A stretch of DNA of 36,427 nt from Clostridia bacterium. Its GTDB lineage: Bacteria; Bacillota; Clostridia; Christensenellales; UBA3700. Under the pieces are notes generated by a model. That model saw only the letters and a list, made by a program, of their open reading frames with translations, was not told where the DNA came from and made no database searches. Below, one piece after another: positions 1 through 36,427 of the stretch; the first letter of the stretch is position 1; each line of letters opens with the position of its first letter. Location: NCBI GenBank assembly GCA_016287155.1, contig JAEEWC010000050.1, forward strand, positions 1 through 36,427. Direction: 5' to 3'. The position numbers were made by a program, and so were the translations under genes.

Positions 1-1
1 T

Positions 2-340
2 AAAGTGCCTGCTTGGAATAAGACAAACTTTATGTTATCTCTAAAAGATATAAGAGATATTAATAAGGTTGCTCAAGTTTTAAGATTTAATATATCAGCT
101 GAAATTACACACCACATTAATTTCTATTTATCAATATTTGGAACATTATTCTGCTTATTAAAAGGTATGCAAGAGTTTTGGTGGGCTTTTGCTATAGTAT
201 CTCTACTTTTAGGAATTGTAGGGGATGTTCCATTTGCAATTATTCAAAGATATAATCGTTATAGAGTGTTACCTATTTATTTAAGACTTGAAGAGAAAGC
301 TTCAAAGCAAGAGACACTAGAGAGTCAACCTCAAGAATAA
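2..340 (+). CDS. CrtO-like acyltransferase family membrane protein, 3' part
   Basis: This is the C-terminal part of a gene that begins left of the window; the reading frame is open to the first base, and the GTG at position 5 has no room for a visible ribosome site, so I treat it as 5'-partial. The visible ~112 residues hold two hydrophobic stretches (around NFYLSIFGTLFCLL and WWAFAIVSLLLGIVG) followed by DVPFAIIQRYNRYR. That last motif and the segment before the first helix resemble the C-terminal half of staphylococcal CrtO, the glycosyl-diaponeurosporenoate acyltransferase family. No carotenoid genes are visible here, so the family assignment does not prove carotenoid synthesis; many Clostridia carry CrtO-like proteins of unknown role. 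The tail is hydrophilic and Glu/Gln-rich. Confidence 0.6.
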   Translation, partial: KVPAWNKTNFMLSLKDIRDINKVAQVLRFNISAEITHHINFYLSIFGTLFCLLKGMQEFWWAFAIVSLLLGIVGDVPFAIIQRYNRYRVLPIYLRLEEKASKQETLESQPQE

Positions 341-379
341 TTTAGCGCGCTTGCGCAAAATTTTAATATTAAATATTTA
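341..379 (+). promoter_or_regulatory. Putative promoter with TTGCGC -35 box and small hairpin
   Basis: A GC-rich imperfect hairpin (341-360, GCGC arms around GCTT) ends in TTGCGC at 351-356. Seventeen bases later is TATTTA (374-379), which would place the transcription start near 386, upstream of the gene at 424. The hairpin followed by AAAATTTT could instead be a weak terminator for the preceding gene. A near-copy of the hairpin lies at 10000-10018. Confidence 0.4.
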
Positions 380-423
380 TATATAAATATATTTGTGCTA
401 TCATTGAAAGGTGAGGTTTAGTT

Positions 424-1044
424 ATGACTGAATTCGAAAAAATGGTTGCTGGGCTTTTGTATAATTCATCTGATGAAGATTTAATGCGTTTAAGAACAGA
501 GGCAAGATTACTTACTGAAAAATTCAACCAATCAAGCGTAGCTAATATGCAAGAAAGACTAGCCATATTAGATAAGATGATTCCTAACCACGGAAAGAAT
601 ATCTATATTGAGCCAAACCTTCGAATTGAATATGGAACAAACATTAAAGTCGGCGATAACTTCTTTATGAACTTTGATGGACAAATATTAGATGTATGCC
701 CAGTAAACATTGGTAACGATGTGTTTATTGGAGCAAGAGTAACTATAGCAACGCCAGTACACCCACTTTTAGCTGAAGAGAGAAATACTAAAATGGATGG
801 CGATAAGGTTATTAGATCTTTAGAATATGCAAAGCCGGTAACAATTGGCGACAATGTGTGGATAGCATCGGGCGTTACAATATGTGGTGGCGTAAAGATA
901 GGTAACAATGTTGTAATTGGTGCTGGTAGTGTAGTAACAAGAGATATCCCTGATGGATATTTAGCATATGGTGTTCCATGTAGAGCACAAAGAAAAATAA
1001 CAGAAAAAGATAAGATGTTCCCATCTCAAGGAATATATGATTAA
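424..1044 (+). CDS. Sugar O-acetyltransferase (maltose/galactoside acetyltransferase family)
   Basis: A 206-residue hexapeptide-repeat acetyltransferase of the LacA/Maa family, using acetyl-CoA to O-acetylate a sugar or small acceptor in the cytoplasm. The N-terminal helical cap (FEKMVAGLLYNSSDEDL) is the typical Mac domain. The left-handed beta-helix follows, with repeats such as IGNDVFIGARVTI and IGNNVVIGAGSVV, and the expected family residues NFDGQILD and HPLL, where His is the likely catalytic base. Length fits the family. Start ATG is preceded by AAGGTGAGG. It opens the seven-gene run that ends at 5244. The true acceptor cannot be told from sequence; the symbols maa or lacA would be over-precise. 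Confidence 0.9.
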   Translation: MTEFEKMVAGLLYNSSDEDLMRLRTEARLLTEKFNQSSVANMQERLAILDKMIPNHGKNIYIEPNLRIEYGTNIKVGDNFFMNFDGQILDVCPVNIGNDVFIGARVTIATPVHPLLAEERNTKMDGDKVIRSLEYAKPVTIGDNVWIASGVTICGGVKIGNNVVIGAGSVVTRDIPDGYLAYGVPCRAQRKITEKDKMFPSQGIYD

Positions 1045-1055
1045 GGAGAAATATA

Positions 1056-2216
1056 ATGATAAAAGAAATTGCTAATAACGTAACTTTTATAGGAATTGAG
1101 GACACAACACTAGATTTATTTGAAGGATTATATAAAGTACCAAATGGTGTTACATATAATTCAGTCGTATTTACAGATAAAGTTGCTGCAATTATGGACA
1201 CAGCTGACAAGCGTGTTTCTGATGAATGGATGACATTAGTAAAGAAGGTTCTTAAAGATAGAATCCCTGAATACTTAATCATTTCTCATATGGAACCAGA
1301 TCACTCTGCAAATATTGAAGCAGTATTAAGAGAGTTCCCAAACATTAAGATTGTTGGTAATGCTAAGACTTTCCAAATGTTACCAAACTTCATTACAACA
1401 TATGTTCCTGATGAACAAAAGGTTGAAATGAAAGATGGCGATGTTTTAGATTTGGGCGAACATAAATTAAAAATTATTATGGCTCCAATGGTACACTGGC
1501 CAGAAGTTATGATGTCTTATGACGAAACAGATAAGATTCTATTTACGGCTGATGCATTTGGTAGATTCGGCAAATTCATCACTGATTTAGATTGGGTAGA
1601 TGAAGCTAGAAGATATTATTTCAATATCGTAGGAAAGTATGGTGCTCAAGTTCAAAAGATTCTAAAGGCTGTAGCTCCAGTTGAAACAAAGAAGATTTGC
1701 CCACTACATGGACCAGTTCTAGAAAACAACTTAACATACTATAGAAATAAACTAAATATTTGGAGTAGCTTTGAACCAGAAGATAAGGGTATAACAATTG
1801 CTTGCGCTTCTATTCATGGCAACACAAGAGAATACGCAAAATTATTGAAAGAAGAATTATTATCTTTAGGCGCAAAGGTTAATCTATATGATTTAGCTAG
1901 ATGCGATTTATCTGAAGCTGTTGAATCAGCATTTAGATTTAATAAATTAATCCTTCTATCTTCTACATATGATGCAGATTTATTCCCACCAATGAAAGCA
2001 TTCTTAAATAGATTGCTTGCTAAGAGTTATCAAAATAGATCAATCGCTTTTGTTGAAAATGGATCTTGGGCTCCAGCTGCTGCAAAGAAGATGAGAGAAT
2101 ATACAGACAAGATGCCTAACATCACATATTATGATAAAGTAATTTCAATTAAGACAACTGTTAAACAATCTAACATTGAAGAAATGAAAGACTTAATTGA
2201 TTGGACACAAGAATAA
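1056..2216 (+). CDS. Flavodiiron protein (FprA-type A flavoprotein)
   Basis: A 386-residue flavodiiron protein that reduces O2 to water, or NO to N2O, protecting anaerobes. The N-terminal metallo-beta-lactamase-like domain carries the diiron ligands: H78-x-E80-x-D82-H83 in SHMEPDH, then His in MVHWPE, Asp in TADAFG and His in CPLHGP. The C-terminal flavodoxin domain starts around residue 250 with the FMN loop SIHGNTREYA. There is no C-terminal rubredoxin or flavin reductase module, so electrons must come from a separate rubredoxin, or from F420H2 or NADH partners not seen here. A clear AAGGAG precedes the ATG. It ends in a 1-nt TAATG overlap with the next gene. Confidence 0.95.
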   Translation: MIKEIANNVTFIGIEDTTLDLFEGLYKVPNGVTYNSVVFTDKVAAIMDTADKRVSDEWMTLVKKVLKDRIPEYLIISHMEPDHSANIEAVLREFPNIKIVGNAKTFQMLPNFITTYVPDEQKVEMKDGDVLDLGEHKLKIIMAPMVHWPEVMMSYDETDKILFTADAFGRFGKFITDLDWVDEARRYYFNIVGKYGAQVQKILKAVAPVETKKICPLHGPVLENNLTYYRNKLNIWSSFEPEDKGITIACASIHGNTREYAKLLKEELLSLGAKVNLYDLARCDLSEAVESAFRFNKLILLSSTYDADLFPPMKAFLNRLLAKSYQNRSIAFVENGSWAPAAAKKMREYTDKMPNITYYDKVISIKTTVKQSNIEEMKDLIDWTQE

Positions 2217-2719
2217 TGATTATAAGACCAATTAAAGATGCAGATATCCCATTCATGTATGATTTCGTAGAGAAAGCTTTTTCTACGGCATACGTGTCTG
2301 ATGGTAATGAACCAAATTATGCATCTGAATCTCGTGCTTCAGCTTCATATATTAAAGATTTGGAACACGTTGTAGAAGAAGATGGAAGAGTAGTTGGTGA
2401 TGTAATCTTATCTAAATTCAATTTGCCATATAACGTTAATGCATTGCTTCTAAATATTGCGTGCATAGATATTTCATTTAGAAACAAAGGCCTTGGCCAA
2501 AGCCTAATTGAAGTAGCTCTAACAAAGGCAATAGATATGGGTTATGATGTTGTATTCGTTGCTGGCGACCCTAAGTTTTATAACAAAATGGGATTTAAAC
2601 AATCACTTGAATATGGACTAAAGAATACTAACGGATATGATGACAGATATATTTTATGTAAGGAATTAAGAAAGGGAGCTTTGGATAATATAAGCGGGCC
2701 TTTCGATTTTGCAATATAA
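2216..2719 (+). CDS. GNAT N-acetyltransferase (YhbS-like)
   Basis: A 167-residue GNAT acetyltransferase. The start is the ATG overlapping the flavodiiron stop (TAATG), not the in-frame TTG at 2201, because translation can be coupled and the family N-terminus is MIIRPIKDADI. The acetyl-CoA loop reads FRNKGLGQSLIE, preceded by the beta-4 strand, and the C-terminal part has AGDPKFYNKMGF. That arrangement resembles the YhbS family. The substrate is unknown. Its place between an oxygen-detoxifying protein and a purine salvage enzyme gives no clear hint. Confidence 0.85.
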   Translation: MIIRPIKDADIPFMYDFVEKAFSTAYVSDGNEPNYASESRASASYIKDLEHVVEEDGRVVGDVILSKFNLPYNVNALLLNIACIDISFRNKGLGQSLIEVALTKAIDMGYDVVFVAGDPKFYNKMGFKQSLEYGLKNTNGYDDRYILCKELRKGALDNISGPFDFAI

Positions 2720-2731
2720 GGAGAGGTTTTA

Positions 2732-3271
2732 ATGATAAACGATATTGAAAGCGTATTAATACCAGAAGAAAAGATTAGAGCCAGAATTAAAGAAATGGCT
2801 AAGCAAATTGAAAATGACTATAAAGGAAAGACTATAACAGTTATTTGTATCCTACGTGGTGCATCAGTATTTTTCTGTGATTTAGTAAGAGAAATAAATC
2901 TTGATGTTAGATTTGAATTCATGTCAGTATCTAGCTATGGTGCAGGAACAACATCATCAGGTGAAGTTAGAATAGTAAAAGATATTAACACTCCACTTAA
3001 TGGAAAAGACGTTCTAATCGTTGAAGATATTATCGATAGCGGAAGCACTCTATCTTTCCTAAAGAAGATATTAGAACAACGTGGTCCAGCATCTATTAAA
3101 GTATGCACACTTTTAGATAAACCATCTAGAAGAAAGGTAGACTTTAAAGGTGATTATGTAGGGTTCGAAATTGAAGATAAATTCGTAGTAGGCTGCGGTC
3201 TTGATTATGCAGAAAAATATAGAAATTTGAGAGATGTATGCATTTTAAAGCCTGAAGTGTACACAAAATAA
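2732..3271 (+). CDS. hpt: Hypoxanthine phosphoribosyltransferase
   Basis: A 179-residue type I phosphoribosyltransferase converting hypoxanthine or guanine plus PRPP to IMP or GMP in purine salvage. The PRPP-binding signature is VLIVEDIIDSGSTL at about residues 91-104. Also present are the early loop LRGASVFFCDLVRE, the flexible-loop segment SSYGAGTTSSGEV and the purine-contacting C-terminal stretch KFVVGCGLDYAEKYRNL. Length and motif order match bacterial Hpt. The ribosome site AAGGAGAGG lies just before the ATG. A second PRT lies two genes downstream, which suggests a small purine salvage group. Confidence 0.95.
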   Translation: MINDIESVLIPEEKIRARIKEMAKQIENDYKGKTITVICILRGASVFFCDLVREINLDVRFEFMSVSSYGAGTTSSGEVRIVKDINTPLNGKDVLIVEDIIDSGSTLSFLKKILEQRGPASIKVCTLLDKPSRRKVDFKGDYVGFEIEDKFVVGCGLDYAEKYRNLRDVCILKPEVYTK

Positions 3272-3291
3272 AAGGTTAAAGGTATATAAGT

Positions 3292-3888
3292 ATGACTAAG
3301 AAACTAAAGATTCAACTAAGCATTTTTGCGGTATCAATCATCCTAAATATTTGGGGTATTATGTCTATCCTACAAGCAGGTATGGGCGTTAATACAGGCC
3401 TTACATATTTAGACAAAATTAAAGACTTCCACATAATCCTTTGCTATGTAATTATCGTAATTACAATGGCTATTGGAATTATGTCAGCATCTATAAACGC
3501 TGGTCAATTAGACAACAAGAAGTGGATGAAGGGATTAACTATTGGTGTTACAGCTTATAGCACAGTATTAACAGTTCCTCTACTTTTAGCATTCATCTGT
3601 TTTGCAGCTTATGATATGAATGCAGCTGTTTATGGAACAGGACTTGGTGAATTCATCGATGGTATGTTTGGTACAATCGCAGCAGACTTAGGAACAATCT
3701 TTGGACCAGAACAATTAGGCGGATCAGGATCTGCTGGATTGTTGATGACTATCTATGTTCTAGGAATATTAATGAGTATTATTTTCTTAGCATTCCCAAT
3801 CTTTAGTGCAGTTCTTCAAATCAAAGGATTGACTATTGGAGATTTGTTTAAGAAGAAGGAAGATAAAGGAGTTCAAGTAAATGAGTAA
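3292..3888 (+). CDS. Unknown four-helix membrane protein between two PRT genes
   Basis: I do not recognise this 198-residue protein. It has about four membrane segments, near residues 5-28, 46-70, 82-107 and 150-176. A small-residue-rich loop lies between the third and fourth helices (about residues 112-148, with Gly, Ala and acidic residues), and the tail is short and charged (KKKEDKGVQ). There is no signal-peptide cleavage site or cofactor motif. The end overlaps the next start by 8 nt, so it is co-translated with a phosphoribosyltransferase and follows hpt by 20 nt. That position could mean a role in nucleobase uptake, but this is only inference. Confidence 0.7.
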   Translation: MTKKLKIQLSIFAVSIILNIWGIMSILQAGMGVNTGLTYLDKIKDFHIILCYVIIVITMAIGIMSASINAGQLDNKKWMKGLTIGVTAYSTVLTVPLLLAFICFAAYDMNAAVYGTGLGEFIDGMFGTIAADLGTIFGPEQLGGSGSAGLLMTIYVLGILMSIIFLAFPIFSAVLQIKGLTIGDLFKKKEDKGVQVNE

Positions 3889-4423
3889 GTTTCATCATAT
3901 GACAATTGCAGGGCATGAAAGAGATTTACCTCTATGTCCACTAAACGATAAGTTAGACATTGCAGGATTCGTAATGTTTTCAGACGTTGAATTAACAGTA
4001 GACGCAGCTAAAGAGCTATTAAAGAAAGCTCCAGAATTTGATGTTATCTTAACAGCAGAATCTAAGGGCATTCCTCTAGCATATGAAATGGCTCGTCAAA
4101 GCGGTAAGAATTATGTAGTAGCTAGAAAAGCATTAAAACTTTATATGGTTAATCCAAAAGAAGTTGATGTTAAATCTATTACTACAGCAAAACAACAAAA
4201 GCTATATGTTGATGAATTCGACTATGCAAGATTAAATGGTAAGAAGGTTTTAATCGTAGATGATGTTATCTCTACAGGTGAATCTTTAGCAGCTCTAGAA
4301 TCATTATTAAAATTCACTAATAGTAATATCGTTGGAAAGTGTGCGGTATTAGCAGAAGGGGATGCAGCAAAGAGAACAGATATTTTCTTCCTTGAAGAAT
4401 TGCCTCTGTTCCCACATAACTAA
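3881..4423 (+). CDS. Adenine phosphoribosyltransferase-like protein
   Basis: A 180-residue type I PRT-family protein. The PRPP-binding motif is VLIVDDVISTGES (about residues 127-139), and the upstream segment LTAESKGIPLAYEMARQ matches the adenine/xanthine PRT type. In Apt the equivalent region carries the purine-site Arg and Glu; here the basic stretch VARKALKLYM is present. It may make AMP from adenine, but it diverges from standard apt at the N-terminus (HHMTIAGHERDLPLCPL), so another purine or a regulatory PRT role is possible. The start overlaps the upstream membrane gene by 8 nt. Confidence 0.75.
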   Translation: MSKFHHMTIAGHERDLPLCPLNDKLDIAGFVMFSDVELTVDAAKELLKKAPEFDVILTAESKGIPLAYEMARQSGKNYVVARKALKLYMVNPKEVDVKSITTAKQQKLYVDEFDYARLNGKKVLIVDDVISTGESLAALESLLKFTNSNIVGKCAVLAEGDAAKRTDIFFLEELPLFPHN

Positions 4424-4426
4424 TTC

Positions 4427-4470
4427 GGAGGTTGAGGGCGTCTAAATATTTAGGCGCCTTAAATTTTATT
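4427..4470 (+). promoter_or_regulatory. Hairpin between Shine-Dalgarno and start codon
   Basis: A good ribosome site GGAGG sits at 4427-4431, but the best start codon (ATG 4471) is 39 nt away. Between them lies a long inverted repeat at 4437-4463: a stem of up to about 12 bp with two G-U pairs around a central AAATATTT. It is followed by TTAAATTTTATT. It may be a bridge that brings the site near the ATG, a regulatory hairpin, or a terminator for upstream transcripts that runs into the start codon. Confidence 0.45.
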
Positions 4471-5244
4471 ATGGGATACACAATTAATATTGATTATGCA
4501 AAATGCGTAGGATGTGGACTTTGTGCAAACGATTGTCCAACACAACACTTCTGTATTGAAAACGGAAAAGCTTTATCTCAAACAAGTCTATGTATTGGAT
4601 GTGGACACTGTTTTGCTATATGCCCAAATGGAGCAATTTCAATTGATGAATATGATTCATCTAATGTTCATGAAGTAGTTCCATTTAGCGTATTTAATGA
4701 TGAAGAATTTTTAAAAGCTATTCATTCAAGACGTACTATTCGTCAATTCAAAGATAAAGAAATAGAAAAGAATAAGATTGAAAAGATTATCGATGCTGGA
4801 CGTTATTCTCCAACTGGGGCTAATGCTCAAGATGTAGCATTTACTATCCTTGGCTCAAAACAAGATGAAGCTGAAAAGATATGTGTATCACTATTTAGAT
4901 TTGGTGTTAATAGTGCAAAAGGTTTTGTGAAGGGCATTAGAAATATAAATATTGATGATAAATTCTTCTTCAAAGGATCTAAGCTTGTTATCTTAGTTTC
5001 AGCTAAGAGTAAACTAAATGGCGGGCTTGCATCTGCATATATGGAGATGATGGCAGCTACAATGGGAATTGGAACTCTATATAGTGGGTTCTTTGAAACA
5101 TGCTTCTCATTAAGTCCAAAACTAAGAAGATTAATTAAATTACCAAAAGATCATAAATTATGTTCATGTATGGTACTTGGATATCCAAAAGTTAAATACA
5201 CAAGAACGGTTCCAAGAAATAAGGCAAATGTTAGAGAACTTTAA
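4471..5244 (+). CDS. Ferredoxin-nitroreductase fusion
   Basis: A 257-residue protein with an N-terminal 2x[4Fe-4S] ferredoxin domain and a C-terminal nitroreductase-fold flavin domain. The clusters are CVGCGLCANDCP at about residues 12-23 and CIGCGHCFAICP at about 40-51. The flavin domain begins near residue 80 with the FMN-binding SRRTIRQF, followed by GRYSPTGANAQD. Such proteins pass electrons from ferredoxin to flavin to reduce quinone-, nitro- or enoate-type compounds. The ATG at 4471 begins the ferredoxin sequence MGYTINIDYAKC exactly. An in-frame TTG at 4432 would add 13 residues encoded by a hairpin and lies right against the GGAGG, so I prefer the ATG. It is the last gene of the operon. 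Confidence 0.85.
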   Translation: MGYTINIDYAKCVGCGLCANDCPTQHFCIENGKALSQTSLCIGCGHCFAICPNGAISIDEYDSSNVHEVVPFSVFNDEEFLKAIHSRRTIRQFKDKEIEKNKIEKIIDAGRYSPTGANAQDVAFTILGSKQDEAEKICVSLFRFGVNSAKGFVKGIRNINIDDKFFFKGSKLVILVSAKSKLNGGLASAYMEMMAATMGIGTLYSGFFETCFSLSPKLRRLIKLPKDHKLCSCMVLGYPKVKYTRTVPRNKANVREL

Positions 5245-5248
5245 AAAT

Positions 5249-5276
5249 AAAGGCAAGCTTTGAAACTTGCCTTTTT
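5249..5276. terminator. Bidirectional intrinsic terminator
   Basis: A 9-bp perfect stem (AAAGGCAAG pairing with CTTGCCTTT, 8-nt loop) with T-runs on both strands lies between convergent stop codons at 5244 and 5278. It serves the nitroreductase operon on the plus strand and the ferritin-like gene on the minus strand. Confidence 0.9.
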
Positions 5277-5277
5277 G

Positions 5278-5679
5278 CTACTTTATCTTCTTTGCTTTAG
5301 AGAATGCTTTGAATGTATCTCCGTGTCTATATTCATCTTTCATCATACCTTCCATCTCTGGATAAGTATCTCCGATGTATTTTTTATAATTGTTTCCTCC
5401 AGAATATTCACCTAGAGATATTCCCCAATGAACAATTTTCTTTGGTAGAATTCTGTATGCAAATCCTAATAACTTAGCTTGAGCTTTTCCTGGCTTTAGG
5501 GTAGTTTGAGTGTACTTACTTAAGATGGCAGCGTGTCTTGCTTCATCTTTTGCCGCAGCAGTGTATGCAGCTTTTAATTCTTCCTTCTTTGTTATCTTTG
5601 CAAATTCTTGATACATTAAAACAGCATTTAATTCGCCTTGTTGAGCACTAATGAATGCCTTTAAATCTTTATTGTCCAT
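5278..5679 (-). CDS. Ferritin-like (rubrerythrin-type) diiron protein
   Basis: A 133-residue four-helix-bundle protein with ferritin-type diiron ligands: E16 (QQGELNAVLMYQ), E46-x-x-H49 (KDEARHAAIL) and the C-terminal E-x-x-H in KDEYRHGDTF. There is no rubredoxin domain, so it is shorter than classic rubrerythrin. The likely role is peroxide or iron handling in an anaerobe. The ATG at 5679 is chosen over the upstream TTG at 5691 because the latter overlaps the GGAGG ribosome site. It is monocistronic, with its own promoter and a shared terminator. Confidence 0.85.
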   Translation of the reverse strand: MDNKDLKAFISAQQGELNAVLMYQEFAKITKKEELKAAYTAAAKDEARHAAILSKYTQTTLKPGKAQAKLLGFAYRILPKKIVHWGISLGEYSGGNNYKKYIGDTYPEMEGMMKDEYRHGDTFKAFSKAKKIK

Positions 5680-5705
5680 ATCTGCCTCCAAAAATTTTCA
5701 TTAAA

Positions 5706-5734
5706 ATTGTATACCAAATATTTAATTGAGTCAA
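5706..5734 (-). promoter_or_regulatory. Promoter of ferritin-like gene
   Basis: On the minus strand, TTGACT (5734-5729), a 17-bp spacer and TACAAT (5711-5706) form a sigma-A-type promoter. It sits 27 bp upstream of the start codon, and a GGAGG ribosome site lies in the short leader. Confidence 0.65.
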
Positions 5735-5758
5735 ATTAAATTGATATAAATTAAAATA

Positions 5759-5792
5759 TTGTCACACTAAGCAAAATTGCTTGTCACACTAA
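5759..5792. repeat. Paired 12-bp direct repeats around an inverted repeat
   Basis: TTGTCACACTAA occurs exactly twice, at 5759-5770 and 5781-5792, a phase of 22 bp or about two helical turns. The stretch bridging them contains the inverted arms AAGCAA and TTGCTT. The pair sits between the divergent ferritin-like and phosphatase genes, which suggests an operator for a regulator not identified here. Confidence 0.6.
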
Positions 5793-5794
5793 AA

Positions 5795-5810
5795 TCTCTA
5801 TATATAGAGA
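5795..5810. repeat. Perfect 16-bp palindrome
   Basis: TCTCTATATATAGAGA is a perfect palindrome immediately downstream of the paired direct repeats and about 65 bp before the phosphatase start. It could be a dimeric-regulator site. Confidence 0.5.
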
Positions 5811-5828
5811 AAAATGTTTAATTTATAA

Positions 5829-5858
5829 TTGCTTGTTTAATGTGATATTCTTTACAAT
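5829..5858 (+). promoter_or_regulatory. Possible promoter of phosphatase-cysteine synthase operon
   Basis: TTGCTT (5829-5834), an 18-bp spacer and TACAAT (5853-5858) form a weak promoter match. The start site would fall very near the GAGGAG ribosome site at 5863-5868. An alternative -10, TATAAT at 5824-5829, lacks a good -35. Confidence 0.35.
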
Positions 5859-5874
5859 AGTTGAGGAGAGAAAA

Positions 5875-6342
5875 ATGATTAAAGTAGTATTTGTGTGTCA
5901 CGGTAATATTTGCAGATCTCCTATGGCGGAGTATGTATTCAAAGATATAGTTGAAAAGAGGGGCGTTAAAGACTCTTTTTATATCGAATCAAGAGCTACA
6001 TCTACAGAAGAGATTGGAAATAGAATATATCCATACGCAAGAGATGAATTAATAAAGCATAATATTAAAGGCTATGAATCTCATAGGGCTACACAATTTA
6101 CAAGAAGCGATTATAAGACATTTGATTATATATTAGTTATGGATGATAACAATCTATATAACCTAAAGAGAATCATTGGCTTAGATGTAGATAATAAAGT
6201 ATATAGACTTTTAGATTTCACAACAAATAAAGGCGAGATTGAAGATCCTTGGTATACAGGTAATTTTGATAAAGTGTTTAACCAAATTGACAATGGATGC
6301 AAATGCTTTTTAGAATATCTAAAAGAAACAAATAAGGTGTAA
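5875..6342 (+). CDS. Low-molecular-weight protein tyrosine phosphatase
   Basis: A 155-residue LMW-PTP. The P-loop C-x5-R is C8-HGNIC-R14-S near the N-terminus, and the general-acid loop EDPWYTG lies near residue 121, both as in the family. It would hydrolyse phosphotyrosine or phosphoarginine on proteins. The ATG at 5875 follows GAGGAGAG and puts the P-loop at its usual distance from the N-terminus; an upstream in-frame ATG at 5833 would add 14 residues absent from the family and lacks a ribosome site. It begins a four-gene unit with a cysteine synthase-like enzyme, an rRNA methyltransferase and a QueG-like protein. Confidence 0.92.
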   Translation: MIKVVFVCHGNICRSPMAEYVFKDIVEKRGVKDSFYIESRATSTEEIGNRIYPYARDELIKHNIKGYESHRATQFTRSDYKTFDYILVMDDNNLYNLKRIIGLDVDNKVYRLLDFTTNKGEIEDPWYTGNFDKVFNQIDNGCKCFLEYLKETNKV

Positions 6343-6343
6343 G

Positions 6344-7276
6344 ATGATTTATAACAATATTTTAGATGCAATTGGACATACTCCAATTATTAGATTAAAT
6401 AAGATGGTCGATGAAGATTCAGCTCAAGTTTTAGTTAAATTTGAAGGGCTAAATGTTGGCGGTTCTATAAAGACAAGAACAGCATATAACATGATTTGTG
6501 ATGCTGAAGAAAAGGGCCTTATAAATAAAGATTCTATTATTGTTGAACCAACATCAGGCAATCAAGGTATTGGCCTTGCTTTAGTTGGCGCAGTAAAGGG
6601 ATATAGAACAGTTATCATTATGCCAGATAGCGTATCTATTGAAAGAAGAAAGATTATCAATCATTATGGTGCAGAGGTAATTCTTATTCATGATGCTGGA
6701 GATATTGGTGCTTGTATTGATGAATGTTTACAAACAGCACTAAGAATGGCAAAGGAAGATTCAAGAGTATTTGTACCTCAACAATTTGCAAACCCAGCAA
6801 ATCCAACAGCTCATAGACATCACACAGCACTTGAAATATTAGAACAAGTAGCAGGTCCAATTGATGGCTTTTGTTCAGGTATTGGAACAGGTGGAACAAT
6901 AACAGGTATCGGTGAAGTTCTAAAGGCACAATATCCAGATATGACAATTTGGGCAGTTGAACCAAAGAACGCAGCTATCCTTTCTGGTGGTAGTATTGGT
7001 ACTCATATTCAAATGGGTATTGGTGATGGTGTTATCCCTCCAATTTTGAATCAAAATATATATAACGATATTTGCATAGTAACAGATGAAGAAGCTCTAA
7101 ATACATCAAAAGAGTTAGCAAAGAAAGAAGGTATCTTATGCGGTATCTCTAGTGGTACAAATGTATGTGCAGCACTTAAGCTTGCTAAAAAGTTAGGAAA
7201 GGGTAAGACTGTTGTAACTGTTCTTCCAGATACAGCAGAGAGATATTTCTCAACTCCTTTATTTGAAGGTGAATAA
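6344..7276 (+). CDS. Cysteine synthase-family PLP enzyme with variant active-site loops
   Basis: A 310-residue fold-type II PLP enzyme of the CysK/CysM family, which makes cysteine from an activated serine and sulfide. The PLP lysine is in GGSIKTRTA near residue 42, the glycine-rich phosphate cup is GIGTGGTITG near residues 178-187, and the C-terminal motif is ERYFSTPLF. Two positions differ from textbook CysK: the residue after the lysine is Thr instead of the usual Asp, and the substrate loop reads TSGNQG instead of TSGNTG. This may mark a clostridial subfamily or a changed acceptor. It follows the phosphatase stop by 1 nt and overlaps the next gene by TAATG. Confidence 0.85.
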   Translation: MIYNNILDAIGHTPIIRLNKMVDEDSAQVLVKFEGLNVGGSIKTRTAYNMICDAEEKGLINKDSIIVEPTSGNQGIGLALVGAVKGYRTVIIMPDSVSIERRKIINHYGAEVILIHDAGDIGACIDECLQTALRMAKEDSRVFVPQQFANPANPTAHRHHTALEILEQVAGPIDGFCSGIGTGGTITGIGEVLKAQYPDMTIWAVEPKNAAILSGGSIGTHIQMGIGDGVIPPILNQNIYNDICIVTDEEALNTSKELAKKEGILCGISSGTNVCAALKLAKKLGKGKTVVTVLPDTAERYFSTPLFEGE

Positions 7277-8076
7277 TGCTACTTTGTCCAAAGTGTGGAA
7301 AGTTATTAGAAAAAGGATTAAACACATTTAAATGCCAAGATGGGCATTCATATGATATAGCGAAAGAAGGATATGTTAATCTACTTTTGCCAAACAAAAA
7401 GAATTCATTGCTTCCTGGGGATAATAAAGAAATGGTCTCGGCTAGGGAACAATTTTTAAATAAAGATTATTACGCACCGCTAAAAGAAGAGATTTCAAAA
7501 TATATAAATGAGCATTTCAAAAAGGATATTACTTTATTAGATGCTGGATGCGGAACTGGCTATTATTCAATACATATTAAAGAAAAATATCAATACGTAA
7601 TGAGAATTTTGGGAGTAGATATCTCTAAATTTGCAGTTCAAAAGGCTTCAAAGAAATCTAAAGAAGATACATTTGTTGTAGCTTCAATATTTGATTTACC
7701 TACAATAGATAAATGCTTTGATGTTATATTAAATATCTTTTCTCCTAAAGCAAATGAATCATTTTCAAGAGTACTAAAAGATGATGGCGTATTAATCCAG
7801 GTAATGCCTGGAGAGAATCATTTGATTGAATTAAAAGAGATTCTATACAAAGATAAAGTATACAAAAATGAAGTTGAATATGAATATAGTGGATTCAATC
7901 TAAAAGACAAGATGGAAGTTACATATTCAATTAAAGTAAACAAGGATGATTTAATGCACCTATTTACAATGACACCATATTTGTATAAAACTAAAATAGA
8001 AGACATTAAAGCTCTAGATGATATAAATGATTTGAATATAACAATAGATTTTGTAATTGCTGTATGGGGGAAATAA
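7276..8076 (+). CDS. RlmA-family 23S rRNA (guanine-N1) methyltransferase
   Basis: A 266-residue SAM-dependent methyltransferase of the RlmA/TlrB family, which methylates N1 of a guanine in helix 35 of 23S rRNA (G745 or G748). The N-terminal zinc site has C4-x2-C7, C20 and H24, followed by the family signature DIAKEGYVNLL and GDNKEMVSAREQFL. The SAM site is LDAGCGTGYYS near residues 91-101. TlrB-type members give macrolide resistance and RlmA(I) members do not; I cannot separate these by eye. It is translationally coupled on both sides by TAATG junctions. Confidence 0.88.
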   Translation: MLLCPKCGKLLEKGLNTFKCQDGHSYDIAKEGYVNLLLPNKKNSLLPGDNKEMVSAREQFLNKDYYAPLKEEISKYINEHFKKDITLLDAGCGTGYYSIHIKEKYQYVMRILGVDISKFAVQKASKKSKEDTFVVASIFDLPTIDKCFDVILNIFSPKANESFSRVLKDDGVLIQVMPGENHLIELKEILYKDKVYKNEVEYEYSGFNLKDKMEVTYSIKVNKDDLMHLFTMTPYLYKTKIEDIKALDDINDLNITIDFVIAVWGK

Positions 8077-8756
8077 TGGACGAGTTACAAAGATTAAAAG
8101 AAATACTTTGGGAAAAGGGTGCAAGCTTAATTGGCTTTTCAGATATATCTCAATTACCAGATAACAAAGGATATATTGGAGCTATAACTATTGGTTATAA
8201 ATTATTAGATGAATACTTTGAACAAATAAACGAAAACAAAGGCCCAACATTTGAATATTTCCATCACTATAGAGATGTTAATACAGCGCTTGATCAAATG
8301 GCCTTATATACAGCAACATATCTAGATAGATTAGGATATAAGTCAATGACAATTGCTGCATCGCAATCATCAAACACAGATCCATATAAAGGTGCATTCT
8401 CTCATAAGACAGCAGCAGTTTTAGCAGGTCTTGGTTGGATTGGTAAGAGTGGCGTATTCATTTCTGACGAATATGGTGGTAGAGTTAGATTCGCAACAGT
8501 TCTAACTATGATGCCTCTAAAGGCAGAAAAGCCAATCTCTGAAAATAAGTGCGGTAGTTGTATGTTATGTTTTAAAGCATGCCCGGCTGGCGCTATCCTT
8601 GGAAAGAATTATGTTTTAGGAGATGAAAGAGAAACAATCTTTGATGCTGAAAAGTGTTCAAGCTATATGAAGAAGAATTACCAAAATGTTGGTAGAGGCT
8701 CTGTGTGTGGTCAATGTATTGCTGTATGTCCTAAATATAAGGGAAGTAAAAATTAA
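8076..8756 (+). CDS. QueG-like protein with two [4Fe-4S] clusters
   Basis: A 226-residue protein related to epoxyqueuosine reductase but shorter than full QueG (about 350 or more). It keeps the QueG-like core TAAVLAGLGWIGKSG and two cluster motifs, CGSCMLCFKACPAG and CGQCIAVCPK, plus an extra Cys in EKC. QueG proper uses cobalamin to finish queuosine in tRNA. This short version lacks the C-terminal HEAT-like region, so its substrate is uncertain. The ATG at 8076 overlaps the upstream stop and has GGGGGA before it; the ATG at 8064 would contain that ribosome site. Its 3' end overlaps the convergent chromate transporter gene by 4 nt. Confidence 0.8.
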   Translation: MDELQRLKEILWEKGASLIGFSDISQLPDNKGYIGAITIGYKLLDEYFEQINENKGPTFEYFHHYRDVNTALDQMALYTATYLDRLGYKSMTIAASQSSNTDPYKGAFSHKTAAVLAGLGWIGKSGVFISDEYGGRVRFATVLTMMPLKAEKPISENKCGSCMLCFKACPAGAILGKNYVLGDERETIFDAEKCSSYMKKNYQNVGRGSVCGQCIAVCPKYKGSKN

Positions 8757-9325
8757 AACGCGTAGATAGCCATACCTAAGCAAGCAGATATTACAATTAG
8801 AAGAATTGGTGGTATCTGCTTTTTAAATACAAATTTTGTAACGGCCATAGCTGTAGATAAGATAACAGCGATTATTAAAGCTCTATAATCAAAATCAAAA
8901 GCTCTAGCTGAAATATCTCCAAATACTAAATCGACAAAAAGTAGAATACCAACTGATATGATAAGTCCAATAACGACTTGTCTTACACCTTTTAGTGCAG
9001 CTTCAATATATTTATTGCTTGAGAAATATTTCAATAAAGAAACAATAGTTAGCATTATTAAGAATGCAGGAAGTATTACAGATAAAGTCGCAATTAAAGA
9101 ACCTACAATACCTGCTTGCGATGCTCCAACGAATGTAGCCATATTTACGGCAATAGGGCCTGGTGTTGATTCGCTAACACCAATCATATCTAAAAGTTCA
9201 GATTCGGTAAGCCATTCGTTTCTTAGAACTTCTTCCTTTAAAAGAGGAATCATTCCATATCCGCCACCAAAAGAGAAGGCGCCAATCTTTAAGAATGAAA
9301 GGAATAAACTAAGATAAATGTTCAT
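8753..9325 (-). CDS. Chromate transporter-family protein, second half
   Basis: A 190-residue CHR-family membrane protein, one of a pair of single-domain proteins that together resemble a full-length ChrA. It has the family motif FSFGGGYGMIPL near the N-terminus, then ESTPGPIAVNMATFVG and about five or six hydrophobic segments. The family exports chromate or takes up related oxyanions; in anaerobes the real substrate is often unknown. Two ATGs lie after GGAGG: the one at 9331 is only 3 nt away, the one at 9325 is 9 nt away and better spaced. The start lies inside the end of the upstream partner. Confidence 0.85.
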   Translation of the reverse strand: MNIYLSLFLSFLKIGAFSFGGGYGMIPLLKEEVLRNEWLTESELLDMIGVSESTPGPIAVNMATFVGASQAGIVGSLIATLSVILPAFLIMLTIVSLLKYFSSNKYIEAALKGVRQVVIGLIISVGILLFVDLVFGDISARAFDFDYRALIIAVILSTAMAVTKFVFKKQIPPILLIVISACLGMAIYAF

Positions 9326-9962
9326 CTTCATCTACCTCCTTTTCTTCTTTTACAATTACGACGTCGTCTTGTGGCTCTTCTTTAGACTTTAATTTCTTTT
9401 CTCTATATTGATTGATTGCGTATACCATTAATCCAACAACAGCGCCGATTAAGATTAAGAAGATTGATGAGAAATTAACCGAGAATACATCAATCAAAAT
9501 CATAGCAACAATTGTTGTAAAGATAATTGTAAGTGGTATAGGCTTTTTCTCAGCCTTTAAAAATAATTTGATGCCGGCAGAGATTATAAGTAGAGAAACC
9601 CCAACTTTGATTCCTTTAAATGCATTTGCAATAACTTCTATTTCTAATAGATTGTTGAAGAATAGTGAAATTAAAAAGATTATTACAAAAGATGGTAAGA
9701 CAACACCGATGGTTGCAAATAGAGAACCTAAAAATCCAGCAACTTTATATCCGATGTATGTAGCAGAGTTGATGGCAATTGGACCTGGTGTTGATTCAGC
9801 AAGCGCAACGCAATTTAAAAACTCTTCATTTGTAATCCATTTCTTCTTTTCTATACATTCATTTTCAATAAGTGAAATCATGGCATATCCACCACCGAAA
9901 GTGAATAGCCCAATTTTGAAGAATGTTAAAAATAATTTTAGTGCTTGCTTTAGCTTATCCAT
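9309..9962 (-). CDS. Chromate transporter-family protein, first half
   Basis: A 217-residue CHR-domain membrane protein, partner of the overlapping downstream gene. Motifs: FTFGGGYAMISLIENE near residue 20 and ESTPGPIAINSATYIGYK near residue 54. The C-terminus beyond the last helix is cytoplasmic and strongly charged (KSKEEPQDDVVIVKEEKEVDEDEH), and this extension encodes the ribosome site for its partner. No Shine-Dalgarno precedes the ATG. The promoter -10 ends only 8 nt upstream, so the transcript is essentially leaderless. Confidence 0.85.
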   Translation of the reverse strand: MDKLKQALKLFLTFFKIGLFTFGGGYAMISLIENECIEKKKWITNEEFLNCVALAESTPGPIAINSATYIGYKVAGFLGSLFATIGVVLPSFVIIFLISLFFNNLLEIEVIANAFKGIKVGVSLLIISAGIKLFLKAEKKPIPLTIIFTTIVAMILIDVFSVNFSSIFLILIGAVVGLMVYAINQYREKKLKSKEEPQDDVVIVKEEKEVDEDEHLS

Positions 9963-9970
9963 ACAGCCTA

Positions 9971-9999
9971 ATTATATAGGCGCGAATAATTTTAGTCAA
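9971..9999 (-). promoter_or_regulatory. Strong promoter giving near-leaderless chromate transporter mRNA
   Basis: On the minus strand, TTGACT (9999-9994), a 17-bp spacer and TATAAT (9976-9971) make a near-consensus promoter. The predicted start is at about 9964, one or two bases before the ATG at 9962, leaving no room for a Shine-Dalgarno sequence. Confidence 0.75.
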
Positions 10000-10036
10000 T
10001 TTGCGTGCTTGCGCAAAATAATAAAAATATTATTAA
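10000..10036 (+). promoter_or_regulatory. GC-rich hairpin and putative metF promoter
   Basis: TTTGCG and CGCAAA (10000-10005 and 10012-10017) form a small hairpin nearly identical to the one at 341-360. TTGCGC at 10009-10014, 16 bases and TATTAA (10031-10036) would form the metF promoter. A second possible -10, TTAAAA, lies near 10053. Confidence 0.4.
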
Positions 10037-10089
10037 AAAATAAATATTTATGTTAAAATAAGTTCTAATATACAACAAAGAGGTATCTA

Positions 10090-10977
10090 ATGAAGCTATC
10101 TAATTTATTCAATGAAAAGAAAATGGTTTATTCTTTTGAGGTATTTCCTCCAAAGTTAGAATCAGATATATCTACAATTTATTCTACTCTAGATGGATTA
10201 AAGAGTGTAAAACCAGATTATATTTCTGTTACATATTCTGCTGGGGGTGGTTCTAATAACTCTAGATCTATTGAGATTGCTTCATTAATTAAAAACCAAT
10301 ATGGCATTGAACCTCTTGCCCACTTAACTTGTATTAATTCAACAAAAGAACAAACACTTGAGGTCGCAAAGAAATTAAAGCAAGAAGGCATTGAAAATGT
10401 ATTAGCTTTAAGAGGAGATAGAATTCCAGGTAGTACATGTAAAGATTTTTCTTATGCATCAGATTTAGTTAAATTCATTAAAGGTGAAGGACTTGACTTT
10501 GATTTTGCTGGGGCTTGCTATCCAGAAGGCCATCCAGAAGCAGCATCTTTAGATGTAGATATTGATAATTTAAAGAAAAAGATTGATGCTGGTGTCACTC
10601 ACTTAAATACACAATTGTTTTTTGATAACGAAGATTTCTATAGATTTATAGATAAAGTAAGAGCTGCTGGAATTAATGTTCCTATCCAAGCTGGTATTAT
10701 GCCAGTTGTAAAGCAAGCAACAATTACAAGAACAATTGCTATGACAGGTACAAAGGTTCCATCAAAGCTATCTAGAATGATTGCAAGATTTGCAGAAAAC
10801 CCAGAAGGCTTAATTGAAGCAGGTGTATTATATGCCGTAGATCAAATTGCAGACTTAGTTGGTTCAGGTGCATGCCAAGGTGTTCACTTATATGTAATGA
10901 ATAATGCAACTATTGCTAAAAAGATTACAAACGACATATCAAGTTTAATTGATGGTGTAAATAATAGAGCATGGTAA
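10090..10977 (+). CDS. metF: Methylenetetrahydrofolate reductase
   Basis: A 295-residue FAD-dependent TIM-barrel enzyme that reduces 5,10-methylene-THF to 5-methyl-THF for methionine synthesis. Family features seen in order: SFEVFPPK at the N-terminus with the catalytic Glu, SVTYSAGG, HLTCINSTKEQTLE, NVLALRGDRIPG (FAD site), GACYPEGHPEA, and THLNTQLFFDNEDFYRF. Length matches bacterial MetF. Whether the donor is NADH or ferredoxin/NADH cannot be seen. It heads a unit with the methionine synthase reactivation domain and MetH, and its last codons overlap the next start by 7 nt. The ribosome site is AAGAGG. Confidence 0.95.
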   Translation: MKLSNLFNEKKMVYSFEVFPPKLESDISTIYSTLDGLKSVKPDYISVTYSAGGGSNNSRSIEIASLIKNQYGIEPLAHLTCINSTKEQTLEVAKKLKQEGIENVLALRGDRIPGSTCKDFSYASDLVKFIKGEGLDFDFAGACYPEGHPEAASLDVDIDNLKKKIDAGVTHLNTQLFFDNEDFYRFIDKVRAAGINVPIQAGIMPVVKQATITRTIAMTGTKVPSKLSRMIARFAENPEGLIEAGVLYAVDQIADLVGSGACQGVHLYVMNNATIAKKITNDISSLIDGVNNRAW

Positions 10978-11528
10978 TAGATAGACGCGAATTATTATCT
11001 TATTTAGGATATAGAGGTCAAGAGATGACAAAAGAGCTTGATGAAAAGATAAATCAAGCCATTTCAATTTGTGAAAAACTTGTCCAACCAAGAAGCGTCG
11101 TAAAAAGATTTAAAGTAGATAAAGAAACAAAATCAATCGTTGGTACAACTCTAAAACTACCAGGTGAAGATATTTGGAAACATATAGAAGGCTGTAGCGA
11201 AATATATTTACTTTGTGGAACTATAGGCTTTAATGTAGAAAAAGAAATAGCAAAGAATTTTGTTAAGGACAAAACTCTAGCGATTATATTAGATGCCGCT
11301 GCTACAAGCGCAATAGAATCATATCTTGATGATATTGAAAAAACACTTGATGGTAAATTGACTACAAGATATTCATGCGGATATGGCGATCTAAATATAG
11401 AAATACAAAAAGAAATTTGTGCAGTACTAGATACTTTTAGAAAGATTGGCGTATATGTAAATGAAGCATATATGTTATCTCCACAAAAATCTGTTACTGC
11501 AATTATTGGAGTTATAGATGAACTTTAG
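10971..11528 (+). CDS. Stand-alone methionine synthase reactivation domain
   Basis: A 185-residue protein matching the C-terminal SAM-binding activation domain of MetH as a separate polypeptide. The diagnostic segment is RYSCGYGDLNIEIQ near residues 133-146; the canonical form is RYSPGYGDLP, so Cys replaces Pro. It also has the helix AAATSAIESYLDDIE and the C-terminal MLSPQKSVTAIIG. In full-length MetH this module uses SAM and an electron donor to rescue oxidised cob(II)alamin. Overlaps with metF (7 nt) and metH (11 nt) imply coupled translation and near-stoichiometric production. Confidence 0.88.
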   Translation: MVIDRRELLSYLGYRGQEMTKELDEKINQAISICEKLVQPRSVVKRFKVDKETKSIVGTTLKLPGEDIWKHIEGCSEIYLLCGTIGFNVEKEIAKNFVKDKTLAIILDAAATSAIESYLDDIEKTLDGKLTTRYSCGYGDLNIEIQKEICAVLDTFRKIGVYVNEAYMLSPQKSVTAIIGVIDEL

Positions 11529-13860
11529 AGAAAAGCTTAATTCTGGATTCGTTGTATTAGATGGGGCTATGGGTACCCAATTGCAAAAGCACGGCCTAAA
11601 GGGTGGTGAAATTCCTGAGAGATACAATTATTTAAACCCAGAATTGATGGTTGCTATCCAAAAAGATTATATAAATGCAGGTAGTGATGCTATAACTACA
11701 AATACATTTGGCGCAAATAGAAAGAAGATGGGCTCATCTGAAGAAGTTAAGAAAGTCATCTTATCTGCTATTGATGTAGCAAGAAAAGCGGCCGGAGATA
11801 AATATGTAATGTTAGACATTGGACCAATTGGTGAATTAATTGAACCAATGGGCTCTATGACATTTGATGAAGCTTACGATATATTCAAAGAACAAGTTGA
11901 GATTGCTAAAGATAAGGTTGATGCTTTTATCATTGAAACAATGTCAGACTTGTATGAAACAAAGGCTGCAGTTTTAGCTGCTAAAGAAAATTCAGATTTA
12001 CCAATCTTATGTTCTATGACATTTATGCAAGATGGTAGAACATTTACTGGTACAGGCGTAGATAGTTTTGGTTTAACAATATCTCCATTTGTAGATGCAA
12101 TCGGTATTAACTGTTCACTTGGACCAAAGCAAATTCTTCCTATTATGAAAGAATTAGCAAAATGGACATCAAAGCCATTATTCATCCAAGCTAACGCAGG
12201 TATCCCAAATGCTCAAATGTTATATCCAGTAGGCCCAGATGAATTTAAAGAAGTATATCAAAGATATATTGACGCTGGAGTTACTATTTTAGGCGGATGC
12301 TGTGGTACTGCTCCAGAATACATTGCAAAGGTTAAAGAATTAGTTCAAGAAAACACATATAAGAAACGTGAAGTTAAAGTTCAAAAAGCAGTTTGTTCAG
12401 CAACAAATACTGTTGTCATTGATGACATTAAAGTTATCGGGGAAAGAATTAACCCAACAGGTAAGAAGTTGATGAAACAAGCTTTAATTGATGGCAACTT
12501 TGAATATGTTGCATCACAAGCTTTAGAACAAGTTGAAGCAGGGGCTGACATCTTAGATGTCAATGCAGGTCTTCCTGAAATCGATGAAAAGGCTACGCTT
12601 GTTAAAATGATAAGAACAGTTCAAGGCGTTGTAAATGCTCCACTTCAAATCGACTGCGGTAAAAAAGAAGCAATCGAAGCAGGTTTGAGATATTGCAATG
12701 GTAGAGCTATTCTAAACTCAGTTAATGGTGAAGACAAAGTTTTAAATAATTTATTGCCTTTAGTTAAAAAATATGGGGCAATGGTTGTTGGTTTAACAAT
12801 CGATGAGGCTGGTCTTCCAAAAACTATAGAAGATAGAATTAGAATCGCTGAAAAGATTATAAATCGTGCTAAAGAATACGGAATCCCAGAAGAAGATTTA
12901 ATTATTGACTGTTTGACACTAACAGTATCAGTTGAGAAAGATCAAGCTAAAAACACACTTGGTGCAATTGAACAAATTAAATCCAAATACCCAGTTAATT
13001 CAACTCTTGGTGTGTCTAATATTTCATTTGGTTTGCCTAATAGGCAAGTTGTTAATTCAGCATTCTTAAAAACAGCTCTTGCATATGGTTTGGACTTCCC
13101 AATTATAAACCCAAATATTCCATCAAATATGGAAGCTATTAAGGCTTATAAAGAGAACAAACTATCTAAAGAAATGTATTTCGATTCATTCATGGATGCT
13201 GTAGACAACAATATGAATTTTAAGGAAGAAGTTGTTGTTACCGAAAAGCAAACACAAGATATATTCTATTGCATTAAAAGAGGTCTAAATCAAGCTCAAG
13301 AAGCTTGCAAAGAATTGCTAAAAACAAATGACCCAATTACTGTTATAAATGAGTATTTAATTCCAGCTCTAAATGTAGTTGGTGATGAGTACGAAAAGGG
13401 CATTTTATTCTTACCTCAATTAATCGCTGCAGCAGAGAGCGCAAAGCTATGTTTTAATGAAATTAAAAAAGTGCTTCCAGTTGGTGGTGATACAAAGGGT
13501 AAAATTGTCATTGCAACCGTTAAGGGAGACATCCATGATATTGGCAAAAATATCGTAAAAACTGTACTTGAAAATTATGGTTATAACGTTATTGATTTAG
13601 GTAAGAATGTACCACCAGAAGATATAGTTGATGCAACAATTAAGAGTGGTGCAAAATTAGTTGGATTAAGTGCTTTAATGACTACAACAGTTGGTTCAAT
13701 GGAAGATACAATTGCACTACTTAAAGCAAACAATGTTGATTGCAAAGTAATGGTTGGCGGAGCAGTTCTAAATCCAGATTATGCACAAAAGATTGGTGCA
13801 GATTTCTATGCAAAAGATGCTAACCAAAGCGTTAAAATTGCTCAAAGAGTTTTAGGATAA
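11518..13860 (+). CDS. metH: B12-dependent methionine synthase lacking activation domain
   Basis: A 780-residue cobalamin-dependent methionine synthase transferring methyl from 5-methyl-THF to homocysteine. The homocysteine domain (about 1-285) has zinc ligands C199 (GINCS) and C261/C262 (GGCCGT). The pterin domain (about 305-570) has IGERINPTGKK and DVNAGLP. The B12 cap (about 590-660) and B12 domain follow with GDIHDIG, H673 being the axial ligand, and VGLSALMTTT. The protein ends after the B12 domain, about 340 residues short of E. coli MetH; the missing reactivation domain is supplied by the overlapping upstream gene. Confidence 0.95.
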   Translation: MNFREKLNSGFVVLDGAMGTQLQKHGLKGGEIPERYNYLNPELMVAIQKDYINAGSDAITTNTFGANRKKMGSSEEVKKVILSAIDVARKAAGDKYVMLDIGPIGELIEPMGSMTFDEAYDIFKEQVEIAKDKVDAFIIETMSDLYETKAAVLAAKENSDLPILCSMTFMQDGRTFTGTGVDSFGLTISPFVDAIGINCSLGPKQILPIMKELAKWTSKPLFIQANAGIPNAQMLYPVGPDEFKEVYQRYIDAGVTILGGCCGTAPEYIAKVKELVQENTYKKREVKVQKAVCSATNTVVIDDIKVIGERINPTGKKLMKQALIDGNFEYVASQALEQVEAGADILDVNAGLPEIDEKATLVKMIRTVQGVVNAPLQIDCGKKEAIEAGLRYCNGRAILNSVNGEDKVLNNLLPLVKKYGAMVVGLTIDEAGLPKTIEDRIRIAEKIINRAKEYGIPEEDLIIDCLTLTVSVEKDQAKNTLGAIEQIKSKYPVNSTLGVSNISFGLPNRQVVNSAFLKTALAYGLDFPIINPNIPSNMEAIKAYKENKLSKEMYFDSFMDAVDNNMNFKEEVVVTEKQTQDIFYCIKRGLNQAQEACKELLKTNDPITVINEYLIPALNVVGDEYEKGILFLPQLIAAAESAKLCFNEIKKVLPVGGDTKGKIVIATVKGDIHDIGKNIVKTVLENYGYNVIDLGKNVPPEDIVDATIKSGAKLVGLSALMTTTVGSMEDTIALLKANNVDCKVMVGGAVLNPDYAQKIGADFYAKDANQSVKIAQRVLG

Positions 13861-13867
13861 GCAAGAT

Positions 13868-13895
13868 ATTGAGATAATTTTGTCTCATAAAATAT
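13868..13895 (+). terminator. Weak terminator-like hairpin after metH
   Basis: TGAGA (13870-13874) pairs with TCTCA (13883-13887) over an 8-nt loop, followed by TAAAATATT. The stem is short and the T-run poor, so the call is tentative. Confidence 0.3.
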
Positions 13896-13903
13896 TATGC
13901 GCG

Positions 13904-13932
13904 TTGAAGTTTAATTTAAAATATGTTATTTT
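13904..13932 (+). promoter_or_regulatory. Promoter giving leaderless HipA-like mRNA
   Basis: TTGAAG (13904-13909), a 17-bp spacer and TATTTT (13927-13932). The ATG begins 7 nt after the -10, which is the expected transcription start itself. GCGCG immediately precedes the -35. Confidence 0.6.
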
Positions 13933-13938
13933 AGATGT

Positions 13939-15012
13939 ATGAAAGATATGTTGCTTCTAAGTAAAGACACAATAATTGCGAAGTATATTAACAACAAATT
14001 AGAGATTGTTAATTATGATTTATTGCCTATGTATTTACAAAGGAATGGAGATTTTGAACTATGGCTTGAATCTCGCGCTGTAGATTCTCATAGAGCGACA
14101 TCACGTTTTATTAAAAAGGCATTAAGACTAGAAGAGAAAGATGATTTGGCGACAGTAATAAAGGTTAATGCTGTGACTATTACGGATACATATTGGGTTA
14201 AACAAATAGATAGCAATTTAACATATAAAGATGTTGTTTATAATGAAGATTTTTATACACAAGTTGCAGCAAAATCATATTCTAACTTGGCATATACCGG
14301 AAGTGGGGATAGTTTGAATTATTTGTTGTATACAAATAAACTATCAAGAACACCTGAGGCAACGAATATAGGAAGTTATGAAAAGTGTTGGAAATTCCAA
14401 AATGGGAATTGGTGGATGTTCAAGAAAGGTAATCGATTCCAAAGATTTTCTGAACTATTTATTTATTATTTAGGAATTGAATTGGGTTTCAACATGGCAA
14501 CATATTCAAAAACAAAAGATGGGGTCAAAACAAGAGATTTTACCAACAATAATGAATATAATTTTGAACCAGCCTTTAGTTTTTTAGGAGATAATGATTC
14601 CTTAGAATATGCAATCGAAAGATTGCAACAAATTGCACCACAAGCCATCCCGGAGTATGTAAACATGATCTATTTGGATGCTTTGGTTAGAAATTTTGAT
14701 AGGCATACTTTTAACTTTGGGCTGTTAAGAAACCCTAATACAGGAGAGATAATTTCGTTAGCTCCCAATTTTGACAACAACAATGCTCTCATATCTAGTG
14801 GATATGAATGGTCAAATCCAAGGAGAGCAAATGACGTTATGGTAGCTGATATTAATAGAGTTATTGAAAATCATCCTACTTATGCAAAGTATATGCCAAT
14901 TGTCACAGAAGATATGGTTGAACGAGCTATTAATAAAACACATATGAAAGTAAAGAAGAAATTAATAATTGCGTTTGTAATGAATGCGTATAGTCAAATA
15001 AATTTCGAATAG
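13939..15012 (+). CDS. HipA-like kinase-fold protein, orphan
   Basis: A 357-residue protein related to HipA/CtkA kinases. The catalytic-core signature ALVRNFDRHTFNFG (about residues 249-262) holds the HipA-type D-R-H...N, and NFDNNNAL (about 275-282) corresponds to the metal-binding Asp loop. The region GNWWMFKKGN near residue 155 could hold the ATP-site lysine. The N-terminus (residues 1-120) is not the usual HipA N-subdomain. HipA proteins phosphorylate proteins such as GltX and are silenced by a HipB antitoxin; none is adjacent here. There is no ribosome site upstream and a promoter -10 abuts the start. A strong terminator follows. A regulatory kinase or phage-defence role is as likely as a toxin. 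Confidence 0.75.
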   Translation: MKDMLLLSKDTIIAKYINNKLEIVNYDLLPMYLQRNGDFELWLESRAVDSHRATSRFIKKALRLEEKDDLATVIKVNAVTITDTYWVKQIDSNLTYKDVVYNEDFYTQVAAKSYSNLAYTGSGDSLNYLLYTNKLSRTPEATNIGSYEKCWKFQNGNWWMFKKGNRFQRFSELFIYYLGIELGFNMATYSKTKDGVKTRDFTNNNEYNFEPAFSFLGDNDSLEYAIERLQQIAPQAIPEYVNMIYLDALVRNFDRHTFNFGLLRNPNTGEIISLAPNFDNNNALISSGYEWSNPRRANDVMVADINRVIENHPTYAKYMPIVTEDMVERAINKTHMKVKKKLIIAFVMNAYSQINFE

Positions 15013-15018
15013 TTTTTG

Positions 15019-15048
15019 CGGAGGTTTATACCTCCGTTTCTTTTTTTC
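15019..15048 (+). terminator. Intrinsic terminator of HipA-like gene
   Basis: A perfect 7-bp stem CGGAGGT/ACCTCCG with a TTAT loop (15019-15036) followed by TTTC and seven Ts. It isolates the kinase gene from the Lrp operon. Confidence 0.92.
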
Positions 15049-15077
15049 TTGCATACGCGCAAAGTATGTTATATCAT
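15049..15077 (+). promoter_or_regulatory. Promoter of the Lrp/aromatic operon
   Basis: TTGCAT (15049-15054), 17 bp and TATCAT (15072-15077). The spacer contains CGCGCAAAG. The start would lie near 15084, leaving a ~30-nt leader with GGAGG before the ATG. The inverted stretch GCATACGCGC...GTATG could be an Lrp site. Confidence 0.6.
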
Positions 15078-15113
15078 TATAATACTATAATATTTTATGC
15101 ACGGAGGCGCATT

Positions 15114-15605
15114 ATGGAAAAATTAGAAAAGAAAGTCTTAGATTTATTACAAGAAGATGCAAGATATACTGCAGCGAAAATTGCGGTTTTATTAGGCAAG
15201 GCGGAAAAGGATATTGAAGCGGCGATTAAGTCACTTGAAGCACAAGGAATCATCGTTAAGTATTCTGCTGTTGTAAATACAGAAAAGACTGGAGAAGATT
15301 TCGTAGATGCGTTAATTGAAATAAAAGTTACACCACAAGCAAGAAGCGGATATGATGCTATTGCGGAACAAATCATTAGCTTCGATGAAGTTAAAGATGT
15401 TTATTTAATGAGTGGTGCTTATGACATCATGGTAACAATTGAAGCAAGAACAATTAGAGATATTGCTTTATTTGTTAGTGATAAGCTAAGCGTAATCGAT
15501 GGAGTTGTAGGAGCTGCTACTCACTTCATCCTAAAGAAATATAAAGAAAGTGGCGTTGATCTACAACCACAAGAAAATAACAAAAGGATAATGATGCACG
15601 AATAA
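15114..15605 (+). CDS. Lrp/AsnC-family transcriptional regulator
   Basis: A 163-residue Lrp/AsnC regulator. The winged-helix DNA-binding domain fills residues 1-55 (LEKKVLDLLQEDARYTAAKIAVLL...EAAIKSLEAQGII), and the RAM/AsnC effector domain fills about 60-145 with VKDVYLMSGAYDIMVTIEA. The ATG at 15114 follows GGAGG by a good distance; the longer frame from 15066 would start inside the promoter. As first gene of an operon for amino acid transamination and oxidation, it probably senses an amino acid and controls its own operon. It ends in a TAATG overlap with the aminotransferase. Confidence 0.9.
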   Translation: MEKLEKKVLDLLQEDARYTAAKIAVLLGKAEKDIEAAIKSLEAQGIIVKYSAVVNTEKTGEDFVDALIEIKVTPQARSGYDAIAEQIISFDEVKDVYLMSGAYDIMVTIEARTIRDIALFVSDKLSVIDGVVGAATHFILKKYKESGVDLQPQENNKRIMMHE

Positions 15606-16789
15606 TGGACTACAGAAAGTATTTAAGTAAGAATGCTGTGGATATCCCACCATCAGGAATTAGAAAATTCTTTGATATTGTCGCTGAAAGACCAGACGCA
15701 ATATCTTTAGGTGTTGGCGAACCAGATTTCGATACACCATGGGTTAGTAGGGAAGCAGCTATCAAGAGCATTCAAAAAGGGTATACACAATATACTAGCA
15801 ACTTTGGTATGCCAAAGTTACGTGATTTAATTAGCAGATATTATAAAGAAAGATATGGAGTTAAATATGATCCTAAGTGCGAAATCCTATGTACAGTAGG
15901 CGCATCAGAAGGTATTGATTTAGCACTTCGCGCTATTTTAAATGTCGACGATGAAGTATTAATTCCAGATCCATCTTACGTTTCATATAGACCTTGCGTT
16001 AGTTTAATTGGAGCAAAGCCAGTTTCAATTAAATGTACAGAAAAAGAAGAATTCAAATTAACACTTGAAAACTTAAAGGCTGCATATACAGCTAAGTCTA
16101 AAGTTTTAATTCTTCCTTATCCAAATAACCCAACAGGCGCTATTATGGAAAGAGACGATTTAGAAAAAATCGTAGATTTTATTAAAGAAAAAGATTTAAT
16201 CGTTATTTCAGATGAAATATATTCAGAATTAACATATACAGATGAAGGACACGTATCTATTGCATCTTTTGATGGAATGCAAGAAAGAACTGTTGTTATA
16301 AACGGATTTTCTAAGGCATTTGCTATGACTGGATGGAGACTTGGCTATGCGCTTGCTCCAAAAGAAATCATCAATGTAATGTATAGAATTCATCAATATG
16401 CCATTATGTGTTGCCCAACGGCAAGCCAATATGCAGGTATTGCTAGTTTAGAGAACGGATTTGAAGATGATTTTTCAACTATCCAAGATATGGTACAAAA
16501 GTATGATGTTAGACGTAGATTCTTAGTTGATGAATTTAACAAGATGGGATTAAAGTGTTTTGCTCCTAAAGGTGCATTCTATGTATTCCCATGTGTAAGT
16601 TCAACTGGTATGGATGGCGAAGAATTTGCAAACAAATTATTTAGAGAAATGAATGTAGCTGTAGTTCCTGGTGGAGCATTTGGCGAAAGCGGAAAGAACT
16701 TCGTAAGAGTTAGTTACGCATATAGTATGAAGAAACTAGAAAAGGCTATATCTTTAATAAAACAATTCGTAGAAAAATATACAAAATAG
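15605..16789 (+). CDS. Class I/II aminotransferase (aromatic or broad-range)
   Basis: A 394-residue fold-type I PLP aminotransferase. Landmarks: NNPTG at 174-178, D203-E204 (ISDEIY), the PLP lysine K237 in GFSKAFAMTGWRLGY and the C-terminal FVRVSYA with the substrate-carboxylate Arg. Sequence flavour is of the aromatic/Asp/MalY-PatA group. Its position directly after the Lrp gene (1-nt overlap) and 11 nt before iorA suggests that it makes aryl-pyruvates from Phe, Tyr or Trp for the oxidoreductase, or runs the reverse reaction. Confidence 0.9.
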   Translation: MDYRKYLSKNAVDIPPSGIRKFFDIVAERPDAISLGVGEPDFDTPWVSREAAIKSIQKGYTQYTSNFGMPKLRDLISRYYKERYGVKYDPKCEILCTVGASEGIDLALRAILNVDDEVLIPDPSYVSYRPCVSLIGAKPVSIKCTEKEEFKLTLENLKAAYTAKSKVLILPYPNNPTGAIMERDDLEKIVDFIKEKDLIVISDEIYSELTYTDEGHVSIASFDGMQERTVVINGFSKAFAMTGWRLGYALAPKEIINVMYRIHQYAIMCCPTASQYAGIASLENGFEDDFSTIQDMVQKYDVRRRFLVDEFNKMGLKCFAPKGAFYVFPCVSSTGMDGEEFANKLFREMNVAVVPGGAFGESGKNFVRVSYAYSMKKLEKAISLIKQFVEKYTK

Positions 16790-16800
16790 AGGAACATAAT

Positions 16801-18543
16801 ATGAGTGAAAAGAAGATTATGTTAGGTAATGAGGCTATTGCGCGCGGTGCTTGGGAAGCAGGCGTAAAGGTTTCTAGTGCATATCCAGGCACACCTAGTA
16901 CAGAAATCAGTGAAAACATTGTTAAGTATTGCCCAGATTTATATTGCGAATGGGCACCAAACGAAAAAGTAGCTATGGAAGTTGCTATCGGCGCTTCAAT
17001 GGCTGGCGTTAGATCTTTAGTATCTATGAAACACGTAGGTGTTAATGTTGCTTCAGATCCATTGTACACAGTATCTTACATTGGCGTAAGCGGTGGACTT
17101 GTTATGGTTGCTGCTGATGACCCAGGTATGTATAGTTCTCAAAATGAACAAGATTCAAGAATGGTTGCAAGAGCAGCAATGGTTCCAGTATTAGAACCAT
17201 CTGATTCTTCAGAAGCAAAAGAGTTCGTTAAGATTGCTTATGAATTAAGTGAAAAATACGATACTCCAATTATGCTAAGAACAACAACTAGACTTGCTCA
17301 CTCTCAAGGTATTGTAAATCTTGAAGATAGAAAAGAAGTTCCAGATAAGGTTTATGAAAGAGATATTGCTAAGCGCGTTATGATGCCAGGCAATGCTATT
17401 AAGAGACACTTATTTGTTGAAAAGAGATTAAAGGATATGGCAAACGATGCTGCATCTTTTGAAATCAATAGAGTTGAATATAATGATAAGAAGATTGGTG
17501 TCATTACATCTGGTATTCCATACCAATATGTTAAAGAAGCTCTACCTACAGCTTCAGTATTGAAGTTAGGTTTAGTTCACCCACTTCCAAGAAAGTTAAT
17601 TGAAGAATTCGCAAAGAATGTAGAAACTTTATATATTGTAGAAGAATTAGAACCAGTTATTGAAGAACAAGTTAAATCTTGGGGCATCAAGTGTATTGGT
17701 AAAGAAATCTTCACAGTTCAAGGTGAATACAGCGCAAATATGGTTGCTAAAGCAATTTTAGGAAAAGGAACAGAATTCGATGCTCCAGCTCAAGCTCCAG
17801 CAAGACCTCCAATCCTTTGCCCAGGATGCCCACACAGAGCAACATTCTCACTTTTAAAGAGATTAAAGATTCATGCAGCTGGAGATATCGGATGTTACAC
17901 ATTAGGTGCAGTAGCTCCTCTATCTGTTATTGATACAACAGTTTGCATGGGTTCAAGTATTTCAACACTTCATGGTATGGAAAAGGCTAAAGGCAAGGAT
18001 TACATTAAGAACTGGGTAGCAGTTATCGGTGATTCTACATTCCTACACACAGGTGTTAACTCATTAATGAATATGGTATACAACCAATCAACAGCAACAG
18101 TAATGATCCTAGATAACTCAACAACAGGTATGACAGGACACCAAGACCATGCTGCTACAGGTAAAACATTAATGGGACAAAGCGTTAAGCCAATCCTTCT
18201 TGATGAGTTATGCAAGGGTATGGGTATCAAGAATGTAGTAGTTGTTGACGCTTATGATCAAGAAAGATTAGAAAAGGTAGTTAAAGAAGAAATCGCTAAG
18301 GATGAATTGAGCGTAATTATTGCTCAAGCTCCATGTGCTCTTCTAAAGAGTTATGTTCCAAAGGGCAAGTGCATCACATTATCTGATAAGTGTAAGAAGT
18401 GCGGAATGTGCTTAGTTCCAGGATGTCCAGCAATTACAAAGAAGGCTGATGGTACAGTTGCAATCGACGATACAATGTGTAACGGTTGTGGATTATGTAT
18501 GCAAAGATGTAAATTCGGTGCTATAGAGAGGGTAAGTAAGTAA
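16801..18543 (+). CDS. iorA: Indolepyruvate:ferredoxin oxidoreductase, alpha subunit
   Basis: A 580-residue alpha subunit of the TPP-dependent aryl-pyruvate oxidoreductase. With IorB it converts indolepyruvate, phenylpyruvate or 4-hydroxyphenylpyruvate plus CoA to aryl-acetyl-CoA, CO2 and reduced ferredoxin; the reaction is reversible. The N-terminal pyrimidine-binding region has SAYPGTPSTEISENI. The middle has RPPILCPGCPHRA and the TPP-Mg motif GDSTFLHTGVNSLMNMVYNQ. The C-terminus carries two [4Fe-4S] motifs, CKKCGMCLVPGCP and CNGCGLCMQRCK. Length is close to the family (about 600). iorB follows after 1 nt. The exact preferred 2-oxo acid is not visible. Confidence 0.95.
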   Translation: MSEKKIMLGNEAIARGAWEAGVKVSSAYPGTPSTEISENIVKYCPDLYCEWAPNEKVAMEVAIGASMAGVRSLVSMKHVGVNVASDPLYTVSYIGVSGGLVMVAADDPGMYSSQNEQDSRMVARAAMVPVLEPSDSSEAKEFVKIAYELSEKYDTPIMLRTTTRLAHSQGIVNLEDRKEVPDKVYERDIAKRVMMPGNAIKRHLFVEKRLKDMANDAASFEINRVEYNDKKIGVITSGIPYQYVKEALPTASVLKLGLVHPLPRKLIEEFAKNVETLYIVEELEPVIEEQVKSWGIKCIGKEIFTVQGEYSANMVAKAILGKGTEFDAPAQAPARPPILCPGCPHRATFSLLKRLKIHAAGDIGCYTLGAVAPLSVIDTTVCMGSSISTLHGMEKAKGKDYIKNWVAVIGDSTFLHTGVNSLMNMVYNQSTATVMILDNSTTGMTGHQDHAATGKTLMGQSVKPILLDELCKGMGIKNVVVVDAYDQERLEKVVKEEIAKDELSVIIAQAPCALLKSYVPKGKCITLSDKCKKCGMCLVPGCPAITKKADGTVAIDDTMCNGCGLCMQRCKFGAIERVSK

Positions 18544-18544
18544 T

Positions 18545-19114
18545 ATGGAAACTAAGAATATTATGATTGTTGGCGTAGGTGGCCAAGGTACATTGTTAAC
18601 AAGTAGAGTTCTTGGCGGTATTATTACTGCTGCAGGATATGATGTAAAACTATCTGAAGTTCATGGAATGGCTCAACGTGGTGGTTCTGTTGTAACTTTC
18701 GTTAGATATGGCGATAAGGTTTATGAGCCAATCGTAGAAGAAGGAAAGGCAGATGTTCTAATCGCTTTTGAAAGATTAGAAGCTCTAAGATATGCTCACT
18801 TCTTAAAGAAAGATGGTGTTTTGATTGTTAATGACCAAAGAATTGATCCAATGACAGTAGTAACAGGTGTTGCTACATATCCAGAAAATATTATCGAAGA
18901 TTTATCTAAGAAATATAACGTAATTAAGGTTAATGCGATGGACGAAGCTAAAAAGCTTGGTAACACAAGAGTATTCAATACAATTATCGTTGGTGTTGCT
19001 GCAAAGCATATGGACTTTAAGAAGGAACAATGGTTAGAAATAATTGAAAAGACAGTTCCTCAAAAAACTATCGATATTAATAAGGCAGCTTTTGAAGTTG
19101 GCTATAATCTATAA
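18545..19114 (+). CDS. iorB: Indolepyruvate:ferredoxin oxidoreductase, beta subunit
   Basis: A 189-residue gamma/beta-type subunit of the 2-oxoacid oxidoreductase family, partner of IorA. The N-terminus MIVGVGGQGTLLTSRVLGG and the segment EVHGMAQRGGSVVTFVRYG are diagnostic. It contributes to CoA binding and the active site. Size matches known IorB proteins of about 190-200 residues. It lies 1 nt after the iorA stop, with the ribosome site GAGGG inside the end of iorA. Confidence 0.95.
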   Translation: METKNIMIVGVGGQGTLLTSRVLGGIITAAGYDVKLSEVHGMAQRGGSVVTFVRYGDKVYEPIVEEGKADVLIAFERLEALRYAHFLKKDGVLIVNDQRIDPMTVVTGVATYPENIIEDLSKKYNVIKVNAMDEAKKLGNTRVFNTIIVGVAAKHMDFKKEQWLEIIEKTVPQKTIDINKAAFEVGYNL

Positions 19115-19123
19115 GGTGACAAA

Positions 19124-19630
19124 ATGGGACAAAAAATTGAGATTAAATTAAATGATGGCAGAGTAATGAGAGCTGAACTTTATGAAGATAAGGCTCCAAT
19201 TACATGTAAAAACTTTTTAGAATTAGTAGATAAAGGATTCTACACAGGACTAATCTTCCACAGAGTTATTCCAGGCTTTATGATTCAAGGTGGCGGTATG
19301 TATCAAACTCTTGAAGAAAAAGGTGGATTAAAACCAATCAAGGGTGAGTTCAAACAAAATGGCGTAAAAAATGATATAACTCACGAATTAGGAGTTTTAT
19401 CTATGGCAAGAACAATGGATCCTAATTCAGCAACATCACAATTCTTTATTTGCGTAGATGATGCATCTTTTCTAGATGGCCAATATGCCGCATTCGGTAA
19501 ATTGATTGATTCAGATTCTGAAAAGGTTGCTGTAGATATTTCAAAAGTTAAGACAGTTACATTTAGATGGTATGAAGATGTTCCTCTAACACCTATTGTT
19601 ATTGAATCAATAAAGAGAATTAAGGAGTAA
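19124..19630 (+). CDS. Cyclophilin-type peptidyl-prolyl isomerase
   Basis: A 168-residue single-domain cyclophilin that catalyses cis-trans isomerisation of Xaa-Pro bonds. The active-site strand FHRVIPGFMIQGGG contains the catalytic Arg and Phe. Also present are SMARTMDPNSATSQFFICVDD and FLDGQYAAFGKL. No signal peptide, so it is cytoplasmic. Its insertion between iorB and the CoA ligase, with 9- and 2-nt gaps, is not the usual operon partnership. It may just be carried, or may help fold the oxidoreductase. Confidence 0.93.
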   Translation: MGQKIEIKLNDGRVMRAELYEDKAPITCKNFLELVDKGFYTGLIFHRVIPGFMIQGGGMYQTLEEKGGLKPIKGEFKQNGVKNDITHELGVLSMARTMDPNSATSQFFICVDDASFLDGQYAAFGKLIDSDSEKVAVDISKVKTVTFRWYEDVPLTPIVIESIKRIKE

Positions 19631-19632
19631 TT

Positions 19633-20937
19633 ATGATTTGGGCTAAAGAAGAAACTCTATCTAGAGAAGAGATAGAAGCTATACAATTAGAGAAATTAAA
19701 GAAATTAGTAGTAAGAATGTATGATAAGGCTCCATATTTCAAAAAGAAAATGGATGATATGGGCTTAAAACCAGATTGCATTAAGACAATTAAAGATATT
19801 CAAAAACTTCCATTTACAACTAAGCAAGAAATGAGAGATAACTACCCATTCAACATGCTTATGGTTCCAATGAAAGATATTGTAAGAATCCATGCTTCAA
19901 GTGGTACAACAGGAAAGCCAACTGTAGTTGCATATACAAAAAACGATTTGGATATGTGGGCGGAATGTGTTGCAAGATTAGCTGTTGCTGGCGGTGCTAC
20001 AAAAGATGATATCGCACAAATTTGTTTTGGTTATGGTATGTTCACAGGCGCTCTAGGTCTACACAATGGACTAGAAAAGGTTGGCGCTGCTATTATCCCA
20101 TCTTCAACAGGTAATACACAAAAGCAACTTCTATATATGAAAGATTTTGGTTCAACACTATTAGTTGCAACTCCTTCATATGCTATGAGAATTGCAGAAG
20201 TAGCAAAAGAAATTGGTATTGACCCAAAGAAAGATTTGAAGTTAAAGATTGGCCTTTTAGGTAGTGAATTATTAACAGAAGCTATGAGAACTGAACTTCA
20301 TAAGGTTTATGGCGAAGATATGTTAATTACACAAAACTATGGTATGAGCGAATTAATCGGACCTGGTGTTTCTGGTGAATGTGAATATCTTTGCGGTATG
20401 CACGTAAATGAAGACCACTTCTTAATCGAAGTTATTGACCCAGTTACAGGTGAAGTTTTACCAGAAGGCGAGAAGGGCGAAGTTGTTATTACATGTTTAG
20501 ATAAGGAAGCTTTACCACTTATTCGTTATAGAACAAGAGATATTTCAAGATTATTCTATGGTAAGTGCAAGTGCGGAAGAACAACAGTTAGAATGGAAAA
20601 TCTATCTGGAAGAACAGACGATATGTTAAAGATTCGTGGCGTAAATGTATTCCCATCTCAAATCGAAGAAGCTTTACTTGGTATTGAGGGAATCGGTCCT
20701 AACTATGAAATAGTTGTAGAGAAGAATGGAAGCTCAGATGTATTAACAATCAGAGTTGAATTAGATCCAGAAAAGATGCAAGATTCTGTAGCATTTATTG
20801 CAAATCTTGAAAAGACAATAAAAGACAAGATTAAGTTCATTCTTGGACTTGATGCAAAGATTAAGATTGAAAATCCTAACACACTTCAAAGATTTGAAGG
20901 AAAAGCAAAGAGAGTTAGAGATTTAAGAAACGCATAA
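19633..20937 (+). CDS. paaK: Phenylacetate-CoA ligase family enzyme
   Basis: A 434-residue adenylate-forming enzyme of the PaaK family, linking phenylacetate or a related aryl-acetate to CoA with ATP. The AMP-binding P-loop is ASSGTTGKPTV (about residues 95-105). YGMSELIGPGVSGEC is the acyl-adenylate motif, and IRYRTRDISRLFYGKCKCGRT with GRTDDMLKIRGVNVFPSQIEE marks the hinge and C-terminal domain. In this operon it could activate imported aryl acids for reductive carboxylation by IorAB, which would salvage amino acids, or run with the oxidative direction. Family length is about 430-440. Confidence 0.9.
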   Translation: MIWAKEETLSREEIEAIQLEKLKKLVVRMYDKAPYFKKKMDDMGLKPDCIKTIKDIQKLPFTTKQEMRDNYPFNMLMVPMKDIVRIHASSGTTGKPTVVAYTKNDLDMWAECVARLAVAGGATKDDIAQICFGYGMFTGALGLHNGLEKVGAAIIPSSTGNTQKQLLYMKDFGSTLLVATPSYAMRIAEVAKEIGIDPKKDLKLKIGLLGSELLTEAMRTELHKVYGEDMLITQNYGMSELIGPGVSGECEYLCGMHVNEDHFLIEVIDPVTGEVLPEGEKGEVVITCLDKEALPLIRYRTRDISRLFYGKCKCGRTTVRMENLSGRTDDMLKIRGVNVFPSQIEEALLGIEGIGPNYEIVVEKNGSSDVLTIRVELDPEKMQDSVAFIANLEKTIKDKIKFILGLDAKIKIENPNTLQRFEGKAKRVRDLRNA

Positions 20938-20948
20938 GGAGATTAATT

Positions 20949-21371
20949 ATGTTCGTAAAACAATTATGTGTATTTATTGAAAATAAGCATGGTAAATTCC
21001 AAGAATTAACAAACGTATTTGCTGAATATGGAATCAATATGATAAGCCTTAGCTTATCTGATAGCACAGCATATGGCGTAGCAAGATTAATCGTTTCTGA
21101 TACGGATAAGGCTCAAAAGGCTTTAGCTGCTAACGGATTTGCATCTGTAGTAAATGATATTATGGCTATTAAGCTAGATAATAAATTAGGCGAATTAAAT
21201 AAGCTAATTAAAGAACTAAACGAAGGCGGAATCGATGTTCAATATGCTTATTCATTAACGTCAGGTAAAGAAGCAGCAATTTTGCTTAAGACTCTTGATG
21301 ATAAGAAGGCTGAAAAGATTATCGCTAAAAACCATAGTTTCTATACAGAAGAAGAAATCTATAATCTTTAA
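20949..21371 (+). CDS. Tandem ACT-domain protein
   Basis: A 140-residue protein made of two ACT domains (about 1-68 and 70-140). The first begins VKQLCVFIENKHGKFQELTNVFAEYGINMISLSL, the second ELNKLIKELNEGGIDVQYAYSL. ACT domains bind amino acids. This tandem form is often found next to PaaK and IorAB genes in anaerobes, where it is thought to sense an aromatic amino acid and modulate the enzymes. It has no DNA-binding or catalytic part. The ribosome site is AAGGAG. Confidence 0.9.
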   Translation: MFVKQLCVFIENKHGKFQELTNVFAEYGINMISLSLSDSTAYGVARLIVSDTDKAQKALAANGFASVVNDIMAIKLDNKLGELNKLIKELNEGGIDVQYAYSLTSGKEAAILLKTLDDKKAEKIIAKNHSFYTEEEIYNL

Positions 21372-21373
21372 TT

Positions 21374-22210
21374 ATGGTAATAGATTTTCATAATCACTTT
21401 TATCCAGATAAAATAGCACAAAAGGCTATAGATAAGCTATCTACAGATGCAGATATAATTGCGTATACAGATGGCACGCTTCAAGGATTAAGTGATGATA
21501 TTAAAAATGCCGGATATGATTTAGGAGTTGTGCTTCCAGTAGCTACAGCTCCTAAACAAGTCGAGGGCATAAATACTCGAGCAATCCAAGTTCAAGAACA
21601 ATTTCCAAATTTAATTTCTTTTGCAGCAATGCATCCTGATTATGAAAATTATAAAGATGAAATCTTTAGAATAAAAGAATTAGGACTTAAAGGTATAAAA
21701 TTCCATCCAGATTATCAAGAAACATTTTTTGATGATGACAAGATGCTTAGAATTTTAGACGAAGCATTTAAGAACGATTTAATAGTAGTTGTGCACGCGG
21801 GCATAGATATAGGGCTTCCTAATCCTGTTCATACAGGAATCGAGCAAATACTTAATGTCTTAGATATTTTTAAAGATAGAGCCCAAAAATTAGTCCTAGC
21901 ACATACTGGCGGTTGGGGGCTATGGGATGAAGTGTATGAAAAAATTGCAGGAAGAAATGTTTATATGGATATCTCTTTCTCATTAGGCACTACTATAAAG
22001 AAATCAAATGGAAAAATTCAAAAGCTTATCGAAGATGATATGCTTATGAAAATTGTAAAAAAGCACGGAGTAGATAAAATACTTTATGGAACTGACTCTC
22101 CTTGGGGTGATCATAAAATGATGTTAGATAAATTTATGACACTGCCATTTACAAAAGAAGAGCAGGATAAGATATTGTATCAAAACGCTAAAAAGTTATT
22201 GAGGATATAA
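21374..22210 (+). CDS. Amidohydrolase-2 family metal-dependent hydrolase
   Basis: A 278-residue TIM-barrel enzyme of the amidohydrolase 2 family (ACMSD-like hydrolases and decarboxylases). Metal ligands visible: H6-x-H8 in DFHNHF, His in LKGIKFHPDYQ, His in VVVHAGID, His in LVLAHTGGWG and Asp in LYGTDSPWG. The substrate is unknown. Being last in the aromatic operon, it might decarboxylate or hydrolyse an aromatic side product, but that is only context. The ATG follows the ACT stop by 2 nt without a clear ribosome site, so translation may be coupled. No convincing terminator follows. Confidence 0.8.
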   Translation: MVIDFHNHFYPDKIAQKAIDKLSTDADIIAYTDGTLQGLSDDIKNAGYDLGVVLPVATAPKQVEGINTRAIQVQEQFPNLISFAAMHPDYENYKDEIFRIKELGLKGIKFHPDYQETFFDDDKMLRILDEAFKNDLIVVVHAGIDIGLPNPVHTGIEQILNVLDIFKDRAQKLVLAHTGGWGLWDEVYEKIAGRNVYMDISFSLGTTIKKSNGKIQKLIEDDMLMKIVKKHGVDKILYGTDSPWGDHKMMLDKFMTLPFTKEEQDKILYQNAKKLLRI

Positions 22211-22217
22211 ACTCAGA

Positions 22218-22246
22218 TTGCAATAATTACTAAATGTTTGTATAAT
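22218..22246 (+). promoter_or_regulatory. Promoter of peptidase/ABC cassette
   Basis: TTGCAA (22218-22223), 17 bp, TATAAT (22241-22246); only 8 nt past the preceding stop codon. The transcript would start near 22253, giving a leader of about 190 nt. Confidence 0.8.
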
Positions 22247-22252
22247 AGCAAT

Positions 22253-22440
22253 AAACGAACAAATTTTAGTTCGCAAAAACAAAGGGATACCAATTTTTTT
22301 TCAATAATTAAAATTAGCTAGAAGAGTGACCGAATTTTGTGTTTTTGTATTATTCAATTAACTCAAAGTTACGATTACTAAAAGACTTGCACGATGCGAT
22401 GTAATACTAAAAGGTATACAAAAACATAGGAGGAGGTTAA
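22253..22440 (+). ncRNA. Structured 5' leader, possible cis-regulatory RNA
   Basis: The long leader has a hairpin with arms CGAAC/GTTCG (around 22256-22273). A perfect 10-bp long-range pair joins GTTTTTGTAT (22341-22350) to ATACAAAAAC (22416-22425), directly upstream of the AGGAGGAGG ribosome site. CAAAAAC at 22274-22280 could pair with the same GTTTTTG, giving mutually exclusive folds. Within the enclosed part, ATTAC/GTAAT arms flank a small stem. It matches no riboswitch consensus I can recall. Beyond these elements I see nothing in this 236-nt gap. Confidence 0.4.
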
Positions 22441-22446
22441 ATAACT

Positions 22447-23367
22447 ATGTCACAAACAAAACAATTTGTTGTGTTAGTTTTGGCTATTATGGTAATGTTG
22501 CTGTTATTGCCTATAGCTCAACTAACATTGACGCAGCAAGTGTTCGCAGAAACAGGCGAGCAACAAGAAGAAAACATTGCTTATACTTCAGCAATTGAAC
22601 CTGATTTAGATTGTAGTATGCACAAAAGTGAGGGGACTGCATTGTCAGATGTTAGAACGGTAGTAACTGCTAGAGATAAGTATAAATCGCATTATAGCGT
22701 TTCAACTTATAGTACATTTTATTTTAATGCTAATAATATAAATCAAAAAACTATGAATGAATATTATAATAAGAATAATAGCGATAAAGTTTCTGGCTCA
22801 TGCTCTTTAGTCGCAATGACAATGTTGGTAGAATCTATTAAAGATAATCCATATTTTTCAGTAAACAAGAATAAGCATCAAATATTTGCCGAGCTAAAGA
22901 GCAATTATCAAAACGTATCATGGACAAATACTTATAATGGTGGGTTTGATTTATTTTTCGCTAGAACATTAGAGAATTTCTTTAGTAGCAATGGCCATGA
23001 TGTAGATGCACAATTAACTGTTTCGGCTTTAGTTGGAGCACAAGTTAATAATGGCTTTGTAAATCAAATAACTCCATTATCAGTTTTGTCATTTAGCTCT
23101 GCAGACTTAACATATAGTGGCGAAACTTGTGGCAATCATTCTGTTTTATATACTGGATGTTATGCGTACACTACTACATATAGAGAGAGAGTATTTGGCT
23201 TAATATATAAAACGGTTTCAAAGCAATTTGATGTATATGTTATTTGTAACGGTTGGTCAGATTATAGTTATGGTGGAATCGGGAATAGAATGCAGCTGTT
23301 AGTATTTGACGATACTGCAAGTATTAATGTCGTTGGTATTCCGGATTTATTTGAGCATATTTTATAA
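22447..23367 (+). CDS. Secreted papain-like cysteine peptidase candidate
   Basis: A 306-residue protein with a Sec signal peptide (hydrophobic 7-30, likely cleavage after VFA34). I do not recognise a named family. The mature part has the order expected of a papain/C39-type peptidase: C119 in GSCSLVAMTML at a helix start, H231 in CGNHSVLYTGCY at a strand, then N268 in VICNGWSDYSYGGIGN, resembling the papain Asn-Ser-Trp-Gly segment. The oxyanion Gln usual six residues before the Cys is not evident. The region 35-110 may be a propeptide. A very strong ribosome site (AGGAGGAGG) and its own promoter precede it, and an ABC ATPase and permease follow. An inactive or substrate-binding homologue is possible. 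Confidence 0.6.
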   Translation: MSQTKQFVVLVLAIMVMLLLLPIAQLTLTQQVFAETGEQQEENIAYTSAIEPDLDCSMHKSEGTALSDVRTVVTARDKYKSHYSVSTYSTFYFNANNINQKTMNEYYNKNNSDKVSGSCSLVAMTMLVESIKDNPYFSVNKNKHQIFAELKSNYQNVSWTNTYNGGFDLFFARTLENFFSSNGHDVDAQLTVSALVGAQVNNGFVNQITPLSVLSFSSADLTYSGETCGNHSVLYTGCYAYTTTYRERVFGLIYKTVSKQFDVYVICNGWSDYSYGGIGNRMQLLVFDDTASINVVGIPDLFEHIL

Positions 23368-23387
23368 ACGATAGAGAGATTTTGCTT

Positions 23388-24227
23388 ATGCTGATTATTA
23401 ATAATCTATTAAAAAAATATAAAAATAGAACTATTTTAAATATCCCGAACTTTACTTTTCGTGATGGTTTAATATATGGCATTGTAGGAGATAATGGATC
23501 AGGTAAAAGTACACTTATGAAATGTATGACTAATCTGGTTGATTATATGGGAAGTGTAATAATTGACTCGCAAGATGTAAAAAAATGTCCTATTGTATTA
23601 AAAGATGTAGGAGTATTAATAGAAACCCCAATGTTTTATAATGATATGACAGCAATTCAAAATCTAAATTATTTTTTGACAAACGAAAAGCAAGTAGAGC
23701 CATTACTAGATGAATTGGGATTATTGGATGTTGCAAACAAAAAGGTCAAAACATATTCATTAGGGATGAAACAAAAGCTTGGCGTTGCACTTACATGTTT
23801 GAAGGGCTCAAAGGTGATTATATTAGACGAACCATTTAATGGATTAGACGTTAATAGCGTAAATGTCGTAATAAATTTACTGAAAGAACAAAAAGCAAAA
23901 GGAAAAACTATTATCGTGTCATCTCATATGCCAAATACAATTAAGAAGTTGTGTGATGAAGTATACAAAATTGATGATAAGCATCTTCGTAGACTAAATA
24001 GTAAAGATGGTTGTAAATATGTATTCTCATTTGACTCTTTAGAAGATTTGGAGGCTGCAAAACACGCGCTAAAGGATGATAAGAATATACAAATGTCTTC
24101 CATTGGGATTGAATTGATTATAGAGTCTGCTGATCAAGATGAAGTTAAAAGAATAATAAATATACTTGCGGACTATAATATGGAAAGCTACGAGAAAGTA
24201 TCACAAGAATTGGAGGCAATTTATTAA
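23388..24227 (+). CDS. ABC transporter ATP-binding protein
   Basis: A 279-residue ABC ATPase. Walker A GDNGSGKST at 34-42, signature YSLGMKQKLG, Walker B VIILDEPFNGLD and the switch histidine in SSHMP. The remaining ~80 residues are a C-terminal extension of the type found with ABC-2 exporters (bacteriocin immunity, lantibiotic or multidrug). The ATG at 23388 follows GAGAG; a TTG two codons earlier is less likely. It lies 20 nt after the peptidase gene and pairs with the permease whose ribosome site is in its last codons. Confidence 0.92.
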   Translation: MLIINNLLKKYKNRTILNIPNFTFRDGLIYGIVGDNGSGKSTLMKCMTNLVDYMGSVIIDSQDVKKCPIVLKDVGVLIETPMFYNDMTAIQNLNYFLTNEKQVEPLLDELGLLDVANKKVKTYSLGMKQKLGVALTCLKGSKVIILDEPFNGLDVNSVNVVINLLKEQKAKGKTIIVSSHMPNTIKKLCDEVYKIDDKHLRRLNSKDGCKYVFSFDSLEDLEAAKHALKDDKNIQMSSIGIELIIESADQDEVKRIINILADYNMESYEKVSQELEAIY

Positions 24228-24228
24228 T

Positions 24229-25227
24229 ATGCTAAAAGAGTTTAAACATATATTTAGTCAAAAGTATTTGTTAATACTAATTGTATTTTTTGTATTTTGC
24301 GTAGTCGCTGCAATAAGTATGGCCAATGATGTGGCAGAAGATAAAAATGTTAATTTCTGTTATGATGTTGAAAAATATGAAAATATTCAAGAAATTAGAG
24401 CACGATATGAAAACTTAGACAAAGAAAAAGATAAAAATGCTTTATATCAATCTAAAGAACTATCTGAAGACTATAAAAACTATTATAAACAATTATATTC
24501 GATTATAATAGAAAACGATTTGCCATATGATAGTATGGTAGAGTTTCAGGATGCGACTTATAGCGGAATGAGGAAGAATACACACTTTCATCTTTATGGC
24601 ATGTCAGCGTTTTTAATAATGATATTTATGTTGTATAGTAGCTTTTTAATAGGATCTGTAGTTCCAACTATAGATTTTACTAAAAAAACAGCAAAGCTAG
24701 TATATACGACAGGCGAAAAAAAAGATCGTATTCTAATGAAAAAATATATAGTATCATTAGGAGGTTTGTTGATAAGCGAGGTAGCGCTAGAATTGTTAGC
24801 AGCATTGTTTTCTCAAGCATATTCAGGTTGCGGAGTAGAATATTGTTTTTGGCTAGTCGGGAGAAACATAATTTTAATGAATTTTGGACAATTTATGCTC
24901 TTGCATATCGCACATAATGCATTATGGCTGATTTTAACATATACAATTGTGTACTATTTCTCATTCTTGTGTAAAAATACGATAATAGCATCATTAAGTG
25001 TTTTCTCTATGTTGCTTTTGAATTCGATGATAACGATACGATTTAAGCACGAATGGGCAGAAATATTATATAATATGCCAACCGCAGGATTGTTTGGCTG
25101 TTATGTTGGTGCGGAAGGTATTGCGGATTATAAATATATGTTATTTGGATTTATATATTTAGCGCTAAGTCTGATTTTATTTGCGGCGAGCATGTATGCT
25201 GTAAAAAAGTTCGATTTTAGCAGATAG
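24229..25227 (+). CDS. ABC-2-like permease with large outer loop
   Basis: A 332-residue membrane protein. One N-terminal helix (about 12-31) is followed by about 90 charged residues, probably outside the membrane, and then about five further helices (near 121-140, 170-195, 215-240, 250-275 and 300-325). This topology is typical of ABC-2 exporter permeases. The ATG at 24229 lies 1 nt after the ATPase stop with GGAGG upstream; the longer frame from 24166 overlaps the ATPase and has no ribosome site. Ile is often encoded by ATA here, unlike in IorA or MetH, which may hint at separate acquisition of the cassette. Cargo unknown. Confidence 0.8.
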   Translation: MLKEFKHIFSQKYLLILIVFFVFCVVAAISMANDVAEDKNVNFCYDVEKYENIQEIRARYENLDKEKDKNALYQSKELSEDYKNYYKQLYSIIIENDLPYDSMVEFQDATYSGMRKNTHFHLYGMSAFLIMIFMLYSSFLIGSVVPTIDFTKKTAKLVYTTGEKKDRILMKKYIVSLGGLLISEVALELLAALFSQAYSGCGVEYCFWLVGRNIILMNFGQFMLLHIAHNALWLILTYTIVYYFSFLCKNTIIASLSVFSMLLLNSMITIRFKHEWAEILYNMPTAGLFGCYVGAEGIADYKYMLFGFIYLALSLILFAASMYAVKKFDFSR

Positions 25228-25234
25228 ATATTAA

Positions 25235-25263
25235 TAAAAAAATGGAGCTCAATCGAGCTCCAT
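25235..25263. terminator. Terminator between convergent cassettes
   Basis: Perfect 9-bp stem ATGGAGCTC/GAGCTCCAT with AATC loop (25242-25263). Read on the minus strand it is followed by seven Ts, making a strong terminator for yqeY; on the plus strand the tail is TACTATT, weaker. Confidence 0.88.
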
Positions 25264-25282
25264 TACTATTACATAGTAAGAA

Positions 25283-25705
25283 TTACATTGAACGTAATAC
25301 TTGATTTACTAATCCCATATCACACTTTCCAGCAAAATTTGTCTTAAAGTGCTTCATAACATTAGGGATAGATTTGTCGTCTAACTTTTCAATTTCAGCT
25401 TTGATTTCGTCTTTAGACATAAGCTTTGGTAAATACTTTTGAACAGTAGCGATTTGTGCGTCTAGTGATGCAACATTGTCTGGTCTATTTGCTTTAACGA
25501 AGCCTTCTTTTTCTTCGATTAATTCTTTTTCACATTTTTGTAGAATAGATACAACGTCAGCATCTGTTACTTCTTCGCCTTTAGCACGCTTATCAATGCT
25601 TGCAAGTAGAATCTTATTTACAATAAGGTCTAGGGCATTAATAGCATCCTTGTTTCTATCCTTCATTGCTTGTATTTTTTCTTTTTTAAAGAAATTAATA
25701 TCCAT
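25283..25705 (-). CDS. GatB/YqeY domain protein
   Basis: A 140-residue YqeY-type protein, the free-standing form of the tRNA-binding tail domain of amidotransferase subunit GatB. Features: KKEKIQAMKDRNKDAINALDLI at the N-terminus, EEVTDADVVSILQK, and the C-terminal helical part NVMKHFKTNFAGKCDMGLVNQVLRSM. Role in the cell is not settled; an aminoacyl-tRNA link is assumed from the domain. Ribosome site GGAGG. It follows the XRE regulator gene by about 14 nt, so expression is probably under its control. Confidence 0.9.
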   Translation of the reverse strand: MDINFFKKEKIQAMKDRNKDAINALDLIVNKILLASIDKRAKGEEVTDADVVSILQKCEKELIEEKEGFVKANRPDNVASLDAQIATVQKYLPKLMSKDEIKAEIEKLDDKSIPNVMKHFKTNFAGKCDMGLVNQVLRSM

Positions 25706-25719
25706 TTATATGCCTCCGA

Positions 25720-25935
25720 TTAATAGTTTGATTCTTCTAGATTAATTCCTAATAATTCATCAGCAGATACGTGTAGCGTATTGCAGATTTCATAAAGATT
25801 TTGCAAAGAAGGTTCAGCGCTACCGTTTTCGTAGTGGGAAATAGTTCTTTGCGATAAGCCTAAAAAACTTGCCAATTCTGTTTGTGACATACGTTTTTCT
25901 TTGCGGTATTTTCTTAAATTAGTTGCAAAATTCAT
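25720..25935 (-). CDS. Small XRE-family helix-turn-helix regulator
   Basis: A 71-residue protein that is little more than a lambda-repressor-type HTH: FATNLRKYRKEKRMSQTELASFLGLSQRTISHYENGSAEPSLQNLYEICNTLHVS. The recognition helix is SQRTISHYEN. ATG 25935 is preceded by GAGGT with good spacing; the longer frame from 25986 would begin in the promoter region. Three operator-like repeats overlap its promoter, so autoregulation is likely. There is no partner toxin: the downstream gene is yqeY. Confidence 0.9.
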   Translation of the reverse strand: MNFATNLRKYRKEKRMSQTELASFLGLSQRTISHYENGSAEPSLQNLYEICNTLHVSADELLGINLEESNY

Positions 25936-25976
25936 ATTTACCTCAACGTGATTTTTTGTAATCCTATTCAAAAAAA

Positions 25977-26005
25977 ATGATACCAAATAGCCAATAATAA
26001 GTCAA
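25977..26005 (-). promoter_or_regulatory. Promoter of XRE-yqeY operon
   Basis: Minus strand TTGACT (26005-26000), 17 bp, TATCAT (25982-25977). The start would be near 25970, with GAGGT in a ~35-nt leader. Confidence 0.8.
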
Positions 26006-26051
26006 TACAAAATAGCCACAATATGTCCAACTTTTTTATCCAAAATACCCA
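25980..26051. repeat. Three operator-like 14-bp direct repeats
   Basis: Plus-strand copies: ATACCAAATAGCCA at 25980-25993, ATACAAAATAGCCA at 26005-26018, and the looser ATCCAAAATACCCA at 26038-26051. The first covers the -10 edge and spacer, the second touches the -35, the third lies upstream. The layout suits repression by the XRE protein. Confidence 0.65.
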
Positions 26052-26063
26052 AGCTTAGTGCGT

Positions 26064-26091
26064 GCGCGTATTATAGATAAATAAAACGCGC
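26064..26091. repeat. GCGCGT/ACGCGC inverted repeat upstream of lipoprotein promoter
   Basis: GCGCGT (26064-26069) and ACGCGC (26086-26091) are perfect inverted arms 16 nt apart, ending 7 bp before the lipoprotein -35. It could be an operator or a weak hairpin. Confidence 0.45.
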
Positions 26092-26098
26092 GTCTTTA

Positions 26099-26127
26099 TT
26101 GAAATTTAAAGTTTAGTTTGATATTAT
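26099..26127 (+). promoter_or_regulatory. Promoter of surface lipoprotein gene
   Basis: TTGAAA (26099-26104), 17 bp and TATTAT (26122-26127), with TG just before the -10. Start near 26134, 29 nt before the ATG, with CGAGGG as ribosome site. Confidence 0.75.
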
Positions 26128-26162
26128 TATATTTGTATAAATTTGCCTTACGAGGGATAAAT

Positions 26163-29100
26163 ATGAAGAACACTTACAAAATACTATTAATAACAATAAT
26201 GCTTTTAGCAATAATACTTGCTTTTGCTGCATGTAATGATGACGATGTTAAGACATCTTTGGATAATCCAACAAATATCGCAGCAAGCGGATCTACAATA
26301 AGCTGGAGCGCAGTCGATGGTGCTACATCTTATGATATTATCGTAGAAGATGCTGAAGCAAAGAACACAGAAAATACATATTACAACTTAGATTTAACAG
26401 AAATAGGTTCTTATTTAATCAAGATTAGAGCAGTAGGAAAGAATTCTCAAGGCGCTGTAATTTATAGTGATTATGTAGAATATACATTTGTTAAGTCAGA
26501 AAAATTAGCTACTCCAACAGTAACAGTTAATGATAAATTAGCTACATGGGCAGCAATAGAAAATGCAGCTTCATATAATGTAAGAGTAGTAGATAGCTCT
26601 TCAACAGAATTATATAGCGGAACACAAAGCGAATTATCTTACAGCTTTGATAATGAAAAATATACATCAGTAGGTAAGTACACAATCCTAGTAAAGGCAA
26701 TCCCAGAAGCAACAAAATCAGAATATGCAAACTCTGAAGCAGGCCCAGGTTATTATATTGTTACTTCAAAATTGTCTGCTCCATCAATTTCATCTGTTTC
26801 TTCAACAGCGGTAAGATGGACATCAATTTCCGGCAGTTCAAGTTATGAATTATATTTATATGAAGATGATGGAACATTAGTATCTACATATACAACAACA
26901 TCAAATTCATATGCATTCTCTTATATGAAATTAGACAACTATGGTAAATATTACTGCAGAGTAAAAGCTATCGGTGATCGCGAAGTATATCTAGATAGTG
27001 AAGTTGGTGAAAGGGTTCCTGCATATGATTTATTAGTTATTCCAACAATCGATGAAACTACAGTTGATTTATATCAAGATGCAAGTGGTACATGGAAATT
27101 AAAATTTGAAGTAGAAAATACAAATAAATTATCTAGTATTACAATTACTTTAACAACAACAAAGGCAGATTCTTCATCTTCTATGTCAGCTATTGAAAAG
27201 ACATTAGAAATGATTCAAGGCAAATCTGAATATACTATTGTATCAGATGCTGATTTTAATGCTGCTTTAACTTACTATGTTAAGAATACATCGGCAAGTG
27301 GATACATTAAGAACACAAAGCCATATGATGCACTTCAAACGTATTATACATTTGATGGTGTAGAATTTAAGAAGGCTACAGTTAGTGCTTTATCTAGTGT
27401 TATTGAATATTATGTAAAAGTAGGAGATCCTGGCGCTGATTATTATGAAGAAGCAAAGGGTGCTGTTTCATATACTGAAGTTAATAAAGATACAGCCGCT
27501 TTCAATACAAGAAATAATTACTATACAAAAGAAGCTGATGTATATACATTAGTTACATCTACATATGAAAACAAGGGAACTTATGATAATTTAAATTCTC
27601 AAGATACAACTACTGTATATCTAAAGAATAATGGCGATGGTACATATACAAAAATGGGTACATATACTCAACTTGATTCAACAGATTTAATTACTGAATA
27701 TTGGGTATATAAGTCATTTACAGCATTTGATTCAAATACAACATACTATACTGCATCTTATGAAGAATTTGGTTCAGCAGATTATTCAGCAGATACATTC
27801 TATAAATTAGTAAAGACAACATTTGATACATCAATCGATGATTTATTCTTCGAAGTTGATACATCAGGTAATTATACATATAAGAAGACAGATATTGCAT
27901 ATTATGGAAGAATCTTCGATGTTACAGTATCTGCAACAGGTATTAAAGATTCGATTATCACAGGAAAGTCAATTGATGTTGATGGAAACTATATTTCATT
28001 TAGACATCCAAATAAAGTAGATGAGGATCTTGCATGGACTGCATCTCCTTTACAAGGATATTTCAAGACAGAAGCAGAATATATAGCATTCGTTACAGAA
28101 TATGATGATTATTATGCAGTAGAATCTATTGGTGATTTGCAATATATGCAATATGACAATGATGGTGCTAAATATGTATTAATGCAAGATTTAGACGCTG
28201 AAGGTTACTACTGGGCTCCAATTGATTCATTTACAGGTTCAATTTTAGATGGTAACAACCACAAGATTTCTAATATCGTATATGCAAGAATTGATGGTAG
28301 AGCAGAAGCTTTAATATCTGAATCAAGTGGTGCTTCTATTTTGGATTTATATATAGTTGATGCTTCAAATGAGGCAGATGCTACAGAATATTGCGCTGGT
28401 ATTATTGGCGATGCATATGATACACAAATTACAAATTGTTATGTAAAGGCAAAATTCTCAACAGCAACTTTTGCTGGTGGTATTATTGCTGAAGGTAAGA
28501 AAGTTAAGATAACAAATTGTCAAACATTAATCACAATTGAAAATGTAGCTATATCTGCTGGTATTGCAGCATATGGTGAAGATTTAGAGTTAAAAGGATG
28601 TATTGCATCTGGAAGCATTGATGTCGATGACGTATATTTCTCTCTAGGCGATTTTGACGCTATGTCAAATAATGGAAATATAGATGATGATTGTAGAATT
28701 TATGTTCTACAAGATAGCAAGTATGTATATGTTGGCGAATTTAGAGATAAAGATACTGTAGATTTTAAAGATGACGATGGCGAATATTATGAAGAATATT
28801 TCTTGAGAATAACAGAATTGTCTAGAGGTGTTGTAGCTGCAGGTTTAGTTAGCGGACTACAAGGTGGCTCAATAGATAATTCAATCGCTCAAGTATCTAT
28901 TACAATTGATGCCCCTACAATGCCTGCTTATGCTGGCGGAGCAGTTGCTATGGCAAACCATTGTACTATTACAAATACATTTGCTGGTAATAAATATTCT
29001 AAGAATAACCCAGATAGAATGAATATTGTTGTAAATGGTCTACACACTATTGTTGGTGGTTTTGTTGGAGAAACAGTAGATGCAACAATAGATAATTGTT

Positions 29101-29708
29101 ATACAACAATTAGAGTATCTGCAAAAGAAAATTTAGGTGGATTTGTAGGTAAATGCTCTGATGATTTAAACAATACAGGATCTCGAATAACAAATTGTTA
29201 TTCAACAGGTGGCGTTGCTGATCAAATCTCAACAAACAAGGGATATTTTGTTGGTTATATGTATGATACTCATACAACAATAACAAATTGTTATATTTAC
29301 GATTGGGAACATGCTACAGTTCATGATGACCATGCAACAACAGCTGCATCTTTAGATGCAATCAAGACTGCAATCAATGAAGCTAAAGCTGGTTCATTAG
29401 CAACAATCACAGGATATCTTGAACCAACACTTATGGATGTTGCTTATGCATCTGCTTACACAGATAGCATCAAGGCTTCTGGTAAGATCAATGTTAAGGC
29501 ATATCTTGCTGTATATGATTCTACAACTCAAGAAACAACAATTATTGATATGTATGCGGATGAAGAAAAAGTAGATCAAATCGTAATTGGCGATAAGTCA
29601 GCTAAGGGTACAATCTTAGTTGTTCTACAACAAAAGGTTGACGAAAACAACGATGGCGTTGATGATGGAACTGGTGCTAGAGTAGTAATCTACATCACAG
29701 TAAGTTAA
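26163..29708 (+). CDS. Large modular surface lipoprotein (Fn3-like, Tyr-rich repeats, GLUG beta-helix)
   Basis: An 1181-residue predicted lipoprotein: signal peptide with lipobox LAFAAC (lipidated Cys at about 24), followed by an acidic linker. Residues ~30-285 form three fibronectin-III-like repeats (patterns such as ISWSAVDGATSYDIIVED and IKIRAVG). An Ig-like part starts near 300 and appears interrupted at ~358-583 by degenerate Tyr-rich repeats (TYYT/YYVK every 20-30 residues). From ~640 to 1090 come GLUG-like repeats (GGFVGETVDATIDNCY, GGFVGKCSDD) of a right-handed beta-helix. Near the end DENNDGVDDG looks like a calcium loop. There is no LPXTG. It probably binds a polymer or host ligand at the surface. 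ATG 26163 chosen because it begins the signal peptide after CGAGGG. Coupled by TAATG to a GNAT gene. Confidence 0.8.
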   Translation: MKNTYKILLITIMLLAIILAFAACNDDDVKTSLDNPTNIAASGSTISWSAVDGATSYDIIVEDAEAKNTENTYYNLDLTEIGSYLIKIRAVGKNSQGAVIYSDYVEYTFVKSEKLATPTVTVNDKLATWAAIENAASYNVRVVDSSSTELYSGTQSELSYSFDNEKYTSVGKYTILVKAIPEATKSEYANSEAGPGYYIVTSKLSAPSISSVSSTAVRWTSISGSSSYELYLYEDDGTLVSTYTTTSNSYAFSYMKLDNYGKYYCRVKAIGDREVYLDSEVGERVPAYDLLVIPTIDETTVDLYQDASGTWKLKFEVENTNKLSSITITLTTTKADSSSSMSAIEKTLEMIQGKSEYTIVSDADFNAALTYYVKNTSASGYIKNTKPYDALQTYYTFDGVEFKKATVSALSSVIEYYVKVGDPGADYYEEAKGAVSYTEVNKDTAAFNTRNNYYTKEADVYTLVTSTYENKGTYDNLNSQDTTTVYLKNNGDGTYTKMGTYTQLDSTDLITEYWVYKSFTAFDSNTTYYTASYEEFGSADYSADTFYKLVKTTFDTSIDDLFFEVDTSGNYTYKKTDIAYYGRIFDVTVSATGIKDSIITGKSIDVDGNYISFRHPNKVDEDLAWTASPLQGYFKTEAEYIAFVTEYDDYYAVESIGDLQYMQYDNDGAKYVLMQDLDAEGYYWAPIDSFTGSILDGNNHKISNIVYARIDGRAEALISESSGASILDLYIVDASNEADATEYCAGIIGDAYDTQITNCYVKAKFSTATFAGGIIAEGKKVKITNCQTLITIENVAISAGIAAYGEDLELKGCIASGSIDVDDVYFSLGDFDAMSNNGNIDDDCRIYVLQDSKYVYVGEFRDKDTVDFKDDDGEYYEEYFLRITELSRGVVAAGLVSGLQGGSIDNSIAQVSITIDAPTMPAYAGGAVAMANHCTITNTFAGNKYSKNNPDRMNIVVNGLHTIVGGFVGETVDATIDNCYTTIRVSAKENLGGFVGKCSDDLNNTGSRITNCYSTGGVADQISTNKGYFVGYMYDTHTTITNCYIYDWEHATVHDDHATTAASLDAIKTAINEAKAGSLATITGYLEPTLMDVAYASAYTDSIKASGKINVKAYLAVYDSTTQETTIIDMYADEEKVDQIVIGDKSAKGTILVVLQQKVDENNDGVDDGTGARVVIYITVS

Positions 29709-30196
29709 TGCAAATTATAATCAAAGATTATACAACTAAATATTCTAAAGGCGCTCTATCTGTATGGAATGAGATTGTAGAGGATGGAGCTGCCTTTCCA
29801 CAAGATAAGGCAATGGATTTAGAAGAATCGATTGTCTTTTTTAATTCGCAATCAAAAACTAAGGTAGCCGTTGATGAAAATGACAATATAATTGGTCTAT
29901 ATATCCTTCATCCAAATAATGTGGGAAGATGTGGCCATATATGTAATGCATCATATGCCGTGTCGGGTAAATTTAGGGGCATAGGAGCAGGGAAAGCTCT
30001 GGTTTTAGATTGTATCAAGATGGCAAAAGAATTGGGCTTTAGAGTACTACAATTTAATGCCGTTGTTGCATCAAATATTGCAGCATTGAATCTATATAAG
30101 AAATTAGGATTTACACAATTAGGGGTTATCCCTGGTGGCTTTAGAAATAAAAATGGGGATTATGAAGACATAATCCCGCATTATATTGTTTTATAG
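29708..30196 (+). CDS. GNAT N-acetyltransferase
   Basis: A 162-residue GNAT enzyme with the acetyl-CoA motif SGKFRGIGAGKALVLDCI (about residues 91-108) and the C-terminal motif ASNIAALNLYKKLGFTQLGVIP, common in RimI- or phosphinothricin-type acetyltransferases. Substrate unknown. The start overlaps the lipoprotein stop (TAATG) and has no strong ribosome site of its own, so expression depends on that gene. Its last codons form a terminator hairpin. It ends 6 nt from the convergent putP stop. Confidence 0.85.
   Translation: MQIIIKDYTTKYSKGALSVWNEIVEDGAAFPQDKAMDLEESIVFFNSQSKTKVAVDENDNIIGLYILHPNNVGRCGHICNASYAVSGKFRGIGAGKALVLDCIKMAKELGFRVLQFNAVVASNIAALNLYKKLGFTQLGVIPGGFRNKNGDYEDIIPHYIVL
30146..30177. 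terminator. Terminator hairpin inside GNAT coding sequence
   Basis: Perfect 9-bp stem GGGATTATG/CATAATCCC with an AAGA loop (30156-30177). On the minus strand it lies 26 nt past the putP stop and is followed by a T-rich tract (CATTTTTATTTC). On the plus strand the tail is weaker (GCATTATATTGTTTTA). It is thus placed within the last codons of the opposite gene. Confidence 0.7.
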
Positions 30197-30202
30197 TTTT
30201 AA

Positions 30203-31774
30203 TTATTCAGCGATTACTTTATCGTCTACAACTTCAACTAATTTGCTCTTTGTTGCTTTATCAAATAGAGAAGTAACTTCTTCTGATGGAGCTTCTGTTA
30301 ATAGAGATACAACAATAGCTACTACAATACCTACGATGAAACCTGGAATGATTTCGTATAGATTTGTGTTGTAAATAGCACTATGTCCACCATAGTATTC
30401 GTAGTTCAATAAGAACATCCATAATACATCTACTGTGAATCCAGAAACGATAGCAGCTACGGCGCCCTTATAGTTCAATCTTCTCCAATATAGAGATAAG
30501 ATGATAACTGGTCCGAATGCAGCACCAAATGCAGCCCAAGCAGCTGATACTAAGCTCATAATTGTAGCGAAAGCTTTAACGATTGGCTTATCACCATAAC
30601 CAAGCATTGCGATAGCAAATGCAATTAAAGAAATAACAACAACGACGATTCTACCTGCCCATAAGATTTCTTTATCATTTGCATTCTTTCTAATAGTTGT
30701 TTTATATACGTCAGATGCGAATGCTGAAGAAGAAGCAAGTAATTGAGAATCGGCTGTTGACATACTAGCAGCTAAAATAGCTGAAATAATAACACCACCG
30801 ATAAATACAGGGAATACTGTTGATGCCATCTTTACGAATACTGTTGAAGAAGATTCAACTGTATCGCCTAGATATAATCTACCAACGATACCAACAACAG
30901 AAGCCATGATAAGGATTAGAGTTGTCCAGCCAATACCGATGATTCTAGATTTCTTCATTTCTTTTTCTGACTTAATAGAAATGTATCTTACGATGATGTG
31001 TGGCATACCAAAGTATCCAAGGCCCCAGCCAAGACCTGTTAGAGCAGTAGAAACGCTTTCCCAATCGAACTTACCACTAACAAGTAAATTGTAATAATTT
31101 TCTGGAATATCTACGTTGCCTACAGCGCCATTTAATTTTAATAAGATAACAGCGATAATTGGAGTAATCATTAGGGCAGCTAACATTAATAAACCTTGTA
31201 AGAAGTCTGTCCAACATACAGCATTGAATCCGCCTAAGAATACATAAGCGATAATGATGATAGTTGCGATTGTCATACCAATTCTTTCATCAAGATTGAA
31301 TAGTGTCTTAAATAATGTTCCGCAAGCTGTAATACTAGATGCACCATATACACAATATACGATGATAAAGATAACGGCACAAATGACTTGAAGAGACTTG
31401 CTAGAAGATAAGAATCTGTTTGTTAAATATTGAGGGATAGTAATAGAATCGTTAGCTAGAATTGAATATCTACGTAGTCTTGGAGCAACTAAAAACCATG
31501 CTAAAATTGTTCCGATTAAAAGACCAATTGAAATCCAAACTTGACCAATGCCATAAAGATAGATTGATCCTGGAAGGCCCATCAATACCCAAGCACTCAT
31601 GTCTGATGCTCCGGCAGATAGTGCAGCAACCATACCACCCATTTTTCTACCGCCAAGGAAGAAACTCTTTTCTCCGCTTAGCTTTCTATCTTGCATAAAG
31701 AAGTATATACCAATGCCAATTACGACAAGGAAGTATAGTACAAATGCAACGATGTTTCCTGCTTCTACTTTCAT
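30203..31774 (-). CDS. putP: Sodium/proline symporter
   Basis: A 523-residue SSS-family transporter with about 13 membrane helices. Family features: N-terminal GEKSFFLGGRKMGGMVAALSAGASDMSAWVLMGLPG (in parts), the PutP-type stretch GYFGMPHIIVRYISIK and SMSTADSQLLASSSAFASD containing Na2-site Ser/Thr. It imports proline with Na+. The ATG at 31774 follows AAAGGTG; an upstream ATG at 31807 would add 11 residues from the leader. It has its own promoter and lies after the terminator of the next symporter, so it is not in the T-box unit. Confidence 0.85.
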   Translation of the reverse strand: MKVEAGNIVAFVLYFLVVIGIGIYFFMQDRKLSGEKSFFLGGRKMGGMVAALSAGASDMSAWVLMGLPGSIYLYGIGQVWISIGLLIGTILAWFLVAPRLRRYSILANDSITIPQYLTNRFLSSSKSLQVICAVIFIIVYCVYGASSITACGTLFKTLFNLDERIGMTIATIIIIAYVFLGGFNAVCWTDFLQGLLMLAALMITPIIAVILLKLNGAVGNVDIPENYYNLLVSGKFDWESVSTALTGLGWGLGYFGMPHIIVRYISIKSEKEMKKSRIIGIGWTTLILIMASVVGIVGRLYLGDTVESSSTVFVKMASTVFPVFIGGVIISAILAASMSTADSQLLASSSAFASDVYKTTIRKNANDKEILWAGRIVVVVISLIAFAIAMLGYGDKPIVKAFATIMSLVSAAWAAFGAAFGPVIILSLYWRRLNYKGAVAAIVSGFTVDVLWMFLLNYEYYGGHSAIYNTNLYEIIPGFIVGIVVAIVVSLLTEAPSEEVTSLFDKATKSKLVEVVDDKVIAE

Positions 31775-31811
31775 ATTTTTCACCTTTAAAAATTTTAATA
31801 ATAACATTTAG

Positions 31812-31840
31812 ATAATACGATAATTTACATAAGCGCGCAA
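31812..31840 (-). promoter_or_regulatory. putP promoter with TTGCGC -35 box
   Basis: Minus strand TTGCGC (31840-31835), 17 bp, TATTAT (31817-31812). The start would be near 31805, 31 nt before the ATG. Same -35 variant as at 351, 10009 and 35865. Confidence 0.55.
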
Positions 31841-31843
31841 GAA

Positions 31844-31881
31844 AAATATAAAAAAAGACCACGAGCGACTTGCCCGTGGTC
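31844..31881 (-). terminator. Terminator of T-box symporter gene
   Basis: GACCACG/CGTGGTC arms (31857-31881) with an 11-nt loop that can pair further. On the minus strand the hairpin is followed by seven Ts and TATATTTTTC. Confidence 0.88.
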
Positions 31882-31903
31882 GTAAAATGCTAAGGTTTTT
31901 CCT

Positions 31904-33556
31904 TTATACATATGGTAGTGGTTCTTCTACCTTTTCGCCGATTGCTTCAGTAGCACTAGCGATAACTTTGCCTGTATAGCATGTGAAGATTTCGTTAACC
32001 TTTAGTGGATCTAAGATACCTTTCTTCTTTTCAAATCTATATGTAAGAAGTGAAACGATTGGAACGATAACGATTGTAACTAGCATAGCAATAGCACCAG
32101 CTACAACAGCGTTAGCAAGATTTAGAACTTCACCTGAAGATAATGTGAATGCTAAGAAGTTCCAGTTAGCAAGTTTGTAGATTAGTGAGAAGATCATAAT
32201 TGTCAAACCAACTACAAAGCTTGTCCATACAGCTGACTTTGTAACTTTCTTCCAGTATAAACCAAATAGGAATGGAGCTAAGAATGCGCCAGCTAAAGCA
32301 CCCCAAGAAATACCCATCAATGATGCAATTTCACTGAAGTTGAATAATTTTTGAATGATAGCAATTGCAGCAGAGACAATAATGAATACTGCAATAAATA
32401 TTCTCATAATTAAAACTTGCTTCTTATCTGTCATGTTTTCTTCTTTAACAATTGAACCTTTGATTAAATCAAGTGTTAGAGTTGAAGAAGATGTTAAAAC
32501 AAGAGAAGATAGTGTAGACATTGAAGCAGATAAAACTAGGATGACAACAAGCGCCATCAAAAAGTCTGATGTAACTGCTTTTTCTAACATTGCTGGAACG
32601 ATTGAGTCGAAGTCCTTTGTGTTAGATACGAATAATCTGCCAAAGCCTCCTAAGAAGTAACATCCACCAGCAACGATGATAGCAAAGATTGTAGAAATGA
32701 TTGTACCTTTCTTAATATCTTGTTCATTTTTGATAGCATAGAATTTACCAACCATTTGAGGTAATCCCCATGTACCTAAAGATGTTAGGATAACTACGAA
32801 GATTAAGAATACTGGCATTGGACCTGCGAATGATGTATATTCCCAACCAATGTTTTCTGATGTAGCCATAGCTGTTACTGCTGATGTAAATCCGCCTTGA
32901 GAATTCAAAACAGCTGCGATAACTGCAATGATACCAACAATCATAATGAAACCTTGAACGAAGTCGTTAATAGCTGTAGCCATATATCCACCAACTGTTA
33001 CATAGATAGCAGTAAGTACAGCCATAATACATACGATGATTACATAAGCAAGATTTTCATTTTCAAATTCAAATGCTACTGTGAATAATCTAGATAAACC
33101 ATTGAATAGAGAAGCAGTGTATGGGATTAAGAAAATAAATACAATAATTGCTGCTGCTAACTTCAAAGACTTTGAATCAAATCTCTTACCAAAGAAATCT
33201 GGCATTGTTTTTGAATCTAACTTTTGTGTCATGATTCTTGTTCTTCTACCAAGAATTGACCAAGCAAGAAGTGATCCAATAAATGCGTTACCTAGACCAA
33301 TCCATGTAGATGAAATACCAAATAAGTAACCAAATTGACCTGCATAACCAATAAAGATAACGGCACTAAAGTAAGATGTTCCGTAAGCAAAAGCTGTAAG
33401 CCATGGGCCAACGCTTCTTCCACCAAGAACAAATCCATTTACGTTTGTAGCTTTCTTTCTGCAGATGATTCCGATTGCAATCATGATACCGAAGAACACT
33501 ACCATCATAACTACGTTAGTCACGATTCTAGATGTAGACGCTGCAAGTAAAAACAT
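31904..33556 (-). CDS. Sodium:solute symporter under Tyr T-box control, likely tyrosine importer
   Basis: A 550-residue SSS-family Na+-coupled transporter with about 13-14 helices. Typical features: GFVLGGRSVGPWLTAFAYGTSYFSAVIFIG near the N-terminus (in parts), GTWGLPQMVGKFYAIK and SASMSTLSSLVLTSSSTLTLD with Na2-site serines. It is related to, but clearly distinct from, the PutP encoded downstream. A complete T-box leader with a Tyr UAC specifier precedes it, so transcription should rise when tRNA-Tyr is uncharged; this makes tyrosine, or an aromatic precursor or peptide, the best substrate guess. ATG 33556 follows GGAGG. By homology alone I could not choose a substrate. Confidence 0.85.
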   Translation of the reverse strand: MFLLAASTSRIVTNVVMMVVFFGIMIAIGIICRKKATNVNGFVLGGRSVGPWLTAFAYGTSYFSAVIFIGYAGQFGYLFGISSTWIGLGNAFIGSLLAWSILGRRTRIMTQKLDSKTMPDFFGKRFDSKSLKLAAAIIVFIFLIPYTASLFNGLSRLFTVAFEFENENLAYVIIVCIMAVLTAIYVTVGGYMATAINDFVQGFIMIVGIIAVIAAVLNSQGGFTSAVTAMATSENIGWEYTSFAGPMPVFLIFVVILTSLGTWGLPQMVGKFYAIKNEQDIKKGTIISTIFAIIVAGGCYFLGGFGRLFVSNTKDFDSIVPAMLEKAVTSDFLMALVVILVLSASMSTLSSLVLTSSSTLTLDLIKGSIVKEENMTDKKQVLIMRIFIAVFIIVSAAIAIIQKLFNFSEIASLMGISWGALAGAFLAPFLFGLYWKKVTKSAVWTSFVVGLTIMIFSLIYKLANWNFLAFTLSSGEVLNLANAVVAGAIAMLVTIVIVPIVSLLTYRFEKKKGILDPLKVNEIFTCYTGKVIASATEAIGEKVEEPLPYV

Positions 33557-33581
33557 AATAACCTCCTAGTGCATAAGGCAT

Positions 33582-33819
33582 AAAAAAACCTCTATGCATA
33601 TTTACTTACATAGAGGACGAATAAATCCGTGGTACCACCTCATTTTACGCTAATTGCGCCTCAAACATTTTTACAGATGTCTCTGTCGTAGCCTACACAT
33701 CTTTCGACTTCGGTACGCTGCTCCGAGAATGTATTCGTTATAATTGTCCTGATGCTTTTCACCAACCAACATCTCTCTAAAAGGCTCAAAGATAATTACT
33801 TGTTTCTCTTCAACGCTTT
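33582..33819 (-). ncRNA. T-box riboswitch, tyrosine (UAC) specifier
   Basis: On the minus strand the leader shows T-box hallmarks in order: AGTA of the Stem I loop-E motif (about 33802-33799), AGAGAG and GGTTGGTG in the Stem I distal part, and GAA followed by UAC (specifier at 33733-33731) then A. CTCGGAGCAGCG closes Stem I. The T-box AGGTGGTACCACGG (33640-33627) has the UGGU bulge to pair with an ACCA tRNA end. The terminator CCTCTATG/CATAGAGG plus seven Us is at 33616-33582. UAC means Tyr and tRNA-Tyr has discriminator A, consistent with UGGU. Uncharged tRNA-Tyr should allow antitermination into the symporter gene. Confidence 0.93.
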
Positions 33820-33825
33820 AACAAA

Positions 33826-33854
33826 ATTTTATAGAAAAAATATATATATGTCAA
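33826..33854 (-). promoter_or_regulatory. Promoter of T-box leader
   Basis: Minus strand TTGACA (33854-33849), 17 bp, TAAAAT (33831-33826); TATAAA two bases upstream is an alternative. Start near 33819. It is back-to-back with the HAD gene promoter. Confidence 0.78.
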
Positions 33855-33865
33855 GGCGCTTTTAT

Positions 33866-33876
33866 TATGATAAAAT
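33866..33876 (+). promoter_or_regulatory. -10 region giving leaderless HAD gene mRNA
   Basis: TATGAT (33866-33871) or TAAAAT (33871-33876) lies just before the ATG at 33883. With TAAAAT the predicted start is the A of the ATG. No clear -35 and no ribosome site are visible; this region overlaps the divergent T-box promoter. Confidence 0.5.
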
Positions 33877-33882
33877 TATCTT

Positions 33883-34584
33883 ATGAGACGATTAACTTTA
33901 TTTATTGATGCAGACGATACTTTATTGGATTTTGATGCGGCCGAAACTAGGGCAATAACTCAGACATTTGAAGATTATGATTTGCTAAAATATGACAACA
34001 TTATTGAAAGATATAAGGTAAACAATTTAAAGGCTTGGAAGATGTTCGAAGTAAACGAAATTGAAAGAGATGATATCTCTACAATGCGTTTTAAATGGTT
34101 GTTCGATGAATATGGAATTGAAGGTATTGACCTTCATAAAATCAATGATTTATATTGGTCATATCTAGCTCAAGGTGCTGATGTAATTGAAGGCGCAAGA
34201 GAGTTTTTAGAGAAGGTTAAAAATGACTATGATTTGTATGTTATAACAAACGGAACAGCCTTTATTCAAGACTCAAGATTCAAACTTTCAGATATGTCAA
34301 AATACTTTAAAAAGAGATACATCTCGGAAAATTTGAATACAAGAAAGCCAGAAAAAGCCTTTTTCGAATACATCGAAAAAGACATAGGAAGCATAGATTA
34401 CGAGAACTCATATATCGTTGGAGATTCTCTATCTAGTGATATTCAATGTGGAATTAATTCAGGTATAAAGACTATCTGGTTTAATAGAGAAAACAAACAG
34501 AATACAAAAAACATAATACCAAACTATGAAGTTAAAAGCTTCGAAGAATTGTACGATTTAGTAGAAACGATAAGGAAGGCATAA
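33883..34584 (+). CDS. HAD-family hydrolase, YjjG-type nucleotidase
   Basis: A 233-residue HAD phosphatase. Motif I is DADDTLLDF at residues 8-16 (nucleophile D8 and acid D10), motif II VITNGT near 124, the lysine RKPEKAFF near 162, motif III GDSLSSDIQCG near 185. The cap (about 17-95) is helical (C1). The best match is the YjjG family, 5'-nucleotidases acting on pyrimidine nucleotides, including non-canonical ones. It has no Shine-Dalgarno and the promoter -10 abuts the start. The alcohol dehydrogenase gene follows after 1 nt. Confidence 0.85.
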   Translation: MRRLTLFIDADDTLLDFDAAETRAITQTFEDYDLLKYDNIIERYKVNNLKAWKMFEVNEIERDDISTMRFKWLFDEYGIEGIDLHKINDLYWSYLAQGADVIEGAREFLEKVKNDYDLYVITNGTAFIQDSRFKLSDMSKYFKKRYISENLNTRKPEKAFFEYIEKDIGSIDYENSYIVGDSLSSDIQCGINSGIKTIWFNRENKQNTKNIIPNYEVKSFEELYDLVETIRKA

Positions 34585-34585
34585 C

Positions 34586-35767
34586 ATGGAAAATTTTATT
34601 TACTACGCACCAACAAAAGTAATATTTGGAAAAGACGCAATTCTATCTTTAGGCAAAGAAGTATCTAATCTTGAAGATCAAAAAGCTATGATTGTTTATG
34701 GCTCTGATAGAGTAGAGAAGAATGGAATACTAGAAACTGTAGAAAGTGAACTCGATACATGGGGAGTTGAACATATTCGTTTTGCGGGAGTTAAAGCAAA
34801 CCCAACAGTAGCTCATGCTAAAGAAGGTATTAATATTGCAAAAGAATTTAACGCAGATATAATCATCGCTATTGGTGGTGGTAGTGCTATAGATACTGCA
34901 AAGGCAATTGCGATTGGTGCAATTAATTCTGGAGATATTTGGGATGTATGGCAAGGCAAGATAAAAGTACAAGAAGCTCTTGATGTTGCTTGTGTATTAA
35001 CAATCCCTGCTGCTGGATCTGAAATGTCTAATAGTGCAGTTTTGACTAATGAAGAAACAATGCAAAAGGTTGGTTTAACAACCGATATCTATAGATGTAA
35101 GTTTGCGATAATGGATCCAACGTATGCTGAATCACTTCCTAAAAAGCAAATTGCTTGTGGCGTTGTAGACATTATGATGCACACTCTTGATAGATATTTC
35201 TCGCCAAAGATAATGCAACATAATCATATGACTGATGCTATCGCTCATGGACTTCTAAAGACTGTAATTAAATGGGGTAAGATTGCATATGATGATCCAA
35301 CGAATTATGAAGCAATGAGTGAGATAATGTGGGCAAGCTCACTATCTCATAATGACTTAACTGGACTTGGTGGCGGAAGAGATTTTTCTGTTCATCAATT
35401 TGGGCATGAAATTAGTGCTAAATTTGATATAACTCATGGTGAATCATTAAGTGCTATATGGGGTGCTTGGTGTAGATATGTTATGGATACAGACATAGAT
35501 AGATTTGTTCTATATGCAAAAGAAGTATGGGGCGTAACTAAAGACGGAGAAGATGGTGCTATTGAAGGAATCATTAAAACTGAGGAGTTCTTTAAGAGTT
35601 TAGATATGCCAATTCGTATACCAGAATTATCTTGCGGAATCCTTGATGCAAAGACGCTCGAAGAATTAGCAGAGCGCTGTACAAGAAATGGTGCTAGAAA
35701 GATTGGAACATTTAATCCATTAGATACAAAACAAGTTAAAGAAGTGTATTATTTAGCCAATTGCTAG
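34586..35767 (+). CDS. Iron-containing alcohol dehydrogenase (BDH type)
   Basis: A 393-residue group III alcohol dehydrogenase, similar to clostridial NAD(P)H-dependent butanol dehydrogenase. N-terminal FIYYAPTKVIFGKDAI, nucleotide-binding IAIGGGSAIDTAKAIA near 93-108, and metal ligands in CGVVDIMMHTLDRYF, then VHQFGHEISAKFDITHGESLS near 266-286. It reduces an aldehyde to alcohol to dispose of reducing power. It is preceded by AAGGAAGG and coupled to the HAD gene; a clear terminator follows. Confidence 0.93.
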   Translation: MENFIYYAPTKVIFGKDAILSLGKEVSNLEDQKAMIVYGSDRVEKNGILETVESELDTWGVEHIRFAGVKANPTVAHAKEGINIAKEFNADIIIAIGGGSAIDTAKAIAIGAINSGDIWDVWQGKIKVQEALDVACVLTIPAAGSEMSNSAVLTNEETMQKVGLTTDIYRCKFAIMDPTYAESLPKKQIACGVVDIMMHTLDRYFSPKIMQHNHMTDAIAHGLLKTVIKWGKIAYDDPTNYEAMSEIMWASSLSHNDLTGLGGGRDFSVHQFGHEISAKFDITHGESLSAIWGAWCRYVMDTDIDRFVLYAKEVWGVTKDGEDGAIEGIIKTEEFFKSLDMPIRIPELSCGILDAKTLEELAERCTRNGARKIGTFNPLDTKQVKEVYYLANC

Positions 35768-35791
35768 TAGACAAATAAGTTCTAAAATTAA

Positions 35792-35823
35792 GAGCCTGCG
35801 AGAAAATCGTGGGCTCATTTTTT
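35792..35823 (+). terminator. Intrinsic terminator of HAD-adh operon
   Basis: GAGCC/GGCTC outer arms (35792-35796, 35812-35816) extended by GCGA/TCGT pairs around a GAAAA loop, followed by ATTTTTT. Confidence 0.9.
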
Positions 35824-35864
35824 AACACTTTTTTGGCTAAAATTATTTTTGTTATATTTATATA

Positions 35865-35894
35865 TTGCGCATTTAATTTTTAGCGTGTTATAAT
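35865..35894 (+). promoter_or_regulatory. Promoter with TTGCGC -35 box
   Basis: TTGCGC (35865-35870), 18 bp, TATAAT (35889-35894). Start near 35901; leader of ~42 nt carries GGAGGG before the ATG. Confidence 0.6.
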
Positions 35895-35942
35895 GTTTTT
35901 AATTCTAAAAATAAATATTACAACAAAACGTGGAGGGTAATT

Positions 35943-36427
35943 ATGGCAGAAGAAAAGAAACAAAAGAGTACATTTATTCAATTCATTTTGTTTATTATCA
36001 TGAGTTTAGCTGCATTCGTTGTTCAATTCTTAATTGTACAATTCGGACCAGCCGGACTAAAATTATGTGGTGTAGATGACGCCCAAAAAATGGATTTTTG
36101 GATTTTTAAGGGCTATACACTAGCAGCATTTATATCATTCTTAGTAGCAAATACTTTAGCAAAGATTATTTCTTATATTTTGAATAGAAAGAAAACATTT
36201 AACGCTGTTAACAATTTGGTATTCTCAATGACGGTATATGTAATTATGTGTGTAACATTAATTATTGTTGAGACTATCATTGGAGAACCTTTAGCTAAAG
36301 CTTATGCAAATCTATTTGCAAACAATCCTGCAGTTGCAGAATGGGCTCCAACAATGTCAATGATTACATATTCAATCGCTGACTTCCTAATCGTATTCTT
36401 AATGGAAAAATTCGTAATCATGAACGA
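35943..36427 (+). CDS. GtrA-like membrane protein, 5' part
   Basis: A gene cut by the window end; 161 codons are visible and open. ATG at 35943 follows GTGGAGGG. The product begins with a charged MAEEKKQKS and has about four membrane segments (near residues 12-34, 53-78, 93-113 and 136-157). The piece ANTLAKIISYILNRKKTFNA between helices two and three fits the GtrA family, which flips or helps transfer lipid-linked sugars. The family assignment rests on this motif and topology only. It has its own promoter with the TTGCGC -35 variant. Confidence 0.65.
   Translation, partial: MAEEKKQKSTFIQFILFIIMSLAAFVVQFLIVQFGPAGLKLCGVDDAQKMDFWIFKGYTLAAFISFLVANTLAKIISYILNRKKTFNAVNNLVFSMTVYVIMCVTLIIVETIIGEPLAKAYANLFANNPAVAEWAPTMSMITYSIADFLIVFLMEKFVIMN

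Follow-up and report, generated by a model that had tools for sequence, protein, structure and literature searches.

A tyrosine T-box controls an SSS-family symporter linked to AMP-forming ligase and IorAB genes in Clostridia

A tyrosine T-box leader precedes a single symporter gene

The window analyzed here, a 36,427-nucleotide stretch of DNA from a Clostridia bacterium, carries on its minus strand a sodium:solute symporter (SSS) gene (33556–31904) that stands alone between two terminators. Its leader and flanking signals are arranged as follows.

33826..33854, minus strand: promoter-like TTGACA-17-TAAAAT, 11 of 12 consensus positions (consensus match only)
33610..33822, minus strand: tRNA-Tyr T-box leader (RF00230, 119.7 bits, E 3.7e-26)
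33731..33733, minus strand: specifier codon UAC (Tyr), from the covariance alignment; UAC in 53/53 distinct orthologous leaders
33634..33637, minus strand: UGGU in the antiterminator bulge, complementary to the ACCA end of uncharged tRNA-Tyr (from the sequence and the discriminator A of the genus tRNA-Tyr)
33589..33616, minus strand: leader terminator overlapping the antiterminator 3' arm (10 pairs, loop 8, T7)
31904..33556, minus strand: SSS-family sodium:solute symporter, 550 aa (PF00474, 181.5 bits); favored candidate substrate 4-hydroxyphenylacetate, from regulation and gene company
31857..31881, minus strand: terminator 3' of the SSS gene (10 pairs, then T7)

T-boxes turn genes on when their cognate tRNA is uncharged, that is, in starvation, and the tyrosine class is known from Bacillus subtilis tyrS. 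The leader at 33822–33610 matches RF00230 over its full length (1–219 of 219) and exceeds the gathering score of 93 bits, with an E-value that rules out a chance match; it is the sole T-box in the window, also at a relaxed threshold. The specifier loop reads GAA-UAC-A with UAC at 33733–33731, and the covariance alignment together with the conserved UAC in every orthologue rules out the frames AUA and ACA. The sequence-only reading would have fallen had a covariance model put the specifier on a different codon, and it withstood this check. In two genomes of the same genus the tRNA-Tyr(GUA) 3' end is ...CCTGCCC-A-CCA, with discriminator A, and UGGU pairs with this A73; a search of the window's own, incomplete genome found no tRNA-Tyr. 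The competing terminator of a T-box is present at 33616–33589. By every feature tested this leader is an ordinary T-box, and the sequence-only reading was correct in its coordinates and leader anatomy: a UAC specifier after GAA, a UGGU bulge suited to discriminator A73, terminators at 33616–33589 and 31881–31857, and an SSS-family symporter as the only gene before the second of these. With the B. subtilis tyrS type it shares the full-length RF00230 match, UAC, UGGU and a transcription terminator; it differs in its target, which is an SSS transporter (in relatives, a ligase–IorAB operon) in place of a gene for a tRNA synthetase or for a standard biosynthetic step.

The PF00474 (SSF) match spans residues 42–447 of the 550-residue protein. 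The top NCBIfam models, PutP (TIGR02121, 198 bits against a cut-off of 515) and PanF (TIGR02119, 151 bits against 328), both fall far under their cut-offs; the protein shares the Pfam family of these symporters and is by these models neither a proline (PutP) nor a pantothenate (PanF) symporter. It lies nearer to both than to ActP or MctC-type acid carriers. Among solved structures a sequence search finds SGLT1 only, and because the query segment SASMSTLSS aligns with AALMSSLTS of SGLT1, the Ser-Thr pair of TM8 is present, residues that are candidate ligands of the Na2 site. A second SSS symporter lies directly downstream (30203–31807, minus strand); it reaches 486 bits with PutP against the cut-off of 515 and has no T-box.

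An SSS gene is an unusual T-box target. NhaC-family transporters controlled by Tyr T-boxes have been described in Firmicutes (PMC2494555), and there too a transporter gene is placed under tRNA-Tyr; the window's protein belongs to another family, SSS being absent from the transporter table of that study, which also mentions a 'sodium symporter' with long leaders, its family unnamed. A full-text search combining T-box, indolepyruvate and phenylacetate returned no match; earlier listing in T-box surveys is possible. The NhaC precedent and the presence of PutP, a proline symporter, among the nearest models both favor a sodium-coupled importer of tyrosine (or of aromatic amino acids) controlled by tRNA-Tyr, with the ligase and IorAB described below serving as a parallel relief of shortage. 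We regard this reading as a serious alternative, although probably not the right one.

The T-box–symporter pairing recurs across one clade

Our searches covered 297 genomes from the order and 391 from the class, plus loci extracted from them. Scanning genome contigs yielded 11 relatives, including three at 84–90% identity whose leaders score above the RF00230 gathering score; one relative at 56% identity has a T-box by sequence. Across Clostridia, 53 distinct SSS orthologue loci carry an upstream T-box, and the specifier is UAC in every one (53/53, mostly read by script and the remainder by eye), with the Rfam gathering score reached by 16 of 20 sampled leaders. A FastTree phylogeny of 185 SSS proteins places all 52 rows that have a T-box within one clade of 95 rows (support 99), inside which the T-box has been gained or lost many times, and none of 69 loci from distant SSS subfamilies (<50% identity) has one. 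The same pairing in related genomes, proposed as a check on the sequence-only reading, is thus found widely. One orthologue (L020, genome G238), 76% identical and nested among T-box relatives on the tree, has neither a T-box nor a Tyr leader and has likely lost the switch recently.

In the same clade, four loci that lack a T-box (L036, L040, L042 and L044) instead have short leader ORFs containing Tyr-codon runs: MLHCRKYYYRLYLNR, MTHRAYSYYYYRFAPGKGRPTCP and MIAVRRTARYYYYRFAARSKAGRLCP, the last one occurring twice. A strict rule (RBS-like sequence, 10–40 aa, YYY) selects exactly these 4 of 191 leaders, against 4 of 3820 shuffled ones. At L040 an 11-pair terminator lies 3' of the leader ORF, and a terminator scan downstream of the ORF at L036 found none; before IorA, there was no convincing case of a Tyr- or Trp-rich leader. 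On the tree the Tyr-rich leaders require at least two origins. Their natural reading is ribosome-mediated attenuation, which would be convergent with the T-box. Control of the SSS gene by tyrosine is genuine and conserved, and in part convergent.

A tyrosine importer would suit both the Tyr T-boxes and the Tyr leader peptides found on the SSS gene itself. These leaders bear differently on the idea that the symporter carries an unrelated substrate and that the T-box ties it only loosely to a lack of amino acids. Sequence is a poor guide to SSS substrates, and SGLT1 was the lone match among solved structures, but the presence in a single clade of two unrelated types of tyrosine-sensing leader, and the clade's steady link to aryl-CoA enzymes, make this extremely unlikely.

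The symporter keeps company with aryl-CoA enzymes

In the window organism the transporter stands under its T-box and the enzymes lie in an operon about 10 kb away (15066–22210), which encodes the same module that accompanies the symporter in relatives.

15066..15605, plus strand: Lrp/AsnC-type regulator, head of the ior operon (PF01037, PF13412)
15605..16789, plus strand: class I/II aminotransferase, candidate for the last step to tyrosine (PF00155, 263 bits)
16801..18543, plus strand: IorA, arylpyruvate:ferredoxin oxidoreductase alpha (TIGR03336, 701 bits, above the cut-off of 651)
18545..19114, plus strand: IorB, adjoining IorA (PF01558, 141 bits)
19633..20937, plus strand: PaaK-like candidate AMP-forming arylacetate-CoA ligase (TIGR02155, 499 bits, best model, below the cut-off of 646)
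20949..21371, plus strand: ACT-domain pair protein, candidate amino acid sensor (PF19571, 93 bits)
21374..22210, plus strand: amidohydrolase of the same operon (PF04909), 38% identical to a homologue in the Tyr T-box operon of L225

A cyclophilin gene lies between IorB and PaaK, and the core of the module is conserved within the genus. No T-box was found on this operon, at a relaxed threshold included. Just 5' of it is an ORF with a weak HipA C-terminal match (13939–15012, plus strand); further along the window, a 1196-aa ORF (26118–29708, plus strand) has no NCBIfam match and contains a sub-threshold SNORD58 match that is surely due to chance.

Transporter and enzymes are joined in one transcription unit in several relatives. 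Eight loci (L198, L199, L202, L203, L204, L206, L207 and L208) have the order Tyr T-box, SSS, AMP-forming ligase, IorA, IorB, and in a ninth mapped genome (L225) the same operon has an amidohydrolase inserted after SSS. PaaK comes next in six of these nine operons and the ACT-pair protein occurs in five; L199 also encodes an aminotransferase-fold protein 3' of the PaaK and ACT-pair genes, and family scans confirmed the gene assignments at L198, where the ligase gene occupies 5624–7261. At five further T-box loci a ligase adjoins SSS and IorA was not seen, and the other mapped T-box loci have, like the window, neither ligase nor IorA next to SSS. Relatives without a T-box, L230–L236 among them, show the orders ligase-SSS-IorAB or SSS-PaaK-IorAB. 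Because more distant SSS relatives that lack a T-box still adjoin PaaK and IorA, the symporter's link to aryl-CoA chemistry seems to predate the T-box.

Co-occurrence points the same way: IorA is present in 111 of 117 genomes with the SSS family and in 47 of 180 without it (297 genomes; odds ratio 52, uncorrected for kinship), and it was absent from all five genomes checked in the window's family that lack the SSS protein, one of them of the same genus. Gene order and co-occurrence therefore bind the SSS family to ligases and IOR, T-box-less cases included, which argues against tyrosine itself as the substrate. Against an aryl acid stand the nearest models, PutP and PanF, the former also speaking for tyrosine. 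Tyrosine is further favored over an aryl acid by the many T-box-controlled SSS genes that stand alone and by one genome (G104, 88% complete) in which a Tyr-leader-controlled SSS gene occurs with no IorA or TyrA detected, as would fit tyrosine import. Most relatives do possess TyrA and chorismate synthase, which rules out tyrosine auxotrophy as a general reason for the control; the window's own genome (83% complete) gave no match to either.

Aromatic T-boxes also control the enzymes

In one genome (G608), one Tyr T-box belongs to the SSS gene (L125, 120.4 bits) and another heads a ligase-IorA operon that is separate from it (L298, 114.6 bits, GAATACATTCC). Paralogous IorAB-PaaK operons, whose IorA is ~40% identical to that of the window, have T-boxes directly 5' of IorA at eight loci (L240, L247, L272, L274, L275, L277, L285 and L286). 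These score 50–81 bits, below the gathering score of 93, all with E <1e-7. Set by eye against the loop-closing helix, their specifier is UGG, and their bulges are UGGC or UGGU; the tRNA-Trp discriminator is G in four genomes with such T-boxes, and U stands opposite G in 46% of Trp T-boxes according to TBDB (PMC7778990). With Tyr T-boxes on ligase-IorA(B) and Trp T-boxes on the paralogous IorAB-PaaK, one IOR set so answers to tyrosine and a second to tryptophan. Matches to GGTGGAACC and GGTGGCACC in L313–L315 fall within the coding sequence of a ligase or of IorA and were set aside.

This control bears on the direction of the pathway. The sequence-only reading had tentatively linked the symporter to the window's aromatic-acid operon through import and breakdown of tyrosine; the tie to such an operon holds in relatives, and it is the breakdown that is disfavored. 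If tyrosine were imported for IOR fermentation to 4-hydroxyphenylacetate, the ior operon in the same window would be at hand, and IOR can work oxidatively (PMC13285125). However, a switch thrown by uncharged tRNA-Tyr should not turn on tyrosine degradation, T-boxes that are on with uncharged tRNA-Tyr or tRNA-Trp control the ligase and IorAB themselves, and the ligases belong to the AMP-forming type, which consumes ATP, so that we consider breakdown very unlikely. Since T-boxes switch on in starvation and control ligase and IorAB, the ligase-IorAB operons beneath them most likely run towards synthesis.

A proposed route for tyrosine salvage

An AMP-forming ligase beside IOR in Bacteroides is an arylacetate-CoA ligase and has been taken as a sign of biosynthesis, whereas the oxidative fermentation of tyrosine by C. 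scatologenes relies on a phosphotransferase and a kinase (PMC13285125). IOR together with this ligase in Bacteroides, and IOR in methanogens, have been proposed to work towards aromatic amino acids (PMC13285125); the window and its relatives carry what looks like the same enzyme pair and differ in being Clostridia and in adding an ACT protein, a transporter and control by tRNA sensing. The biosynthetic sign and the T-box control together favor import of 4-hydroxyphenylacetate, and we think that the symporter is probably an aryl-acid symporter serving tyrosine salvage. The earlier proposal of a transporter for tyrosine or an aromatic precursor survives in its second half: the company of ligase and IorAB now favors the precursor, and tyrosine as the substrate is not established.

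Under the salvage reading, the anticodon of uncharged tRNA-Tyr would pair with UAC and its free ACCA end with UGGU, letting the antiterminator form and transcription proceed into the SSS gene. The symporter would then import an aryl acid, chiefly 4-hydroxyphenylacetate, with sodium; the AMP-forming ligase would convert it into a CoA thioester, which IorAB, with reduced ferredoxin, would reductively carboxylate to 4-hydroxyphenylpyruvate, and an aminotransferase would yield tyrosine. The SSS family includes PaaL of Pseudomonas putida. Likened by description, this phenylacetate permease is needed for arylacetate use, as proposed for the window's symporter, in a context of aerobic catabolism unlike that of the window (PMC3224230).

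More broadly, we lean slightly towards the view that uncultured Clostridia possess a reductive pathway from aryl acids to amino acids regulated by tRNA charging, in which Tyr T-boxes or leaders would drive an uncharacterized sodium/4-hydroxyphenylacetate symporter clade, a ligase and IorAB, and Trp T-boxes a paralogous IorAB-PaaK set that converts indoleacetate to tryptophan. In that case IOR would serve biosynthesis under regulation in these organisms, T-box control by the cognate aromatic tRNA would offer a sequence-only test of IOR direction, and a transporter clade would be named with a directly testable substrate. Anaerobic rumen and gut bacteria form aromatic amino acids from arylacetates, an old physiological observation that would gain a regulated gene set of transporter, ligases, oxidoreductase and ACT protein. 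Arylacetates are common gut metabolites, and the interpretation of host metabolite data would gain from knowing which bacteria consume and which produce them.

Further T-boxes in these genomes

At L277 a second, strong T-box (5153–5405, plus strand, 95 bits) lies 3' of the IorAB-PaaK operon, before a TIM-barrel isomerase-like ORF. The window's genome has further T-boxes at L002 and L005 (contigs C89 and C56); one of them, with the specifier UGG (Trp), lies upstream of a gene for an ABC-type substrate-binding protein, and the other precedes a cysE-like and cysS-like gene pair.
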